Part shown: in pieces, positions 1 to 64,000 of the stretch | How the letters are laid out: every line of letters begins with the position of its first letter | Position numbering within the stretch: the stretch's first letter is position 1 | Notes under the pieces: generated by a model | The model's input: only the letters and a program-made list of their open reading frames with translations | Told to the model about the DNA's origin: nothing | The model's database searches: none | Assembly (NCBI RefSeq): GCF_900108515.1 | Contig: NZ_FNWW01000001.1 | Span: 310,001 to 374,000, forward strand | Length of the DNA: 64,000 bases | Origin: Halobacillus karajensis | Lineage (GTDB): Bacteria; Bacillota; Bacilli; Bacillales; Halobacillaceae | Direction of reading: 5' to 3' | Translations under genes and position numbers: made by a program

Positions 1-1544
1 GCGGCTTCTTTTAAAGGAAGGATAGAAGATGGCATAAGGTCGACGTCCGTCGTGTCTTGGTATTCAGGAGGAAGGTTCTCCATCCTGATGATATCCTCCG
101 GAGTCGTCACAACCAGTCTCTCAATTAAATTGGACATTTCTCTTATATTCCCTGGCCACTTGTAAGAAAAAAAGAAGTCATTCACTTTTGAATCAATCCG
201 CTTACTCATGTCATATTTTTCGTTCGCCTGTTTCAAAAACATCTCCATTAAGGGAAGGATATCATCCCGACGATCTTTCAAAGGAGGAATCGATATCGGA
301 AGAACATTCAGTCGATAGTATAAATCTTCCCTGAACTTTCCCTGCTCTACCATTTCTTTCAAATCACGATTTGTTGCCGCAATAATACGGACATCGACTT
401 TTCTGGGTTTTGTCCCCCCGATACGCTGGATTTCATTTTCTTGCAATACCCTTAAAAGCTTAACTTGCAATAGGAGAGGCAATTCTCCAATTTCATCTAA
501 AAAGAGCACTCCTTTATCAGCCATTTCGAACATCCCAGGCTTTCCCTTTTGGCTTGCTCCTGTAAAAGCACCTTGTTCATAACCGAAAAGTTCAGATTCC
601 AGTAGATCATCAGGGATTGCCCCACAATTGATTTTTATAAATTCTCCTTCGCTGGAACGTGCACTTTCCTTGAAAATATGCTTGGCAAGAATATCTTTCC
701 CTACCCCTGTCTCCCCTAAGATCAACACGGTTGCATTGACATGAGCAATTCTTTCCGCTGTATCATAGATTCTCTTCATTGGTTCACTTTGGATGACAAG
801 GCCTCCTAATCGAGACGTTCTATTTTTCAAGAGGTCGAGTTCCTTTTTGTACTTGTCATTCAACTGATTCATTCTGCTCAACTTCGTTTGGAGTTCGTTC
901 AGATCTGATAGATCTCTGATATTGGTGACGACTTTTTCAACGGCCCCCTCTTCATTAAAAACGGGAGCTCCTGTAATCAATGTTTCTTTTCCCTCATAGT
1001 TCTCTTGCACGAGGGAAACGATCCGGCGTTGCTTGACGACTCGGTGGGTAACAGAATTCTTCAGGATCCCCCTTTTGATCAAAGCATCCACGCTTTTTCC
1101 AATATAATACTCTTTTGGAATCCCTGTAATTCTCTCTATCGCTGAATTCGTTTTCCATGTAACCCCTTTATGGTCGGTGATATAGATGCCGTCATACGAA
1201 TTCTCTATAATAGCATCCAGCTCACGGGTCAGTCTTTTTAACTCTTCATTTTCATTCTTCAAAGCTGATAATTCAGAGGTTTCTGTCCCAACAAACAGGT
1301 GGGTTTCATCCTCTTTGGTGGAACTTTTGATGAATACATATCTTTTTTTCCTATCTTCAGCCAAAATCAACTTAGATGTCGGCTTGACATCCCAAGTAGG
1401 AAAGGTTTCTTTAATACTTGTTCCTTTGACCAATGGCTGTTCTATGTTGGTCTCCATTTGTTCATTAAAGGAGAGAATCTTCCCTTCTTGATCAAGGATG
1501 ATAGCTGGAAGGGGAATTTGTTCTACCAAATCGATCAGAACCAC
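1..1544 (-). CDS. Sigma-54-dependent transcriptional activator (PAS + AAA+), C-terminus outside window
   Basis: Partial gene; the reading frame is open to base 1, just where a Fis-type HTH should begin. I place the start at a GTG (1542-1544), eight bases after an AAGAGGTGAT ribosome site; the nearby ATG runs into a stop. The first ~110 residues look like a sensory/PAS region, followed by a second PAS-like part (around 900-1200) and a complete AAA+ core: Walker A ILGETGVGK near 705-722 and the sigma-54 contact loop GAFTGAS near 560-575. Such proteins use ATP to open promoters bound by sigma-54 RNA polymerase. It is the last gene of the leftward fatty-acid/Liv operon and probably controls carboxylic-acid catabolism; the inducer is unknown. 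I found no convincing -24/-12 promoter in the neighbouring gaps. Confidence 0.88.
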   Translation of the reverse strand, partial: MVLIDLVEQIPLPAIILDQEGKILSFNEQMETNIEQPLVKGTSIKETFPTWDVKPTSKLILAEDRKKRYVFIKSSTKEDETHLFVGTETSELSALKNENEELKRLTRELDAIIENSYDGIYITDHKGVTWKTNSAIERITGIPKEYYIGKSVDALIKRGILKNSVTHRVVKQRRIVSLVQENYEGKETLITGAPVFNEEGAVEKVVTNIRDLSDLNELQTKLSRMNQLNDKYKKELDLLKNRTSRLGGLVIQSEPMKRIYDTAERIAHVNATVLILGETGVGKDILAKHIFKESARSSEGEFIKINCGAIPDDLLESELFGYEQGAFTGASQKGKPGMFEMADKGVLFLDEIGELPLLLQVKLLRVLQENEIQRIGGTKPRKVDVRIIAATNRDLKEMVEQGKFREDLYYRLNVLPISIPPLKDRRDDILPLMEMFLKQANEKYDMSKRIDSKVNDFFFSYKWPGNIREMSNLIERLVVTTPEDIIRMENLPPEYQDTTDVDLMPSSILPLKEA

Positions 1545-1616
1545 GATTTCATCACCTCTTTTTTATGGGGTTATTTTAAGTCCTGGTTTTGATGTTCAGG
1601 TAAAATACATCCACCA

Positions 1617-2987
1617 TCAAAACAAGCCATATACCGTAATGGCAACAATCAAAATACTCACTAAGCTCATTACATAGGTTCCATTCCAGCGAAACCCTAT
1701 CGTCAGTCCATTCCGTTGTAAGCAATGGCTGACAATGATATTGATGGCATTCAGAGGGCATAAGACGGCTGTCATCGACCATGCCATGATAAAAATCAAC
1801 GCCAAAAATTCTGGTGACATCCCTACACTAGCGGCAGACACCTGACTCGCCAAAATAGGAATAACCACAATCTGATGGACACCGATGAAAGCAAAGAACA
1901 AAACAATCAAAAAGATTATCAGAACGAATAACAACAAGGATTGTTCGGCAAACTCCATCAAGAAGGCCTGCAGTTGATCAGCAAAATCTGTATTCCTGAG
2001 GGCGAGGCCGAATAACCCCGCACTTAAAAACAGAGTGATTTCATGATCCATTTGTGAAATTTTTTTTAAGTAGCCATTAAATTCAGCCGCTAATCCCTTC
2101 CATTGGTGAAATACCCCTGCCCATAAGAAAGGGACAAAGACCGCAATCAGACTGACGAGCGTTAACATGGATATTCGTGTGATCGATTCAAGAATCAATA
2201 AAGAGATAATCATTGCGACTAGCGTACAAAGGATTTTCAGCAAATTTATTCGGTGGACTTGGTCGTTTTCAGCCTTAGCAGATCGATTTTCCCTCGCTCG
2301 CCTTGGGCGTCCATAAATTTTTTTAGATGACTGTTTAAACAACAAATTCCCAATCAGTAATTGAAGGATGGCGACCGCTAAACCGAGCCCAATATATTGG
2401 TTGAACTGACCTCCGACTTCATGTAAAACTATCGCTACAGAGGCAAAGTAAGGGGACCATAGCATAGACGATGTAAAACCGATCAAATAAGATTTCCCCA
2501 GAATCATCGGATTGATCCTCAATTTTTCGACCATTTCGTGCACAATTTTCACAGACCCCATATTCAAAATTGGACTGATCAAAGCAAGAAAACTAGAAAG
2601 ACCAAAGAAAGCAAGCCTGGGCTGACCCTCCCACTTTCTTATAAAATGCTTGATTGAATGAAAGTAACCGCCCGCTTTTAAAGGAATGGAAAGCAAAGGG
2701 ACCAAAATAATCAATGCTAGAAGAGGCAGGTTTTGTTGAATGCCTTCAAGACCTGCCTCTAATGGAGCTTCTTTGGTATGCACATTGATCAAAATGGCCA
2801 GCAAGAAGAGGGTAAGTGTAATAAACCTTGCTACCCCTCGAACGGTTAGGACACCCAAAAAATAGACAACGAAACAAAACCCTGATAACAAATAAAAAAG
2901 GAGTGAGTTGGGAAAGAAAAAATACAGAAGATAGCACACACACATCGCCAATATGAACCCTGACTTCCAAGTACGTAACGACACCAT
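1617..2987 (-). CDS. Multi-pass membrane transporter of unknown substrate (ion-transporter-like)
   Basis: About 456 residues with ten or more hydrophobic segments and few charged loops, so an inner-membrane permease. Its architecture (two halves, each with a re-entrant-like hydrophobic stretch) recalls the ArsB/NhaD/CitMHS ion-transporter superfamily, but I recognise no diagnostic motif. The longest frame begins at a TTG at 3032 inside the upstream acyl-CoA dehydrogenase; the ATG at 2985-2987, which starts MVSLRTWKSG just after that gene's stop, is more credible though its ribosome site is weak. It is co-transcribed with the acyl-CoA dehydrogenase and followed by the sigma-54 regulator, so it may carry a carboxylic acid or a metabolite of the pathway. 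Confidence 0.6.
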   Translation of the reverse strand: MVSLRTWKSGFILAMCVCYLLYFFFPNSLLFYLLSGFCFVVYFLGVLTVRGVARFITLTLFLLAILINVHTKEAPLEAGLEGIQQNLPLLALIILVPLLSIPLKAGGYFHSIKHFIRKWEGQPRLAFFGLSSFLALISPILNMGSVKIVHEMVEKLRINPMILGKSYLIGFTSSMLWSPYFASVAIVLHEVGGQFNQYIGLGLAVAILQLLIGNLLFKQSSKKIYGRPRRARENRSAKAENDQVHRINLLKILCTLVAMIISLLILESITRISMLTLVSLIAVFVPFLWAGVFHQWKGLAAEFNGYLKKISQMDHEITLFLSAGLFGLALRNTDFADQLQAFLMEFAEQSLLLFVLIIFLIVLFFAFIGVHQIVVIPILASQVSAASVGMSPEFLALIFIMAWSMTAVLCPLNAINIIVSHCLQRNGLTIGFRWNGTYVMSLVSILIVAITVYGLF

Positions 2988-2995
2988 AGGACCCG

Positions 2996-4207
2996 TTACT
3001 TCACTTCTTCCTTTGCGTCTGAATAAGGCCAAGCTGGCAACATCTTAGATAACGGTTTATCTGAGCGATATCCGAGAAGATATCCTGCTTGCATGACCGT
3101 ATGAATTTCTCTTGTCCCTTCATAAATAACAGGAGCTTTGGAGTTCCTTAAAAAACGTTCGACAGGATATTCATTGGAATAGCCATAAGCACCGTGGATT
3201 TGTACAGCATCATTTGCCGCTTCATTGGCAAAGTCACATGCTTGCCACTTAGCCAACGACGTCTCTCTTGTATTCCGCTTCCCTTGATTCTTCAATTCTC
3301 CTGCCCGGAAAACGAGCAGCCGAGACATTTGATAACCGGCTTCCATTTTTGCAAGCATTTGCTGCACTAGTTGGTGTTTCCCAATCTCCTTTCCAAATGT
3401 TTTTCGCTGATGACAATACTTGATACTTTCCTCCAGACAAGCAAGGATTTGACCACACGCACCTGCGGCAACAGTGAAGCGTCCGTTATCAAGGGCAGCC
3501 ATAGCGATCTTGAACCCTTCTCCCTCTTCTCCAAGCAGATTTTCTTTTGGTACCTTTACCTGATCAAAAAAGAGTTCCCCCGTATTTCCAGCTCGGATGC
3601 CCAGTTTCCCTTTGATGGCTTTTGAAGAGAAGCCCGGCATCGTCCTCTCGACAATAAAAGCTGAAATCCCTTTATGTTTGGCATCTTTATCTGTATAGGC
3701 AAAGACCAAAAAGTGATCGGCATGGTCGCAGAGGGAAATCCATGTTTTTTGGCCATTCAAAATATAGAAATCCCCTTCTTTTTTGGCCGTTGTTTGTAAT
3801 GAAGCGACATCAGACCCAGCATCGGGCTCCGTCAACCCAAAAGCACCGATTTTCTCTCCCTTGGCCTGGGGAATGAGGTACTTTTGCTTTTGAGCTTCAT
3901 TCCCCCATTGAAGCAGGGACATACTATTTAACCCTGTATGCACAGAAACAGCTGTCCGAAAAGCCGTATCTCCTCTTTCTAGTTCTTCACATACAATGGC
4001 AAGGGTATTGTAATCCATCCCACTTCCTCCATATTGTTCCGGAATACAGACCCCCATTAAATCCAAATCAGCTAAACGTTTCATGATTGAAGGTTCAAAA
4101 TGACCTTGCTCATCCCATTCTTGGATATAGGGATTGATCTCCTGATCTACAAATTTCCTGACAACTTTCTTCACCATTTCCTGTTCCTCTGTCAATTCAA
4201 AATTCAT
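2996..4207 (-). CDS. Acyl-CoA dehydrogenase
   Basis: 403 residues, full length for the family. It begins with the typical MNFELTEEQEMVKKVVRKFV helix, has the FAD/substrate signature FGLTEPDAGSD and, near the C-terminus, YEGTREI with the catalytic-base glutamate at about residue 363, as in short/medium-chain and butyryl-CoA dehydrogenases. It introduces the alpha-beta double bond into an acyl-CoA, passing electrons to ETF. It lies between the Liv-type substrate-binding protein and a membrane permease in the ligase/ABC-importer operon and is the only dehydrogenase there, so it probably performs the first oxidation of the imported and CoA-activated acid. Confidence 0.92.
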   Translation of the reverse strand: MNFELTEEQEMVKKVVRKFVDQEINPYIQEWDEQGHFEPSIMKRLADLDLMGVCIPEQYGGSGMDYNTLAIVCEELERGDTAFRTAVSVHTGLNSMSLLQWGNEAQKQKYLIPQAKGEKIGAFGLTEPDAGSDVASLQTTAKKEGDFYILNGQKTWISLCDHADHFLVFAYTDKDAKHKGISAFIVERTMPGFSSKAIKGKLGIRAGNTGELFFDQVKVPKENLLGEEGEGFKIAMAALDNGRFTVAAGACGQILACLEESIKYCHQRKTFGKEIGKHQLVQQMLAKMEAGYQMSRLLVFRAGELKNQGKRNTRETSLAKWQACDFANEAANDAVQIHGAYGYSNEYPVERFLRNSKAPVIYEGTREIHTVMQAGYLLGYRSDKPLSKMLPAWPYSDAKEEVK

Positions 4208-4257
4208 CGGTAGACCCTCCCCTTTTGAAAATTCTGTGTGATTAGATGTTCTCCTCC

Positions 4258-5484
4258 TTACTCGACATTAATAGTGACCACTCCCCCGTCTTCAACAGCT
4301 GCAATTCGTAGATTGGTTGTGAATCCGCCATTCTCTCCAATCTCTTCAATCGTGTAAACTTGTTTGTCTTCCGGTAAAGCATCAAGCCCCTCTTGCATAT
4401 GAGCACGAATGGCTTCGGGATCATCAACAGAGCCTGCTGCCTTCATCGCTTCCATGAATGTATACATGGCTACATAATGATAACCTGCTTCAGAACCAGG
4501 ATTCTGCCCATGTTCTTCTTTGTATTTTTCTACAAATTCGGCCGTTCCAGGGTAATCAGAGTTGATTAAAGGGGTTACACCGACAGAGCCTTCCAAGTCT
4601 TCATACGAGCCTGTCACACTCTTCATTTCATCAAGCTTGGCTTGGTCCATAACAATGAATCCACCTTCAAAACCCAGCTCTCTCGCTTGTTTAGCTACTT
4701 TCGCTGTCGGTTCAGAAGGACCACCAATGAATAAAACATCGGGCTCTTCTTTCAACGCATTCGTAACCAACGTGAAGAAATCTGTATCTTTTGAGAAGTC
4801 GATGGAAGAATTATAAACGACTTCCCCCCCTTGTTCTTTCCAATATGGTACAAGCGCTTCTGTCCAATCCTTCCCATATTGAGAAGCAGTCGGAAGGGCA
4901 GCAAGTTTCTCCCCATGGTTTTCCATCGCATACTTCGTGAATGGCTCTAAGTAACCATCATAGCTCGGTGGAATTCTGACGGTCAGTTCATTTCCTGCTT
5001 CCGTGGCATCCGGCTCACTGGTATAGGCACCAATCAAAAAGTTCTCCTTCTCATTGAATACTTGCATCGCTTTGATTCCTCCACTGTGAGGAGAAAAGAT
5101 GATCGGTGTCTGGTTTTCCTGAAGCAAACGTTTGGCGTTAGCTGCTGTTTCATTCGGTAAATATTTATCATCCAGGGCAACCACATTGAATTTATAGGTT
5201 TGTCCATCCACTTCGAATCCGCCATTATCGTTGATTTCTTCCACAGCCATTGTCAAACCGTTCAATGTCCGTTCACCATAGTAAGCTGCTGGTCCACTTA
5301 ATGGCCCGCTGTAACCAATGTTGACAACTTCTTCTCCTTCCTCTACTTCTGGTGCTTCCGTGCCCGTTTCGCTCTCATTCCCGCTCTCGCTAGCCGCCTC
5401 GTTCGAAGGATTATCAATACATCCTGCCATCATCAACAATAACGTCGATACCAACAAAAAAACTGATAACTTGATCACATTCAT
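4258..5484 (-). CDS. Liv-type ABC transporter substrate-binding lipoprotein
   Basis: Extracellular solute-binding protein of the branched-chain amino acid/amide (HAAT) family. The start is the ATG at 5482-5484, behind a strong GGGAGGAACTCAA site; the upstream in-frame extension is unsupported. It has a lipoprotein signal ending in LLLMMAGC, an acidic Ser/Glu linker, then the periplasmic-binding fold type I (NIGYSGPLSGPAAYYGE, GIKAMQVFNEK). It is anchored in the outer leaflet and delivers ligand to LivHM. It is the last gene of the transporter set and is followed by the acyl-CoA dehydrogenase. The neighbouring acyl-CoA ligase suggests a carboxylic-acid ligand rather than leucine (inference). 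Confidence 0.9.
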   Translation of the reverse strand: MNVIKLSVFLLVSTLLLMMAGCIDNPSNEAASESGNESETGTEAPEVEEGEEVVNIGYSGPLSGPAAYYGERTLNGLTMAVEEINDNGGFEVDGQTYKFNVVALDDKYLPNETAANAKRLLQENQTPIIFSPHSGGIKAMQVFNEKENFLIGAYTSEPDATEAGNELTVRIPPSYDGYLEPFTKYAMENHGEKLAALPTASQYGKDWTEALVPYWKEQGGEVVYNSSIDFSKDTDFFTLVTNALKEEPDVLFIGGPSEPTAKVAKQARELGFEGGFIVMDQAKLDEMKSVTGSYEDLEGSVGVTPLINSDYPGTAEFVEKYKEEHGQNPGSEAGYHYVAMYTFMEAMKAAGSVDDPEAIRAHMQEGLDALPEDKQVYTIEEIGENGGFTTNLRIAAVEDGGVVTINVE

Positions 5485-5559
5485 TTGAGTTCCTCCCATG
5501 GTTTGGTGTTTTTCCCAACCTTGATTAAATGAGCCTTCCCCTTCAGACAACATTTATCT

Positions 5560-6273
5560 TCAAGCCCCAATATAAGCCCTTCGAACCGTATCATTGGCTA
5601 ACAGCTCTTCAGAGGATCCTTGGACGACAATCGAACCACTTTCGAAAACATACCCACGATTCGCTATCTTCAAAGCTGCAAAAGCATTTTGTTCCGCTAA
5701 CAGAACTGTCGTTCCATCTTGATTGATCTTTTGGATTACCTCGAACATCTGCTCCACGATCAACGGAGCTAAACCAATCGATGGCTCATCCAGCAACATC
5801 AACTTCGGTTTTGACATCAGCGCCCGACCGATCGCCAGCATTTGCTGTTGTCCACCACTCAGCGAGCCTGCTGCATTCTCTCTTTTTTCATGTAAAATTG
5901 GGAAAAGCTCCAACACTTCTTCCAATGAGCGGTTGACTTGCTTCCGCTTCCTCCGATGGATATAAGCGCCCATGATTAAGTTTTCTCTGACTGTCATTTG
6001 CGGAAAAAGCTTCCGATCTTCCGCACACTGCACAATGCCTGATTGAACAATTTTATCCGGGGCTGCACCCTGAATGGGGGTCTCTTCAAACAAAATGGTT
6101 CCCGAACTCGTTTTTTGCAGCCCGCTGATCGCATTGAAGATCGTACTCTTTCCTGCACCATTAGAACCTAGAAGAACGACCAGTTCCCCTTCCTCTACTG
6201 TGATATCCACCTGTTCGACAGCAGTAAAACCCCCATAATCAACCGAAACGCGTGATAACTCAAGCACTCGCAT
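5560..6273 (-). CDS. livF: Liv-type ABC transporter ATP-binding protein
   Basis: 237 residues, typical LivF size. Walker A GSNGAGKST is at 36-44, the signature LSGGQ at 138-142 and Walker B LMLLDEP at 158-164, so it is a fully canonical ATPase. It overlaps livG by 14 bases, implying translational coupling. It forms the nucleotide-binding dimer with LivG under the LivHM channel. Confidence 0.94.
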   Translation of the reverse strand: MRVLELSRVSVDYGGFTAVEQVDITVEEGELVVLLGSNGAGKSTIFNAISGLQKTSSGTILFEETPIQGAAPDKIVQSGIVQCAEDRKLFPQMTVRENLIMGAYIHRRKRKQVNRSLEEVLELFPILHEKRENAAGSLSGGQQQMLAIGRALMSKPKLMLLDEPSIGLAPLIVEQMFEVIQKINQDGTTVLLAEQNAFAALKIANRGYVFESGSIVVQGSSEELLANDTVRRAYIGA

Positions 6274-7030
6274 CCCCCCCTAAATACGCTTCTATAACAG
6301 CCTGATTATTCATAATTTCCTCAGCTGTCCCCTCTGCAATTTTCTCTCCATAATTTAACACCATAATCTTATCTGCGAGTGCCATAATCATCTTCATCTT
6401 GTGTTCAATCAAACAAACCGTAATTTGCTGTTCAACCATTTTTTCCATCAGATCAGCCAACCCTTCCGTTTCACCAGGGTTGATGCCGGCTGTAGGTTCA
6501 TCCAAAAAAACGATCTCCGGATCTGTAGCCAGAGCCAAGGCGAAAGCCACGCGCTTTTTCTCTTCCTGAGTGATACTGACTGCAAGCTGGTCACGTACAT
6601 GGGTCAATCCGACAAAATCCAGTACTTCCATCGCTTTATCTCGACACTTCTCCTCTTCCCTTTTGAACCGTTTCGTTCTTAAGACCGCATCCAATAAATT
6701 TGACTCGGTTCTTAACCTATGACCGACGATCACATTATCAAGCACCGTCGATTGTTCAAAAAGATTCGTCGTTTGAAAAGTCCGGGCGACCCCAAGTCTG
6801 GCGATCTTATTAGGCGGGAGTTTCGTGATGTCTTTCCCTTTGTAAAAAATTCGACCGGATGTAGGCGAATAAGAACCACTGAGAAGATTGAAAAAGGTGG
6901 ATTTGCCAGCCCCGTTCGGTCCTATGATTGCATTGATTTTTCCTTTTTCAATGGTGAAATCTACTTCGTTGACAGCAACCAGCCCACCGAACGTCTTTGT
7001 AAGTTTCTTTGTTTCGATCAGCACTTTCAT
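6260..7030 (-). CDS. livG: Liv-type ABC transporter ATP-binding protein with non-canonical signature
   Basis: 256 residues. Walker A GPNGAGKST at 37-45 and Walker B IVFLDEP at 173-179 are intact. The signature region reads VSITQEEKKR at 151-160 in place of LSGGQ or the LSYGQ form. Some LivG branches carry related non-canonical forms (L-T-x3-RKR), so I take it as functional, with the asymmetric heterodimer relying on LivF's canonical signature for one ATP site. It overlaps livM by four bases. Confidence 0.92.
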   Translation of the reverse strand: MKVLIETKKLTKTFGGLVAVNEVDFTIEKGKINAIIGPNGAGKSTFFNLLSGSYSPTSGRIFYKGKDITKLPPNKIARLGVARTFQTTNLFEQSTVLDNVIVGHRLRTESNLLDAVLRTKRFKREEEKCRDKAMEVLDFVGLTHVRDQLAVSITQEEKKRVAFALALATDPEIVFLDEPTAGINPGETEGLADLMEKMVEQQITVCLIEHKMKMIMALADKIMVLNYGEKIAEGTAEEIMNNQAVIEAYLGGDASA

Positions 7031-8055
7031 CCCTCCTTAATCTTTTTCTCCGTTTCTGTGGATTGGGTATGGACATACGTTTGCTTCCGATTAAGTTGTT
7101 GCTTTTTCTTTGCCAAACTTTTCATCCGCCAGTCATGGTAGGCCCCGACGATTCCTCGCGGATAAAAAATAATTAATAACGTCAATAACGGTCCGAAAAT
7201 CAACATACGATAGTCTTGTAAAAATTGAAGAGACTGAGAGACGGTGACAATGAGAAACGTTCCTACTATTGGACCTGCCAATGTACCAATCCCGCCGACC
7301 AACAAATACGTAAGCAAGTCAAAGATGATCGTAATGTAACCGATATCCGGTCCTATGAACCGAATGAAAGAGGCATAAAGGGCACCGGCAAGGCCAGCAA
7401 AAAATGTGGAGATAACGAATACTAACAATTTATTTTTCATCGTTGATATACCGATGGTTTGAGCCAAATCCTCACTATTTCGTATAGCAATAAAGGTACG
7501 TCCAGTCAGAGAATGGATGATTCGATACATGACAAGTACTGTGAACAATAAGAAAAATAAAATGAGATAGTATTGAGAAAGAGGAGTCTGAAAGGATATT
7601 GGACCGACACTAGTGGGAGCAGGGATTCCGATTAAGCCACGGACACCACCTGTTAAACTATCCCACTTATCAATGACTAGATAGATGATATATCCGACAC
7701 ATAACGTATAGATCGCGAAAAAATGCTCCCTCGTCCGTAAAGCGACCAAACCTACGACTGCACCAATGGCACTTGTCAAGAAACAGGCGAGAACAAGCGC
7801 GATCCAATAGTTAAGACCAGCCTTGACTGTCAGCAACCCCAAAGTATAAGCACCAATGGCGAAAAAACCGGCATGGGCAAGAGATAAATACCCTGTATAA
7901 CCTGCCAGTAAATTCAGCCCATACACGGCTATCATCCAAATGAAGGCAAGCGTCAAGATGTGGAGAAAGTACTCATTTTGTGAAACAAATGGGAAGAGAA
8001 TAGCAGCGAGTATGAAACCGATGATCCATCCCCTTTTTTTGAGAAGTGATCCCAA
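7027..8055 (-). CDS. livM: Liv-type ABC transporter permease
   Basis: 342 residues, multi-spanning, with the LivM hallmark GYTGYLSLAHAGFFAIGAYT near residues 50-75 and the cytoplasmic coupling segment around SLTGRTFIAIRNSEDLAQTIGI. The charged C-terminal tail after the last helix is rich in Lys/Gln and lies in the cytoplasm. It abuts livH directly (stop and start adjacent) and overlaps livG by four bases, as expected for a single translation unit. Confidence 0.93.
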   Translation of the reverse strand: MGSLLKKRGWIIGFILAAILFPFVSQNEYFLHILTLAFIWMIAVYGLNLLAGYTGYLSLAHAGFFAIGAYTLGLLTVKAGLNYWIALVLACFLTSAIGAVVGLVALRTREHFFAIYTLCVGYIIYLVIDKWDSLTGGVRGLIGIPAPTSVGPISFQTPLSQYYLILFFLLFTVLVMYRIIHSLTGRTFIAIRNSEDLAQTIGISTMKNKLLVFVISTFFAGLAGALYASFIRFIGPDIGYITIIFDLLTYLLVGGIGTLAGPIVGTFLIVTVSQSLQFLQDYRMLIFGPLLTLLIIFYPRGIVGAYHDWRMKSLAKKKQQLNRKQTYVHTQSTETEKKIKEG

Positions 8056-8919
8056 TTAGAATCCCTCCCTGGAAAACAGCCCTTTTGGCTTGATTGATAA
8101 AATGACCACAAGCATTAAGAAAGCAATAATATCTTTGTAGTCGTTCGATAAATAAGTAGCTCCCAAGCTTTCCGTAAAACCGAGGATATACCCTCCTAGA
8201 ATGGCACCTGGCACACTGCCCATCCCACCAAGAATAATAATGACAAAAGCTTTCAATATGACGAGATGTCCCATCCCGGGAAAAACGAGGTTGATAGGTG
8301 CAGATAAGGAAGCTGCAATGGCTGCTAACCCACCAGAAATCATGAATGTCAGCATGGCCACTTTATTCGTATTGATCCCGACGAGGTGGGCTCCTTCTCG
8401 GTTTTGAGCCATCGCAATGATCGTTGAACCGATGTATGTCTTTTTCAAAAACAGAAAAAGCAAAATCATAACAACAATCGCTCCGATATTGATCAATACT
8501 CGTTGCATCGTAGCTGTCATACCGAACAGGTCGATGACTTGACCGTAAGGCGTTTCCATCGTCCGGTAGTCTGCGCCCCATATCAACTGAGCAAAAGCTT
8601 CCAAAAACAACAGAATCCCAATCGCTGCAATTTTGTCATGAATCGGGGGCGCATTTCGGAGTGGATGGAAGACAAGCCTGTCCATGATCACCCCAAGCAA
8701 GCCAACCACAAGGACGGAAACAGCCATCGCTATCCAATAATGGACCCCCCACAAAAGCATTAGAGTCAACGTAATATAAGCGCCAAGCATATATAAGGCA
8801 CCATGGGCGAAATTGGGAATATGCAAAATTCCATAGACAAGGGTCAGCCCGAGAGCGACTAAGCTATACACACTGCCAATCGTCAACCCATTGAAAAGTT
8901 GCTGAGTTAAAATATCCAT
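8056..8919 (-). CDS. livH: Liv-type ABC transporter permease
   Basis: 287 residues with eight or so membrane segments. The N-terminal LFNGLTIGSVYSLVALGLTL and the GILHIPNFAHGALYMLGAY motif are standard for LivH; the coupling helix region is AMAQNREGAHLVGINTNKV. It pairs with LivM to form the channel. It starts 72 bases after the acyl-CoA ligase stop; a stable hairpin lies in that gap and may set the ratio of ligase to transporter message. Confidence 0.93.
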   Translation of the reverse strand: MDILTQQLFNGLTIGSVYSLVALGLTLVYGILHIPNFAHGALYMLGAYITLTLMLLWGVHYWIAMAVSVLVVGLLGVIMDRLVFHPLRNAPPIHDKIAAIGILLFLEAFAQLIWGADYRTMETPYGQVIDLFGMTATMQRVLINIGAIVVMILLFLFLKKTYIGSTIIAMAQNREGAHLVGINTNKVAMLTFMISGGLAAIAASLSAPINLVFPGMGHLVILKAFVIIILGGMGSVPGAILGGYILGFTESLGATYLSNDYKDIIAFLMLVVILSIKPKGLFSREGF

Positions 8920-8955
8920 GAACCTACTCCTTTAACCTTCATTTTTGAAGCTTTT

Positions 8956-8980
8956 AGCGCCTTGGATGTGCCAAGACGCT
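8956..8980 (-). other. Intra-operon hairpin between acyl-CoA ligase and livH
   Basis: A ten-base stem (AGCGYCTTGG-type arms with one wobble) closes a five-base loop. No U-tract follows on the transcribed strand, so it is more likely an mRNA processing or stability element than a terminator. Similar hairpins often set differential expression of transporter genes. Confidence 0.45.
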
Positions 8981-8990
8981 TGAACTACGG

Positions 8991-10670
8991 TCAGGTCTTC
9001 CGGTCGGAGTGAATCTTCTCATTCTCTTGCTCTTGCAGTTTTCTCCATAAAATCTTGCCGCTGTTCGTCGTCGGGAATTCCTTTTTGAATTCGACAATCC
9101 TGGGATACTTATAAGCAGCCATCCGCTCTTTGGACCACTCCACGATATCTTCTTCGGTCACTTTCCCTTCATACCCATCATTCAGAATGACGAACGCTTT
9201 GATGTTCTCCCCCTTACGTGGGTCAGGAACGCCGACCACACACGCTTGCTGGACGGCTGGATGATCATACAAAGCCGATTCAACCTCTGTCGGCCAGACG
9301 TTGTACCCGGAGGCATTAATCATCCGCTTTAAGCGATCAACCATAAAGAAGTAACCTTCCTCATCACAGCGACCGATATCCCCCGTTCGGAAAAAGGATT
9401 TGCCATCGATATCGATGAAGGCATGTTCATTTTCCTCTTCACGGTTATAATAGCCGACCATCACTTGAGGTCCATGGACGACAATTTCCCCAATTCCACC
9501 TATTTCTACTTCTTCATTTGTCGCTGGATCTATAATCCTCGCATCAACATCAAAAGATGGAATGCCGAGACATTGCAGCTTAGGTCGATCAGGCGGATTG
9601 AAATGAGTCTGAGCAATCGTTTCCGAGAGTCCATACCCTTCTACAAATTCCAGGCCTGTCATTTGATAAAGCTTTTCGCCTAAGGCTTTAGGAAAAGCAG
9701 CTCCTCCTCCTGAAATGGCGTATAAGGAACTCAGATCTTCAGATTTCACTTCGGGATTGGCAAGAAAATCAACAAGCATTGTACTGATTGTCACCCAGTG
9801 GCTGCATTTCTGATCACGGATCAATTGCCGAGCGGTTTCACGATTCCACCTTGTCATGACGACGATGGTATTCCCACTGAAAATCGGCATGTGCATACTA
9901 TGAACCATGCCTGTCACATGAAAGAAAGGCAAGGTAGCCAGTGACCTAGAGTCCGTCGTCGCTCGTGCCCAGTAGAAAGCTCCCATAATATTGGCCTGGA
10001 CTGTACGATTGGTATGCATACACCCTTTTGGAAGGCCGGTCGTTCCGGACGTGTAGGGTAAGACTGCTAAATCGTCTGGAGAAACGTTTCGATCCTCAGT
10101 CTCTGCCCTGACATTTCTAACATCCGTCCATGAATGGATACGGTCATCCTCAAAAGTAAACCTATGCGCTGCGACTTCCGGAGGCAAAAATTCATCATGG
10201 TCTTCCCCCTTATAATCGGAGTAAGCAGCAACCACTAGATCGTTTAACGTTGTCTTTTCAAGGAGAGGAATGACCACATCAGCAAGTTCTTGTCCAATGA
10301 TCGCTGTTTTAATGGAACAATCTTTTATATAAAATTCGAGCTCCGTTGTCTTCAACATTGGATTAATGGGGACAACGACACCTCCAGACTGTAAAATCGC
10401 ATAATAACCAATGATGAATTGGGGGGAATTTTGCATAAATAGCAGCACCTTCTCCCCTTTAGCGACATCCAAATACTGCTGAAGATAGCCGGCTAACTGA
10501 TCGACTTCCTCCAATAACTCGCGATAGGTCAAGGTTTGACCATAATAATAAACGGCATCGTGATCCGGGTATCGAGTCGCCGAAACCCTCAGGTTCTCGT
10601 AGATAGACGTTTCAGGAACCGTGATGGACTTCGTCAACTTCGGCCAAAACTCATAATGTTTCGTGAGCAA
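8991..10670 (-). CDS. Acyl-CoA synthetase (AMP-forming fatty-acid-CoA ligase)
   Basis: ANL-superfamily ligase of about 560 residues that converts a free carboxylic acid to its CoA ester through an acyl-AMP. Visible motifs are the P-loop-like YTSGTTGLPKG, the A5-type EGYGLSE, FRTGDIGR, and the catalytic lysine segment TNSGKILWRKL at the C-terminus. I start it at the TTG at 10668-10670, seven bases after an AGGAGT site; the longer in-frame start at a TTG at 10700 has no such site. A perfect CcpA cre box lies just upstream. It is placed directly before livHMGF, which links import to activation. Medium- or long-chain specificity cannot be read from sequence. Confidence 0.92.
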   Translation of the reverse strand: MLTKHYEFWPKLTKSITVPETSIYENLRVSATRYPDHDAVYYYGQTLTYRELLEEVDQLAGYLQQYLDVAKGEKVLLFMQNSPQFIIGYYAILQSGGVVVPINPMLKTTELEFYIKDCSIKTAIIGQELADVVIPLLEKTTLNDLVVAAYSDYKGEDHDEFLPPEVAAHRFTFEDDRIHSWTDVRNVRAETEDRNVSPDDLAVLPYTSGTTGLPKGCMHTNRTVQANIMGAFYWARATTDSRSLATLPFFHVTGMVHSMHMPIFSGNTIVVMTRWNRETARQLIRDQKCSHWVTISTMLVDFLANPEVKSEDLSSLYAISGGGAAFPKALGEKLYQMTGLEFVEGYGLSETIAQTHFNPPDRPKLQCLGIPSFDVDARIIDPATNEEVEIGGIGEIVVHGPQVMVGYYNREEENEHAFIDIDGKSFFRTGDIGRCDEEGYFFMVDRLKRMINASGYNVWPTEVESALYDHPAVQQACVVGVPDPRKGENIKAFVILNDGYEGKVTEEDIVEWSKERMAAYKYPRIVEFKKEFPTTNSGKILWRKLQEQENEKIHSDRKT

Positions 10671-10705
10671 GAGACCACTCCTTTTCATTGAATTAACCAA
10701 TCTTT

Positions 10706-10719
10706 TGTAAGCGTTATCA
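10706..10719 (-). promoter_or_regulatory. CcpA catabolite-responsive element (cre), perfect consensus
   Basis: TGTAAGCGTTATCA matches all fixed positions of TGWAANCGNTNWCA. It lies in the 72-base gap between the SDR stop and the ligase start, so CcpA bound here would block read-through or an internal promoter and shut off ligase and importer when preferred sugars are present. Confidence 0.7.
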
Positions 10720-10742
10720 CAGATGATTAAAAAAACGGTAGA

Positions 10743-11522
10743 CTATTTGATTAACCAACCTCCATCGACAAGCAGGTCGGAACCTGTCATATAGGAAGCT
10801 TCTTTTGAAGCAGCAAAGGTGATGACTGCGGCAATTTCCTCAGGCTTCCCGATTCGCCCTAAGGCTGTATTTTTTTGTATTGCTTCTTCAAAACGCTTAT
10901 TTCTCAACCCTTCCTCGGTCAGCGGCGTTTCTGCAAATCCTGGAGAAACGGTATTGACACGGATGCCATAAGGAGCAAATTCCAACGCTAAAGACTTCGA
11001 AAAATTGATGACCGCCGCTTTGGAAGAACTGTAGTGTGGAATCTTTGCGCCTGCTTTATGGCCAGAAAGGGATGCAACATTGACGATCGCTCGATCCCCC
11101 TCTTGCCCTTCCTTTTCACTCGCTTTCATCATCACACGACCGAGGGATTGCGATACGAGATAAACACTTTTCAAATTCGTATTCTGGATACGGTCCCACT
11201 CTGTTTCTTCCATTTCCATTATGGTAGATTTCCCTGATGTACCCGCGTTGTTCACAACAACATGCAAGTCTCCATATGTGCTTTGAACAAAATCGGCAAG
11301 TTTATGAACCTCTTTTTCTATCGTTACATCGGTTCGAAAGATATCCGCTGCTGGCTCAGTTAAGCCTTCGTTGATCCGTTCTGCCACTTTTTCCAATTTG
11401 GAAACCGTTCTACCCACTAAGACGACTTTTCCACCCTCTCGCGCCAGTTGCAGAGCGGTCTGTTCTCCGATTCCACTCCCGGCACCTGTTATCACAGCTA
11501 CCGTATCTTCAAATCTAGGCAT
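10743..11522 (-). CDS. SDR-family oxidoreductase (probable hydroxyacyl-CoA or alcohol dehydrogenase)
   Basis: 259 residues, classical short-chain dehydrogenase. The Rossmann motif TGAGSGIGEQ is near residue 12, NNAG follows strand 4, and the catalytic Ser-Tyr-Lys set reads NVASLSG and YSSSKAAV. The C-terminal SDLLVDGGW is typical. The start has a clean AAGGAGG site eight to ten bases upstream. It lies between a thioesterase and the acyl-CoA ligase, so it probably oxidises a hydroxyacyl-CoA or related intermediate; the substrate is not determinable. Confidence 0.88.
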   Translation of the reverse strand: MPRFEDTVAVITGAGSGIGEQTALQLAREGGKVVLVGRTVSKLEKVAERINEGLTEPAADIFRTDVTIEKEVHKLADFVQSTYGDLHVVVNNAGTSGKSTIMEMEETEWDRIQNTNLKSVYLVSQSLGRVMMKASEKEGQEGDRAIVNVASLSGHKAGAKIPHYSSSKAAVINFSKSLALEFAPYGIRVNTVSPGFAETPLTEEGLRNKRFEEAIQKNTALGRIGKPEEIAAVITFAASKEASYMTGSDLLVDGGWLIK

Positions 11523-11543
11523 ATGATCGACCTCCTTTCTCCT

Positions 11544-11948
11544 CTAGTTAAATGCTAGGTGTTGTTCCAATAACGCCCTAAGTTCATCAGGGATGGGCTC
11601 GCTCTTTTGTTTTTCATAATTGAAATGAACAATCGTTGCCTCTGCTTCAGCAATGATCTTACCTGTTTCCCTATCATGAATATGGTGATTAAAGCGAAAA
11701 CTTTTGTTTCCAATGTTCGTAATCCAGGATTGAATGGCCAATTGTTGTCCAAAGTAGCCTTGACTGACATAATCACATTTCGTTGAAGCCAAAATGAAAC
11801 GACCAACAGAATCCAAGTGTTCAGGAAAGTGATCACGGAAGAAATTCCCTCTTGCTTCCTCTAAGTAAATAAAGTAACTGGTATTATTCACGTGACCAGC
11901 CATATCGGTTTCACAAAATCTCACCCTTACATCTACTTGATGGGTCAA
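11544..11948 (-). CDS. Hotdog-fold acyl-CoA thioesterase (4HBT/YbgC-like)
   Basis: About 134 residues. The start of the protein, VRFCETDMAGHVNNTSYFIYLEEAR, is the 4-hydroxybenzoyl-CoA thioesterase signature, with the active-site aspartate in ETDMAGHVNN. The frame is open upstream to 11996, but a GGGAGG ribosome site sits four bases before a TTG at 11946-11948, and the upstream extension covers the palindromic operator, so I prefer the TTG. It is the first gene of the second fatty-acid operon and could recycle CoA from dead-end esters. Confidence 0.8.
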   Translation of the reverse strand: MTHQVDVRVRFCETDMAGHVNNTSYFIYLEEARGNFFRDHFPEHLDSVGRFILASTKCDYVSQGYFGQQLAIQSWITNIGNKSFRFNHHIHDRETGKIIAEAEATIVHFNYEKQKSEPIPDELRALLEQHLAFN

Positions 11949-11963
11949 TGATCCTCCCCCCTT

Positions 11964-11975
11964 CCGACCGGTCAG
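11964..11975 (-). promoter_or_regulatory. Probable TetR-family operator (GACCGGTC palindrome)
   Basis: An exact eight-base palindrome GACCGGTC (11966-11973) within CCGACCGGTCAG lies immediately upstream of the thioesterase ribosome site and downstream of the TetR gene. A related palindrome centred on ACCGGT precedes the other operon at 18736-18755. ACCGACCGGT-type sites are known targets of TetR regulators of acyl-CoA catabolism such as Thermus PfmR. That the adjacent TetR binds here is inferred. Confidence 0.55.
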
Positions 11976-12014
11976 TATCTTAACCAGATGGCCCATTTGA
12001 AAGGGGCCAACCGA

Positions 12015-12587
12015 TCAATCCGCCTTTTTATGGATGCCATTCAAAATCATTTCGAGGTAAATCGTTGTCAGCTCGTCTGCAGAAATGTCCCCTTCAGGAT
12101 CGAACCAATAGTAGCTCCAGTTTGTCATACCGAGAATGCCGCGTGTGATCATATCAGGGTCCATATCAGCCTGGAATTCACCTTTTTCGATCCCTTCTTC
12201 GATGAGTGTTTGGAAGTTTTTTCGAAACTGGTCTCTTTTCTTAACGATCTGTTCCAAATAAATCTCCCCGAGGTTCCGCATCTCTCTGAAAAAGATGCGG
12301 GCACTTTTTTTTCGATCCTTGATGCTGTGAATAATCATGAAGATCATCGCTCGCAGCTTCTCCTGGCAGTTCCGGGATTCATCATGAAGGATTTCTTCCT
12401 GATTTCTCAATAAAAATTCAATGAAATTTAAGTGAATATCTGTCAAAAGCTCCTGCTTATTTTTAAAATAGTAATAAAAAGAACCTTTCGTTACATCAAG
12501 CGCTTCTACAATTTCTTGAACGGATGTTTCTGTGAAACCCTTTTTATCAAATAGATGAATGCTAGTATCTAGTATTTTTTGTTTCAT
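12015..12587 (-). CDS. TetR/AcrR-family transcriptional repressor
   Basis: 190 residues. The N-terminal HTH is typical (FDKKGFTETSVQEIVEALDVTKGSFYYYFKNKQELL); the C-terminal part is the helical ligand-binding domain. TetR proteins next to beta-oxidation genes normally sense acyl-CoA. The ribosome site GAGGAACG precedes the ATG. It separates the two fatty-acid operons, and both have ACCGGT-centred palindromes in their leaders, so it is the best candidate repressor for both. Confidence 0.9.
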   Translation of the reverse strand: MKQKILDTSIHLFDKKGFTETSVQEIVEALDVTKGSFYYYFKNKQELLTDIHLNFIEFLLRNQEEILHDESRNCQEKLRAMIFMIIHSIKDRKKSARIFFREMRNLGEIYLEQIVKKRDQFRKNFQTLIEEGIEKGEFQADMDPDMITRGILGMTNWSYYWFDPEGDISADELTTIYLEMILNGIHKKAD

Positions 12588-12664
12588 AGATTGACGTTCC
12601 TCTCGTTTTAGGGATGATATAACATTATAACATTCCTAAAGTCCCCAAAAGCGACGAAATCAGA

Positions 12665-13837
12665 TCAGTCACGCTCTAGGATCATGGCAATCCCTTGCCC
12701 TCCACCTATACACGCAGTAATCAATGCGTACCTTGATTGACGTCGCTGTAATTCATAGATCGCTTTGGTTGCGAGGATAGCGCCAGTCGCCCCCAGAGGG
12801 TGACCGTGAGCAATGGCTCCACCATTGACATTGACCTTTTCCATGTTCATGTTCAACTCTTCCTGACATGAAAGGACTTGAGCAGCAAAGGCTTCATTAA
12901 TTTCAATAATGTCGATATCTTCAAGGGTAAGGCCAGTACGTTCCAAGACTTTTTGTGTCGCTGGTACTGGACCGATTCCCATGATATTCGGGTCGACCCC
13001 CGCTACCGTGCAGGCCCTTACAGTTGCTAGCGGTGTTGCTCCAACTTGTTGGGCTTTCTCTCTCGACATTAACCCAAGTGCCGAGGCCGCATCATTTAAT
13101 CCAGAGCTGTTGGCAGCCGTCACAGACCCATTCTCCTTGAATGCAGGAGGGAGTTTGGCCATCCCTTCGATCGTAGATTGTGGTCTAGGGTGTTCATCTG
13201 TTTGGAAGACGATCGGATCTCCTTTTCTAACCGGAATCGTTATAGGTACAATTTGTTCGTCAAACCGCCCCTCTTCCATTGCAACCGCCATTTTTTCCTG
13301 GCTGCGTTGGGCAAACTGGTCTTGTTTTGCTCTTGGGATTTCATATCGCTCAGCCAAATTTTCTGCCGTGATTCCCATTGGTGGATCCCCGATTTCCTTC
13401 GGTGACAATTGGGATTTTCTGAACTTTGGAGGAGACGGGCTATAAGGGCGTTCGGGACGGTCCATCAAATAAGGAGCACGGCTCATGCTTTCCGTTCCAC
13501 CTGCGATATATGCCTCACCGCTTCCGGCCTGGATAGCTTGTGCCGCTAAATAAATCGCATTCAAACCTGACCCGCACTGCCGATCCACCGTCAATCCCGG
13601 GAGGCTGACCGAGAGGCCCGCCTGCAAGGCCGATAACCGCGCAATATTTCCACCACCACTTAATACGTTTCCGAAAATGACATCTTCAATCATGCTTGGT
13701 TCTATTCCTGAGCGTGATACCGCTTCTTTAATCACTTCTGCTCCTAAGACGTGCGCAGGTATGGTCGCCAATGCGCCTCCTTGCTTTCCGATCGCCGTCC
13801 GGACTGCTGATACAATAACAGCATCTCTTTGAGTCAT
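12665..13837 (-). CDS. Thiolase (acetyl-CoA C-acyltransferase)
   Basis: 390 residues, standard length. Catalytic residues are all present: nucleophile Cys88 in VDRQCGSGLNA, His346 in AIAHGHPLGATG and Cys376 in TACIGGGQG. It performs the final thiolytic cleavage of 3-ketoacyl-CoA to acetyl-CoA plus a shortened acyl-CoA. It is the last gene of the first operon, 21 bases after the SDR, which fits beta-oxidation. Confidence 0.93.
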   Translation of the reverse strand: MTQRDAVIVSAVRTAIGKQGGALATIPAHVLGAEVIKEAVSRSGIEPSMIEDVIFGNVLSGGGNIARLSALQAGLSVSLPGLTVDRQCGSGLNAIYLAAQAIQAGSGEAYIAGGTESMSRAPYLMDRPERPYSPSPPKFRKSQLSPKEIGDPPMGITAENLAERYEIPRAKQDQFAQRSQEKMAVAMEEGRFDEQIVPITIPVRKGDPIVFQTDEHPRPQSTIEGMAKLPPAFKENGSVTAANSSGLNDAASALGLMSREKAQQVGATPLATVRACTVAGVDPNIMGIGPVPATQKVLERTGLTLEDIDIIEINEAFAAQVLSCQEELNMNMEKVNVNGGAIAHGHPLGATGAILATKAIYELQRRQSRYALITACIGGGQGIAMILERD

Positions 13838-13858
13838 TCTTCCACTCCTTTCTAATCT

Positions 13859-14632
13859 TTACATCGCGTGTGTACCGCCATCGACAATCATGACATCCCC
13901 TGTGATATGGTTCGATGCAGCAGAGCTTAAGAAAATAGCTGCGCCCTTTAAGTCATCTTCACTTCCAAATTTGCGTAACGGGGTCCCTTGTAAAAAAGCC
14001 TCCTCCCCTTGATCCATTAAAACCTTGGACATTTTTGTAGGGAAAAAGCCAGGGGCGATCGCATTGACATGAATGCCTCGCGGTCCCCATTTGACAGCAA
14101 GATCCTTAGTAAAAGTGAGGATGGCCCCTTTACTAGAATTGTAGCCGATCGTATCCATATACTTCGGATCCGATCCCTTCATGCCAGCAACGGAGGAAAT
14201 ATTGATAATCTTTCCTGAACCTTGTTCCAACATGACTTTCCCTACCATTTGCGACATAAGAAAAGTCCCAGTTACATTGACATTGAACACCTTTTGCCAT
14301 GCTTCTAGAGGCATTTCCTCAACAGGAGCTCCCCACGTTGCCCCACTGTTATTGATCAGAATGTCAATACGCCCAAAATGATCAACGGTTTGATCAACGA
14401 CTTTTTGCATCTGATCCCGGTTTGTCACGTCACACTCGAATGCGAGGGAATCGACTCCAAGCTGTTTCAGTTGCTTGCTTACTTCTTGGCATGCCTCCAC
14501 TTTTCTCGAACAAACGACGACATGGGCCCCTGATTCAGCTAAGCCTTCGGCGATTTGTTTCCCTAATCCTCTCCCCCCGCCGGTGACAAGAGCCACTTTA
14601 CCTGTCAAATCAAAAAGTTCTTTCGCGTGCAT
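13859..14632 (-). CDS. SDR-family dehydrogenase (3-hydroxyacyl-CoA/sugar-acid type)
   Basis: About 257 residues. The start is the ATG at 14630-14632 behind a GGAGG site, overlapping the end of the upstream acyl-CoA dehydrogenase by 23 bases; the longer frame to 14707 lies within that gene. The cofactor motif is [10 protein letters not shown], followed by NNSG and the catalytic triad ISSVAG / YNSSKGA. The C-terminus ends VDGGTHAM. It probably oxidises a hydroxyacyl-CoA intermediate in the pathway. Confidence 0.88.
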
Positions 14633-15851
14633 GCATTTCCCTCCGTTCTTGAGATTTAGCAAGTTCATATTTAGCAATCGCTCGCCGATGTACCTCATCA
14701 GGTCCATCTGCTAGTCTAAGTGTACGGATATTCGCCCATTTCGCCGCAAGCCCTTGATCCGCACTGACTCCCGCAGCTCCGAACGCTTGAATTGCCCGAT
14801 CGATGACTTTCAATGCCATATTCGGAGCCACTACTTTGATCATCGCAATCTCTGATTTTGCCTCTTTATTTCCAACCGTATCCATCATATAAGCAGCCTT
14901 TAAAGTAAGCAGGCGCGCTTGCTCTATTTCAATGCGGGAATCTGCAATCCATTCGCGAACGACCCCTTGATCAGCAAGCTTCTTACCGAACGCTTCTCGC
15001 TCGCTTACACGCTCACACAATTCTTCCAATGCTCGCTCAGCTGCTCCGATTGTTCTCATACAATGATGGATCCGTCCTGGTCCGAGACGACCTTGAGCGA
15101 TGGCAAAGCCTTTCCCTTCCCCCCATATAAGATTGGATACAGGCACACGGACATCTTTAAACTCAATTTCGGCATGGCCATGCGGGGCATGATCATATCC
15201 AAACACCGGGAGCATCCGTTTGATCGTAACTCCTGGCGTATCCAAAGGTACGAGAATCATAGATTGCTGCTCGTGCCTGGAAGCGTCCGGGTCAGTTTTT
15301 CCCATCACGATACTGATTTTACAACGGGGATCTCCTGCTCCGGACGACCACCATTTCGTGCCATTAATGACATATTCGTCTCCAACTTTTGTAATACTTG
15401 TCTGGATGTTTGTAGCATCAGAGGAGGCCACATCAGGCTCCGTCATAGAAAAGCAGGAACGGATATCACCATTCAAGAGTGGCTGCAACCATTGCTCTTT
15501 TTGCTCATCTGTGCCATATCTGACGAGCACTTCCATATTCCCTGTATCAGGAGCAGCACAATTGAACACCTCTGGAGCGATGGCTGAACGGCCCATGATT
15601 TCACAAAGAGGGGCATATTCGGTATTGGTCAATCCAGCCCCATATTCACTTTCTGGTAAAAACAAATTCCATAAACCGGCTTCTTTTGCTTTATGCTTCA
15701 GTTCATCCAAGACCTGCGGGATTACAGCAAAGCGATCATGCTTGTCGAGCTGCTCCTCATACAACGCTTCATTTGGATAAATATGTTCTTCCATAAATCG
15801 AGTCAATTTGACCTGGAGATCTTTCACTTTCTGTGAATATTCAAATTCCAT
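14610..15851 (-). CDS. Acyl-CoA dehydrogenase (ACAD10/11-like)
   Basis: 413 residues. [15 protein letters not shown] replaces the usual TEPxAGSD, and the C-terminus has [18 protein letters not shown]. The DGPDEVH form, with Asp where the standard families have Glu, is typical of the ACAD10/ACAD11 branch, which takes long-chain or 4-hydroxyacyl-CoA substrates in characterised examples. The start ATG at 15851 follows an AGGGGGAGCTT site. It is in a tight operon between the MaoC subunits and an SDR. Confidence 0.9.
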
Positions 15852-15861
15852 AAGCTCCCCC

Positions 15862-16284
15862 TTAATATGTAACCGCTTCTATTAAGCGCTTACAAAATGT
15901 GACATGACCTTCAATAACATTTTTCCCCTTTTGATTCTTTGCACAGACATCAAATGTCATCTCTTCTTCCTTATTATCATCCACGACTGCATGTAACGTG
16001 ATGCGATCATTCAAAAACACCATTCCTTTGAAACGGATGGAATAGTCCTGGATGAATCCCTCTTCATAGTAGGGGGTGAATAGTTTTGCAAGATTGCCCA
16101 TCGTCCACATCCCATGGGCAATTACCCCTGGAAGCCCTGCTTTTTTTGCTTCTTCGTCGATCGTATGAATCGGATTATAATCCCCAGAGGCTCCTGCATA
16201 TTTAATCAGATCAAGCCTTGAGACAGGAGGAAGGGTGACAGACTCCAGCGACTCTCCTGCTTGTAATTCTCCTAGCAATGTCAT
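15862..16284 (-). CDS. MaoC-like enoyl-CoA hydratase subunit
   Basis: 140 residues, single hotdog fold. The hydratase signature [32 protein letters not shown] contains the catalytic Asp and His of R-specific enoyl-CoA hydratases. It overlaps the preceding hotdog gene by four bases (ATGA type), so the two are very likely subunits of one heteromeric enzyme, as in HadAB or two-domain MaoC proteins split in two. Confidence 0.88.
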
Positions 16285-16715
16285 ACATGCATCTCCTTTC
16301 TTACAGCTTCGGTAATGATCACCACCTGCTCTTCAGAGAAAATCATCTTCCCCCCCAAATCTTCTCCGTAACGTTTCACTTTGAGAAACCCCATGTCTCC
16401 GCTTTTCCCGCTTCTTTCATAATAATCTTCCACCTCTGCATAACAGAGGACGTCTTCCCCGACGAGCAACGGCCGCTCATAATGATAGGTCTGCTCCCCA
16501 TGGATCAACCCTTTTTTCGGTAAATCCAGACCTTCAATTTTTCCATAATCAAATATTCGTGGGAAAGTAGGGGGCGCAATATTCCTGGAGAACTTCACAT
16601 CATCAACGAAAACAGGGTGAGAATCACCAATGGCTTCGGCAAACTTTTTGACCGCTCCTCTCTCAACCTTGTTTTTCACTTTATCGGATCTTTTCCCAAT
16701 GGCCTGTTTAAACAT
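16281..16715 (-). CDS. MaoC N-terminal (FAS1-like dehydratase) domain protein
   Basis: 144 residues. The sequence VERGAVKKFAEAIGDSHPVFVDD followed by IAPPTFPRIFDYG is the MaoC_dehydrat_N domain. This half lacks the catalytic Asp/His pair of the partner and probably supplies the acyl-chain tunnel. It is translationally coupled to the downstream MaoC gene and follows the FabG-like reductase by 15 bases. Confidence 0.87.
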   Translation of the reverse strand: MFKQAIGKRSDKVKNKVERGAVKKFAEAIGDSHPVFVDDVKFSRNIAPPTFPRIFDYGKIEGLDLPKKGLIHGEQTYHYERPLLVGEDVLCYAEVEDYYERSGKSGDMGFLKVKRYGEDLGGKMIFSEEQVVIITEAVRKEMHV

Positions 16716-16730
16716 CAGAAGGCCCTCCTT

Positions 16731-17495
16731 TTAATTTTTTGGACCGCCAGCGACATACAACACCTGACCATTTACAAATGAAGAATGTTGATCCGCGAAA
16801 AATGCCACGGCATTAGCGATATCTTCAGGTTTCCCACTTCGTCCAGCCGGGATTTTATTAATACTTGCTTTAACAAGTTCTTCGAAAGAAATGCCGATCC
16901 GTGAGGCGGTCTCTTTCGTCATTTCCGTTTCAATAAAGCCAGGAGCAACCGCGTTTGCCGTAATCCCAAACTTTCCAAGCTCGATCGCCAATGTTTTAGT
17001 GAACCCTTGCAAGCCTGCTTTTGCTGTCGCGTAGTTCGCCTGACCACGATTTCCTAGTGCAGAGGTGGAGGAGATGTTGATGATCCGGCCATATTTATTT
17101 TCGACCATATACTGCTGTGCCGCACGAGCCGCATTGAAGGATCCCTTGAGGTGAACATCCATTACGGTACTCCAGTCCGCATCTGTCATTTTAAATAGCA
17201 TATTGTCCCGGATGACTCCGGCATTGTTGACTAAAATGTCGAGAGAGCCGAACCGTTCGTAAGCCTCCTTCACGGCGGCTTCCACTTGGTCGAATTCGCC
17301 CACATTCGCTACTTTACAAAAAACATCAAAACCTTCGTCTCTGAACTCGGCTTCCACTTCCTGTAAAGCCTCTTCATTGATATCGATGATGGCGACCTTA
17401 GCCCCCTCTTCCGCGAAACGTCTGGTAATTCCTTTGCCGATCCCACGGCTGCCACCCGTAACGAAGGCCACTTGATTTTCAAATCTACCTGCCAT
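16731..17495 (-). CDS. fabG: FabG-like 3-oxoacyl-(CoA/ACP) reductase
   Basis: 254 residues. Motifs are TGGSRGIGKGIT, NNAGVIRDN, INISSTSALGNRGQANYATAKAG (Ser/Tyr/Lys) and the C-terminal GQVLYVAGG. The NNAGVIRDNMLFKM and GRSGKPEDIANAVAFF segments are characteristic of FabG/PhaB. With an R-specific MaoC partner it would interconvert (R)-3-hydroxyacyl-CoA and 3-ketoacyl-CoA. This is a catabolic paralogue rather than the housekeeping fab gene, judging by context. Confidence 0.87.
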   Translation of the reverse strand: MAGRFENQVAFVTGGSRGIGKGITRRFAEEGAKVAIIDINEEALQEVEAEFRDEGFDVFCKVANVGEFDQVEAAVKEAYERFGSLDILVNNAGVIRDNMLFKMTDADWSTVMDVHLKGSFNAARAAQQYMVENKYGRIINISSTSALGNRGQANYATAKAGLQGFTKTLAIELGKFGITANAVAPGFIETEMTKETASRIGISFEELVKASINKIPAGRSGKPEDIANAVAFFADQHSSFVNGQVLYVAGGPKN

Positions 17496-17518
17496 GTTCT
17501 TCTTCCTCCTTTAAATGA

Positions 17519-18688
17519 CTACCCGATTTTCACATGTCCTTTTAATAGATTACGAGAGATAATCAGACGCTGGATTTCATCCGTCCCATCGTAAATTCTC
17601 CAAAGTCTGGCTTCCCGGTACCATCGTTCGATCGGCAACTCTCTGGTATACCCCATTCCTCCATGAATTTGAAGGACACGGTCGATGACGTTATTCCCCA
17701 TATTCGCTCCATACAACTTCGCCATGGAAGCGTAATGACGGTTATCCTCACCCTGATCCAGCGTAAAAGCTGCATTCAATACCAACCACTTGGCCGCTTC
17801 AATTTCAACAGCTGAATCTGCGATTTGCCATTGGATCGCCTGTCGTGTCGCTATGGGCTTCCCAAATGTTTCCCGTTCATTGGCATAATCGATAGCCATA
17901 TTGAGGAGACGTTCAGCAGCTCCCACCGCACGGGCCCCAACAATCCAACGGGCAAACCCGATCCATTCGAGTCCAAGATCATAACCATGGTTAATTTCCC
18001 CTAAGATATTTTCTTCTGGAACACGGACATTTTCGAAAATAAGGGACGCAGGCCCCCATTCTCCCATCGTATGGATATATTCGGACTCCCAGCCCATCGC
18101 TCGGTCCACGATAAAGCAGGTCACCCCTTTTCTGCCATGGGAGGACTTATGAAGTTCTTTGTCCGTAATCGCAATTGCCATGACAAAATCAGCTTCGTTT
18201 CCACCTGTTATGAATGTTTTCTCACCGTTCAACACCCACTCATCGCCGTCTTTCACCGCGGTCATACGAAGGTTTTGCGTATCTGAGCCCGCTCCAGGCT
18301 CTGTCATCGCAAAGCAAGATTTTTTCTCCCCATTGATGGTTGGAATCAAGTATTTTTCTTTTTGTTCCTCATTGCCATAGTACAAAATGTTATCCGCAGA
18401 ACCTCCGAATTGGAACGGAACGAATGTGCGAGCCACTTCCATCTGCACAATGGCCAGCATCATTTGCCCCAAATCAGCCCCACCATATTCTTCAGGAGTA
18501 TTAATCCCCCAAAAACCGGCTTCTTTGGCTTTTTGCTGCAATTCTTCCATCTTACCTTCAGGGAGACTTGGTTTTCCTTCTCTTTCGTTCCTTAATACAT
18601 CATTTTCAAGCGGAATTAATTCTTTCTCCACAAATTTCCGTATCGTCTTTCTTACCATTTCTTGTTCATCGGTCAAACGCAAATGCAT
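17519..18688 (-). CDS. Acyl-CoA dehydrogenase
   Basis: About 389 residues. I use the ATG at 18686-18688 (MHLRLTDEQEMVRKTIRKFV), because the longer frame starts at a GTG inside the operator. FAMTEPGAGSDTQNL is the FAD/substrate loop, and the C-terminal motif is IYDGTDEIQRLIISRNLL. The usual catalytic YEGT glutamate position is Asp. First gene of the first operon; it is preceded by a promoter and a 20-base palindromic operator. Confidence 0.9.
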   Translation of the reverse strand: MHLRLTDEQEMVRKTIRKFVEKELIPLENDVLRNEREGKPSLPEGKMEELQQKAKEAGFWGINTPEEYGGADLGQMMLAIVQMEVARTFVPFQFGGSADNILYYGNEEQKEKYLIPTINGEKKSCFAMTEPGAGSDTQNLRMTAVKDGDEWVLNGEKTFITGGNEADFVMAIAITDKELHKSSHGRKGVTCFIVDRAMGWESEYIHTMGEWGPASLIFENVRVPEENILGEINHGYDLGLEWIGFARWIVGARAVGAAERLLNMAIDYANERETFGKPIATRQAIQWQIADSAVEIEAAKWLVLNAAFTLDQGEDNRHYASMAKLYGANMGNNVIDRVLQIHGGMGYTRELPIERWYREARLWRIYDGTDEIQRLIISRNLLKGHVKIG

Positions 18689-18735
18689 ACCATCATCCCC
18701 ATTCTTATTTTTCGTGCAGGGTCTCCCCGATTCCA

Positions 18736-18755
18736 CATACCAACCGGTAGGTATG
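18736..18755 (-). promoter_or_regulatory. Probable TetR-family operator of acyl-CoA operon (ACCGGT-centred palindrome)
   Basis: The arms CATACC and GGTATG flank AACCGGTA, giving a 20-base near-perfect palindrome. It lies about ten bases downstream of the -10 hexamer, over the transcription start region, the usual position for repression. It shares the ACCGGT core with 11964-11975. Confidence 0.62.
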
Positions 18756-18764
18756 TTTAATTTT

Positions 18765-18793
18765 ATATTATTGTAAATTTTCTAAAAATACAA
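18765..18793 (-). promoter_or_regulatory. SigA-type promoter of the first acyl-CoA operon
   Basis: On the minus strand, TTGTAT (18788-18793) and TAATAT (18765-18770) are separated by 17 bases, in AT-rich sequence directly upstream of the palindromic operator. Confidence 0.5.
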
Positions 18794-18883
18794 CAGCTAT
18801 TAGGAAATTATCCATATTTAATGAATCGATGTGGGAACATCATTCAACGCTTCCTGAACAAATAAAACGAGAGTCTTGCGCTT

Positions 18884-18940
18884 GAAAGTCTCTTTCTTAA
18901 AGAGTGTTGCAAGCAACTTCATGTCTCAAAAGAGACTTTC
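18884..18940. repeat. Branched inverted repeat of unknown role
   Basis: GAAAGTCTCTTT (18884-18895) and AAAGAGACTTTC (18929-18940) are perfectly complementary; between them GTTGC-AA-GCAAC (18906-18917) forms a second hairpin. There is no ORF. It lies between the acyl-CoA operon promoter and the pbuX terminator, in the 330-base gap 18761-19094. Confidence 0.45.
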
Positions 18941-18972
18941 CTTCCAGGTGATTCATTAAAAAAACAAAAATA

Positions 18973-19008
18973 ACCCGAATAATGGCCTTAAATGGCTATT
19001 ATTCGGGT
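18973..19008 (-). terminator. Rho-independent terminator of xpt-pbuX
   Basis: A 15-pair stem (ACCCGAATAAT...ATTATTCGGGT plus GGC/GCC) with loop TTAAAT is followed on the minus strand by a long T-rich run. It is placed about 90 bases after the pbuX stop. Confidence 0.85.
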
Positions 19009-19094
19009 ATATCGTTCTCATCACTCTATAGGTCTTCCTTATTCCTATGTTACTAAATTATGTCTTGTTTTGCTGTGGAATGAACCCGTTTTTG

Positions 19095-21062
<1,968 letters not shown>

Positions 21063-21120
21063 GAAAAATCAAAACAAAAGAGAGACTTCCCTAAAATAGG
21101 GGCATCCCACCATACTATTG

Positions 21121-21198
21121 CTTTTTCCATAGTCGGTTCATTTACGGTAAACCGGTAGAAACTTGCAGGCCATATCCCTGCGATTATATGAAAATACG
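21121..21198 (-). promoter_or_regulatory. Purine (guanine-class) riboswitch aptamer
   Basis: The leader contains the conserved purine-riboswitch core: ATATAATCGC, GGATATGG, AAGTTTCTACCGG, TAAATG and CCGACTATGG, in the right order and spacing, with P1 arms TTTTCAT / ATGGAAA. The specificity base in GACTATG is C, which pairs with guanine (adenine switches have U). Guanine binding should favour the downstream terminator and switch off xpt-pbuX. Confidence 0.95.
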
Positions 21199-21217
21199 AT
21201 ATATAAATGTTAAGACA

Positions 21218-21245
21218 AGTATAGCACGAGATTGAAAGATAACAA
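21218..21245 (-). promoter_or_regulatory. SigA promoter of xpt-pbuX
   Basis: TTGTTA (21240-21245) and TATACT (21218-21223) on the minus strand with a 16-base spacer, about 20 bases upstream of the aptamer. The rest of the gap to 21571 holds nothing else I can support. Confidence 0.65.
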
Positions 21246-21571
21246 TACCTGCAGGCAAGAATTTTGTCGAAATAAATTTTTCCAGTTTCCCCATTACCTT
21301 TATTGTTTCGATATCCTCTATTCTTTGAGCGAAATACGAAACCATCACCGTGCCGTGAACATGCCCCTTCAATCAAATCGCCTGTGTGGTACCTTTCCTA
21401 TAAAACTATACCTTCTGGAGACAAATCAGATTCTAACTACAAGTAGATCGGGGGCCTTATCAAAAGGAATCCAATGATCTGCTTCTTATCCATTCCTATT
21501 TTTCATATAGTGGTATCGTTGATTACCCTTACACATAAATAATAAATAGAAGACTATAAGGGGATGGATGA

Positions 21572-22285
21572 ATGAGAATAAGTTACAGAAAGTGGTCAGA
21601 ATACCCTTATCCAGGAGAACAAACCCCACCTGAACCCTATCCCGCACCAGCTTACTTTCCAATGTTTTTTATTTTCAGGCAAGGAAACAATGAATTTTCG
21701 GATCCTTTTAGACAGCGGATTCATTGGCAAATTAAAAATCCTGATCACATTGACTGGGGAACAGAGCTATCGTTTGTGGAACAGACCTTATCTTCCTTGA
21801 CACCTCAAAACATACAACTGGCGCAATACTGGGGGAATGCTGAAGCCACTCAGAATATGCTTCCTATGATTTTCAATTTGGCCAAAAAATACAGGATTGG
21901 GTCGCCGGAGATTGCCAGAATACTCGGATACTTCCACTCTGCTGTCAACGATGCCTTTGTAATTTCGTGGCATTTTAAATACCTTTGGGATGTGGCACGT
22001 CCAAACCAATACGACCAAAACCTAACTCCTATTTTAATTACCCCGCGCTTTCCATCCTATCCTTCTGCTCATGCCACTGTAGCAGGATGTGCGGAATCCA
22101 TATTAAAGTATTTCTTTCCACCAGAAGCAGAAAGCATAAAAAAGACTATGGAAGAATGCGCTTTATCACGCTTGTACGCGGGGGTACATTTTAAAGTGGA
22201 TAATGATGAAGGATTAAGATTAGGTAGACAAATCGGTGATATCGTTGTAAACGTACTGAGAGCACAAAATCTCAATCCTTATTAA
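21572..22285 (+). CDS. Vanadium-dependent haloperoxidase / PAP2-superfamily protein
   Basis: 237 residues. All three PAP2/haloperoxidase motifs are present in order: K136-x6-R143-P144, PSYPSAH (161-167) and SR-x5-H-x3-D (199-210). There is no signal peptide or transmembrane segment, so this is a soluble form, closer to short bacterial vanadium-dependent haloperoxidase-like proteins than to membrane lipid phosphatases. It could be an acid phosphatase or a halide oxidase; sequence alone does not decide. The ATG follows GGATGGATGA. Monocistronic, the only plus-strand gene in the first 39 kb. Confidence 0.8.
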   Translation: MRISYRKWSEYPYPGEQTPPEPYPAPAYFPMFFIFRQGNNEFSDPFRQRIHWQIKNPDHIDWGTELSFVEQTLSSLTPQNIQLAQYWGNAEATQNMLPMIFNLAKKYRIGSPEIARILGYFHSAVNDAFVISWHFKYLWDVARPNQYDQNLTPILITPRFPSYPSAHATVAGCAESILKYFFPPEAESIKKTMEECALSRLYAGVHFKVDNDEGLRLGRQIGDIVVNVLRAQNLNPY

Positions 22286-22432
22286 AGACACGTTTGATGG
22301 TAAGACCTATAAAGCAATCTCCCCTGAGCGCTGTTTCTTTTCGAAGGTCTCATGTTAAACGAATTCCCTATCCTCGTTGCCCATGCCTTTGGTAACGAGA
22401 ATTCACGGCTTGTATTTATAAACTTAAAAATA

Positions 22433-22557
22433 AAACAGGTCCCCCCTTGAAACACACGGGGGACCTGCCTTATTTATTATCTAACCTTTAGTTAAGATCA
22501 TGATTAGAGATAAACGACATCACTCTATAAGTCTTTCTCTTTCCTATCTTACAAATT
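22433..22557. repeat. Duplicated 3'-UTR segment (copy A)
   Basis: The terminator and its tail (about 22433-22500) align almost base for base with 24141-24225 behind the aldo/keto reductase gene. The remainder (about 22517-22557) aligns with 19018-19060 behind pbuX (shared core CATCACTCTATA-GTCTT and TTCCTAT-TTAC). The three 3' ends therefore share mobile or recombined modules. Confidence 0.55.
22436..22467 (-). terminator. Terminator of the solute-binding protein gene (possibly bidirectional)
   Basis: A ten-pair stem CAGGTCCCCC / GGGGGACCTG with a 12-base loop; followed on the minus strand by TTTTATTTTTAAG and on the plus strand by a weaker T-rich stretch, so it may also end the convergent haloperoxidase-like gene. 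It closely resembles the terminator at 24146-24179. Confidence 0.78.
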
Positions 22558-23854
22558 ATTGACGGGCTTTCTCCCAAGCAGATGACGCTTGCTCTTCCAC
22601 TTCTTCCCACGTAATATCACCGGCTATATATTCCTGCATAGCAGAAGCCATAACCTCTTCTGTCCAAGAAGTTGGTGCTCCAAGGAAAATCCAACCGATG
22701 GTATTTCCCTCGCTGGCATAATTGTAAATTTCTTGAGAAATAGGATCAGCAATTTCCATATCTTCATATCCTTCATACGCAGGAATAAACTTAAATTCAT
22801 CTGTAACAAATTCTTTACCCGCCTCAGACGTATACATCCAATCTAAGAAATCCTTACTTGCTTGAACTACCTCATCTTCCGACTCTTTATTAACGACCCA
22901 GTAGTTCGGCACTCCAACAGGAACACTTCCCTCATACCCTTCTACAGGGATCGGTAATAGTCCTACGTTATTTTCGGCGAATTCAGGGTCCATTTGCTCT
23001 ATTGTGTTATATACCCAGTTCCCTTGTTGAATCATCGCTACATTTCCCAGCGAAAAATGCTCTTCCACTTGCTGCGAATAGTCTAAGTTCAGAGTAGGTT
23101 GGATTGAATACTCATTTTGCAAATCTAAAAATCGTTTCATTTGCTCCCCCATGGTAAATTCCACAGAATCTGCTTCATAGGCTTCCATTACATCATGATT
23201 GAATTCATCCGCTAAAAAGGTGTTCGCCAAATGGCTTCCGATCACCCATTTTTCTTTAGCTGCGAGGGCAAATGGAGCTTCGATTCCTAACTCTTCCTTT
23301 TGACTTTCTAACGTTTCGACAGCTCCTTCCAAGTCTTCGAAGGTTTGAATATCATTAGGATTAATACCTGCCTCTTCAAACACTTGCTTATTATAAAGAA
23401 GGCCATATCCTTCTTGATTAAATGGCAATCCAAGAACTTTCTCATCTCTTTTGACAGCAGAAAGTGTACCTTCGAGTGCTGCGTCAACAGCCTTCGTATC
23501 TGAAACATCCGCTAAATACTCTTCATACTCCTCAATGGCTGTCGGCCCGTCAGCATTGAAAATATCTGGTTCTTCACCAGCAGAGAAGGTAGATTTCAAT
23601 GCGGCTTCATAATCGTTTCCACCGCCTACAGTTTGAACATTTATATTGACATCCGGATTTTCTTCTTCATAGATACGAACCAACTCTTCAAATTGATCTT
23701 TAAACTCAACTTTTTGTTGAAACACATCAACCGTCACCTGATCCTCTGAAGAACTCTCTTCACTGGAACTGGATGAAAATGAACACCCCGTTAAAGCTAT
23801 AACTGATGTTAACAAAACGGTACCCACACACGAACGAAACGTTATCGTCTTCAT
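22556..23854 (-). CDS. Sugar-type ABC transporter substrate-binding lipoprotein (orphan)
   Basis: 432 residues. A lipoprotein signal ends in SVIALTGC, followed by a Ser/Glu linker and a family 1 solute-binding fold (VDVFQQKVEFKDQFEELVRIYEEENP, GDITWEEVEEQASSAW at the C-terminus), the type used for oligosaccharides. No permease or ATPase gene is nearby, so it must borrow membrane components from elsewhere or be left over from a decayed locus; the relic DUF624/YesL gene at 29083-29699, a family usually beside such transporters, fits the second view. cre-like boxes lie in the leader. Confidence 0.88.
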   Translation of the reverse strand: MKTITFRSCVGTVLLTSVIALTGCSFSSSSSEESSSEDQVTVDVFQQKVEFKDQFEELVRIYEEENPDVNINVQTVGGGNDYEAALKSTFSAGEEPDIFNADGPTAIEEYEEYLADVSDTKAVDAALEGTLSAVKRDEKVLGLPFNQEGYGLLYNKQVFEEAGINPNDIQTFEDLEGAVETLESQKEELGIEAPFALAAKEKWVIGSHLANTFLADEFNHDVMEAYEADSVEFTMGEQMKRFLDLQNEYSIQPTLNLDYSQQVEEHFSLGNVAMIQQGNWVYNTIEQMDPEFAENNVGLLPIPVEGYEGSVPVGVPNYWVVNKESEDEVVQASKDFLDWMYTSEAGKEFVTDEFKFIPAYEGYEDMEIADPISQEIYNYASEGNTIGWIFLGAPTSWTEEVMASAMQEYIAGDITWEEVEEQASSAWEKARQ

Positions 23855-23945
23855 ATAACTCTCTCCCTGATTATGTATTTGATAAAAAGAATGGCTTAGC
23901 TAAACACGTCTTTTTCACTCTTTTATATTTTCACTTGCGAATTTA

Positions 23946-24002
23946 TGGAAACGATTACATTTTTTTATAAAAGAGCTTCCAAGCACAAAGAAAACGTTTG
24001 CA
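23946..24002 (-). promoter_or_regulatory. Two cre-like boxes upstream of the sugar-binding protein gene
   Basis: TGGAAACGATTACA (23946-23959) differs from the cre consensus at one position; AGAAAACGTTTGCA (23989-24002) at two. They lie 90-150 bases before the start codon in an otherwise gene-free 365-base stretch (23855-24219), consistent with carbon catabolite control or a LacI-family site. Confidence 0.5.
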
Positions 24003-24145
24003 TTAATATAAAATCTATTACATTTTCGGAAAATTGTCAATATTAATGTCGAACTTTTAGACTGAATCTATATATCTAGCATTAAATGAAATCACTAGAG
24101 AAGAGGAAGAAATCAGAATTATTTTGTTAAATGGAAGTAAAAAAA

Positions 24146-24179
24146 CAGGTACCCCATTTGAAACTCGCTGAGGTACCTG
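24146..24179 (-). terminator. Terminator of the aldo/keto reductase gene
   Basis: CAGGTACC / GGTACCTG arms with a short extension; the minus strand continues TTTTTTTACTTCC. It is a diverged copy of the element at 22436-22467. Confidence 0.75.
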
Positions 24180-24219
24180 CCTTGTATTATTATCTCCGTC
24201 CTTTAATTAAAGATCATGA

Positions 24220-25062
24220 TTAAAATTCTTCATAAGTCGCTGGATCTTGATCGTTTATTCTACCATTTGGACGAGTTAACTCTGCTATCCTGCCCATTTC
24301 TGTATCACTTAGAGAAAAATCAAATATCGAGATATTTTCTAGCTGACGTTCAGGAGACGAAGATTTTGGAATGGAGATCGCCCCTAATTGGTAATGCCAT
24401 CGTAAAATAACCTGGGAAATCGTCTTATTATGATCATCAGCAATGGATCGAATGGTTTCGTTTTGTAAAACTTCACTTGCTCTGGCTAAAGGACTCCACG
24501 ATTCGGTTTGGATATTTTTTTCTTCGTGCCATATTCTTTGTTGTTCTTGATTGAAAAATGGGTGTAACTCTATTTGGTTGATGCTTGGCTTTATGCCGGT
24601 TTCCTTCTCTAAGTGTTCCATATGTTCAGGTAAGAAATTACAGACACCAATCGAACGTATAAGCCCCCATTTTTTCGCATCGATTAATGCTTGCCACGCT
24701 TCTACATAGATATCCTGTTTAGGGTTAGGCCAATGAATAAGATATAAGTCATAGTAATCGAGATTTCCCCGGTATAAGGATTCTTGGATTGTACGGATTG
24801 CTTGATCATACGAATGGTAACGACCTGGCAGCTTGGATGTGATTCTTAATTCTTCTCTTGGAACCGCCGTCCGTTGAATAGCTTTGCCAACCGTTCCTTC
24901 GTTTTCATAATTATAAGCTGTATCGATGAGGCGATAACCGGTATCAATAGCATTATTTATGGCATTGACCCCTTCATTCCCCTTTAGCTTATATGTACCC
25001 AAACCGATCACTGGCAATGTCAAACCATCATGAAGTTTGACTTCTGGGATTGCTAAACTCAT
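24220..25062 (-). CDS. Aldo/keto reductase
   Basis: 280 residues, full length. The catalytic tetrad is visible: Asp47 and Tyr52 in LIDTAYNYENE, Lys77 in ITSKLPG and His110 in YLIHWPNP; C-terminal cofactor motif IPKSSSPERQLENISIF. It reduces aldehydes or ketones with NADPH in the cytoplasm. Close to B. subtilis YtbE/YvgN-type reductases in pattern. Monocistronic. No context suggests a particular substrate. Confidence 0.9.
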   Translation of the reverse strand: MSLAIPEVKLHDGLTLPVIGLGTYKLKGNEGVNAINNAIDTGYRLIDTAYNYENEGTVGKAIQRTAVPREELRITSKLPGRYHSYDQAIRTIQESLYRGNLDYYDLYLIHWPNPKQDIYVEAWQALIDAKKWGLIRSIGVCNFLPEHMEHLEKETGIKPSINQIELHPFFNQEQQRIWHEEKNIQTESWSPLARASEVLQNETIRSIADDHNKTISQVILRWHYQLGAISIPKSSSPERQLENISIFDFSLSDTEMGRIAELTRPNGRINDQDPATYEEF

Positions 25063-25179
25063 AACTATCCACTCCTTCCTCTATTAGTTTAAGATTACCA
25101 TTTCTATGATGGCCTTCCAAATCATTGAACTGCTGTTCTTCACCCTGGATTTTGAGAAGCACTTATGTACTAAAAAAGA

Positions 25180-25204
25180 GCAGACACTAATAAAAAGTGT
25201 CTGC
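25180..25204 (-). terminator. Terminator of the CoA-transferase gene
   Basis: Perfect nine-pair stem GCAGACACT / AGTGTCTGC with a seven-base loop, followed on the minus strand by TCTTTTTTAG. Confidence 0.85.
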
Positions 25205-25317
25205 CTCTATCTCCATATAATAACCGTTTCTCTCTCGTTTTAGTGGTGAAGTTCCACAGGATAAAGGTACGAAAATGCGCCTCGAAGTTCGACATGTTTT
25301 CGTTTCCGGCTTCTTTG

Positions 25318-26826
25318 CTAAGCTCGTACCAATTTCTGCATGGTGCCTTCTTTTTCATACCCAATATGCCAGGATAAGGCTTCTTCTAAGACGTGGGGTG
25401 TATGGCCACCACGTTCTAAAGCTGCTTGATAATAATCGTAAAGCTGTTCTCGATAACTCGGGTGTGCACAACGACTGATGATTAACTCCACCCGCTCACG
25501 AGGGGCCAATCCTCGCAAGTCCGCATACCCTTGTTCTGTGACGATGATATCCACATCGTGCTCTGTATGATCGACATGAGAAACGAATGGAACAATACTC
25601 GATACCTTTCCGTCCTTGGCTATTGATTTGGTAACGAAAATTCCTACTCTCGCATTTCTTGCAAAATCTCCTGATCCCCCAATGCCGTTCATCATTTTTG
25701 TCCCACGTACATGGGTAGAATTCACATTTCCGTAGATATCCATCTCGATCGCTGTATTGATAGAAATAAGACCGAGACGGCGAATGATTTCAGGATGATT
25801 GGATATTTCCTGTGGACGTAAAACAAGATGATCCCGGTAGTTTTCAAAGTTCGAAAAGACCTGTTTCATTTTCTCCTCCGATAGCGTGATCGAGCACCCG
25901 GATGCGAAGTTTACTTTTCCTGCATCAATTAAATCGAACACGGCATCCTGAAGAACTTCAGAATAGACGCTTAGATTTTCAAAATCTGACTCCAAGAGTC
26001 CGTGGAATACGGCATTGGCTACCGAACCGATTCCGGATTGCAAAGGGACCAGGTTTTGAGGAAGACGTCCGATCTCCACCTCCTCTTTCAGGAAATCAAT
26101 CAAGTGTCCGGCGATCAGCCGGGTATCCTGATCGGGAGGGACGATCGTTGAAGGGGAATCCAATTGGCTGGTGAAGATAATGCCGATGATTTTATCTGGG
26201 TCTACCTGAATGCCAGAAGTTCCGATTTTGTCTTCTGGACTTACGAGCGGGATTGGATCACGGCTCCCTTGTTGATCTAAAGTATAAAGGTCATGGACCC
26301 CCTCAAGAGATCTTGGTTGGGATTCATTGATTTCGACAATGATTCCATCTGCATGTTGCGCAAACGCTAGCGAATTTCCTACAGAGGTTGTCGGAATAAT
26401 CGTTCCGTCCTCTTTAATAGAAACCGCTTCCAAAATCGCATAATCAACTTTAGGTAAGACTTTTTGCCGCAGCATTTCTGCTGTATGGGAAAGATGCTGA
26501 TCGACAAAGTGAAAGGCACCGTCATTGATCTCCCGTCGCATCGTTGCATCCGCCTGAAAGGGTAAGCGCTTACTTATGATACCGGCTTCGGCAAACATTT
26601 TATCAACATCTGAACCTAACGATGCTCCTGTAAACACATTCACCTTAAAGGATTCAGTCTCCGCTCTTTTCACCAGTGCATCGGGGAACGCCTTCACATC
26701 CCCTGCCCGAGTAAATCCACTCAACCCTAATGTCATCCCATTTTCAATCCATGAGGCTGCTACATCCGCCGGAACTACACGTTCTCTCAAACCTTCATTC
26801 AAAATACGGCTATAATCGTTGACCAT
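25318..26826 (-). CDS. Acetyl-CoA hydrolase/transferase family (probable succinyl-CoA:acid CoA-transferase)
   Basis: 502 residues, class I CoA-transferase of the Cat1/AarC/Ach1 type. Glu290 in VYSEVLQDA aligns with the catalytic glutamate that forms the glutamyl-CoA thioester, and the oxyanion-type loop is SGIGSVANAV (264-273). The GIGGSGDFARNA segment and VTEQGYADLRGLAPRER near the C-terminus are diagnostic. It would move CoA between succinate, acetate or propionate. The start has an AGAGGTGGAG site. A LytTR regulator lies directly upstream in the same direction, suggesting a dedicated switch. Confidence 0.9.
   Translation of the reverse strand: MVNDYSRILNEGLRERVVPADVAASWIENGMTLGLSGFTRAGDVKAFPDALVKRAETESFKVNVFTGASLGSDVDKMFAEAGIISKRLPFQADATMRREINDGAFHFVDQHLSHTAEMLRQKVLPKVDYAILEAVSIKEDGTIIPTTSVGNSLAFAQHADGIIVEINESQPRSLEGVHDLYTLDQQGSRDPIPLVSPEDKIGTSGIQVDPDKIIGIIFTSQLDSPSTIVPPDQDTRLIAGHLIDFLKEEVEIGRLPQNLVPLQSGIGSVANAVFHGLLESDFENLSVYSEVLQDAVFDLIDAGKVNFASGCSITLSEEKMKQVFSNFENYRDHLVLRPQEISNHPEIIRRLGLISINTAIEMDIYGNVNSTHVRGTKMMNGIGGSGDFARNARVGIFVTKSIAKDGKVSSIVPFVSHVDHTEHDVDIIVTEQGYADLRGLAPRERVELIISRCAHPSYREQLYDYYQAALERGGHTPHVLEEALSWHIGYEKEGTMQKLVRA
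26562..26573. promoter_or_regulatory. Intragenic cre-like palindrome
   Basis: GTAAGCGCTTAC is an exact 12-base palindrome about 255 bases inside the CoA-transferase coding region. It has the cre core; the outer bases differ at two positions. Intragenic cre sites can act as CcpA roadblocks. Confidence 0.35.
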
Positions 26827-26953
26827 AGAACTCCACCTCTTTTTTCTGACTTTTATAAATAGTCTATCTTATCGGATGGTTTTAATTGGAGATTTCCGAC
26901 GAAATGGTCATTATTCGTTATAGACGAGCAGAATGAACGATAGAAAAGAAGAA

Positions 26954-27604
26954 TCAGAACCCTAGTAATTTTCTAAAATAACTCGAGTGCGATTGACTGA
27001 CTGGAATCATCGAATCGTCATTCATTTTTAATAGAAAAGTAGAGTGTGTATCTGGATAGATGGCTTGGATATGATTGATATTCACGATAAACGATCGATG
27101 GCAGCGGATGAAAGAGCTCGCAGGAAGCAGGAAATCAAATTCATTCAACGAATACTTATGCGTTCCCGTATGGCTCTCTCCTACGACAAACGTCTTTCTT
27201 GCTTTCGCTTCTATGTATAAGACATGTTCGTATTTAATCGGGATCCACTCATCATTTCCTTTAACCGTAATCACTGACAGAGCATTCGTTAACGTTGGAA
27301 ATATAGCAGTCACACATCCCGCTATCTCTCCTCCTGCCTGATAAGGAACGGCCATCCCGTAGTAAGGAACACCAAAGATGTCCCGATCCATGTACTCCGA
27401 AACTTTCTGCTTTGATTTCAATGCTTTATGGGTAATCGTCCCTTCCACTACAGGATCGCCTGGTTGGATCTTCAAATCGATACGTTTGCTGGGCCGGTAA
27501 TAGACATAGTTGTTCGCATCCGATAATGCAAGAGAAGTTTCATCAGAAAACAGCTCTCCGATGACATCAATCAACACATGTGCATTTAAACTGATTTTGA
27601 TCAT
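26954..27604 (-). CDS. LytTR-domain transcriptional regulator
   Basis: 216 residues. The C-terminal ~105 residues are a LytTR DNA-binding domain (IKYEHVLYIEAKARKTFVV, FIRCHRSFIVNINHIQAIYP). The N-terminal part contains a small PAS-like or CitB-like sensor domain (LALSDANNYVYYRPSKRIDLKIQPGDPV, then PYQAGGEIAGCVTAIFP) and not a receiver domain, so it is a one-component regulator rather than a two-component response regulator. It precedes the CoA-transferase by 127 bases. The ATG is unusually close to the AGAAAGG ribosome site. Confidence 0.82.
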   Translation of the reverse strand: MIKISLNAHVLIDVIGELFSDETSLALSDANNYVYYRPSKRIDLKIQPGDPVVEGTITHKALKSKQKVSEYMDRDIFGVPYYGMAVPYQAGGEIAGCVTAIFPTLTNALSVITVKGNDEWIPIKYEHVLYIEAKARKTFVVGESHTGTHKYSLNEFDFLLPASSFIRCHRSFIVNINHIQAIYPDTHSTFLLKMNDDSMIPVSQSHSSYFRKLLGF

Positions 27605-27788
27605 CCTTTCTCTATGGATTCCTTCCCATTATAGCACCCATTAGGATATACATTGAGCCGACGCACGAGAGGATGATCAGGATGGTCTCCAAAATACTTT
27701 AGCCGGCGGTACTAGAATCACCACTTCCTTCATGCCCTCCATGGAACACTTCACTTTCAAAATTTTGATAAATCTATTAAGAGCTCAT
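27605..27788. other. Gene-free stretch upstream of the LytTR gene
   Basis: No convincing gene. A short minus-strand frame reading ETILIILSCVGSMYILMG just before the LytTR gene could be the hydrophobic tail of a lost membrane protein, but it has no start with a ribosome site. Confidence 0.3.
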
Positions 27789-27914
27789 TCATCCTCCTTC
27801 AACATTCAAGATATGTCCATTCACATAATCAGCTGCATCAGAAGCTAAGAAAATGGCTGCTCCTTGCAAATCATCCGGCGTCCCCCAGCGTTCCAAACAC
27901 CTTTTCATGTGCTT
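27789..27914 (-). pseudogene. C-terminal relic of an SDR dehydrogenase
   Basis: Only the last ~40 residues remain: [17 protein letters not shown], then [17 protein letters not shown] and a stop. This is the C-terminus of gluconate 5-dehydrogenase or 2-deoxygluconate dehydrogenase-type SDRs. Everything upstream is missing and replaced by an unrelated terminator, so it is a deletion remnant. Confidence 0.7.
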
Positions 27915-27920
27915 GATAAA

Positions 27921-27952
27921 AAAAGAAAGCCCCAATTTTCCAGAGGGGGCTC
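27921..27952 (-). terminator. Terminator of the AEC transporter gene
   Basis: AGCCCC / GGGGCT stem around a 12-base loop, followed on the minus strand by TTTCTTTTTTTATC. It lies about 110 bases after the transporter stop, with no gene between. Confidence 0.75.
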
Positions 27953-28061
27953 AGGATGATACCCACCTGAATCAAAAAAGGGCGAGGCAAATAGCCAGGA
28001 TAGTCGCCGAATCGATTAGGCGGCAGCATGGAACGCTATCTAGATATGTCCAACTTTCAAA

Positions 28062-28982
28062 TTAGAACAAAATTTGAGCTAAATAGATCGTCAACGTAAC
28101 CGTTCCCATACTAAAAACTGTCGAAGCTAACACAATTTGAGCGGCAAGCTCCGGTTCGCTGCGATATTCTTGAGCGATGATTGCACTATTCACAGAACTT
28201 GGCATCCCTGAGGAAATCAACAGCGCCTGAGCTAGCACCCCCTCAAATCCTAGGGCCCAAATAAGCAATAACGCCAACATCGGTCCAAGCAACAATCGGA
28301 TAAATAGACTAATATAAACAACGATCAGTTTGAATTGAATGGTAAGCTGGGCCACTTGGGCCCCTAGAGTAATCAGAGCAATGCCGACCATGGCGTTTGC
28401 TACATACTCCCCAGGTTTCAAGATGAACTCAGGGACATCGACATTTCCTACGTTCAAAAGCACCCCGATCGTCATCGCATAGATAGCCGGCATCTTCAAT
28501 AAGCCAATCAGGGCCCTCCCTTTCCCTTCATCCACCGCTCGTAAGGAAAACACACCATATGTATAAGAAAATACATTCTGCAAGGTCATCACGATGACTT
28601 GGATAGTGGCCGCGAAGGGATCCTGTTTAAATGCCAAGTCGTTGACTGGAATTCCATAGTTTCCGGAGTTATAAAGCAGTACACTATTTGTAAATACTCC
28701 CCGGATGGCTTTGTTATACTTTCCAATCCATGCAACCATCTGTACGACAATATAGAGCACGAATATAAATAACGAGAAGAAAAGAAGAACCTTCCCCAGT
28801 AAGTCGAGAGAAAAAGAAGATTTATAGAGATTCACCAGCACAAACCCCGGGCTCAAAAAATAAATGTTGAGCTTGGCTAAAGTAAAGAGGTCCAGTTTGA
28901 ACGCTTTGTGCATGGCTGCTCCAATCCCTATTAAAATGAACACTGGAACGATAATATTGAGAAAAATAAATAGAATTTCCAT
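28062..28982 (-). CDS. AEC (auxin efflux carrier) family transporter
   Basis: About 306 residues, ten membrane segments in two inverted halves. The start MEILFIFLNIIVPVFILIGIGA and the C-terminal SSGMPSSVNSAIIAQEYRSEPELAAQIVLASTVFS are typical of AEC/MleP/MdcF-type carriers of malate, malonate or similar anions. I use the ATG at 28980-28982 after GGGGAGGAGG rather than the longer frame to 29045. No linked enzyme gives the substrate. Confidence 0.86.
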   Translation of the reverse strand: MEILFIFLNIIVPVFILIGIGAAMHKAFKLDLFTLAKLNIYFLSPGFVLVNLYKSSFSLDLLGKVLLFFSLFIFVLYIVVQMVAWIGKYNKAIRGVFTNSVLLYNSGNYGIPVNDLAFKQDPFAATIQVIVMTLQNVFSYTYGVFSLRAVDEGKGRALIGLLKMPAIYAMTIGVLLNVGNVDVPEFILKPGEYVANAMVGIALITLGAQVAQLTIQFKLIVVYISLFIRLLLGPMLALLLIWALGFEGVLAQALLISSGMPSSVNSAIIAQEYRSEPELAAQIVLASTVFSMGTVTLTIYLAQILF

Positions 28983-29041
28983 AGGATGCCTCCTCCCCTC
29001 TGTAACCATGTACTTCCTCACCCCGGGTCGATTCAATGTAA

Positions 29042-29075
29042 ACAAACATGGCCCTCATGAGGAGGACCATGTTTT
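29042..29075 (-). terminator. Hairpin between the YesL relic and the AEC gene
   Basis: AAACATGG / CCATGTTT arms with an inner CCTC/GAGG pairing; T-rich on both sides (TTTT on plus, TTTGTTT on minus). Probably the old terminator of the decayed gene. Confidence 0.55.
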
Positions 29076-29082
29076 ACTCATT

Positions 29083-29699
29083 TCACGCCGCTTCACTTGC
29101 TACTTTAATTTCTTCGATGTTTTCAAAGCATTTCAATCCCAGCCACATATTCAAGTGAGCAAAAATTTTAAACCCTGGAAAGGAAATGAAGAAATGATAG
29201 GTAGACAAACCTGTGATCATCATAAGCACCAGATGACTAGTTTCAAGAAACCAATCACTAAGGCTTGCTTGATCGTTTTCAGGACTGTCAAATCATAGTG
29301 GACATACACCAGCAAAATGTACAGAAGAACAATGATGAACGTTAACAGCAAATGGGCGCAACCGTGGAGAGTATATCAAATAGTATACCATCGAACGGAC
29401 GAAAAAAGTGTAGGTCATAAAAACATACAACACCTAAGAAGGTCAGGGCAAGAGCAAGACCGTTCGCTCTGAAAAATTCTTTCCGGAAATTCCTAAAGAA
29501 GTTTTTTACCAGCCGGGGTTCTGTTTCACCTATGGCCGCTTTTCTGTGACTGTATATAAGGACACAGTGATCGGACCCACTCCGAAAAGGATCCCCCCTA
29601 TTAACGTGCCCCCATCCACATTAAATTCAATAGGGCGAAATGGGTCCCCCAATTGCATAAAGCCAGGACACCAGCTAACAAACGTCCTTCCTGCACCAT
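29083..29699 (-). pseudogene. DUF624/YesL-family membrane protein, decayed
   Basis: Read across frames the minus strand gives the DUF624 pattern: MVQEGRLLAGVLALCNWG, then FALLNLMWMG (29699-29620); after a frameshift at a G-run near 29612, GTLIGGILFGVGPITVSLYT; after another near 29535, GETEPRLVKNFFRNFRKEF and further hydrophobic sequence; then a third shift near 29345 into LLLTFIIVLLYILLVYV and DLTVLKTIKQALVIG, ending in two stops. At least three frameshifts and several stops mean no product. YesL proteins normally sit beside sugar ABC transporters and their two-component systems. Confidence 0.75.
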
Positions 29700-29744
29700 C
29701 CTTTTTAATGGTGATTTTACGAGCCGTTGTATCTTTCAAACAAA

Positions 29745-29783
29745 AAACAAACAACGGAAGCAATAAACTCCCGTTGTTTGTTA
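29745..29783 (-). terminator. Terminator of the 43-residue coiled-coil gene
   Basis: ACAAACAACGG / CCGTTGTTTGT arms around a T/A-rich loop, followed on the minus strand by TTTTTTG. Confidence 0.8.
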
Positions 29784-29826
29784 GAACTCTACATGGATTC
29801 TCCTATAGTGGAGAGGTGGAGAACTC

Positions 29827-29958
29827 CTAAGATTTCTCCACTTCTTGTTTCAATTCAAAAACCTTCCGGCGTTCGTCCTCCAACTGTTCTTGCAGTCTCT
29901 TATTTTCCTTTACGAGATAATCCCTCTGATCCAGCACTCTTAACATATCTTCTCTCAT
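29827..29958 (-). CDS. Small coiled-coil protein of unknown function (43 aa)
   Basis: A short frame from ATG 29956-29958 to TAG, 43 residues (begins MREDMLRVLDQRDYLVKENK, ends VEKS). The heptad-like leucine/charged pattern is a coiled coil over its whole length. It is too small for usual gene callers but has its own terminator immediately downstream; the ribosome site (GGGA) is modest. Function unknown; I do not recognise a family. Confidence 0.6.
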   Translation of the reverse strand: MREDMLRVLDQRDYLVKENKRLQEQLEDERRKVFELKQEVEKS

Positions 29959-29999
29959 TACGTCCCTACTTTCTGTTTATAGATCCATGACTTTCATAC

Positions 30000-30435
30000 A
30001 TTTTATGGAATATGGTCTTCTTTTGATCATCCATGCGATTGACCCAACCCTTCCATTTTGCGTGTAGAAAAATGGCGTTTTTTATATTTTTTCGCAGTCA
30101 AAGTCTTTATACCCCACCTATGCCTTAGTTTAAACAAAATTTTAAAATTGTGTTCCTTATTACAGAAATAAGCGTCAACAAGGACTAACTATAGCAATGG
30201 CCTACACAAAAAGGAAGAGAAATCGTCTAAATCCCTCATACAAAGAGGCCAAGGATGCGAATACAGCTGCTCCGCTCCTTGACCTCTTTATTTTGTTTCC
30301 CTATAGTCCCCCTAACCATCCCCAGGGACAGCTTTTCCTGGCTAAAGCAGGTTCCTTCATCATCCGTTTATTTGATGATGTCATAGAATCGGAGCAATTT
30401 TAACCCATACTCCAGCAAACATCATCCCCGCTCTT
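30000..30435. other. Gene-free stretch with one long hairpin
   Basis: A strong inverted repeat (AAAGAGGCCAAGGA... with its complement, about 30241-30293) has T-rich sequence after it on the plus strand (ATTTTGTTT) and less on the minus strand. It may be the terminator of the minus-strand gene at 30436 or a leftover. A 68-codon plus frame runs through it and lacks a ribosome site. Nothing else seen. Confidence 0.4.
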
Positions 30436-30939
30436 TCAAATAGGATGAAAGTTGCCAGTAATAGAGTCGATCGTTAAAAGGTGATTCGAACGTTTGTCCC
30501 CATCATCAACTACATAAAAGGGACGATAAAAAAAGGTCTTTTTCTTTAATGCCAGGACAGGGACAGACATAGATTTCAGTTTTATAGAGGCGGAACGATA
30601 CATAAACTGTTTTGCTTCCTCTCCTGCATTTCCATAGGTCAACTCTTCCATAATTGTTTGGTCTGCTTCAATAGGGGTCTGATTAAATCCAGGTTCACAG
30701 TCAATAAGAGCGCCTCGTCCATTTACCCCATCAATCACACAACCAGAGGTTATCTTCTTTTTCATAAGCCCTTTGGTAAGAACGTTAAATTCAAAGTGGA
30801 AGTAAGGATAATAGATTTTATGGATGACTTTAAAGTCTATATTTTCTTCTATTTCCTTCAGGTGTAGTAAGACTTCCTTTTCATCATAGCTCTCCTTTTG
30901 CACTTTGGCCAGACGCATATCCCTAAACATCCCCTTCAT
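30436..30939 (-). CDS. Hypothetical protein linked to SSS symporter
   Basis: 167 residues at most, soluble, no signal peptide or membrane helix. It has a mixed alpha/beta pattern (ESYDEKEVLLHLKEIEENIDF, IHKIYYPYFHFEFNV, SGCVIDGVNGRGALID). I recognise no family. Three in-frame ATGs (30939, 30930, 30918) overlap or abut the symporter stop; the choice is uncertain. The 17-base overlap with the symporter gene suggests translational coupling, so it may have a role in regulating or using the transported solute. Confidence 0.7.
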   Translation of the reverse strand: MKGMFRDMRLAKVQKESYDEKEVLLHLKEIEENIDFKVIHKIYYPYFHFEFNVLTKGLMKKKITSGCVIDGVNGRGALIDCEPGFNQTPIEADQTIMEELTYGNAGEEAKQFMYRSASIKLKSMSVPVLALKKKTFFYRPFYVVDDGDKRSNHLLTIDSITGNFHPI

Positions 30940-32491
30940 TTATATACATTTTCTTTCTGACGAAGTCAGAAATAACTTTAGATTCAGACGCCATATCCTG
31001 GGATATTTTCTTTTCCAAGGGATTGGAGAGTTTCTTTCTCGTTTTAGCATTCTGTACAGCTTCTTGTATTTGTGGAGAAGGAGTTCTTCCAAAGTAATTT
31101 CCGATCCACATTCCGATGAACGAGATGATTAGACCTGCAAGAAACGGGTGTAAACCAGTAGGATTTTCCAACTCCAATGTGGTCCACAAAATATTGGTTG
31201 TCGCACCGCCGATCATGGCAAAAATCGCTCCCATGTTATTGGCTTTTGTTGAATAAACAGAGGCCACATACGGAACAAGGAAGCTATTCCCTAATACACC
31301 GAACGAAAAAATGACCAGTGTAAAAACAGAAGGAGGTTGATAGATGGCGACGATACATCCAATGACTCCGCCAGCAAAGACACAAATACGGGAAATCCAT
31401 ACCATCCGCCTTTCAGTAGCTCTTTTATCAATAAAACGCTGATAAATATCCCTCGATAAGATGGTCCCCGCTTGCATTAATAAAGAATCCGAGGTGGACA
31501 TAATAGCAGCCATAATGGCAGATAAAAGAATCGCTGCGAATATTCCCGGGAAAAATTGATAGGCGAGCTCTGGAATAATCATTTCCGGATCTGCAAGGTT
31601 TGGTAACAATACAATGCCTGCGAGACCAAGGAGGTAGGGAATAAAAATAAATAACTGATTCCATGTAGCGGCCCACATAATGGCACCTTTGACTGTTTTT
31701 GTACTTTTCATAGACATGTGTCTTACCACAATATGCGGAAGCCCCATATAACCAACGGAATAGATCAAGATCGCACCAATCACCACTCCCCATTGACCAT
31801 AATAAGCAAGGTCTTTGCCCCAAATGCTTAAGTAAGTCGGGTCAATCGAAGCTAATTGGGCGTTCACTTCACCTAGACTAATATGTGAAAAAGCCATAAT
31901 GGCAATCCCTGTAACTCCCAACACCATAATAATCCCTTGAATAAAATCCGTGTAAACGACCGCTAAATAGCCTCCTGCAACCGTGTATGTAATAATCACT
32001 CCTACTCCGACCAAGAGAGCTGCTTCATAGGGCCACCCTGTTAATGCTGTCAAAGCTTTTCCCGAAGCTATAAATTGAGCAAAGACATAAGCAAGGATAA
32101 AAATGATAGAAATCACAGATCCAATCACTCTTACCGCTGGACTTTCATATCGCTTCTCTAAATATTCTATGGGCGAGAGCGCACTTAAAGCTTCGGACAT
32201 ACGCCTCATCCTCTTTCCTAATACAGATAGATTGATAATCGCTCCACCTGCATCCCCAAGCGCATACCAAAGAGCATACCACCCTTGTTGGAAGGCAAGG
32301 GCGGGGCCTCCCATAAACATATATCCGCTCATCGAGCTGCTTTGCATCGTCATGGCTGTAACTGCCGGGCCGATACTTCTGTTGCCAAGTAAATAGTGTT
32401 CGGAGGACTTTGAAGCATTACGTGAAAACCATAGTCCGATTCCTAATAAAACCAGCAAATATACAAGGAAGATAACGCCATCTAATTTCAT
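30923..32491 (-). CDS. Sodium:solute symporter (SSS family)
   Basis: 522 residues, 13 membrane segments. Family marks are FLVYLLVLLGIGLWFSRNAS, the long first loop with GNRSIGPAVTAMTMQSSSMSGYMFMG, and the sodium-site helix AAILLSAIMAAIMSTSDSLLMQAG (about 300-325). PutP/PanF-like; the substrate could be an amino acid or a carboxylate. A 43-residue membrane protein gene lies 26 bases upstream, a pairing also seen for the other SSS gene in this window. A hypothetical gene overlaps its end. Confidence 0.9.
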   Translation of the reverse strand: MKLDGVIFLVYLLVLLGIGLWFSRNASKSSEHYLLGNRSIGPAVTAMTMQSSSMSGYMFMGGPALAFQQGWYALWYALGDAGGAIINLSVLGKRMRRMSEALSALSPIEYLEKRYESPAVRVIGSVISIIFILAYVFAQFIASGKALTALTGWPYEAALLVGVGVIITYTVAGGYLAVVYTDFIQGIIMVLGVTGIAIMAFSHISLGEVNAQLASIDPTYLSIWGKDLAYYGQWGVVIGAILIYSVGYMGLPHIVVRHMSMKSTKTVKGAIMWAATWNQLFIFIPYLLGLAGIVLLPNLADPEMIIPELAYQFFPGIFAAILLSAIMAAIMSTSDSLLMQAGTILSRDIYQRFIDKRATERRMVWISRICVFAGGVIGCIVAIYQPPSVFTLVIFSFGVLGNSFLVPYVASVYSTKANNMGAIFAMIGGATTNILWTTLELENPTGLHPFLAGLIISFIGMWIGNYFGRTPSPQIQEAVQNAKTRKKLSNPLEKKISQDMASESKVISDFVRKKMYINEGDV

Positions 32492-32517
32492 CCTTTTCCT
32501 CCTTACCTCCGTTTTTA

Positions 32518-32649
32518 TTAAATTTCATCCATATCCTCTTCATTTTCGTCTTCTCTTTTGAACTTCAGATACATGACCGTTGCCAGACCCAGCCACAAGA
32601 ATGGCCAAGGTATAAATGTCCAAAAAGTGACTGAAGGAAGCTCAAACAT
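32518..32649 (-). CDS. Small membrane protein, probable symporter accessory subunit (43 aa)
   Basis: Below the size normally called. ATG at 32647-32649 follows a perfect GGAGGTGATCCC ribosome site. The protein (starts MFELPSVTFWTFIPWPFLW) has one transmembrane helix followed by a KFKRED and acidic tail (EENEEDMDEI-like). It lies directly upstream of the SSS gene. Short single-span proteins paired with SSS carriers are known in Bacillaceae as symporter small accessory proteins; their mechanism is not established. Confidence 0.78.
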   Translation of the reverse strand: MFELPSVTFWTFIPWPFLWLGLATVMYLKFKREDENEEDMDEI

Positions 32650-33015
32650 GGGATCACCTCCGATATTCCAACGTTTAGTTGATCTATTAACCTATCATTA
32701 AGTTTATATACAGAATTTTCAAACATCAATAGACTGAATGTAAACCTATTTCTTTTACATTTTGACATAATGACAACTAAGTATTATAGATGTTTGAAGA
32801 TGTCTATGAAAACTACACCTAAACTCTTCACCGGACATATAGCCTGAATAAATCAGGAACAGACTGGCAGTAACGAGTGAATTTTTGACCTAAATCTATT
32901 AGGAGGAGTGAACAGGTCGAGAAAACACAGCATGCGGAAACAGTTATGGTCATGACATAAAATCGTCATGACCATAAAGGTAACTGAGAAGTGGACATCA
33001 GCTTGATACCAACGG
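32650..33015. other. Intergenic region between lyase and symporter operons
   Basis: No gene. It contains a plausible minus-strand promoter for the symporter pair (TTGATG, 17 bases, TAAACT around 32710-32740) and the inverted repeat at 32944-32977. Otherwise nothing supportable. Confidence 0.4.
32944..32977. repeat. Perfect 13-base inverted repeat containing two GTCATGAC palindromes
   Basis: TTATGGTCATGAC and its exact complement are separated by eight bases. Each arm holds GTCATGAC (32949-32956 and 32965-32972), itself a palindrome, so the two sit 16 bases apart as direct repeats. There is no U-tract on either side, which favours a protein-binding site or mRNA 3' stabiliser over a terminator for the lyase gene ending at 33016. 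Confidence 0.55.
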
Positions 33016-34488
33016 TTATTTTAAATCCAGTTTTATTTTTTCTATATGATTCCATGCGGATTTCACATTTTTCTCCATAGTTCTCCACACTTCTGTTCGC
33101 TCTTCAATCATATCTTTCACCACTTTAGAATTAGGCCCCCCCTGAATACTTCTTCTTTCAACAAACTGTTGAGGATCAACAATAGCTTTCCAATCCTCTT
33201 CCGAAATTTTAACGACCTCAAGCCACTCATTCACCTCATAAGGGGTTAACTCGTAAAGTTCTTTATTTAAACTTAAGCTTTTTTTGGCCACTAAGCTTGA
33301 CAAACGATGGGCTTCTCTAAAGGGGACCCCATAATCACGAGCAAGAACATCAGCTAATTCGGTAATAGTAATCATATTCATGGCGGCCTGGCTTCTGGCT
33401 TTGTCTTTATTGAAGGACATCGTGATAATGACCGCTCTCATCAGCTTTACAACTCGTAAAGATTTTCCAACCCCTTCATAAAGATGTGGTTGAAGATCAT
33501 CTTCTGTATCCACAATATCCCCATATGGGGTGTTATGAATCATCTGGACAATGGTTAACCCCTCCCCAACAGCACTACTGGCCAGGGCCCTTGAATGCTC
33601 TAAAGAAACCGGATTTCTTTTTTGAGGCATGATGCTGCTCGCTTGTACATAGGCATCTGAGACTTTTAATAATCCTACCTCTCGTGAAGCCATTCTAAGG
33701 AATTCCTGGATCCATCGACCCATATTTGTCATCAGGCTAACAATAGAAAGACCTGATTCTAACAAGTAATCCCCGGTAGCTATAGCATCATAGGAATTCT
33801 CCATTACTCCTTTAAACCCTAATAGTTCTGCTACACGATGACGATTAATGGGGAAAGCCGTCGTCGTAATGGCCGCAGCTCCCATAGGCGATCGGTTGAC
33901 CACATCATAGGCATTCCACAACCTTTGAACATCACGGTAGAGATTATCTGCTATAGCTAAGATATAGTGAGCAAATGTAGTTGGTTGGGCGGGTTGTGTA
34001 TGAGTGTGAGCAGGCATAACGTTGTTCACATGATCTTTCGCTTGCTCTATTAATGTTTGACCAAGCGCTCCTGTTTGGTCAATTAGTTCCAGCAAATGTT
34101 CCCGTAGAACCAGCCTGTACATCGCCTCTCCCATATCATTTCTACTTTTAGCCATGTGCATCTTCCCTGCCAAATCAGGTCCTATCAGCTCAGCAATTTT
34201 AGATTCAACTAAGAAAAATAAATCTTCGTAAACAGGATCATATTGTAGTTCCTCTTTCTTCATTTGGGATACTTTATTCACACCATTAAGGATTTTCTTT
34301 GCTTCGTCATCTTTAATCATTTTTTGTTCTTTAAGCATTGTTGTATGAGCACGGTGAATCATAATCATCGCATCGAAAAGGTATTCGCTTTGATCTTTGA
34401 AAACTGGTTTTAACAACTCATTGACATACGTTTTACCTGGAAATCCTGTTCCATCTTCCGCTTCAAAGTTCTCCTTAAATTCACTCAT
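33016..34488 (-). CDS. Argininosuccinate-lyase-like enzyme (fumarase/aspartase superfamily)
   Basis: 490 residues. The superfamily signature reads ASSIMPQKRNPVSLEH (about 290-305), with the catalytic serine loop; HTHTQPAQPTTFAH carries the conserved His-Thr-Gln segment and KSRNDMGEAMYR the first conserved region. Members cleave C-N bonds to release fumarate. No arginine genes are near; instead it follows an ABC importer and a ROK regulator, so a catabolic role on an N-substituted aspartate or related imported compound is more likely than arginine synthesis. EDDS lyase is a characterised precedent for such a role. The substrate is unknown. Confidence 0.82.
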   Translation of the reverse strand: MSEFKENFEAEDGTGFPGKTYVNELLKPVFKDQSEYLFDAMIMIHRAHTTMLKEQKMIKDDEAKKILNGVNKVSQMKKEELQYDPVYEDLFFLVESKIAELIGPDLAGKMHMAKSRNDMGEAMYRLVLREHLLELIDQTGALGQTLIEQAKDHVNNVMPAHTHTQPAQPTTFAHYILAIADNLYRDVQRLWNAYDVVNRSPMGAAAITTTAFPINRHRVAELLGFKGVMENSYDAIATGDYLLESGLSIVSLMTNMGRWIQEFLRMASREVGLLKVSDAYVQASSIMPQKRNPVSLEHSRALASSAVGEGLTIVQMIHNTPYGDIVDTEDDLQPHLYEGVGKSLRVVKLMRAVIITMSFNKDKARSQAAMNMITITELADVLARDYGVPFREAHRLSSLVAKKSLSLNKELYELTPYEVNEWLEVVKISEEDWKAIVDPQQFVERRSIQGGPNSKVVKDMIEERTEVWRTMEKNVKSAWNHIEKIKLDLK

Positions 34489-34503
34489 AGTTTCACCTCA
34501 TTG

Positions 34504-36189
34504 TTATAGAGTGTTTTCCGATTTCACTCCAAAAAACTTGTAGGAAATAATCATCACAATGGCAATTAACCCAACTTGGATCATTCCAAATGCTGCAGCT
34601 TGACCTAAATTGAATAGGCGCAGCTGGTTCATAATCTCTATAGAGATAGGGCGATTATCCAATGTATACAACAAAACGGATGTTGGAAATTCACCAACAG
34701 CCTGAACAAATGCAAGCAAGGTACCGCTTAATACCCCCGGCATAATCATAGGTAAGACTACCCTTCTAAATGTATAGAGCCATTTTGCACCAAGGCTTTG
34801 TGCTGCTTCCTCTATGGAATCATCCAACTGCTCTAAAACAGCAGAAGTGGAACGTACAACTAATGGAATAAAACGAACAAAATAGGCAAGAGGCAAAATC
34901 CAATAAGTACCTACTAAGACTTGGCCGAATGAAAATGGCGTTCCCTTATTAAAAGCTAGAATAAGATTCATCCCTACGACCGTCGCAGGCAATGCCCATG
35001 GAATCATGACAAGAATATCTAGTAAGTTTTTTCCTATAAACTTTCTCTTCACTAGTGCATAGGAGGTTATCATTCCAAATAGGAAACACCCTAAACAGGC
35101 GACAAAAGCCATAAATAAACTGTTCCTTACAGGATCCCATATAGTTGGATCCTCAAATAGAAGGCGATAATTCTCAAAGTTAAAAGCAGTCGGGTAGGTT
35201 TCCCATGTCCATGACCCTTCAGGTACAAAAGATAGAATAGCTAGAACAGCGTGAGGCAAAAGAAGAATGATCATAGCCATGACTCCCAAAGTCACCATCA
35301 ACCATTTGAGGAATGGGTTGCTTACTTCACTCCGATGGGCTCCAATCCCTTTGGTCCCCATCCTGTAATCCTTCCGATTCTGGAACCATCGCATAAATAA
35401 GAGAAAAGAGATAGAAATAATAGATAGAATCACAGATTGAGTGGCCGCCATTTCCAAGTTTCCATTTATTTTAGAAAAATAGATTTGCAAACTTAATACG
35501 CGGAATCCCCCAGCAAGCAAAAAAGGAGCACTAAAAGATGCCATTGATACCATGAATACAAGAAGAGAAGCCGCTACTAATGCAGGAGTCAGCAATGGAA
35601 ACGTCACCTTCCAGAAAACGCCAAACCGTCCAGAGCCTAAACTGGCCGCTGACTCTTCTAAGGACGGATCCACATTATTCAATGCTGATGAAACGGTCAT
35701 ATAAAAGTAGGGATACATCGTATAGGCATGCACAATCAATATTCCTGTTATCCCGCCGATGCTAAAAGGGACCTCTTCAAGGTTAAAAATATCCTTGATC
35801 ATATTTGGTATGAGTCCCACTTCACCGTAGAGCCACATGAAAGCCATGACCCCTACAAGGGATGGAAGAACGATTGGCATGATAGCAATCCCGGAAAAAA
35901 AGGAGCGTCCTGGAAAGTGGTATCTTGTAAAAATATAAGCTAATGGAACACCAATTAACGCGCTAAATAATACGGATAGTAAAGATATATACACAGAATT
36001 CCATAAAGCTTCCAAATTAGATTGTGCCTTAGGACCGAAAAAATCAATATAATTCTGGAGTGTAAGAGATCCACTTTTTTTAAAGCTTTCCAGTAGCGTT
36101 TCTAAGGAAGGATAAAGGACATAACCCACTAATATAAGTACGATAGGTATTAGTAATAACAGGGTTTTTCTTTTTTCAGCCTTAAGCAT
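34504..36189 (-). CDS. ABC transporter permease, fused two-domain (FbpB/ThiP-like)
   Basis: 561 residues made of two tandem binding-protein-dependent permease domains of six spans each. The EAA loops are EESAASLGSGRFGVFWKVTFPLL (first half, ~185-210) and EEAAQSLGAKWLYTFRRVVLPMI (second half, ~470-495). Such fused permeases serve iron(III), thiamine, phosphonate and polyamine-type importers. It lies between the ATPase and the lyase gene with 10-15 base gaps. Confidence 0.9.
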   Translation of the reverse strand: MLKAEKRKTLLLLIPIVLILVGYVLYPSLETLLESFKKSGSLTLQNYIDFFGPKAQSNLEALWNSVYISLLSVLFSALIGVPLAYIFTRYHFPGRSFFSGIAIMPIVLPSLVGVMAFMWLYGEVGLIPNMIKDIFNLEEVPFSIGGITGILIVHAYTMYPYFYMTVSSALNNVDPSLEESAASLGSGRFGVFWKVTFPLLTPALVAASLLVFMVSMASFSAPFLLAGGFRVLSLQIYFSKINGNLEMAATQSVILSIISISFLLFMRWFQNRKDYRMGTKGIGAHRSEVSNPFLKWLMVTLGVMAMIILLLPHAVLAILSFVPEGSWTWETYPTAFNFENYRLLFEDPTIWDPVRNSLFMAFVACLGCFLFGMITSYALVKRKFIGKNLLDILVMIPWALPATVVGMNLILAFNKGTPFSFGQVLVGTYWILPLAYFVRFIPLVVRSTSAVLEQLDDSIEEAAQSLGAKWLYTFRRVVLPMIMPGVLSGTLLAFVQAVGEFPTSVLLYTLDNRPISIEIMNQLRLFNLGQAAAFGMIQVGLIAIVMIISYKFFGVKSENTL

Positions 36190-36199
36190 ATAGGGTTAC

Positions 36200-37282
36200 T
36201 CACTCCTTCGCTGCCTTCGGTACTATACGTATCTGAGACGGTGGAAATTGAACATATACTTCATCATTTTCCTTTAAATAAGTACTCGGCCCCTTATTAA
36301 GGTCTGTGACTTTTATAAACATGTTCCGATCATGGAGAGCAATGAAACTATGCACCGCTTCCCCTGTAAATTGAACCAAATGGACCTTTCCTACATAAAC
36401 GTTTGGTCCAGACAATTCTGACCCTGAAACTTCGATCGCTTCTGGCCGTATAGACATTTTCAACGGAGCATCCTCTACTTCTGACCCTGAAGGGGTAACG
36501 ACTATGCTGCTATTTAAATCCTCACTATAAAATGCTTCTTTTTCTTTCCTCCATCTCACGTCTAATAGATTGGTTTCACCTATAAATTCTGCTACAAAAT
36601 CATTGACAGGATGATTGTATATCTCAGTCGGCGTACCTATTTGCTGGCAGTTACCAACATTAAATACAGCTATCCGATCACTCATTGTAAGCGCTTCTAC
36701 TTGGTCGTGGGTCACATAGATTGTAGTGATTCCATATTCACGCTGCAATCGTAATATTTCATTTCTCATCTCATCCCTTAAACGTGCATCCAAATTACTT
36801 AACGGCTCATCTAAAAGCAAAATGTCAGGTTCAATCACTAATGCTCTCGCCAGAGCGACACGTTGTTGCTGTCCACCGCTCAACTGACTGACTTGACGAT
36901 CTATGAATGGCTTCAATCTCACTTTTTCTAAAACATCTTCGACTCGCTTTTTAATTTCAACTTTTTTCTTTTTCCTTACTTTTAAACCGAAGGCTACATT
37001 TTCGAAAACAGTCATATGAGGAAAGAGGGCATAGTTTTGAAAAACCATGCCCGTATTTCTATTCTCTGGTGATACTGTTGTCATATCCTTCTCGTTAAAT
37101 TTAACTTTACCTTCTGTAGGATAATAGAATCCGGCTATCATTCTAAGGGTGGTAGTTTTCCCACACCCGCTGGGTCCCAAAAAGGTAAAGAATTCGCCTT
37201 CTTTTATGACTAAATCTAAATTTTCCACAGCTGTGAAGTCTCCAAATCGCTTTGTTATATTTGAAAGAGTAACAGACGACAT
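36200..37282 (-). CDS. ABC transporter ATP-binding protein (PotA/FbpC-like)
   Basis: About 360 residues. Walker A GPSGCGKTT (~36-44), signature LSGGQQQR (~134-141), Walker B ILLLDEP (~154-160) and the H-loop TIYVTHDQ are canonical; the C-terminal ~90 residues form the TOBE domain of the spermidine/iron/maltose group. I start at the ATG 37280-37282 after GAGGGG; a GTG two codons upstream is also possible. Confidence 0.92.
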   Translation of the reverse strand: MSSVTLSNITKRFGDFTAVENLDLVIKEGEFFTFLGPSGCGKTTTLRMIAGFYYPTEGKVKFNEKDMTTVSPENRNTGMVFQNYALFPHMTVFENVAFGLKVRKKKKVEIKKRVEDVLEKVRLKPFIDRQVSQLSGGQQQRVALARALVIEPDILLLDEPLSNLDARLRDEMRNEILRLQREYGITTIYVTHDQVEALTMSDRIAVFNVGNCQQIGTPTEIYNHPVNDFVAEFIGETNLLDVRWRKEKEAFYSEDLNSSIVVTPSGSEVEDAPLKMSIRPEAIEVSGSELSGPNVYVGKVHLVQFTGEAVHSFIALHDRNMFIKVTDLNKGPSTYLKENDEVYVQFPPSQIRIVPKAAKE

Positions 37283-37306
37283 GCTCACAACCCCTCTACC
37301 GATGTT

Positions 37307-38407
37307 TTAGTTCCCCGTTTCTTTGGCACTGTTTTTTATGTTATTGTCCCAATACTCCATCCACTCATCTGATTTTTCCTGAAATACATCCCAATCAATA
37401 TCCATCGCATTAATCTCCGTTTCTTGAATCCACTCTGGAAGGTCTTCAACATCATCTCTTGTCGGGATGCGGTAATATTTATCGGCTAATAACTTTGCGG
37501 CTTCTTGTGTATTTACAAATTCATAGAATGCTTTAGCAGCTTCAGGGTGAGGAGCCCCTTCAATCATAGCGATCCCTTCCGTAAGTACAGGGGTCCCACT
37601 TTCAGGAATAACGTAACTGAAAGGGTAATCCTTTTCTTCAGCAAGCATCACTGTATCCGGCATATTCCAAACAGAGATATTCCCTACACCTTTAGCTACT
37701 TGGTTATACATGATCTCCGGGTTTGCCGAGTATTCTTTTGTATTTTCGTCTAGTTTTTGCAGCCATTCGTAACCCGCTTCCGTGCTTTCCGTTTCTTTAT
37801 AATCGCGATAAATCATAGCTGAGTAAATAGTACGCATCGTACCAGAAGCCAGAGGATAACGAATGATCAACTCATCTTCCCATTTTGGATCAATTAACTC
37901 ATCCCAGTCTTTAGGTGCTTCTTCTTCAGATATTTCTTTGTTATTGTATAGGATGACCTCAGGCGTTTGTGAGGTTCCCGTCCAATACCACTCCTCATCG
38001 TGGTACATGTCATCCAACGCGTCAGCATAACTTGGTTCATAGGGTTGTAAGAGTCCTTCATTTTTCGCTTCATCGAACATCACTTGTGGAGCTCCCCACC
38101 AAATATCGGCTTGAGTATTATTTTCTTCCGAACGTACCCGATCCAATATCTCTTGGGAACCCATATCAAGAAACTCCATATCTACGTCATACTCTGATTC
38201 AAATTGCTGTTCAAATTCACTCAATATGTCCTTACCATGAGGAGAGTAAACAACTACTTTATCTTCTAAATCTCCATTTTCACTATTAGATCCAGAGTTT
38301 GACTCCTCATTCGTACTGGTAGATTCTTCGTTTCCAGCCATACAACCAGTAAGGATAAAACCGAAGACAATTGCCCAAACCATCACCCAACGAGTTTTCT
38401 TTTTCAT
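37307..38407 (-). CDS. ABC transporter substrate-binding lipoprotein (family 1, Fe/AEP/polyamine-type)
   Basis: About 366 residues. Signal with lipobox FGFILTGC, acidic linker, then the periplasmic-binding fold type II of the FbpA/PhnS group (KVVVYSPHGKDILSEFEQQFESEYDVDMEF; DRVRSEENNTQADIWWG; GVGNISVWNMPDTVMLAEEKDYPFSYVIPESGTP). The DIWWGAP segment resembles PhnS-like and putrescine-like binding proteins more than ferric-ion ones. Start at the ATG 38405-38407 after AAGGGGG. First structural gene after the ROK regulator. Confidence 0.88.
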   Translation of the reverse strand: MKKKTRWVMVWAIVFGFILTGCMAGNEESTSTNEESNSGSNSENGDLEDKVVVYSPHGKDILSEFEQQFESEYDVDMEFLDMGSQEILDRVRSEENNTQADIWWGAPQVMFDEAKNEGLLQPYEPSYADALDDMYHDEEWYWTGTSQTPEVILYNNKEISEEEAPKDWDELIDPKWEDELIIRYPLASGTMRTIYSAMIYRDYKETESTEAGYEWLQKLDENTKEYSANPEIMYNQVAKGVGNISVWNMPDTVMLAEEKDYPFSYVIPESGTPVLTEGIAMIEGAPHPEAAKAFYEFVNTQEAAKLLADKYYRIPTRDDVEDLPEWIQETEINAMDIDWDVFQEKSDEWMEYWDNNIKNSAKETGN

Positions 38408-38421
38408 TAGATAGGCCCCCT

Positions 38422-39585
38422 TCATATTTGAATCACAGACTCATTCTCTTTCAAAAATAAAGCGACTGCACCGACAACACCAGCTTCTCTTCCAAATGTG
38501 GATGGGACTACTTGACAACTCTTTGGTGTAAATTCATCAATAATCTTAGATATCGTTTGTTCATATTCTTCAAATGATCCGCTCACACCACCTCCTATAA
38601 TGACTAATTCTGGATCGAACAGTGATATATAATTGGCAATACCAAACCCTAAATGTTCTATGGCTGAATCTACGATTTCGATCGCATCTTTATCGCCTTG
38701 TCTCCTTAGTTCGAACGCCTCTTTTGCGGTCACATGTTCACTCTTCAGACTAGAGAGTCGCTTCCCTATAGAAGTACCGCTTGCTATACTTTCCAGGAAG
38801 CCATAACCTTCAATGGTCGGCTGGTAATCTTTCGCCTTTCGGGCATCTGTCACAAGATATCCCATTTCCCCTGCGCTGTAACTACTCCCCCTGAAGAGTT
38901 TTCCATTTAGAATCATTCCACTGCCAATTCCTGTTCCAACAGCTATATAAATGATATTTTCCAATGATTTTCCTGCTCCTAACCATTGCTCGCCTAATAC
39001 ACTTGTGTTTACATCGTTCTCGACAAATACAGGAAAGGAGAAGTTTTGACTTACCCGCTCTCTTATAGGGAAATTTCTCCATTTCATACTAGGAGCATCA
39101 ACCACTATTCCTTCCTTTACATTTGTCACTCCGGGTACCCCTATCCCCATTCCCATAATGTCATGGTCAGTTAAATGGAGTTCTTCAACCATTCTATTAA
39201 CATCCTCATATAAACGCTCTAGTATATCCTTTTCTAAATAATCCTTTGTAGCAAACTCTCGGTATGCATAAATGTGACCATTTAAACAGGTGATTCCCGA
39301 AGATACTTTTGTTCCTCCTATATCCACACCAATGACGTAGAAAGATTTAGGGTTGAATACCAGTTGGACAGGTTTTCTTCCTCCCGAAATAGTAGATTCA
39401 CCTGTTCCTGTTTCAAGAACCCACCCTTCCTGTATCAAATTTTCTACCAACAAGGATACTGAGGGTTTACTCATATGTATTCTTTTTGATATTTCAGAAC
39501 GCGATATTGGTTCATGATCACGAATACATTTCAACACTAATTTCTTGTTCATGTTTTTGATATATGCTGAATTCCCCTTCTGCAT
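38422..39585 (-). CDS. ROK-family transcriptional repressor (NagC/XylR-like)
   Basis: 387 residues. N-terminal winged HTH (ISRSEISKRIHMSKPSVSLLVENLIQEGW), then the ROK sugar-kinase fold: VIGVDIGGTKVSSG (~94-107, phosphate loop), GTGIGSGMILNG and a truncated zinc-motif region (GEMGYLVTD, no CxCGxxGC), as in several ROK repressors. It is the first gene of the leftward ABC/lyase operon. Its XylR-like TTAGTTAG...CTAACTAA operator occurs in its own promoter and in front of the divergent PIG-L gene, so it very likely controls both. The effector is presumably a sugar or sugar-derived molecule. Confidence 0.88.
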   Translation of the reverse strand: MQKGNSAYIKNMNKKLVLKCIRDHEPISRSEISKRIHMSKPSVSLLVENLIQEGWVLETGTGESTISGGRKPVQLVFNPKSFYVIGVDIGGTKVSSGITCLNGHIYAYREFATKDYLEKDILERLYEDVNRMVEELHLTDHDIMGMGIGVPGVTNVKEGIVVDAPSMKWRNFPIRERVSQNFSFPVFVENDVNTSVLGEQWLGAGKSLENIIYIAVGTGIGSGMILNGKLFRGSSYSAGEMGYLVTDARKAKDYQPTIEGYGFLESIASGTSIGKRLSSLKSEHVTAKEAFELRRQGDKDAIEIVDSAIEHLGFGIANYISLFDPELVIIGGGVSGSFEEYEQTISKIIDEFTPKSCQVVPSTFGREAGVVGAVALFLKENESVIQI

Positions 39586-39617
39586 AGCCCGTTCCCCTTT
39601 TTCACGGTGGTGTTAGT

Positions 39618-39640
39618 TAGTTAGAACAACTTACTAACTA
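39618..39640 (-). promoter_or_regulatory. ROK operator copy 1 (TAGTTAG-N9-CTAACTA)
   Basis: Inverted repeat with a nine-base spacer, just downstream of the -10 hexamer of the ROK gene. The same arms and spacer recur at 39864-39888. The layout resembles XylR-type ROK operators. Confidence 0.75.
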
Positions 39641-39650
39641 TTTAACCTTA

Positions 39651-39679
39651 TTTATAAGGGCACCTTTCCTAATTGTAAA
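39651..39679 (-). promoter_or_regulatory. SigA promoter of the ROK-ABC-lyase operon
   Basis: TTTACA (39674-39679), 17-base spacer, TATAAA (39651-39656) on the minus strand; the operator at 39618-39640 follows within ten bases. A further inverted repeat TACATGG-N7-CCATGTA (39686-39706) lies just upstream and may bind another factor. Confidence 0.68.
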
Positions 39680-39823
39680 ATTCTGTACATGGGTGTATTC
39701 CATGTATATGGCGATTATACTTCCGATACCTTTTATTTCCTTTCATTTGTGTTAATTTTAGAATTTTTAGTATATTTTGTTAAATTGATTCTTAAGACAT
39801 ATGTAAAACAGGTCTAAGGGGGG

Positions 39824-39853
39824 TTACAATATTTGGGTCAATTGAATTATAAT
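39824..39853 (+). promoter_or_regulatory. SigA promoter of the PIG-L gene
   Basis: TTACAA (39824-39829), 18-base spacer, TATAAT (39848-39853); the ROK operator begins 11 bases after the -10. Confidence 0.65.
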
Positions 39854-39863
39854 GACAAAAAAG

Positions 39864-39888
39864 TTAGTTAGAAAGATTAACTAACTAA
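39864..39888 (+). promoter_or_regulatory. ROK operator copy 2 (TTAGTTAG-N9-CTAACTAA)
   Basis: A perfect eight-base inverted repeat with the same nine-base spacer as copy 1, placed over the expected transcription start of the PIG-L gene. Confidence 0.78.
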
Positions 39889-39909
39889 TCTGCTATAAGG
39901 AGGAATTTT

Positions 39910-42441
39910 TTGAAGAATCTTGTTTATGTATGGCTGGCGTTTCTGTTAATGATTTCAGGATTTGCTTCAACTCCCGCGATTAGTTTTGCCGAAGATGAAC
40001 CCCCCTCTTCAGATTTAGAATTATGGGAAGCGGTGGCTCCTTTAACGACAACCGCAAGTTTTATGAATACCGGAGCACATCCTGATGATGAAAGAAGCCA
40101 ATTTCTCGCTTACTTATCTCGTGGAAAAGGGATCGAAACCTCTTTCCTCTTATCTACAAGAGGCCAAGGCGGTCAGAATGAAATAGGAAGTGAGCTTGGT
40201 GATAGTCTTGGTATTATTCGAACCAACGAATTACAAGCATCCTCCGATGTCTTAGGCATAGACATCTTTTTCCTAAATCAGGCATTCGAGGACGACATCA
40301 AAGATTTCGGATTCTCCAAATCACCAGAGGAAACTCTTGATAAGTGGGGAGAGTCAGCAACATATGAACGCTTGATTTACCACATCCGAAAGTTTAAACC
40401 CGATGTTCTAATGCCTTCCTTCCGCAACGTAGACACGCAGCATGGTCACCACCGTGCCATGACACTACTTACTGAAAAAGCTTTTGACGATGCCGCAGAC
40501 CCCTCTGTATTCCCTGAACAACTCCAAGATGGTCTAACAACTTGGCAGTCTAAAAAGCTTTACCTTCCTGCAGAAACCGAAGAAGAAACTACCCTATCCA
40601 TCGAAATTGGACAATATGATGAACACTATGATATGACTTACCCTCAACTCGGGGAGAAGGCTCGTTACTTACATGAGTCTCAAGGAATGGGACGTGATCT
40701 CGGAGAAGGTTCTGTCTCAGTCGATCTTCAACTGGTTAGATCAACAGTAGGAGATATTCCAGAAAAAGAGGATCATTTGTATGAAGGAATCCCTTATGAC
40801 TTTTCAGAGTATTCAAGCATACTTAAAAAAGAAGGAAATCAGTACAAGAAGAACCTGAATCAATTCCAACATCAGTTAGAAAAAGTTAAAGAAGCTTATC
40901 CCAATCATAATGACGTACGAAATCAGGCAGAAAAAGCTTATCAACACTTACAAACACTTCAATCAAAATTAGAAAAAGACCATAAACTTCCTGAACAATT
41001 ACTTCATACACTTAAACACAAACTTAAAATCAAGGAAGAACAATTAACCCATACCCTTTTTACCGCTGGCCAACTTGATATAGAAGTAGAGGTAGAGGAC
41101 CCTCATCTCACTTACAAGGACACTACAGACATAAGCGTTACCATCAAAAATAACGGTCTAAAGAAAGTGCAAGGATTGACTGCCGCTCTCTCCACTCCCG
41201 AGGATTGGGAAGTAAGGGGTCATCATAAAAAGACAACCTTACAGCCTGGCCAAACAAAAACTTATGACTATCAACTAAAAGCAAACTCTAGAAACTATTA
41301 TGATGCTTATGACCCTAGCCGCATTACTGCAGAAGTAAGCTTTAAAACGAAAGGACATACCATTACTGACGAATACACACCCGAGGAAAGACTGGCCTTA
41401 TTACCTGAAGTCTCTTTAAAAACAAATCCAGAGAACATAGTGATCAATACAAAAGATATGGAAGATACTCTTCCGTTAGAAGTGACGGTGGAAAAATTTG
41501 CAGAAGAAGAATTAACGACGGAAATTTCTTTGGATTTGCCTGAAAATTGGCAGTCAAAACCAGCTTCACAGTCGATTCATTTTGAAGCTGATGAAAAAGA
41601 AAAGACGATGACTTTTGATCTCCTCCCTCCAGAAGATGTGGACGAAGGAGAGTTTAAAGTAACACCTGAAGCTCAGGTGAACGATATCCAGCTTACTCAT
41701 AATGTTCAAACCATTGATTACAACCATATTGGAACCAATTACTATCTTTCAAATGCCGATATGGAAGGCGTCGCTTTCCCGCTTCAATACCCAGAGGACC
41801 TTAAAGTAGGTTATGTAGAGAGTAGTTTTGATGAAGTCGCCGACCAGTTAATAAATGTTGGGATGGATATTACTAAACTAAGTGAACAAGACTTATCAAC
41901 CGCGGATCTTTCTCAATATGATACCATCGTTACAGGGATCCGGGCCTATCTATCCAGAGAAGATCTCCTTTTACAAAATGAACGTTTACTTGAATATGTG
42001 AATAACGGGGGTCACCTAGTCGTTCAGTATAATAAGCCTTGGGATAATTGGGATGCAGAAACGACTGCTCCTTACCCTTTAGTCATTGGACAGCCATCCA
42101 TTAAATGGCGAGTCACTCGCGAAGATGCGCCTGTGGAAGTACTAAAACCAGAGTCCCCATTATTTAATTTCCCTAATGTCATTCAACAGTCTGACTGGGA
42201 TGGATGGGTACAAGAAAGAGGACTTTACTTCCCGATGGATTGGAGCAGTGAATTTGAAACATTCGTAAGTGTAGCAGATCCAGGAGAAGAGCCATTCGAA
42301 GGTGGCATTCTTAAGGCCGATTACGGAAAAGGAACCTATATCTATTCCAACCTTGTTTGGTACCGACAAATCCAAAACCAGGTTCCTGGTGGATACCGAA
42401 TCTTTACAAACCTAATCAGTTATCCTTATCACAATGAATAA
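39910..42441 (+). CDS. Large secreted PIG-L family deacetylase
   Basis: 843 residues, exported: signal peptide with cleavage near AISFA-ED (residue ~27). The PIG-L (LmbE) zinc hydrolase domain fills ~45-290, with AHPDD at 56-60 and the HGHHR zinc/base motif at 178-182. A Gln/Lys-rich helical linker (~300-375), two beta-sandwich/NEW3-like domains (~380-600) and a C-terminal class I amidotransferase-like domain (YVESSFDEVADQLINVGMDITKL, GIRAYLSREDLLLQNERLLEYVNNGGHLVVQYN) follow. PIG-L enzymes deacetylate N-acetylglucosaminyl groups. It starts at TTG after AAGGAGG. The shared ROK operator ties it to the importer and lyase. Confidence 0.85.
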   Translation: MKNLVYVWLAFLLMISGFASTPAISFAEDEPPSSDLELWEAVAPLTTTASFMNTGAHPDDERSQFLAYLSRGKGIETSFLLSTRGQGGQNEIGSELGDSLGIIRTNELQASSDVLGIDIFFLNQAFEDDIKDFGFSKSPEETLDKWGESATYERLIYHIRKFKPDVLMPSFRNVDTQHGHHRAMTLLTEKAFDDAADPSVFPEQLQDGLTTWQSKKLYLPAETEEETTLSIEIGQYDEHYDMTYPQLGEKARYLHESQGMGRDLGEGSVSVDLQLVRSTVGDIPEKEDHLYEGIPYDFSEYSSILKKEGNQYKKNLNQFQHQLEKVKEAYPNHNDVRNQAEKAYQHLQTLQSKLEKDHKLPEQLLHTLKHKLKIKEEQLTHTLFTAGQLDIEVEVEDPHLTYKDTTDISVTIKNNGLKKVQGLTAALSTPEDWEVRGHHKKTTLQPGQTKTYDYQLKANSRNYYDAYDPSRITAEVSFKTKGHTITDEYTPEERLALLPEVSLKTNPENIVINTKDMEDTLPLEVTVEKFAEEELTTEISLDLPENWQSKPASQSIHFEADEKEKTMTFDLLPPEDVDEGEFKVTPEAQVNDIQLTHNVQTIDYNHIGTNYYLSNADMEGVAFPLQYPEDLKVGYVESSFDEVADQLINVGMDITKLSEQDLSTADLSQYDTIVTGIRAYLSREDLLLQNERLLEYVNNGGHLVVQYNKPWDNWDAETTAPYPLVIGQPSIKWRVTREDAPVEVLKPESPLFNFPNVIQQSDWDGWVQERGLYFPMDWSSEFETFVSVADPGEEPFEGGILKADYGKGTYIYSNLVWYRQIQNQVPGGYRIFTNLISYPYHNE

Positions 42442-42459
42442 ATGGCAGCATCTGAATCA

Positions 42460-42495
42460 CCCGCCCCTATCATTCATAGGGGGCGGGCTATTTTT
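42460..42495 (+). terminator. Terminator of the PIG-L gene
   Basis: GC-rich stem CCCGCCCCTAT / ATAGGGGGCGGG with a short loop and CTATTTTTATT afterwards. Confidence 0.88.
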
Positions 42496-42573
42496 ATTCC
42501 AATCTTTGATGAACATAGCTAATGAGAAGTGAGGTTCACAAACTCTTCCCTACATCCACACTATAGGAGAGAG

Positions 42574-42601
42574 TTGACGAAACAATGGAATATGATAGAA
42601 T
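42574..42601 (+). promoter_or_regulatory. SigA promoter of the SAM-riboswitch operon
   Basis: TTGACG (42574-42579), 16-base spacer, TAGAAT (42596-42601), about 30 bases before the aptamer. Confidence 0.6.
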
Positions 42602-42633
42602 GAAACCTATCTTAAATTTGAATATTGTAAATT

Positions 42634-42742
42634 TTCTTATCAAGAGAGGTAGAGGGACTGACCCTATGAAACCTCGGCAACCGGCAGATTCATGTACGGT
42701 GCCAATTTCAGAGGAAGGCGAAAGCTATTCCGGAGATGAGAA
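42634..42742 (+). promoter_or_regulatory. SAM-I (S-box) riboswitch aptamer
   Basis: Conserved S-box blocks in order: TTATCAAGAGAGG, GAGGGACTGACCCTATGAAACC, CGGCAACC, GGTGCCAATTTCAG-AG, and the closing GATGAGAA which pairs with TTCTTATC as P1. High S-adenosylmethionine should favour the downstream terminator, so the downstream genes are expressed under methionine/SAM shortage. Confidence 0.95.
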
Positions 42743-42775
42743 TCGATCGGCAACCTTCTAAAATTGTTGTATTCG

Positions 42776-42808
42776 ACCCTTCTCTCTTCGTGAGTGAAGG
42801 GTTTTTTA
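42776..42808 (+). terminator. Riboswitch-controlled terminator
   Basis: ACCCTTC(t)CTC / GTGAG(t)GAAGGGT stem with a TTCG-type loop, followed by six T. It lies between the SAM aptamer and the small membrane-protein gene. Confidence 0.88.
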
Positions 42809-42880
42809 TATGGATGGGGAGAGGTCACAAATTCAATAGGAAGGTTTAGGAAATACATTCAGGAGAGGAGGATTCTTTAC

Positions 42881-43015
42881 ATGGGAATAGCTATGATGAC
42901 TTGGGTGGGAACAATGATTTTTTCCTTCCTATTAGGTACTTTTCTCTGTTACAAAGTGGAAAAATCAGGTGTTAAACGGTGGGGAGCCACCGGAAAGCTT
43001 TTTAAGTACAAATAA
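42881..43015 (+). CDS. Small membrane protein, probable symporter accessory subunit (44 aa)
   Basis: ATG 42881 follows GGAGAGGAGGATTC; the longer upstream frame has no start support. 44 residues: one hydrophobic helix (MMTWVGTMIFSFLLGTFLC) and a basic tail (KVEKSGVKRWGATGKLFKYK). It lies 24 bases upstream of an SSS gene and behind the SAM riboswitch, a second case in this window of a tiny single-span protein paired with an SSS carrier. Confidence 0.75.
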   Translation: MGIAMMTWVGTMIFSFLLGTFLCYKVEKSGVKRWGATGKLFKYK

Positions 43016-43039
43016 GGGGCAGGAAGGAAGTTGTTTTAA

Positions 43040-44590
43040 ATGATTTGGTATGTAGCTGTATTTATTTTTTATATTATTTTTCTCATATGGGCCAATATTA
43101 AAAGCCTTCAAACGGCAGAATCCATTGATGATTATACAACGGGTGGACATAGAATGGGATTACTCATGGGGATAGGGACAACGGCAGCCACATGGGTTAG
43201 TGTGGCATCCGTCATTGGAGTCCCTGGCTACCTGTACAGTTCAGGAGTAGCCGCTGTGATTGGCTGGGTAGCCGGATGGTGTTTTGGAGGAGCTTTAATC
43301 CCCATTGTGGCTTACAAAATTAGACGTCCAGAAAAACCAGCCAGGACTTTTCCGGAATTTATCCGTCTTCGGTTCGAACCTTTCCAGAAAAAGAGCACCT
43401 TGCAAGCGATTGTTGGTATCTTAATGTTTATTGGTTATTTGCTGTTAGTCAATATCCAGGTGACCGGCTTTGGGATTGTATTTTCCAGCATCACGGGTAT
43501 GGATTATAAACTGGCCATCTTTGGCTTCTTATTATTTATTTTAATCACGAGTGTAGGTGGATTCTGGTCTGTGGCTGCTACCGATACATTAAACACTGTA
43601 TTGATTACTGTCGGAGTACTGCTCGCGAGCGGTGTCGTTTGGTCATTAACAGGAGGACTCGGTAATATACTAGATACCCTTGCGACGACTACTGCGCCAA
43701 CAAATGTCGGCGGTCCGGCTCTTGATGAGGGAGTGCTGCTCTCTCCACTCGGGACATTCGGATTGGGCACATTGTTTTCCATCTTTATCTCAAACTCACT
43801 CGGGACCCCCTCTTCTCCACATTGGGTTACGCGGATGCTGGCTCCTCAAAATGTGAAAGTGGCGATATTACAAGTCATGGGGACCATCGTTGTTCTCCTT
43901 TTCATCATGGGTCCTTTAATCATTATCGGGTTAGGCGCAAAAGTTCTTTTGCCTAGTATACCTGAAGGGAAAACAACGGATTACATTATTCCATTAATTA
44001 TTCAGGACTATACACCACCAATTGTCGGGGGCATAACTCTGGTAGCTATTTGTGCAGCCGCCATATCTACTGCGAATTCCATGCTTCTGCACTGTGCCAC
44101 TTCCCTCTATTATGACGTGTATTTAAATATATCGTCAAAAAGGATCAGTGACAGAAAGTTTAAGAATTGGCTGCGATTGAGTATATTTGCCATTGCTACC
44201 GTAGCGGTGGTATTAGCTATTAATCCTCCCTGGTTTTTAGCCATGGGATTTGTCTACGTGTATGGAGGGTTCGGGGCTGCCTTCTTCCTCGTTGTTTTCC
44301 TAGGTCTTTATTGGAAACGAATGAACAGGGCTGGAGCCTATGCAGGAATTATCATCGGCTCCGTCGTTTATGTGGTGGCGAAGGCTATGGGGTATGACAC
44401 TCCATTTGTAATAGCTGTGGCCACATCACTCATAGGGGTATTACTTGCGGTTTACTTCACTAAAAGATCCCCTCTTGAAGCCTATGAGCCCTATTTTGAG
44501 GCAGAAGTCAGCCATTCTACCAAACAGGTGGCGGAAACAATTAGAAACAACTCTCATGAAGAAAAAGCGGATCGTTCTGAAGTAGGTTAA
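43040..44590 (+). CDS. Sodium:solute symporter under SAM-riboswitch control
   Basis: 516 residues, 13 spans. The SSS family pattern is clear: SIDDYTTGGHRMGLLMGIGTTAATWVSVASVIGVPGYLYSSG near the start and the sodium-site helix GGITLVAICAAAISTANSMLLHCATSLYYDVYL (~330-360). Expression under SAM limitation predicts import of methionine, a methionine precursor or another sulfur compound. The common S-box transporters I know are of other families (MetNPQ, MetT, MetP), so the assignment here is inferred from regulation alone. Confidence 0.9.
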   Translation: MIWYVAVFIFYIIFLIWANIKSLQTAESIDDYTTGGHRMGLLMGIGTTAATWVSVASVIGVPGYLYSSGVAAVIGWVAGWCFGGALIPIVAYKIRRPEKPARTFPEFIRLRFEPFQKKSTLQAIVGILMFIGYLLLVNIQVTGFGIVFSSITGMDYKLAIFGFLLFILITSVGGFWSVAATDTLNTVLITVGVLLASGVVWSLTGGLGNILDTLATTTAPTNVGGPALDEGVLLSPLGTFGLGTLFSIFISNSLGTPSSPHWVTRMLAPQNVKVAILQVMGTIVVLLFIMGPLIIIGLGAKVLLPSIPEGKTTDYIIPLIIQDYTPPIVGGITLVAICAAAISTANSMLLHCATSLYYDVYLNISSKRISDRKFKNWLRLSIFAIATVAVVLAINPPWFLAMGFVYVYGGFGAAFFLVVFLGLYWKRMNRAGAYAGIIIGSVVYVVAKAMGYDTPFVIAVATSLIGVLLAVYFTKRSPLEAYEPYFEAEVSHSTKQVAETIRNNSHEEKADRSEVG

Positions 44591-44682
44591 GCACGTGAAC
44601 AAGACCAACTTCAAACCTTTCCTTTGGGACTCCGAAAAGTTTTAGGTTTTAATAGACTTAGCAGCTCATCTTTGAGCTGCTC

Positions 44683-44722
44683 AGCTTGTAGAGAAACCCC
44701 GTGTTTTCTACAAGCTTTTTTC
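44683..44722 (+). terminator. Terminator of the SAM-regulated operon
   Basis: AGCTTGTAGA (44683-44692) and TCTACAAGCT (44707-44716) form a perfect ten-pair stem followed by TTTTTTCTTG. A second small hairpin, GCAGCTCA/TGAGCTGC (44661-44680), precedes it. Confidence 0.75.
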
Positions 44723-44734
44723 TTGCCTCCAGGA

Positions 44735-44870
44735 GCATAGACCATTCCCTTTCCGCGGACGAACGCCCGAGCCTCCTCGTGAAACCCACACTGCGGGGTC
44801 TCGGATCGCCCGTTTTTCCGCAGGAGTGTCATGGTTTGTGCTCCTCCGCTCTAGCTTATAGCAAAAAAAG
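44735..44870. repeat. GC-rich dispersed-repeat-like element
   Basis: This stretch (CCGCGGACGAACG, CGAGCCTCCTCG, TGCGGGGTCTCGGATCG, CCGCAGGAGTG) is much richer in GC than its surroundings and resembles the non-coding dispersed repeats that occur between genes in many Bacillaceae genomes, often next to hairpins or insertion-sequence scars. I cannot confirm copy number from one window. Confidence 0.45.
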
Positions 44871-45337
44871 ACTCTCCTCCATCTAACTTACCCTAGTTAT
44901 ATGGAGGGCAATCTTTTTCATGTTTTGAACAGGCGGCCGTCATTAGCGTCTGTTCCGTCACTTTCTCTTTTACGCGCAAGCGACAATAACGTAGTCCATG
45001 CAGTTCTTTTGAATCTGCGAAGCTACGCTCAACTTTCTCGACAGCCTGAGCAGCTCATCTTGAGCTGCTTCTTTCATACTAAAAATATAGATTTTTGAGT
45101 ATTCCATGCCGCCAGTAAAGCAAAGTCTTCTCCTTTCCAGTTTTATCAGGAACTGTTTTGGCCCCTCTTTCGCTTCCATAAAAATATGGCTCACTGTAAT
45201 ATGTATTCCAGAACCCTATCAATCTTGGCATCATTCCCCTTTCTTCCTAAATTTCATAATAATACAATCGGAACTGCTTCTGCTAAGTGAATAATGAGGT
45301 AAAAACCCTTCATGTATAGTTCTGATAAGGATATTTT
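44870..45337. other. Gene-free stretch, possible scar
   Basis: No supportable gene. A second copy of the GAGCAGCTCA-TGAGCTGC hairpin seen at 44661-44680 lies at about 45047-45069, so the interval 44661-45069 is bounded by similar hairpins, perhaps the remains of a lost mobile element. Short frames here show no family resemblance. Confidence 0.35.
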
Positions 45338-45384
45338 TAAAAGTCCAAGGCTTAAGAATTAATCTTAAGCCTTGGACTTTTAAC
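45338..45384 (-). terminator. Terminator of the GntP-family gene (bidirectional form)
   Basis: A perfect 21-base stem (TTAAAAGTCCAAGGCTTAAGA and complement) with loop ATTAA; T-rich on both sides. It sits three bases after the permease stop. Confidence 0.9.
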
Positions 45385-45387
45385 TTC

Positions 45388-46698
45388 TTACATAAAGCTA
45401 AATAATACCACAGCCAATATTACACCAAGAAGTGGCACGACGACAGTTAATGCCCCAAATGCGGGGTAGGCATCTTTATGGGTTTCCCCAGCAATGGCTC
45501 GAATCGTCGTGACAACATAACCACCATGTGGCAAGGAGTCAAGCGCCCCCGAGGAAATAGCAGCAACCCTATGGAGTTGCTCAGGGTTCACACCTATATC
45601 TAAGTAGTGGGGGGAGAGCAGTGGCAATGCTATAGCCTGACCTCCTGAAGCCGAACCGGTCATACCTGCGATGACACAAATAGCAATAGCGCTGCCTATT
45701 AACGGACTTCCAGGTATATTCGTCATGGCTTCTACCGTTTGATTAAAAGCAGGCGTTGCCTTAGCCACACCTCCAAAACCGACCACTGCGGAAGTATTCG
45801 CTATAGCAATTAAGGCCCCCATCGTCCCCTCTGAAACCGCTTTCCAAATATCTTTAAAGTATTTAAAGCTGATGATAATAGTAGCCGTACATCCTCCTAG
45901 TAATGCTACGATCAGTGCTGATTTGCCTAATGAGTCATGGAAGATAAACGAAAAAGCCAATACGACAAACAAAGGGATGATACTCAAAAGGGGGTTGGGG
46001 AGTTTCTCTCTCCCAAGCTCAGGATCATCAGCCCGGACATCGAACGTTTCCCCCTTATTAACTGCCTTTTTGATCATCCTGGTTAACCACCAATAGCCTA
46101 TAATTATCATAAATACTGCAACGACTAAACTAACTTCCCATGCCGCATAAGGGGAAGTACCTAAGAATTCGATAGGAATCCAGTTTTGAATTTCCGGTGA
46201 ACCTGCGGAAGTCATAGTAAAAGTTGTTGAACCAAAAGCAAGTGCAGCTGGAATAAACCTTCTTGGCAGATCAGCTTCTTTAAATAAACTCAGTGCCATT
46301 GGATAAACTGAAAAGGCGACTACAAATAAACTAACTCCACCATAGGTTAAAACAGCACAAGCAGCAACTATAGCCAAAGCAGCTTGTTTTACACCAATTT
46401 TATCAATAATCCACTTCGACACACTGTCTGCTGCCCCGCTATCCTCCATGAGTTTTCCAAATATCGCTCCCAAGAGGAACATTAGATACCATGAAGCTAC
46501 AAATCCAGCGAAACCATCCATATAATTCGTTAAAAAATTAGCTTCACCTTTTCCCGCCATCTGAGGGAAAATGGGCAAGCCGCTGAAGATAGCCACAATG
46601 AAAGCTGAAAATGGTGCCGCAATGAGTAAGTTCATTCCTTTCATTGTTAATGCAATGAGAAGTAGTAGTCCCCCAATGAGTCCGATCATACTTAACAT
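45388..46698 (-). CDS. GntP-family permease (gluconate/hydroxy-acid type)
   Basis: 436 residues, about 12-13 membrane segments. It has the GntP/CitMHS-like features FLLGAIFGKLMEDSGAADSVSKWII, GSASGGQAIALPLLSP and a C-terminal SGALDSLPHGGYVVTTIRAI. Family members import gluconate, 3-hydroxybutyrate or other small hydroxy acids with protons. It is transcribed in the same direction as the LacI regulator and HisD-like gene, and its gap of 130 bases from the regulator suggests its own promoter or read-through. Confidence 0.88.
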   Translation of the reverse strand: MLSMIGLIGGLLLLIALTMKGMNLLIAAPFSAFIVAIFSGLPIFPQMAGKGEANFLTNYMDGFAGFVASWYLMFLLGAIFGKLMEDSGAADSVSKWIIDKIGVKQAALAIVAACAVLTYGGVSLFVVAFSVYPMALSLFKEADLPRRFIPAALAFGSTTFTMTSAGSPEIQNWIPIEFLGTSPYAAWEVSLVVAVFMIIIGYWWLTRMIKKAVNKGETFDVRADDPELGREKLPNPLLSIIPLFVVLAFSFIFHDSLGKSALIVALLGGCTATIIISFKYFKDIWKAVSEGTMGALIAIANTSAVVGFGGVAKATPAFNQTVEAMTNIPGSPLIGSAIAICVIAGMTGSASGGQAIALPLLSPHYLDIGVNPEQLHRVAAISSGALDSLPHGGYVVTTIRAIAGETHKDAYPAFGALTVVVPLLGVILAVVLFSFM

Positions 46699-46828
46699 AT
46701 GTTGTCCTCCTCTTTTCAGGGTCTATTTAATACCCTTAGTTAAGCCCAGTAAAAAGCTTTTCTCTTATCGAGATTTGAAAAGGCTTACAATAAAAGAGGC
46801 AAGATTTCCATTGTTTATTTAATGATAT

Positions 46829-47842
46829 CTATTTATCGGTTCTATCTTTCACAGAATTTCTTGTGACCAAGTGTCCATCTAATTCAACGATTTCAGGAGT
46901 CTTGCTCTTCCCATTTAAATCGTTCATTAGGATGCTGATTGTTTTTTCAACCATTTCATCTACGGGTTGCTTCCATGTAGTCAGGGAATAGGGAAACCAT
47001 TTAGATGTTTGAACATCGTCGAAGCCTATGACAGATATATCCTCTGGGACAAGCTTATTAGCAGCTTTAATAGCGTCAATGGCCCCAAAAGCCGATATAT
47101 CATTTCCACAGAATATACTGTCTAAATTTTTGTGATCTCTTATGAGATTCGCAGCTGCTTCATAGCCGCCTTCATAGGTATACTTCCCATCCTCAATGAT
47201 TAATTTAGAGATCCCTCCTTCAGACAGTGCTTCCTGGTAGCCCCTTTGACGATCAATGGTTGTCGATGTGTTAAACGGTCCTGATATAAAGGCTGGATTG
47301 CGGTGACCTTTTTCTATAAGGTATTTACCGATCGCTTTACCCGCCTCATAGTTTTTACACGATACAGCACTACATTTGGAATTTGGTATATATCGATTAA
47401 ATAAAACAATAGGAATATTATTTCGCACAAACCGTTCTACAGCAGATGATGTTAAAATCGCATCTGTTATGATTACAGCTTCTGCGTTATATTCGATTAA
47501 CCTGCTGATTTCATCTTCCTCAATCTGGTGATTCATTGAATTGATAAAAATCACCTGGTAACCTATATCGGTTAATCTCGAATAAAACTTCTCCAATACT
47601 TCTGGGTAAAATGGGTTTTTAATATCACGCATAACAATACCAATGATATGGCTTTTATTTGTGATCAACCCCCGCGCAATCGCGTTTGGTTGGTACCCCA
47701 GTTTATTGGCCGCCTCAATAATTGCTTTTCTCTTCTCCTTTGTAACACTTGAACTGTTACTACTAAACACCCTGGATACACTCGACTGGGAGACTCCAGC
47801 CAGCCGAGCAACATCCGTGGCAGTCACTTTTTTGTTATCCAT
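46829..47842 (-). CDS. LacI-family transcriptional regulator
   Basis: 337 residues. HTH at 7-27 (TATDVARLAGVSQSSVSRVFS) with the hinge helix motif KLGYQPNAIARGL; the rest is the periplasmic-binding-protein-like sensor domain (GIVMRDIKNPFYPEVL, ISVIGFDDVQTSKWF). It lies between the permease and the HisD-like enzyme. Two identical operator-like palindromes (49217-49230 and 50979-50992) in the cluster fit a LacI regulator, which would make the cluster inducible by its substrate. Confidence 0.9.
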   Translation of the reverse strand: MDNKKVTATDVARLAGVSQSSVSRVFSSNSSSVTKEKRKAIIEAANKLGYQPNAIARGLITNKSHIIGIVMRDIKNPFYPEVLEKFYSRLTDIGYQVIFINSMNHQIEEDEISRLIEYNAEAVIITDAILTSSAVERFVRNNIPIVLFNRYIPNSKCSAVSCKNYEAGKAIGKYLIEKGHRNPAFISGPFNTSTTIDRQRGYQEALSEGGISKLIIEDGKYTYEGGYEAAANLIRDHKNLDSIFCGNDISAFGAIDAIKAANKLVPEDISVIGFDDVQTSKWFPYSLTTWKQPVDEMVEKTISILMNDLNGKSKTPEIVELDGHLVTRNSVKDRTDK

Positions 47843-47922
47843 TACTTAAAACCTCCTGCCTTTCTAGACAGAAAATAATAGCAATCATCTAGCACCTTTT
47901 CAATCATAAATCGTGATCATTC

Positions 47923-49197
47923 TTATTTTTTATACCTTCTCACCCGAAGGGAAGCTTGTTCCTTGTGCCCCATAAAACCTTCAAGTTCACACAAGCGTTC
48001 AGCATATTCACCAATTTCAACGCTGGCTTCCGGGGTAGCTTTCTGATAGGTAACGGTTTTAATATATTTACCGACCCAAAGACCACCTGTGTACTTAGCC
48101 GCCTTTTGAGTTGGTAAGGTATGATTCGTCCCTATTACTTTATCCCCGTATGCAACATTGGTTTCAGGTCCTAAGAAGAGCGCACCGTAATTTGTCATGT
48201 TTTCAAGAAAGTAATCTGGATCTTTCGTTAAAATCTCGACATGTTCATAAGCAAGTTTGTCGGCTTCTACTACGGCTTCCTCAAGACTGTCCACTAATAA
48301 AATCGTGCCATAGTCTTCCCAGGAAATTCTCGCTATATCAGCTGTAGGAAGAACCTCTAGTTGACGATCAATCTCTTTCAATGTATCTTCTGCCATCTTT
48401 TCAGAAGTCGTAATTAGAGCTCCTGGGGAAGTTGGGCCATGTTCACCCTGACCGAGGAGATCCGTTGCGATCATTTCCCCATCTGCAGTCTCGTCAGCAA
48501 TGACCAATGTTTCCGTAGGTCCTGCTAATAAATCAATTCCCACTTTCCCAAACAATTGGCGCTTTGCTTCGGCTACAAATGCGTTCCCAGGTCCGACAAT
48601 CATATCAACAGAGTCCATGGTTTCCGTACCTACAGCCATAGCCGTCATCGCTTGAACTCCCCCTAAAATGTAAATCTCATCCGCACCTGCTAAATGCATC
48701 GCCGTAACGGTCGCTAATGGAATTTCACCATTGATAGGCGGTGTACAAGCAATGACCCTTTTAACCCCTGCTACTTTCGCTGTTAAAATACTCATATGGG
48801 AAGAAGCAACCATAGGATAACGGCCACCTGGAATGTAACAGCCTACACTATTTACAGGGATATTTTTATGGCCTAAGGTGACTCCTGGTATGGTTTCTAC
48901 CTCAATATCCTTCATGGATTCCCTCTGTTTTTGGGCAAAAAATCTAATTTGTTTTTGAGCAAATTTAATGTCTTCCTTGACCGAGTCATCCACTGATTCT
49001 ACAACATCTCTGATTTGTTCATCTGTTAAACGAAAGCTATCCGGTGACCACTTGTCGAATTGTACAGACAATTCACGTACAGCTTTATCACCATTTGCTT
49101 CAATATCTTTGATTATCCCGGCTACAGCCTCTTGTACCTTTTCACTTGTTTCTTGCAACTCTTGTTCACTTTTACCTTTTTTTATATATGTTGCCAT
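47923..49197 (-). CDS. HisD-family dehydrogenase (HpsN-like, catabolic)
   Basis: 424 residues. The HisD metal and catalytic residues are kept: GQGEHGP (Gln and His zinc ligands), YEHVEIL (catalytic Glu-His), [10 protein letters not shown] and the C-terminal [10 protein letters not shown]. No other histidine gene is near. Catabolic HisD homologues include HpsN, which oxidises (R)-2,3-dihydroxypropanesulfonate, and other NAD-dependent oxidases of primary alcohols to acids. Here the linked GntP permease, SDR and LacI regulator suggest a hydroxy-acid or polyol sulfonate pathway; the substrate is not determined. AGGAGTG precedes the ATG. Confidence 0.82.
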
Positions 49198-49216
49198 TTC
49201 GATTCACTCCTATCTT

Positions 49217-49230
49217 TGAATACGTATGCA
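49217..49230 (-). promoter_or_regulatory. LacI-type operator, copy 1
   Basis: TGAATACGTATGCA: exact ATACGTAT palindrome with TG...CA ends, typical of LacI-family sites. It lies 20 bases upstream of the HisD-like start and recurs identically at 50979-50992. Confidence 0.7.
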
Positions 49231-49244
49231 AATTAATTTAAAAA

Positions 49245-50006
49245 TTAAATAGCTGTCCAACCACCGTCTACTTTAATCGTTTCTCCTGTAATAAATTTGC
49301 TTAGATTTGAAGAAAGATAGAGTACTGAACCAGCTACATCCTGAGGATCAGCTAGATTTCCTAAAGGGATCCTCCTATAGACGTCCTCTGCAAAGGCTTT
49401 ATCCTTAAACATTTTTTCTGTCAGCTCTGTTTTTATAAATGTTGGAGCGACTGCATTCACATTCACCCCATGCTCGGCCCACTCAACTGCAAGTGCTTTC
49501 GTTAACTGAACTATTCCGCCTTTACTGGAACAGTAAGAAGCACGATTCCAATAGCCTACAAACGCCATCTGGGAAGCAATGTTAACAATCTTTCCACTTT
49601 CTTTTGGAATCATGTATTCTGCAGCTTTTTGGCTGCAGAAAAAAGAGGCTTTCAGATTTATATCAAGGACTTGATCCCAATCTTCCTCATTTATTTGTAG
49701 AGCTGGCTTTGTAATATTTATCCCCGCATTATTAACCAGCACATCCAGTGCACCCATTCGACTTACAGCTTGATCAATCATTCGCGTAATCTCATCAACA
49801 TTCGTTAAATCTGCGGTAATATACGAACAATCCATATGAAGTTTTTTTAGTTCATTTGTCGCTTCAATCAGGGATGATTCATCTCTGCCGACAATGACCA
49901 CCTTTGAACCATGCTCGGCAAAAGCTAGGGCTATGCTCTTTCCAATCCCCTTACTTCCACCAGTAACAATAACCGCCTTTTTCTTCAGGTCAGGAAAGTA
50001 ATTCAC
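49245..50006 (-). CDS. SDR-family dehydrogenase
   Basis: 253 residues, classical SDR: TGGSKGIGKSIA cofactor loop, NNAGINITKPAL, NIASQMAFVGYWNRASYCSSKGG (Ser, Tyr, Lys) and the C-terminal TGETIKVDGGW. Pattern is close to gluconate 5-dehydrogenase and 3-oxoacyl reductase types. It follows the 3-hydroxyacyl-CoA dehydrogenase-type gene by 24 bases. Probably oxidises a secondary alcohol of the imported acid. Confidence 0.86.
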   Translation of the reverse strand: MNYFPDLKKKAVIVTGGSKGIGKSIALAFAEHGSKVVIVGRDESSLIEATNELKKLHMDCSYITADLTNVDEITRMIDQAVSRMGALDVLVNNAGINITKPALQINEEDWDQVLDINLKASFFCSQKAAEYMIPKESGKIVNIASQMAFVGYWNRASYCSSKGGIVQLTKALAVEWAEHGVNVNAVAPTFIKTELTEKMFKDKAFAEDVYRRIPLGNLADPQDVAGSVLYLSSNLSKFITGETIKVDGGWTAI

Positions 50007-50030
50007 TTGAAACCAGCTCTCCTTTCATGG

Positions 50031-50966
50031 TTACTCAATATCTAAATCCTGTTTCAGAAAATGTATAAGTTCCCTCTCTCTTTCCCCATTAATTTTTTCA
50101 GAAAAGGAAGGGTCCCATTGGTAGAATCCCTCTCCAGACTTAACACCCAGTTTTCCCTCTTCTACTAAACGACTGATGGTTGTAAGAGACGAACTTGCTT
50201 TGCTCAGATCATCAAACAAGTAGTTTGATATGGCAGTAAAGACATCAAGACCACCCATATCTGCTGTCATAAATGGGCCGGTTTTAGGTAATCTTCTTCC
50301 AATGCTATACGTTATAGCAGCATCTACATCTTCTTTTGAGGCTATCCCTTCTTCTAATAGATGTTGGGCCTCACGAAAGAGGGCATACTGAAGGCGATTC
50401 CCCACAAATCCTGGAACATCTTTATTTACCCTGATTGGCTTTTTACTCATTTGGGACATTAGTTTCATAGAATGGTCTATCGTATGTCCACTAGTTTGCT
50501 CACCCGGGACCACCTCGACTAGGGGAATGAGATGGGCCGGGTTCCAAAAGTGTGTAACAATGGCTCGCTCTGGATGAGACATGTCAGAAGCAATTTCCGT
50601 CGGACTAAGGCCTGATGTATTACTTGCAAGAACAACACTTGTATTACAAAGCTGATCGAGCTCTTTGAATAGATTCTTTTTAAGGTTGATATCTTCCGGA
50701 ATGGCTTCAATCACGAAGGTTGCCTGCTCAACCGCATGCTCAATAGAAACCGTTGTGATTACTCGACTCTTTATTTTCTCCAATTCGTGACTATTGATCA
50801 TATGATGCTTAATCAGCACATCTGCTTTATCCATCATATCGTTCCAGCCCTGATTTAAGACATCCTCATTAAGCCCATACAGTTTTACGTCATAGCCTGC
50901 CCAAGCGGCATTTAGTGCAATAGAATGCCCCATTGTTCCACAACCGATCACTGCAATTTCTCCCAT
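50031..50966 (-). CDS. 3-hydroxyacyl-CoA dehydrogenase-family NAD-dependent dehydrogenase
   Basis: About 311 residues. N-terminal Rossmann motif AVIGCGTMGHSIALNAAWAGYDV, then VIEAIPEDINLKK, ASNTSGLSPTEIA and the active-site HFWNPAHLIPLVEVVPGEQT (His/Asn), followed by the C-terminal helical domain PGFVGNRLQYALFREA. L-gulonate or L-carnitine dehydrogenases share this fold. I start at the ATG 50964-50966 after AAGGAGGGTGG, because the longer frame begins inside the operator. First gene of the leftward 50966-49245 unit. Confidence 0.86.
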   Translation of the reverse strand: MGEIAVIGCGTMGHSIALNAAWAGYDVKLYGLNEDVLNQGWNDMMDKADVLIKHHMINSHELEKIKSRVITTVSIEHAVEQATFVIEAIPEDINLKKNLFKELDQLCNTSVVLASNTSGLSPTEIASDMSHPERAIVTHFWNPAHLIPLVEVVPGEQTSGHTIDHSMKLMSQMSKKPIRVNKDVPGFVGNRLQYALFREAQHLLEEGIASKEDVDAAITYSIGRRLPKTGPFMTADMGGLDVFTAISNYLFDDLSKASSSLTTISRLVEEGKLGVKSGEGFYQWDPSFSEKINGERERELIHFLKQDLDIE

Positions 50967-50978
50967 TTCCACCCTCCT

Positions 50979-50992
50979 TGAATACGTATGCA
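50979..50992 (-). promoter_or_regulatory. LacI-type operator, copy 2
   Basis: Identical to 49217-49230 (TGAATACGTATGCA) and immediately upstream of the ribosome site of the hydroxyacyl dehydrogenase gene. A cre-like TGTAAACGCTTTAT lies at 51022-51035 (two mismatches). Confidence 0.72.
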
Positions 50993-51251
50993 AAAACTAT
51001 GGTAAACGATGGGTTATTTTTTGTAAACGCTTTATTTCATAATTTTTTAAAATTTAAGTAAATAGAAACATACTTTTAGATATAAATGGTGTTTTTCTAC
51101 TTCCCTTTCCTTTAAATGGTATGTTCCCCCAACTTACTAGTTGTTAAGATCGAATCTTCCATTTAAAATTGTCGATTAGCATATTGCTTCTTTGGCGACA
51201 ATGTGAAAAGATATAAGTGTTTAATTATGCAACGATTGAGGTGGGGATAAA

Positions 51252-52997
51252 TTGATTAAAGCACTTCTTATTGCACCCTACCAGGGGCTTGCGGAAATAG
51301 CTAAAAATTATAAAGATACTGATAATAATTTCAAAGTTGATGTGAGGTTAGGGAATTTAGAAGATGGTGTGGGCATCGCGAAACAAGCGGAGGTGGATGG
51401 TTATGACATTATCATTAGCCGAGGTGGTACAGCGAGCTTAATCCAAGGAAAAATCAACATTCCTGTGGTAGATATTAAAGTTAGTGGCTATGATATCTTA
51501 CGAATTTTAACCTTGCTGAAAGGTACGAACGGAAAAGCGGCATTGGTCGGTTTCTCTAATATATCAAGAGGTGCTTCCACGATATGCAGTATTTTAGACA
51601 TGGATCTAAGGACCATTACGATAACAAATAGCGATGAAGTAACTAAAAAATTGGAACAACTGAAAACGGAAGGTTTTTCAGTTGTCATCGGAGACGTAGT
51701 TACTGTTCATGAAGCAGAAAAGATCGGATTACAAGGGATTTTAATCACTTCTGGAAAAGAGGCTGTGCTGGAAGCTTTTGATGAAGCGAAACGATTATAT
51801 CGCTTACTTCAAAAAATGCAGTCACAAGCAAAGATCTTTTCTGATGCTCTTGAAAGGTTTCCACGTCCATTGATCACGGTCCAGGAAGATGGTGGTCTTG
51901 TCTTTAAAAATAAAAAGTTTAGAGAAATGCTGGATCATTCGTTCGTCGAGCATGTAGAGGTAATGGCGCTTATAGAGGAAGTTGCTAGAGGAAAAGAGAA
52001 AGTTTGGAAGCCGATCGAATATCAAACTAAACGTTATTTTCTAGTCGCTTATCCTCTAAAAAGTGAGAAGGATTATGTAAATATTTTGATATACAATGAT
52101 TTTACTCAAAAGGAAGAGGGCGTGAAGTTCTACCCAAACTTATCTCATAAGAGTATTCCTGGACAAAGCACGACAGCTGTTTCATTAAGAAACAATATAA
52201 AGCGTTATGCCAGTATGAATTCTCCCCTTTGGATCGAGGGAGAGCCGGGGACAGGTAAAATGACATATGCCGGAAACCTTCACTTCGAGAGGTTTAAGCA
52301 TCGAGCTCCTCTCGTATCTGTAAATCTTATGAAGGTTTCAATGGACCAACTACAGGATTTATTTTTCTCAAATATTGAGCGTTTGCCTGAAGAGGGAACC
52401 GTAGTATTCCATAACATCCATAAAATAAATGAATATGAGCAGGAGCGCGCGGAAGCGTTCGTTCAGGATGTTTCTGAAAGGTATCAGACCATCCTCCTCT
52501 CTCCCGATAATGTGGAAAGTCTGGTTAAAGAGGGACAATTAAGTCACTCTTTGTATTATAACGTGCCAGGGGCTCGCATCCACCTCCCCCCTTTAAGAAG
52601 AAGAAAAGAAGACATCAAAAGTCTTGTTCAAGTTTTCATCGCTCAAAATCATATCGACTACGGATCTGAAACAGTAGGAATACGTGAAGAAGCCGTGCAA
52701 GAGCTAATGACTCATGATTGGCCTGGGAACATTGATCAATTAAAGACAACGATTGAAAAATTAATGGCGATGACGAACAACTCTTTTATTGAACGTAAAG
52801 ATGTCGAAACAATCATCTATAGGGACCCTCTGGAACAAAAGGACCTTAACCACTCTATTCCTGTCCAAGGAACATTGAAAGATATGGAAAAGCGAATAAT
52901 CATGCAAGTGATGCAAGAAGAGAATAACAATCAATCTAAAGTCTCGAAGCGGTTAGGAATAAACCGCACTACATTATGGCGCAAACTTAACTCATAA
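51252..52997 (+). CDS. PrpR-type regulator with degenerate AAA+ domain
   Basis: 581 residues, starting at TTG after GGTGGGG. The N-terminal ~190 residues form the PrpR_N sensor domain (IAPYQGLAEIAK, IISRGGTASLIQ, VVIGDVVTVHEAE), a PAS-like part follows (~205-285), then an AAA+ domain with Walker A GEPGTGKM (~330), and a C-terminal Fis-type HTH (QSKVSKRLGINRTTLWRKL). The GAFTGA loop that contacts sigma-54 is absent, so it cannot act as a normal bacterial enhancer-binding protein. It is followed by KdgT, kinase and PdxA genes, which it probably controls. Confidence 0.88.
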   Translation: MIKALLIAPYQGLAEIAKNYKDTDNNFKVDVRLGNLEDGVGIAKQAEVDGYDIIISRGGTASLIQGKINIPVVDIKVSGYDILRILTLLKGTNGKAALVGFSNISRGASTICSILDMDLRTITITNSDEVTKKLEQLKTEGFSVVIGDVVTVHEAEKIGLQGILITSGKEAVLEAFDEAKRLYRLLQKMQSQAKIFSDALERFPRPLITVQEDGGLVFKNKKFREMLDHSFVEHVEVMALIEEVARGKEKVWKPIEYQTKRYFLVAYPLKSEKDYVNILIYNDFTQKEEGVKFYPNLSHKSIPGQSTTAVSLRNNIKRYASMNSPLWIEGEPGTGKMTYAGNLHFERFKHRAPLVSVNLMKVSMDQLQDLFFSNIERLPEEGTVVFHNIHKINEYEQERAEAFVQDVSERYQTILLSPDNVESLVKEGQLSHSLYYNVPGARIHLPPLRRRKEDIKSLVQVFIAQNHIDYGSETVGIREEAVQELMTHDWPGNIDQLKTTIEKLMAMTNNSFIERKDVETIIYRDPLEQKDLNHSIPVQGTLKDMEKRIIMQVMQEENNNQSKVSKRLGINRTTLWRKLNS

Positions 52998-53013
52998 GTT
53001 TGCGCTTTCTTTT
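52979..53013 (+). terminator. Terminator overlapping the regulator stop codon
   Basis: Perfect 11-pair stem GCGCAAACTTA / TAAGTTTGCGC, loop ACTCA, then TTTCTTTTTG. The 5' arm lies in the last codons of the regulator gene. Confidence 0.88.
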
Positions 53014-53091
53014 TGTTTAAAAAAGCAACAGTACATATAAAAAATAGTTTATATCGTTTAAAAAAAGAACAAAATCGTTGCAAAAGTAAAT

Positions 53092-53126
53092 TGTAAGCGT
53101 TATTATATTCAGTGTAATCGCTTTAT
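53092..53126 (+). promoter_or_regulatory. Tandem cre-like boxes upstream of kdgT
   Basis: TGTAAGCGTTATTA (53092-53105, one mismatch from consensus) and TGTAATCGCTTTAT (53113-53126, two mismatches) lie 55-90 bases before the start codon, with AT-rich sequence between them and the gene. Confidence 0.5.
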
Positions 53127-53181
53127 ATTTTAATATATGTTTAATTTTGAAACACAAAATGGTATGGTAGGAGGAGTAAAA

Positions 53182-54186
53182 ATGAAAATTAAGGCAACTT
53201 TGGAGAGAATTCCTGGGGGAATGATGGTTGTCCCACTTATTTTAGCAGCTATTTTAAACACAGTAGCGCCGGACTTACTAAGAATCGGAAATTTCACTCA
53301 AGCCTTGTTTGTTGATGGGGCCGGGACACTAATTGCTTTGTTTTTACTTTGTACAGGTGCGCAAATCAACGTAAAGACAGTCGGTGTCAGTCTCGGAAAA
53401 GGTGCGACTCTTTTAACAGTCAAATGGGTTGTAGGGGCTGTTTTCGGTATGCTTGCCTACGCGTTCGCTGGGGAAAATGGATTATGGTTAGGACTTGCGC
53501 CGATTGCCATTATTGCAGCCATGACAAACAGTAATGGAGGTTTATATATAGCGGTTGTAGGTCAATACGGAAACAAGACAGACCGAGCAGCCTATTCTTT
53601 ACTTGCTCTAAATGATGGTCCTTTCTTTACGATGGTAGCTCTTGCAATTTTTGGTGCCATGGGCTTTGTGGACGGTTTGTTTTCTTTGACATCATTCATC
53701 GCTGTATTATTACCGATCGCTGTTGGGATGGTGCTTGGGAACCTTGATGAAGAGATGCGTAAGTTTTTGGATCAGGGCAGCTCCATGTTAATTCCTTTCT
53801 TCGCGTTCGCGCTTGGAATGGGAATCGACTTCGCTAAAATCATTGAAGGTGGTATTCCTGGGATTGTTCTTGGTGTTGCGACAACCTTGATAACAGGTAC
53901 GGCAGGATACTTTGCTTTTAAAGCCTTCAAATGGAATCCGATTGCTGGCGCAGCTGAAGGATCAACAGCAGGAAACGCAGTAGCTACCCCTGCAGCAATT
54001 GCCTCAGCAAATGCAGGTTTTGCTAATTTGGTGGATGTAGCAACAGTCCAAGTAGCAGCGTCTACGGTTACGACTGCGATTCTTCTGCCTATATATATTG
54101 GATTTTTAGTTAAACGCCTGGAAAGGAAAGGGGTTACTCTTCCGGACGATTACCAAACAGAATCCGAAAAGCATGCCACAGCCTAG
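53182..54186 (+). CDS. kdgT: 2-keto-3-deoxygluconate permease family transporter
   Basis: About 334 residues, ten membrane spans. The family start KIKATLERIPGGMMVVPLILAA, the IIAAMTNSNGGLYIAVVGQYG motif and AAEGSTAGNAVATPAAIA near residue 255-275 are diagnostic of KdgT. I start at ATG 53182 after GGAGGAG, not at 53137. With the kinase and PdxA-family genes downstream it probably imports a four- to six-carbon sugar acid. A paralogue is at 62616-63755. Confidence 0.9.
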   Translation: MKIKATLERIPGGMMVVPLILAAILNTVAPDLLRIGNFTQALFVDGAGTLIALFLLCTGAQINVKTVGVSLGKGATLLTVKWVVGAVFGMLAYAFAGENGLWLGLAPIAIIAAMTNSNGGLYIAVVGQYGNKTDRAAYSLLALNDGPFFTMVALAIFGAMGFVDGLFSLTSFIAVLLPIAVGMVLGNLDEEMRKFLDQGSSMLIPFFAFALGMGIDFAKIIEGGIPGIVLGVATTLITGTAGYFAFKAFKWNPIAGAAEGSTAGNAVATPAAIASANAGFANLVDVATVQVAASTVTTAILLPIYIGFLVKRLERKGVTLPDDYQTESEKHATA

Positions 54187-54214
54187 ATAGTTTTTTTAGA
54201 AATGGGGATTTGTC

Positions 54215-55519
54215 ATGAACTTTCGTTTTGGAATGATTGCAGATGATTTAACAGGTGCCAATGATAGTGGGATTCAACTCAAAGAGAAGGGACTTCCAAC
54301 TTCTGTTTACTTTGAGATTCCTGAAGAGCCCAATGAATTAGATGAGGCTATTGTAATCGATACAGACTCACGGGCATTAGAAAAAGAAGAAGCCTATGAG
54401 CAGACTAAAGCCGCAGCTGAATTTTTGGCTGAAAAAGGATACCAACAGATCTATAAAAAAATGGATTCGACGCTCAGAGGTTATATTGGATACGAATTGC
54501 AAGCTATAAGTGAAGTGTTTAAACCTGCCTTCACCGTTGTAGCTCCAGCTTTCCCCGCTTACGGCAGAACAACACGGGATGGAATTCATTACATGAAAGG
54601 GATACCTGTCAGTAAAACAGAATTGGCCCATGACCCTAAACACCCTGTTACAGAATCCTATATTCCTAGTATCCTGGAAAAAGAAACAGGTCAAAAAACA
54701 GCTGTTATTGATGAAACACTCTTAAATAAAAAAGACGACGAATGGTTAAATACAATAAATAGATTTATAGATAAAGGTGTTAAATACCTGGTGTGTGATG
54801 CATCAAAAGAAGAAGATTTAATAAAATTAGCTACTAGAATCCACCGCTCCGGCCACAAGGTTATTTGGAGCGGATCCGCTGGTTTAGCGGAAACACTGCC
54901 TGCTGTATTAGATATAGAAAGCAGAAGAAAAATAGAGGACAGAAAACAAACCAATGGCCCTGTCTTAGGTGTTTGTGGCAGTTTATCTCAGACGACTCAG
55001 GAGCAAGTAAACTATGCTATCCGACAAAAGGATATCCAGTCCGTAGAAATCGATACCGAGAGAATTTTCTATAATGACTGGGGAAATCAAGCAGATTTTT
55101 ATATCAAGGAAGCTTTGGAGCACTTAACTAATGGAGAAGACGTTATTTTCTATGTACCTTCCCATAAGGACATTCGCAGAAGCGTACAAAAGCGAGCGGC
55201 AGAGATCGGCCTTAATTCCTTTCAAATAGGAAAAAAGATATCGGAAGCCTTGAGCCGTATGACGGAAAAAGTGGTAAGTCATACATCTGTTGCCGCTCTG
55301 GTTTTGACAGGAGGCGACACCGCTAAAGATGTAGCCAAAGCTTTAGGGGCGACGGGAATAAGGCTGAGTCATCAGCTTGATGCAGGGATCCCTGTAGGCG
55401 AATTGATTGGAGACTCACCATCTGTCCCAGTCGTCACAAAGGCTGGGGCGTTTGGCACTGAGGCTTCCATTTACCATGCAATGAAGAAGATGAAAGGAGC
55501 AGTTACAAATGAGCAATAA
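54215..55519 (+). CDS. Four-carbon acid-sugar kinase (DUF1537 family)
   Basis: 434 residues. N-terminal domain: FGMIADDLTGANDSG, KKMDSTLRGYIGYEL, VVAPAFPAYGRTTRDG; C-terminal nucleotide-binding domain ending in LVLTGGDTAKDVAKALGATGIRL and VVTKAGAFG. This is the OtnK/DtnK family, which phosphorylates D-threonate, L-threonate or D-erythronate at O-4. It overlaps the PdxA-family gene by 11 bases. Matches the two-gene kinase/dehydrogenase module for D-threonate or D-erythronate use. Confidence 0.9.
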   Translation: MNFRFGMIADDLTGANDSGIQLKEKGLPTSVYFEIPEEPNELDEAIVIDTDSRALEKEEAYEQTKAAAEFLAEKGYQQIYKKMDSTLRGYIGYELQAISEVFKPAFTVVAPAFPAYGRTTRDGIHYMKGIPVSKTELAHDPKHPVTESYIPSILEKETGQKTAVIDETLLNKKDDEWLNTINRFIDKGVKYLVCDASKEEDLIKLATRIHRSGHKVIWSGSAGLAETLPAVLDIESRRKIEDRKQTNGPVLGVCGSLSQTTQEQVNYAIRQKDIQSVEIDTERIFYNDWGNQADFYIKEALEHLTNGEDVIFYVPSHKDIRRSVQKRAAEIGLNSFQIGKKISEALSRMTEKVVSHTSVAALVLTGGDTAKDVAKALGATGIRLSHQLDAGIPVGELIGDSPSVPVVTKAGAFGTEASIYHAMKKMKGAVTNEQ

Positions 55520-56507
55520 ACCGATCATTGGCATAACGATGGGGGACGCTGCTGGTGTAGGCCCTGAAATCATTATTAAGAGTTTGGAGAATAAGGAATT
55601 GAGAGAACAATCCATTCCGGTAGTTATCGGGGATTTGAAAATCCTTAAACGGGCAGCTGAACTATTACATTCTTCTATTACGTTTAAAAAAGTAGACAGG
55701 AATGTTGAATTCTCTGAAATGGAAGATGAGAACATGGTCTATTGTGTGGACCTTGACCTCTTACCTGCGGACTTGGCATATGGACAAGTTTCCAGTGAGG
55801 CAGGACATGGGGCTTTTGAATTTTTGCGTACGGCCATTGAATTGGCGAATGAGAAGAAGATTAGTGCCATTTGTACAGCTCCTCTAAATAAAGAAGCTTT
55901 GCATAAAGGCGGACACCTGTATCCAGGACATACAGAAATTCTGGCTGAACTCACAAATACGAACAACTTCTCTATGATGTTATCTTCACCGAAGCTGAAA
56001 GTCATTCACGTAACCACGCATATAGGATTGAAAGATGCTATTGATCGCATTGAACCAGAGCGAGTGTATGATGTCATAAAAATGGCTCATGAAACTCTCC
56101 ATAAGTCAGGTATTGCAGTACCTAAAATAGCGGTATGCGGAATCAACCCGCACGCAGGCGAAAACGGACTCTTCGGATATGGAGAGGAGGAACAAAAAGT
56201 AATCCCAGGCGTAGAACTCGCTCAAAAGGAAGGGATAGAGGTTCAGGGTCCATTGCCTGCAGATACTTTATTTTTCCGTGCGGTACGCGGAGACTTCGAT
56301 ATTGTCGTAGCCATGTATCATGACCAGGGCCACGGCCCTATTAAAGTGCTCGGCCTAGATGCTGGAGTCAATATAACAGTAGGACTGCCTATAATAAGAA
56401 CAAGCGTTGATCACGGTACAGCTTTTGATATTGCCGGAAAGGGCATCGCTGATGAAAAGAGTATGTTAGAGGCGATGAGGCAAGCTATTGAGCTTGCTCC
56501 TAAATAA
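55509..56507 (+). CDS. pdxA2: PdxA-family 4-phospho-acid dehydrogenase (PdxA2-type)
   Basis: 332 residues. PdxA motifs are present: ITMGDAAGVGPEIIIK, the metal-binding HPGHTEILAEL and HDQGHGPIKVLG (His/Asp), and TVGLPIIRTSVDHGTAFDIAGKG. In this setting it acts not in vitamin B6 synthesis but on 4-phospho-D-threonate or -erythronate, oxidising and decarboxylating it to dihydroxyacetone phosphate and CO2. Translationally coupled to the kinase. Confidence 0.88.
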   Translation: MSNKPIIGITMGDAAGVGPEIIIKSLENKELREQSIPVVIGDLKILKRAAELLHSSITFKKVDRNVEFSEMEDENMVYCVDLDLLPADLAYGQVSSEAGHGAFEFLRTAIELANEKKISAICTAPLNKEALHKGGHLYPGHTEILAELTNTNNFSMMLSSPKLKVIHVTTHIGLKDAIDRIEPERVYDVIKMAHETLHKSGIAVPKIAVCGINPHAGENGLFGYGEEEQKVIPGVELAQKEGIEVQGPLPADTLFFRAVRGDFDIVVAMYHDQGHGPIKVLGLDAGVNITVGLPIIRTSVDHGTAFDIAGKGIADEKSMLEAMRQAIELAPK

Positions 56508-56525
56508 CAATAACGTTTCCATTTG

Positions 56526-56565
56526 AAAGCACCTCCTCCCTGATGGATGGAGGTGCTTTTTAACC
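56526..56565 (+). terminator. Terminator of the kdgT-kinase-pdxA operon
   Basis: AAAGCACCTCC / GGAGGTGCTTT arms with a 12-base loop and a T-run. Confidence 0.88.
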
Positions 56566-56625
56566 GTTATTAATTATATGAGAAGTCTCCTGATTGGTAA
56601 TTTTCCAGACCATGGGGCAATACTC

Positions 56626-57078
56626 TCACGCTTCTTCTTTCTTATCAGAGGGAAGAGAAAAAGTTGATTCCTGAGTATATAATTCCATGCCTTCCGAACC
56701 CTTCAAATATAGTTTTAGCCTCTCGTAATCCAACGTCAGTTCTTCTCTGTAAAAATGAATATTTTCTATGATTTTTACCACTTCTAAAAGCAAATCAGCA
56801 TTTGCTTTCATCTCCGTTCTCAAACCCGCAATACTGTGAAATAGGAGCAAATCGACCTTATTCTTCGGCTTTTCTAGTATTTTACTGATCTGGAGCAATT
56901 CAGGACGTTGAAATGGAGATCCTAAATATCCTAAATCACTGAACCTTTTGATGACCTTTAGGTTATTTGATGAACAATAATGAAACAATACTTTGTCCTG
57001 GTGAACAATTCTCTGGACTGGAGACCATGAGTTCCCAAAATCAATAGATTTCCTGTAATATAAAAATACATTTTCCAT
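56626..57078 (-). CDS. Degenerate serine-recombinase-like protein
   Basis: 150 residues. Its order of features follows the resolvase N-terminal domain: VFLYYRKS (where recombinases have Y-x-R-x-S), a helix with Q and YC, VIKRFSDLGYLGSPFQRPELLQIS (compare VKVFSDAGISG--RP-LQ) and KVDLLLFHSIAGLRTE where the active KLDRLSR motif would be. The two catalytic arginines of that motif are missing and there is no DNA-binding C-terminal domain. I infer a domesticated, probably non-recombining protein. Acidic C-terminal tail. An upstream palindrome may be its operator. Confidence 0.6.
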   Translation of the reverse strand: MENVFLYYRKSIDFGNSWSPVQRIVHQDKVLFHYCSSNNLKVIKRFSDLGYLGSPFQRPELLQISKILEKPKNKVDLLLFHSIAGLRTEMKANADLLLEVVKIIENIHFYREELTLDYERLKLYLKGSEGMELYTQESTFSLPSDKKEEA

Positions 57079-57107
57079 CCTTTGGCCACATCCTGTTTCA
57101 GATAATA

Positions 57108-57126
57108 ACTTTCACAAAGTGAAAGT
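57108..57126 (-). promoter_or_regulatory. Palindrome ACTTTCAC-AAA-GTGAAAGT upstream of the recombinase-like gene
   Basis: A perfect eight-base inverted repeat with a three-base centre, 30-48 bases before the start codon. No U-tract. A position and symmetry suited to a homodimeric repressor, possibly the protein itself. Confidence 0.55.
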
Positions 57127-57497
57127 CACACAAACACAAAAAAAGCATAGGCATCCAATACGCTGGATTCATATGCTAGTATGGCCCTATTAGCTTCTAT
57201 TGTATTCGTTACAAACAGGATTCATGGGGTTATGTTCACATCTGAGAATGTCTATCCTCGTAGAACCTAGTTATTCATCTACCAATAGATCCATAACAAT
57301 CAGCTGACTCTCCTCACCCTTTTTTTCAAATGGTTTATACCAATTCCGAAAGAAACCTATGTAACTAAGAACCTCGGTGCTCTCATAAAAAAAGGGAGGC
57401 AGTCCCCCTCTTCTTATCCAAAAGTTGAACCAGTAAACGAACGACGGTTATAGAATATCCCAAATATGTAGAGTTTTCTTCATCACACTGAACATAA
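57127..57497. other. Gene-free stretch
   Basis: Contains small symmetric pieces (TCCA...TGGA near 57150-57170; GGGAGG...CCCC near 57395-57412) but no ORF, promoter pair or RNA family that I can support. Confidence 0.35.
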
Positions 57498-57535
57498 AAA
57501 AGGAGGAAGAAACACCTCATGTTCTTCCTCCTTTT
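57498..57535 (-). terminator. Terminator of the nucleotidase gene
   Basis: AAAAGGAGGAAGAA / TTCTTCCTCCTTTT, 14 perfect pairs with a ten-base loop; T-rich on the minus strand. It ends three bases before the stop codon. Confidence 0.88.
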
Positions 57536-57537
57536 AT

Positions 57538-60060
57538 TCACCTCAAACGATGTACGACCGTAGCCGCTTCCGCTCGGCTTGCTGTTCCTTTTGGTGCAAA
57601 CTTATTCCCTGGTATACCAATCATGAGCTCAAGCTCATAAGCGGCCGCAACCTCATCCACAAATCCTATTCGGATTTGATTTTGATCTTCATAGGGAAGG
57701 TCACCGGTTGGAACATAATCTTCGCCAGCTTGGTATTCATACGCTCGGACAACCATAGCCGCCATTTGTTCGCGGTTGATTAAAGCTTCAGGATCAAACC
57801 GATCAGAGGACACACCCTTGACGATCCCATGTTCAAAGGCCGCGGTCACTTCTTCTTGATACCTCTCAGGGACATCTTTAAACGGACTCTCCCCTTCAGC
57901 CGTCAAACCTAGTTCTCTTGTAAGCAGCATCGCAAATTGAACACGAGTCAATTTGTCCTCGGGTCCGAAGTTTCCATTCGGATACCCTTTGATCACTCCA
58001 TCTGTCGCTAATGCCTTTATTTCATCTTCCGCCCAATACCCTTCAGGAACATCAGGGAAGGATACCGTTTCGTCTGTTTCAGACAATTCCACGGCATATT
58101 GAGCAAAACCATTGGATTGCGTTTCAAGATAGGTGACCTTTTCCTCTTCCTCCGCGTAACCCTGGCCTTCCGGAGAGGATTCAAACGTTAAAGTCACATC
58201 CCCTTCGATCGGCGCAAAAGACCAGTTTCCATCCGCTTGTGGATTAATTGTTCCATTTTCACGAATATAATTGACGAGGACTTGGCGATTCTCATCGGGG
58301 GATTCAATCACGACATTGTCACCATCCGGATTCGCAAATTTGGAGGAAGCTCGGTAATTGTTTGTCGCTACTAAAAATTCTTGCTCAAGATCGATAGGTT
58401 CGCCATTGAATTCTACATTCATGATACGATGGCTGTCATGGATTTTTTCACCATCGTTGTTGTAACGCGCTGGTTCTGTCACATCGATTTGATAAGTAAG
58501 CCCATCCATGACATCGAAGTTGTAGCTTGGGAACCCTGGTTCTGTACTTGTATTTTCTTTCACTAGTTGCTGGGCTTCTTCTGCAGCTGGATCAATCTGA
58601 TTAAATTGACCGGCACTCCACTCTAGCCACTCGATCACTTGTGCTCCGTTAATTTTGGTTGCTCGAACAGTGTTGGGATACTTATAGAGAGAAGTCGTAT
58701 CTTTAATCGCTAAACCACCTGCTGGAATATCGGTATAATCACCGATTCCATCCCGCCCGGCTTTGAACGGAGCTGCAGCGGAAAGCACCGGCAATCCTTC
58801 CAATTCTGTCCCTTGAATATACGTTTCAATATAACTCTTCTGCGCATCATTGACGATTTGAACTGTTGGATCATCCAAGACCTGTGAAAAGTAGCTGTAT
58901 AATGGTGTTTCCGTCTCTCCAACAGGAGTCGCTACATAATCTTTCGTCTCTTCATGGTCATGTTTAACGGCATCGACAATCTCTTGATTTGGATCCACCA
59001 GTGCCTCTCCAGTTTCAGAATCATAGATTGGGCGTGCTTCTGACTGTCCTTGAACAACATCCCATTCCCCATCAGTCTTCTCCAACTGTAAATCGACGAT
59101 TCCTAAATCAGATCCCCAAAAACCGGCCTGAGTTGTCGGAACTCCGTTGATCGTACCTCTGCTCAAATCGATGTGATGCTTGCCATCGAGGGAAGCATAG
59201 TCCTCACTAGGGAATGTTTGGTGGGAGTGGCCGAAAAGCAAAGCATCAAAGCCATCGACCGTAGACAACTGATACGTTTGGTTTTCTGCTCCTTTTACAT
59301 ATTCTTCTGCCGAACCAAGACCGGAGTGAGCAATCCCGACAACCACGTCCGCCCCAGCTTCTTTCATTTCGGGGATGAATTTCTCTGCTGTTTCTTTCAA
59401 ATCATGGGTCGTCACACGGCCTTCCAAATGATCTTTATCCCAGGTCATAATTTGTGGAGGAACAAAACCAATGACGCCCACTTTGATCGTGTGGGTTTCA
59501 CCATCCTGGTCGACCACCTCGCGATCAAGGATCACATACGGATCAAAATAATTTTCATCACTGCCATCCGCTTGATATACATTCGCATTCACATAGGGAA
59601 AGTCCGAACCCGCCATCGCCTTTTTAAGAAAATCCAGCCCATAGTTGAACTCATGATTTCCATAGTTCCCGGCATCGTAGTCTAATAGATTCATGGCTTT
59701 ATAGACAGGATGGATATTCCCTTCCTCATGAAGGACATTTCGATCGACGACATAATCCGCCATCGGGTTTCCTTGAATCAAGTCTCCATTATCAAACAAC
59801 AGAGAGTTAGAAACTTCATCCCTCGCTTTGTTAATCAATGTCGCTGTATTGACAAGACCAACCGTATCATCTTGTTGACCGTAAAAATAATCATAGTTCA
59901 TGACATGGCTGTGCAAATCTGTCGTTTCCATCAATCGTAAATCAACAACATCCTCATCTGTTTCCGCCGTTACCGCTGACGGAAATACCACTGAAGCAGC
60001 CAATCCAAGACCGAGTGCCGATCGGAGCCACCATTGCTTTTGGTTCTTTTTCACTATCAC
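57538..60060 (-). CDS. Surface-anchored 2',3'-cyclic-nucleotide phosphodiesterase/3'(5')-nucleotidase with SLH domains
   Basis: 840 residues, exported and attached to the cell wall. Signal peptide (WWLRSALGLGLAASVVFPSAVTA), metallophosphoesterase domain starting LRLMETTDLHSHV with DNGDLIQGNP, GNHEFNYG and LLFGHSHQ metal motifs, the 5'-nucleotidase C-terminal domain (~390-600, SYNFDVMDGLTYQID), then three S-layer homology repeats (~665-840: VPEGYWAEDEIKALATDGVIKG; TRVQFAMLLTREL; REQMAAMVVRAYE; SRAEAATVV). CpdB/YfkN-like; it releases phosphate and nucleosides from extracellular nucleotides. Start is a GTG at 60060 or at 60054; the latter has the better spacing. Confidence 0.93.
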   Translation of the reverse strand: MIVKKNQKQWWLRSALGLGLAASVVFPSAVTAETDEDVVDLRLMETTDLHSHVMNYDYFYGQQDDTVGLVNTATLINKARDEVSNSLLFDNGDLIQGNPMADYVVDRNVLHEEGNIHPVYKAMNLLDYDAGNYGNHEFNYGLDFLKKAMAGSDFPYVNANVYQADGSDENYFDPYVILDREVVDQDGETHTIKVGVIGFVPPQIMTWDKDHLEGRVTTHDLKETAEKFIPEMKEAGADVVVGIAHSGLGSAEEYVKGAENQTYQLSTVDGFDALLFGHSHQTFPSEDYASLDGKHHIDLSRGTINGVPTTQAGFWGSDLGIVDLQLEKTDGEWDVVQGQSEARPIYDSETGEALVDPNQEIVDAVKHDHEETKDYVATPVGETETPLYSYFSQVLDDPTVQIVNDAQKSYIETYIQGTELEGLPVLSAAAPFKAGRDGIGDYTDIPAGGLAIKDTTSLYKYPNTVRATKINGAQVIEWLEWSAGQFNQIDPAAEEAQQLVKENTSTEPGFPSYNFDVMDGLTYQIDVTEPARYNNDGEKIHDSHRIMNVEFNGEPIDLEQEFLVATNNYRASSKFANPDGDNVVIESPDENRQVLVNYIRENGTINPQADGNWSFAPIEGDVTLTFESSPEGQGYAEEEEKVTYLETQSNGFAQYAVELSETDETVSFPDVPEGYWAEDEIKALATDGVIKGYPNGNFGPEDKLTRVQFAMLLTRELGLTAEGESPFKDVPERYQEEVTAAFEHGIVKGVSSDRFDPEALINREQMAAMVVRAYEYQAGEDYVPTGDLPYEDQNQIRIGFVDEVAAAYELELMIGIPGNKFAPKGTASRAEAATVVHRLR

Positions 60061-60368
60061 ATCTTCCCTTCTTAAATGGATTTTTTATGTAAAATCTTGA
60101 TGTTTCTTCTATTATTTTATCACCTTATGAAAAGAATTGTATGCCTTTAAAGAAGATCCTGAAACTCCAACTAAACCAAGTGTCCTTTACTGTAAGAGAG
60201 GAAAAAGTCTTAGAGAAGCTACCGACTTCACCTCTCTCTACATACAACAAAGTAGAAGAATTAAATGGGCACCTTCAATTACAACAAGCCGTCCACCCAA
60301 TAGAGTATCAGCTGCTTTAAGAAGTTATTTATAAACCATTACGGGTAACGTTTAGGCAATAAAAAAAT
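60061..60368. other. Intergenic stretch, at most a doubtful small frame
   Basis: A plus-strand frame of 59 codons (60141-60320, MPLKKILKLQLNQVSFTVRE start) shows a plausible amphipathic pattern, but no ribosome site and overlapping frames of similar length. I see no promoter or RNA element. Confidence 0.25.
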
Positions 60369-60402
60369 CCTGCCTCGAAATAAAATTTCGAAACAGGCAT
60401 AA
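60365..60402 (-). terminator. Terminator of the larA-larE operon
   Basis: TGCCT/AGGCA with CGAAAT/ATTTCG stems and a small bulge, followed on the minus strand by GGATTTTTTTATTG. Confidence 0.78.
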
Positions 60403-60422
60403 ATTCATAGCGTATTCTTATT

Positions 60423-61259
60423 CTAACTAACAACTTTATCAATTGACTTTTCTTCCAAAACTTCATTCATGCTTCCCGTTCTGTAACCTTCAAGGTCTAT
60501 GGATACGTATTTAAATCCAATAGATTGGAGCTCTGCTTGAATCTGCCCTCGATAAATCAATAGTTCTTCTATTTTTTCAGGCATCACTTCTATTCGCGCT
60601 ATACTCCCGTGATGACGAATACGCACTGGGTCGAAACCAAGTTGTGCAACAAACCTTTCAGCTTGGTCGACCTGCTTAATTTTTTCCTTATCTAATCTAG
60701 TTCCATAGGGAATACGAGAAGCTAGACTACACGAAGCAGGTTTATCCCAAACTGGCAATTCAAGGTGCTTAGATAATTCACGAACTTCATCCTTATACAT
60801 GTTTGATTCCTCAAGTACACTTCGAATCCCTAATTCATTTCTTGCCTTTAAACCTGGACGAAAGTCTTTTAAATCATCCATGATCATTCCATCCAGGACA
60901 TAATCATAACCCCATTCATCAGCTAGTTGATTTAAATGCTTGTAGAGCATTTTTTTGCTGTAATACCAACTATCAGGGTTATTTGAGGCAATTTCCTCAA
61001 CGTCGAGTTCATTTATTTCGGTCTTGTGAACATGCGCCCCCATATCAATTGCCAAATGAATAGCACCTTCAAATTCTTCTTTTCGGAATAGTTCAGAAGC
61101 TACAACTACGGCAAGTACATTGGAAGATCCTAGCTCCTGTTGCGCGCGTTTTAACACTAAAGAACTGTCTACTCCACCGGAGAAAGCTACAAGAACCCTA
61201 TTCATCCCGGAGAGAATGTCACTTAAATAACGGTTCTTATCACTTAGGGTCTCATTCAT
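60423..61259 (-). CDS. larE: ATP-dependent sacrificial sulfur transferase LarE
   Basis: 278 residues. PP-loop SGGVDSS at 27-33 and the sacrificial cysteine Cys177 in WDKPASCSLASRIPYG (equivalent to Cys176 of the Lactobacillus enzyme). LarE adenylates and sulfurates the pyridinium biscarboxylate precursor of the nickel-pincer nucleotide cofactor. It lies 33 bases after larA. LarB and LarC, also needed for the cofactor, are not in the window. Confidence 0.92.
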   Translation of the reverse strand: MNETLSDKNRYLSDILSGMNRVLVAFSGGVDSSLVLKRAQQELGSSNVLAVVVASELFRKEEFEGAIHLAIDMGAHVHKTEINELDVEEIASNNPDSWYYSKKMLYKHLNQLADEWGYDYVLDGMIMDDLKDFRPGLKARNELGIRSVLEESNMYKDEVRELSKHLELPVWDKPASCSLASRIPYGTRLDKEKIKQVDQAERFVAQLGFDPVRIRHHGSIARIEVMPEKIEELLIYRGQIQAELQSIGFKYVSIDLEGYRTGSMNEVLEEKSIDKVVS

Positions 61260-61292
61260 AGTATCCTTACCACCTTTAATATTATATAAATT

Positions 61293-62555
61293 TTATTCTT
61301 CGACGTAAGGGATTGTCAAAGGTCCTAACGGAAGAACTGCTATACTCATATCCCCACCATATTTCCCCTTCAAATCCTGCAGCGTCTGTTCAATCGAATG
61401 GACTGGATGCAACATTGCCCCTCTCACTTGGTCATCCGTAAGCGTTGAGTAAATATAGACATCGGCCCATACCTGTACCACGGCTTGCTTCTGTACCTGC
61501 CATTGGTCAAACATTTTAAAGTCCGGGTGGTTGATCATGTCCAACAATTCTTGAGGATTATTGGCCATATCAAAAATCTTCGAGTAGTTTCCATGATTAG
61601 GTAGTCCATCGGAACACTCAGAAGCTACAATGATGGATCCTCCTTCTTTAACTATCTTGTGGGCAGCACTCATTCCTTTGACCGCCTGATATAAATTTTG
61701 GTCTAACGGATAGCCAGAGTTAGAAACAATGACAACATCAAAACGGTCCTCACATTCATACATCGAATGTTCTTTTGCAAATGCACAGCCTATATCGTGA
61801 GCTGCATATAATTCACCAGCAAAAACTGCTGTGATGTCCTTCTCGCGGTTTAAAGTAACATTCAGCATAAAATCAGGTTTACAATAACTGTTAATTTCAC
61901 GAGTCATATCCTGAACTGGATTGTTTACCATATTCCCCCAAGTTGATAGAGGGTCACCAATCATCCGGGCGTTATGGAAGGTCATAATCGTTTCAATCCC
62001 AGCGATTCCCGGCATTATTCCTTTAGGGCCGCCAGAAAAACCAGCGAAAAAGTGAGGCTCGATAAAACCTGTGACAATTCGAAAATCGGATTCCACATAC
62101 TCCTTGTTCAGATAAATATCACATCCAAACTTGCTTTTACCAAGATTGACATGTTCATCCTTTTCATGACAATGATTGTTCACAATTCGAATATTATTTA
62201 CGACCCACTCGCCTAGCATCTGGATAAATTCTTCCCTCGTTTGATCCCGATGAGTCCCTGTTCCATTAATAATCACAATATTCTCCAGAGGGACGTGGTC
62301 CAGCTCTTTAATTAATAATGGAACCAGGATGTGATTGGGGGTGGGGCGGGTAATATCACTAATCACAATAGATACCTTGTCGGTTGAAGAGACCGATTCT
62401 TTTAATGGAGCTATTCCAATCGGATCCCTCAGAGCTTTTAATACTGCCTCCTTTTCATCTTCCATTTTAGGTAAATTTTTTGGTTCTATAATAAATGATT
62501 CTTCTGGTAAATCAACGGTCAAACCTTTTTTTCCATACAAAATTTCTGTTTCCAT
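61293..62555 (-). CDS. larA: LarA-family nickel-dependent racemase/epimerase
   Basis: 420 residues. All residues that bind the pincer cofactor and substrate in L. plantarum LarA have equivalents: Asp67 and Arg70 in SDITRPTPNH, His102 in GTGTHRD, His168 and Lys178 in GFIEPHFFAGFSGGPKG, and His194 in MTFHNAR. It racemises or epimerises the alpha-hydroxyl carbon of an acid. Characterised homologues act on lactate, malate, phenyllactate, hydroxyglutarate or gluconate. The adjacent KdgT permease and glycerate kinase suggest a sugar acid or glycerate. Confidence 0.9.
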   Translation of the reverse strand: METEILYGKKGLTVDLPEESFIIEPKNLPKMEDEKEAVLKALRDPIGIAPLKESVSSTDKVSIVISDITRPTPNHILVPLLIKELDHVPLENIVIINGTGTHRDQTREEFIQMLGEWVVNNIRIVNNHCHEKDEHVNLGKSKFGCDIYLNKEYVESDFRIVTGFIEPHFFAGFSGGPKGIMPGIAGIETIMTFHNARMIGDPLSTWGNMVNNPVQDMTREINSYCKPDFMLNVTLNREKDITAVFAGELYAAHDIGCAFAKEHSMYECEDRFDVVIVSNSGYPLDQNLYQAVKGMSAAHKIVKEGGSIIVASECSDGLPNHGNYSKIFDMANNPQELLDMINHPDFKMFDQWQVQKQAVVQVWADVYIYSTLTDDQVRGAMLHPVHSIEQTLQDLKGKYGGDMSIAVLPLGPLTIPYVEE

Positions 62556-62586
62556 GACTTCCCTCCTTGCATTTTATCATAATACA

Positions 62587-62600
62587 TAATAACGTTTACT
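62587..62600 (-). promoter_or_regulatory. cre-like box upstream of larA
   Basis: On the minus strand AGTAAACGTTATTA, two mismatches from the cre consensus and nearly identical to the box at 53092-53105 in front of the other kdgT operon. Confidence 0.4.
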
Positions 62601-62615
62601 GAATTTATAAAATAA

Positions 62616-63755
62616 TCAATTATTTACGACGCTCTTTGTCTCTTCTTTTGTTGTCTCTCTTTTTTCAGAGTGGATTCCGAGATCTTCTCGGTTACCGTAT
62701 ATCCCTTTCTGTCTCTGAAGTTTATCTACTAAAATTACTAACACAGGACAGAGTAAAGCAGTCGCAATGGTAGATATAGAGATTTGCGCGGTTGCTATCG
62801 GTGCAATATTCTGGATGGCCTCCGCTTCAGCCTGCGTCATGGCACCAGATCCTGCCGCTCCTGCTGCTGCCGCGGCTACTGCTGCTGGAGTAGCAGCTGC
62901 GTTTCCGGCCGTAGATGCTTCCGATACAGGAGCAATATAACTCTTTTCTTTAAACAACTTAAATGCAAGAATGCCCATTCCACCTGTAAGAAGTACGGTT
63001 AAGAAAGCGATAGTTAGTCCACCTGTTAACACGCTAGGGTTAAAGAAGTTTGCTAGATTCATTCCGGCTCCCAAGGAGAAGGCAAAGAATGGAATCGTAA
63101 TTGCTTCTCCCGGTCTCAGAAACTCTCTGATTTTTGGATCAAGATTTCCGAGTACCATTCCAATGGTTATCGGAAGAAGTACTGCGATAAATGAAATCAT
63201 AGGAAAAGAAGTTCCGAGGATTCCTAATGATAATAAGGTTAAGAAAGGACCGTCATTAATTGCAAGTATGGATAACCCCCCCACATCCGATCGATTACCA
63301 TATTGACCAGTTAATGCTGCGTACATACCGCTATTACTATTTGTCATTCCAGCAATAATTGCAAGAGTGGAAAGGCCAAATAATCCACTCATCGGATCAA
63401 AGAAATAACCAAAAGCCATTCCCACACCGAGCCCCGTTAAATACTTGGTAACGGTAATCAGTGCACCTTTTTTAATAGCAACCTTTCCTACTTTTAGATT
63501 CATCTGACTTCCTACACAGAAAAGAAATAAGGCAATAAGTACCAGAGCACTGTCTTTAAACAGTTCTTGTGAAAACCCGCCGATTCTCAAAAACTCGTAG
63601 TAACCTTCCTCGGTTTCAGGAGCTCCCAGGGCCTGTAACACATTCATCACCGCCGGAATATGCATCTGATCAATGGTATTCAGCAATGCACCAAGTAAAA
63701 GCGGAACAACCATCAGACCACCAGGTACTTTCTCAATTGTATCTTTAATTCTCAC
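62616..63755 (-). CDS. kdgT: 2-keto-3-deoxygluconate permease family transporter (second copy)
   Basis: 379 residues, GTG start after AAAGGAGGATG. RIKDTIEKVPGGLMVVPLLLGALLNT, IIAGMTNSNSGMYAALTGQYG and SEASTAGNAAATPAAVAAA mark the family. Compared with the copy at 53182 it has an extra extracytoplasmic segment near residues 35-55 and an alanine-rich insertion (AAAAAGAAGSGAMTQAEAEA) near 295-315. It overlaps the upstream glycerate kinase by four bases (GTGA). Likely importer for the LarA substrate. Confidence 0.9.
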   Translation of the reverse strand: MRIKDTIEKVPGGLMVVPLLLGALLNTIDQMHIPAVMNVLQALGAPETEEGYYEFLRIGGFSQELFKDSALVLIALFLFCVGSQMNLKVGKVAIKKGALITVTKYLTGLGVGMAFGYFFDPMSGLFGLSTLAIIAGMTNSNSGMYAALTGQYGNRSDVGGLSILAINDGPFLTLLSLGILGTSFPMISFIAVLLPITIGMVLGNLDPKIREFLRPGEAITIPFFAFSLGAGMNLANFFNPSVLTGGLTIAFLTVLLTGGMGILAFKLFKEKSYIAPVSEASTAGNAAATPAAVAAAAAGAAGSGAMTQAEAEAIQNIAPIATAQISISTIATALLCPVLVILVDKLQRQKGIYGNREDLGIHSEKRETTKEETKSVVNN

Positions 63756-64000
63756 AATATCATCCTCCTTTTACTCTCTAGATTTTGATAAAAATAAGCT
63801 CTCACTACTTGCTCTGTGCTGCTTGTTAACAGTTCCTCAGCCTCATCCATAGCTTCTTTAATTGTCATAGGTCTCGTCATCATACTAGTTACACTAACAA
63901 CACCAAAATCATAAAGCGTACCAATCCCTTCTCCTACTGCCCCTCCGATAATAATGGTTGGTACTTCTTTTTGCTTGGCAAACTGTGCTACACCCATCGG
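63752..64000 (-). CDS. Glycerate kinase (GarK/GlxK type), N-terminus outside window
   Basis: Only the last ~82 residues are in the window and the frame is open at the edge. GVAQFAKQKEVPTIIIGG, then VGEGIGTLYDFGVVSVTSMMTRPMTIKEAMDEAEELL and a TSSTEQVVRAYF tail match the C-terminus of type I glycerate kinases, which make 2-phosphoglycerate. It is the most upstream visible gene of the kdgT-larA-larE operon. Confidence 0.85.
   Translation of the reverse strand, partial: PMGVAQFAKQKEVPTIIIGGAVGEGIGTLYDFGVVSVTSMMTRPMTIKEAMDEAEELLTSSTEQVVRAYFYQNLESKRRMIL

Follow-up and report, generated by a model that had tools for sequence, protein, structure and literature searches.

A conserved ROK-linked regulon of Halobacillus karajensis with a secreted PIG-L protein and an argininosuccinate-lyase-like enzyme, possibly for scavenging a bacillithiol-type glucosamine conjugate

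Bacillithiol (Cys-GlcN-malate) is the bacterial counterpart of glutathione. Going by the title of one study, no thiols may be more widespread among bacteria than bacillithiol derivatives (PMC6282198). In a review, the PIG-L enzymes covered act on N-acyl-glucosamine cores, and BshB is stated to require Arg109, directly before its HxxH motif (PMC4101496). Glutathione itself is imported in Staphylococcus aureus by GisABCD-Ggt, which has a cytoplasmic peptidase and for which the abstract names no lyase (PMC10355420). The system described here would resemble GisABCD-Ggt in the outline of its working only, in that an ABC importer and an enzyme cleaving an amide bond together serve a low-molecular-weight thiol; it differs in that the deacylase is predicted to be secreted, whereas the Ggt peptidase is cytoplasmic and its substrate is glutathione. 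Phn/Pot-type importers (PhnSTUV2, PotABCD) have in common with our system SBP_bac_6, a fused permease and a PotA-like ATPase, but our importer scores under the PhnS2, PhnT2 and PhnU2 equivalog cut-offs. A search of the open-access literature found no such pathway, and no account of bacillithiol breakdown or scavenging.

The window analysed here is a 64,000-nucleotide stretch of the H. karajensis genome, to which all coordinates refer. The system consists of the following features:

33016..34488, minus strand: ASL-superfamily lyase, 490 aa (Pfam Lyase_1 and ASL_C2)
34504..36189, minus strand: fused two-domain ABC permease, 561 aa (BPD_transp_1 in two stretches; PhnU2-like, below the curated cut-off)
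36200..37288, minus strand: ABC importer ATPase with TOBE_2, 362 aa (above the TIGR01187 potA subfamily cut-off)
37307..38425, minus strand: substrate-binding protein (SBP), 372 aa (SBP_bac_6/8; lipobox by eye)
38422..39585, minus strand: ROK-family regulator with winged HTH, 387 aa (ROK and MarR/HTH_24; NagC/Mlc-like below cut-offs)
39616..39638, no strand: operator 1, GTTAGTTAGAACAACTTACTAAC, 23 bp, upstream of the ROK operon
39863..39885, no strand: operator 2, GTTAGTTAGAAAGATTAACTAAC, 23 bp, upstream of the PIG-L gene
39910..42441, plus strand: secreted PIG-L protein, 843 aa (PIG-L and NPCBM_assoc; NEW3 domain; poorly modelled C-terminal part)

An earlier note on this DNA had given gene positions, all of which were confirmed in the window, and domain contents, which profile matches bore out. 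The ROK-SBP-ATPase-permease-lyase operon is compact: the ROK and SBP genes overlap by 4 bp, followed by gaps of 18, 10 and 15 bp. The closest solved sequences to the SBP are the PLP-binding P5PA and Fe3+-type SBPs. Two SSF transporters (30923-32491 and 43040-44590) were left out of the system, as a single 24% match to them was all that turned up around the locus in the two nearest Halobacillus relatives.

The inverted repeats that the earlier note had reported upstream of both the ROK operon and the divergent PIG-L gene are real and share a 9-base spacer, although their positions had been off by 1-2 bp. Each has 7-bp arms, with one arm mismatch in operator 1. Scanning the window with the operator consensus gave nine matches against 0.35 expected (both strands, overlapping registers counted), eight of them at the two operator sites and one elsewhere with three mismatches. 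In the whole genome (4.07 Mb, at most one mismatch) the operator occurs at these two places only, and the reversed-pattern control gave 0. The operator is conserved in relatives. Each of the 68 sites in the collected loci falls at the start of a ROK or PIG-L gene (control 0), and the operator, used as a search handle, revealed parts of the system lying apart from the rest in three further genomes. Across other genomes the pattern is less exclusive: of 38 sites in 20 genomes, 36 are at system genes, and the reversed control gives 18. A promoter scan around both operators found one site against 2.2 by chance, which leaves an overlap of operator and promoter unsupported. The ROK protein combines an HTH with a ROK domain, and, in the manner of NagC and Mlc, the promoter region of its own gene bears an operator-like palindrome. 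ROK repressors of the NagC and Mlc type carry a Cys-rich zinc motif in the ROK domain; in the translation of 38422..39585, the corresponding stretch contains no Cys.

The operon and the divergent PIG-L gene form a conserved regulon. The earlier note had made its interpretation depend on clustering in related genomes, and the genes do cluster: all six (ROK, SBP, ATPase, permease, lyase and PIG-L) lie together in 33 of 59 lyase-anchored loci, and the lyase is close to PIG-L in 21 of 25 PIG-L-anchored loci, some genomes being in both sets. Eleven of the 59 lyase loci have no ROK and neither transporter type nearby, and five of these are from Sporosarcina, where the neighbours are ilv-leu genes and one for a class V aminotransferase. 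Many loci have a CUT1-type sugar importer in place of the Pot/Phn-like importer, and the accessory hydrolases differ between versions (Amidohydro_2, creatininase-like, GH4). Among 112 loci, 15 carry Amidohydro_2, 77 carry PIG-L and none carries both (Fisher p 2e-9, the loci being related and some genomes entering twice). A plain replacement of one by the other is not upheld, because genome G523 has both, at two operator-linked loci (L124 and L205).

The PIG-L gene has a TTG start codon, and the N-terminus of its product looks by eye like a signal peptide. The HPDD and QHGHH motifs are invariant in 25 rows, as is the LmbE/PIG-L metal motif (HxDD plus a later His), here H57-D59-D60 and H181. The top Foldseek matches of the structure model are LnmX, MshB and diacetylchitobiose deacetylase. 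The protein shares the HxDD + H metal motif, the PIG-L domain and the fold with MshB, BshB and Bca/Mca, but differs in being secreted and in its size (~840 aa), which includes NEW3 and another part at the C-terminus. Among BshB models none matched it at E<=0.001, and Mca matched only at 1.9e-8, below the cut-off. At the place of BshB Arg109, matched by motif, stands Gln177 in all 25 rows, a substitution that counts against a bacillithiol-type reading.

Distant versions of the system carry amino-sugar enzymes: the glucosamine-6-phosphate deaminase NagB with a PfkB kinase at locus L137, NagB at L141, and a NagK-like kinase in nine of the 112 loci. At E<=1e-40 a nagB gene is present in all 42 genomes that bear the lyase, 32 of them also exceeding the curated cut-off, compared to 6/14 controls. 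The family of genome G109 yielded 19 loci, seven of which have a second, short PIG-L protein; for the scanned representative (L178) the best NCBIfam match is BshB2 (TIGR04000, 112.8 bits), but this score is below the cut-off of 195.25, which counts against a bacillithiol link. Given the amino-sugar kinases, NagB and the BshB2-like deacetylase of these distant versions, a glucosamine derivative is the most likely conjugate. The earlier note had left a free choice among an amino sugar, an aspartate conjugate and a chelator; that choice is no longer free. BshC is present in 37 of the 42 lyase-bearing genomes, which speaks for a bacillithiol link; the five without it, all among the seven outside the window's class, count against a bacillithiol reading. 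With 5/7 genomes outside the class lacking BshC, bacillithiol production was not decisive as a predictor of the system.

The structure model of the lyase is nearest to EDDS lyase and ASL. The lyase shares its fold and three signature motifs with ArgH, and the ten fumarate-side residues checked (S115, R116, N117, D118, T162, H163, S284, S285, K290 and N292) are kept, being identical in 28/28 system rows and 14/14 ArgH rows. It differs in the leaving-group pocket, where Asp, Lys, Tyr, Asn, Gln and Lys of ArgH correspond to V294, H318, D324, I325, E329 and L332 in most or all system rows. The pocket Tyr is D324 in 28/28, the Lys is L332 (19) or M, T or I (9), and the Gln is E329 in 26/28, the remaining two having Ala and Gly. 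We take this Tyr, Gln and Lys of ArgH to be the arginine binders. Identity to the ArgH of the same genome is 31%, and in a tree of a chosen subset the 28 system rows split from the 14 ArgH rows at 100/100. Judged by its sequence, the lyase is thus something other than ArgH, with a group of its own and a swapped leaving-group pocket.

We tentatively propose, at slightly under even chances, that the regulon is dedicated to scavenging a glucosamine conjugate, most likely the GlcN-malate core of bacillithiol, or GlcNAc-malate. Outside the cell, the secreted PIG-L protein would strip off an N-linked cysteinyl, S-conjugated cysteinyl or acetyl group, and the importer would bring in GlcN-malate. The ArgH-like lyase would then perform its usual elimination on the C4-dicarboxylate with the sugar as leaving group, yielding fumarate for the TCA cycle and glucosamine, which would be phosphorylated and deaminated by NagB. 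The ROK protein would repress both promoters via the common operator until an inducer comes. We infer this repression and every substrate, the malate half above all, while the gene linkage, the operator specificity, the separate lyase group and its pocket, the amino-sugar genes co-localised in distant versions and the BshB2-like protein are observations that support a GlcN-malate reading; the CUT1-type sugar importers of alternative versions also count for the bacillithiol link, as does the action of the reviewed PIG-L enzymes on N-acyl-glucosamine cores (PMC4101496). Against GlcN-malate count the 11 lyase loci lacking ROK and transporters nearby, the less exclusive operator pattern in other genomes, and the Amidohydro_2 and creatininase-like proteins, which it leaves unaccounted for. 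In addition, the system loci contain no marker gene for the malate half, and the literature consulted gave no account of an ASL relative eliminating a sugar by breaking a C-O bond. A complete pathway, in which a GlcN-malate lyase (C-O, not C-N) works with a bacillithiol amidase outside the cell, an importer of its own and a switch of the ROK family, is somewhat less likely than not; it would be patchily distributed among the relatives of Halobacillus, in a second family of this class and in Bacillota further away. If true, bacteria can feed on the bacillithiol core, and the name argininosuccinate lyase, for which this lyase group scores, is wrong. Should the malate part prove mistaken, dozens of genomes would still hold a distinct catabolic regulon that is strictly regulated and includes a misannotated lyase. 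The earlier picture of a single catabolic unit linked to ROK, in which a secreted protein of deacylase type and an importer accompany a fumarate-type lyase other than ArgH, stands, its substrate only partly fixed.

The lyase passes the TIGR00838 argH cut-off (350.9 bits, cut-off 279.5), as expected of a second argininosuccinate lyase with coincidental neighbours, and this counts against a non-ArgH, GlcN-malate reading. However, a separate argG-argH pair lies elsewhere in the H. karajensis genome, which is the genomic side of a test by which the earlier note had let its interpretation stand or fall. A separate ArgH is found in 38 of the 42 lyase-bearing genomes; where this lyase is the sole ASL-like match, argG is missing (4/4; found in 8/8 others tested), which supports a non-Arg role of the lyase. 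Given also the tree split, the replaced Tyr, Gln and Lys (n=28) and the conserved clustering with system genes, we reject a second ArgH as scarcely credible. Only a little more probable is that the system degrades a metal-chelating aminopolycarboxylate of the EDDS or aspergillomarasmine type, which would enter via an Fe3+-type importer. Closest in fold (TM 0.82) and among the closest in sequence is the Chelativorans EDDS lyase (6G3D-6G3I, 6RX8), which belongs to the same superfamily and cleaves C-N bonds, and the SBP resembles Fe3+-type SBPs. Yet identity is 29%, Q159 of EDDS lyase is His here, and its D290 and Y320, two of six substrate-proximal residues picked for mutagenesis in one study (PMC12363623), are V294 and D324. 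A chelator would also leave PIG-L, NagB and the amino-sugar kinases without a reason, and the Pot-type importer is replaced by CUT1 in many loci. The pocket residues and amino-sugar neighbours make EDDS-type catabolism very improbable.

The same amino-sugar enzymes would be explained by an N-linked conjugate, in which the glucosamine nitrogen bears succinyl (aspartate), such as a Heyns-type fructose-aspartate product. PIG-L would deacylate a larger precursor, and the lyase would release fumarate and glucosamine by C-N cleavage, a reaction documented for its closest structures, ArgH and EDDS lyase. We consider this unlikely: it is not obvious why a PIG-L deacylase would be needed for such a compound, and the BshB2-like protein of seven loci would be unaccounted for. 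Slightly less unlikely is another N-acylated amino-sugar metabolite, with a later intermediate, or some other C4-dicarboxylate-like part, as the target of the lyase. The importer is Pot/Phn-like or CUT1 depending on the locus and the accessory hydrolases vary between versions, so the exact substrate may vary; the lyase pocket, in contrast, is nearly invariant across versions, which argues for a single substrate core.

All of the genes named in an earlier note on this DNA were found where it had placed them. The lyase gene product has Lyase_1/ASL_C2 domains (Pfam), the ATPase has an ABC domain and a TOBE domain, the permease has a Pfam match in two stretches, and the operon also encodes an SBP and a ROK protein with a winged HTH. 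The divergently encoded protein has PIG-L and NPCBM_assoc domains. Spacing within the operon is tight, with a 4 bp overlap followed by gaps of 18, 10 and 15 bp. Inverted repeats had also been claimed at both promoters, and these are present:

39616-39638, inverted repeat, operator 1 (upstream of the ROK operon)
39863-39885, inverted repeat, operator 2 (upstream of the PIG-L gene)

The two operators account for eight of the nine consensus matches in the window (both strands and overlapping registers counted), where 0.35 were expected in all. They are the only two sites in the whole 4.07-Mb genome at one mismatch or fewer, and a reversed-pattern control gave none. Relatives were searched with GTTAGTWAN7TWACTAAC, allowing up to one mismatch, and start regions were taken to run from 450 bp ahead of a ROK or PIG-L start to 200 bp into the gene. 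Across the 59 lyase-anchored loci (1.22 Mb), all 68 operator sites lie in such start regions (reversed control 0), at the start of 30 of 48 ROK genes and 31 of 44 PIG-L genes. The 25 PIG-L-anchored loci contain 38 sites, 37 of them in start regions (control 0). Twenty whole genomes yielded 38 sites (range 0 to 3 per genome) versus 18 with the reversed control, which equalled or exceeded the operator pattern in five genomes; by position, 36 of the 38 adjoin system genes. The operator search led to three detached loci, with ROK, Amidohydro_2, lyase and CUT1 (L205), ROK, SBP, ATPase, permease and lyase (L206), and ROK and CUT1 (L207). Two sites (L208 and L209) have no system gene close by.

The 59 loci were obtained by scanning GTDB genomes with the lyase as query. 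The nearest are from Halobacillus aidingensis and Halobacillus sp. (85%), and the majority of the others are from Virgibacillus, Oceanobacillus, Pseudalkalibacillus, Sporosarcina, Bhargavaea and similar genera, Halobacillus belonging to Bacillaceae and Sporosarcina to Caryophanaceae. The complete six-gene set is present in 33 loci. PIG-L is missing from one locus that has ROK, importer and lyase (L045), and ROK from another that has importer, lyase and PIG-L (L065); a third is interrupted by the end of its contig (L026), and a fourth retains just a piece of ROK (L064). A CUT1-type importer set occurs in 12 loci, ten of them with PIG-L; L035 is counted among both these 12 and the 33. In eleven loci the lyase has neither ROK nor a permease of the Pot or CUT1 type in its vicinity.

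The lyase was found in 3/22 genomes of the window's genus and 7/44 of its family, and the system is therefore patchy. Its occurrence elsewhere is sparse: 10/398 genomes of a phylum-wide draw, 19/148 of the family of genome G109, and 2/38 and 1/22 of two further orders. With PIG-L as anchor, matches were found in 31/299 genomes of the order, and 25 of the 30 loci besides the window's own were fetched, some from genomes shared with the 59. The lyase lies within 8.5 kb of PIG-L in 21 of these 25. In two genomes with a PIG-L locus lacking the lyase (G523 and G489), the remaining system genes were located elsewhere via the operator; L145 has ROK and importer but no lyase up to the end of the fetched stretch, and L144 is the fourth such locus.

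Five Sporosarcina lyase copies (L036, L041, L053, L057 and L073; about 258-11410) lie downstream of ilv-leu genes and a class V aminotransferase, without the transporter set. The ilv-leu neighbours were identified by scan in L036 (ilvB, ilvC) and L041 (leuABCD) and by similarity in the other Sporosarcina loci, and the top NCBIfam match of the L041 aminotransferase is BhcA. These copies may represent a different use of the lyase.

The system lyase is distinct from ArgH. The earlier note had left room for it being the genome's only argH product; a separate argG-argH pair is present. We surveyed 42 chosen lyase-bearing genomes (30 from the 59 loci, the window's genome and 11 others), and 38 have a canonical-type ArgH in addition to the system lyase. 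Neither a further ArgH nor argG was found in the other four (G318, G910, G916 and G917); argG is present in 8/8 other lyase-bearing genomes tested. In a tree of chosen subsets (28 system lyases and 14 ArgH), the two groups split with 100/100 support, with SYS_L142 on a long branch and unlike composition in five rows. Residues S115, R116, N117, D118, T162, H163, S284, S285, K290 and N292 are invariant across all 42 rows. Pocket residues of ArgH are replaced in the system lyases: Asp by V294 (27/28), Lys by H318 (28/28), Tyr by D324 (28/28), Asn (13/14 ArgH) by I325 (25/28), Gln by E329 (26/28) and Lys by L332 (19/28; M, T or I in the remainder). The separate argG-argH pair, the tree split, these replacements and the four genomes without argG led us to reject the identification of the lyase as ArgH. 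The nearest structures to a model of the lyase (pLDDT 86) are EDDS lyase and ASL. Passages of PMC12363623 place EDDS lyase R112, N113, Q159, N288, D290 and Y320 within 4-6 angstroms of the substrate; D290 and Y320 align with V294 and D324 (native and D290M/Y320M sequences aligned). From the shared invariant residues and the swapped pocket residues, the system lyase is predicted to keep the fumarate half of the reaction and to have a different leaving group.

This leaving group is probably glucosamine. Two distant clusters of the same phylum contain NagB, one with ROK, SBP, ATPase, permease, lyase and a PfkB kinase (L137), the other with Amidohydro_2, ROK, lyase and CUT1 (L141). A BadF-type kinase is present in L138, L140, L184 and L176-L181; all three kinases scanned (L138, L140, L178) score best in NCBIfam against N-acetylglucosamine kinase, at values below its cut-off, and the top solved-structure match of the L178 kinase is a MurNAc/GlcNAc kinase (E 4.4e-39). 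NagB was detected in 42/42 lyase-bearing genomes (E<=1e-40, with 32 of them scoring above the curated cut-off) versus 6/14 controls. A GH4 glycosidase is within reach in L029, L030, L039 and L044 (by similarity; L044 also by scan). We also observed a creatininase-family amidohydrolase adjoining the lyase in 8/112 loci (e.g., L178:10738-11580 and L135:8022-9131).

Our leading candidate for the substrate is GlcN-malate derived from bacillithiol. Passages of PMC4360819 describe bacillithiol as Cys-GlcN-malate, made via GlcNAc-malate (BshA) and deacetylation by BshB, with its S-conjugates cleaved by Bca. A 2014 review gives N-acyl-glucosamine cores as substrates of the PIG-L/LmbE enzymes that it covers and GlcN-malate as presumably recycled after Bca (PMC4101496). 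Reasoning from chemistry, GlcN linked to L-malate via the malate 2-OH is the oxygen analogue of argininosuccinate, with the same C4-dicarboxylate and the same C2 leaving-group position, and GlcN-malate is the simplest compound we can name whose use would call for N-deacylation, salvage of glucosamine and a lyase that forms fumarate. A second PIG-L of about 240-250 aa, with no room for a signal peptide, occurs in L176-L181 and L183; the scanned representative (L178) best matches BshB2 (112.8 bits against a cut-off of 195.25). The bacillithiol reading is weakened because no gene marks malate, because the position of BshB Arg109 (passages of PMC4101496) is taken by Gln177 in the secreted PIG-L, because BshC is missing from 5/42 lyase-bearing genomes, and because other accessory hydrolases are left unexplained. 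At L134:7801-9033, Amidohydro_2 and the lyase flank a gene for an SDH_alpha-family protein. This protein may resemble cysteine desulfidase, which would fit cysteine release from bacillithiol.

We observe the anatomy and conservation of the system and infer all of the chemistry and the repression. Outside the cell, the secreted PIG-L would take off an N-acyl group; the aminosugar-dicarboxylate would be imported by the Pot/Phn-like or CUT1 transporter; inside, the lyase would eliminate glucosamine to give fumarate, and glucosamine would enter glycolysis via a kinase and NagB. Both operators would be bound by ROK. The component proteins are of known superfamilies. Open-access literature searches on this gene combination, on bacillithiol degradation, catabolism, recycling or uptake, and on bacillithiol together with argininosuccinate lyase showed us no account of such a pathway, which as a whole appears undescribed.

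Elsewhere in the window, a Mem_trans-type transporter (28062-29045, minus strand) lies close to an acetyl-CoA hydrolase/transferase (25318-26826). A second, catabolic-looking island (45388-52997) encodes a GntP/CitMHS permease, a LacI regulator, a HisD-like dehydrogenase, a 253-aa ORF and a 3-hydroxyacyl-CoA-type dehydrogenase, with a PrpR_N sigma-54 activator encoded divergently; this composition may be reminiscent of sulfonate or hydroxyacid catabolism.
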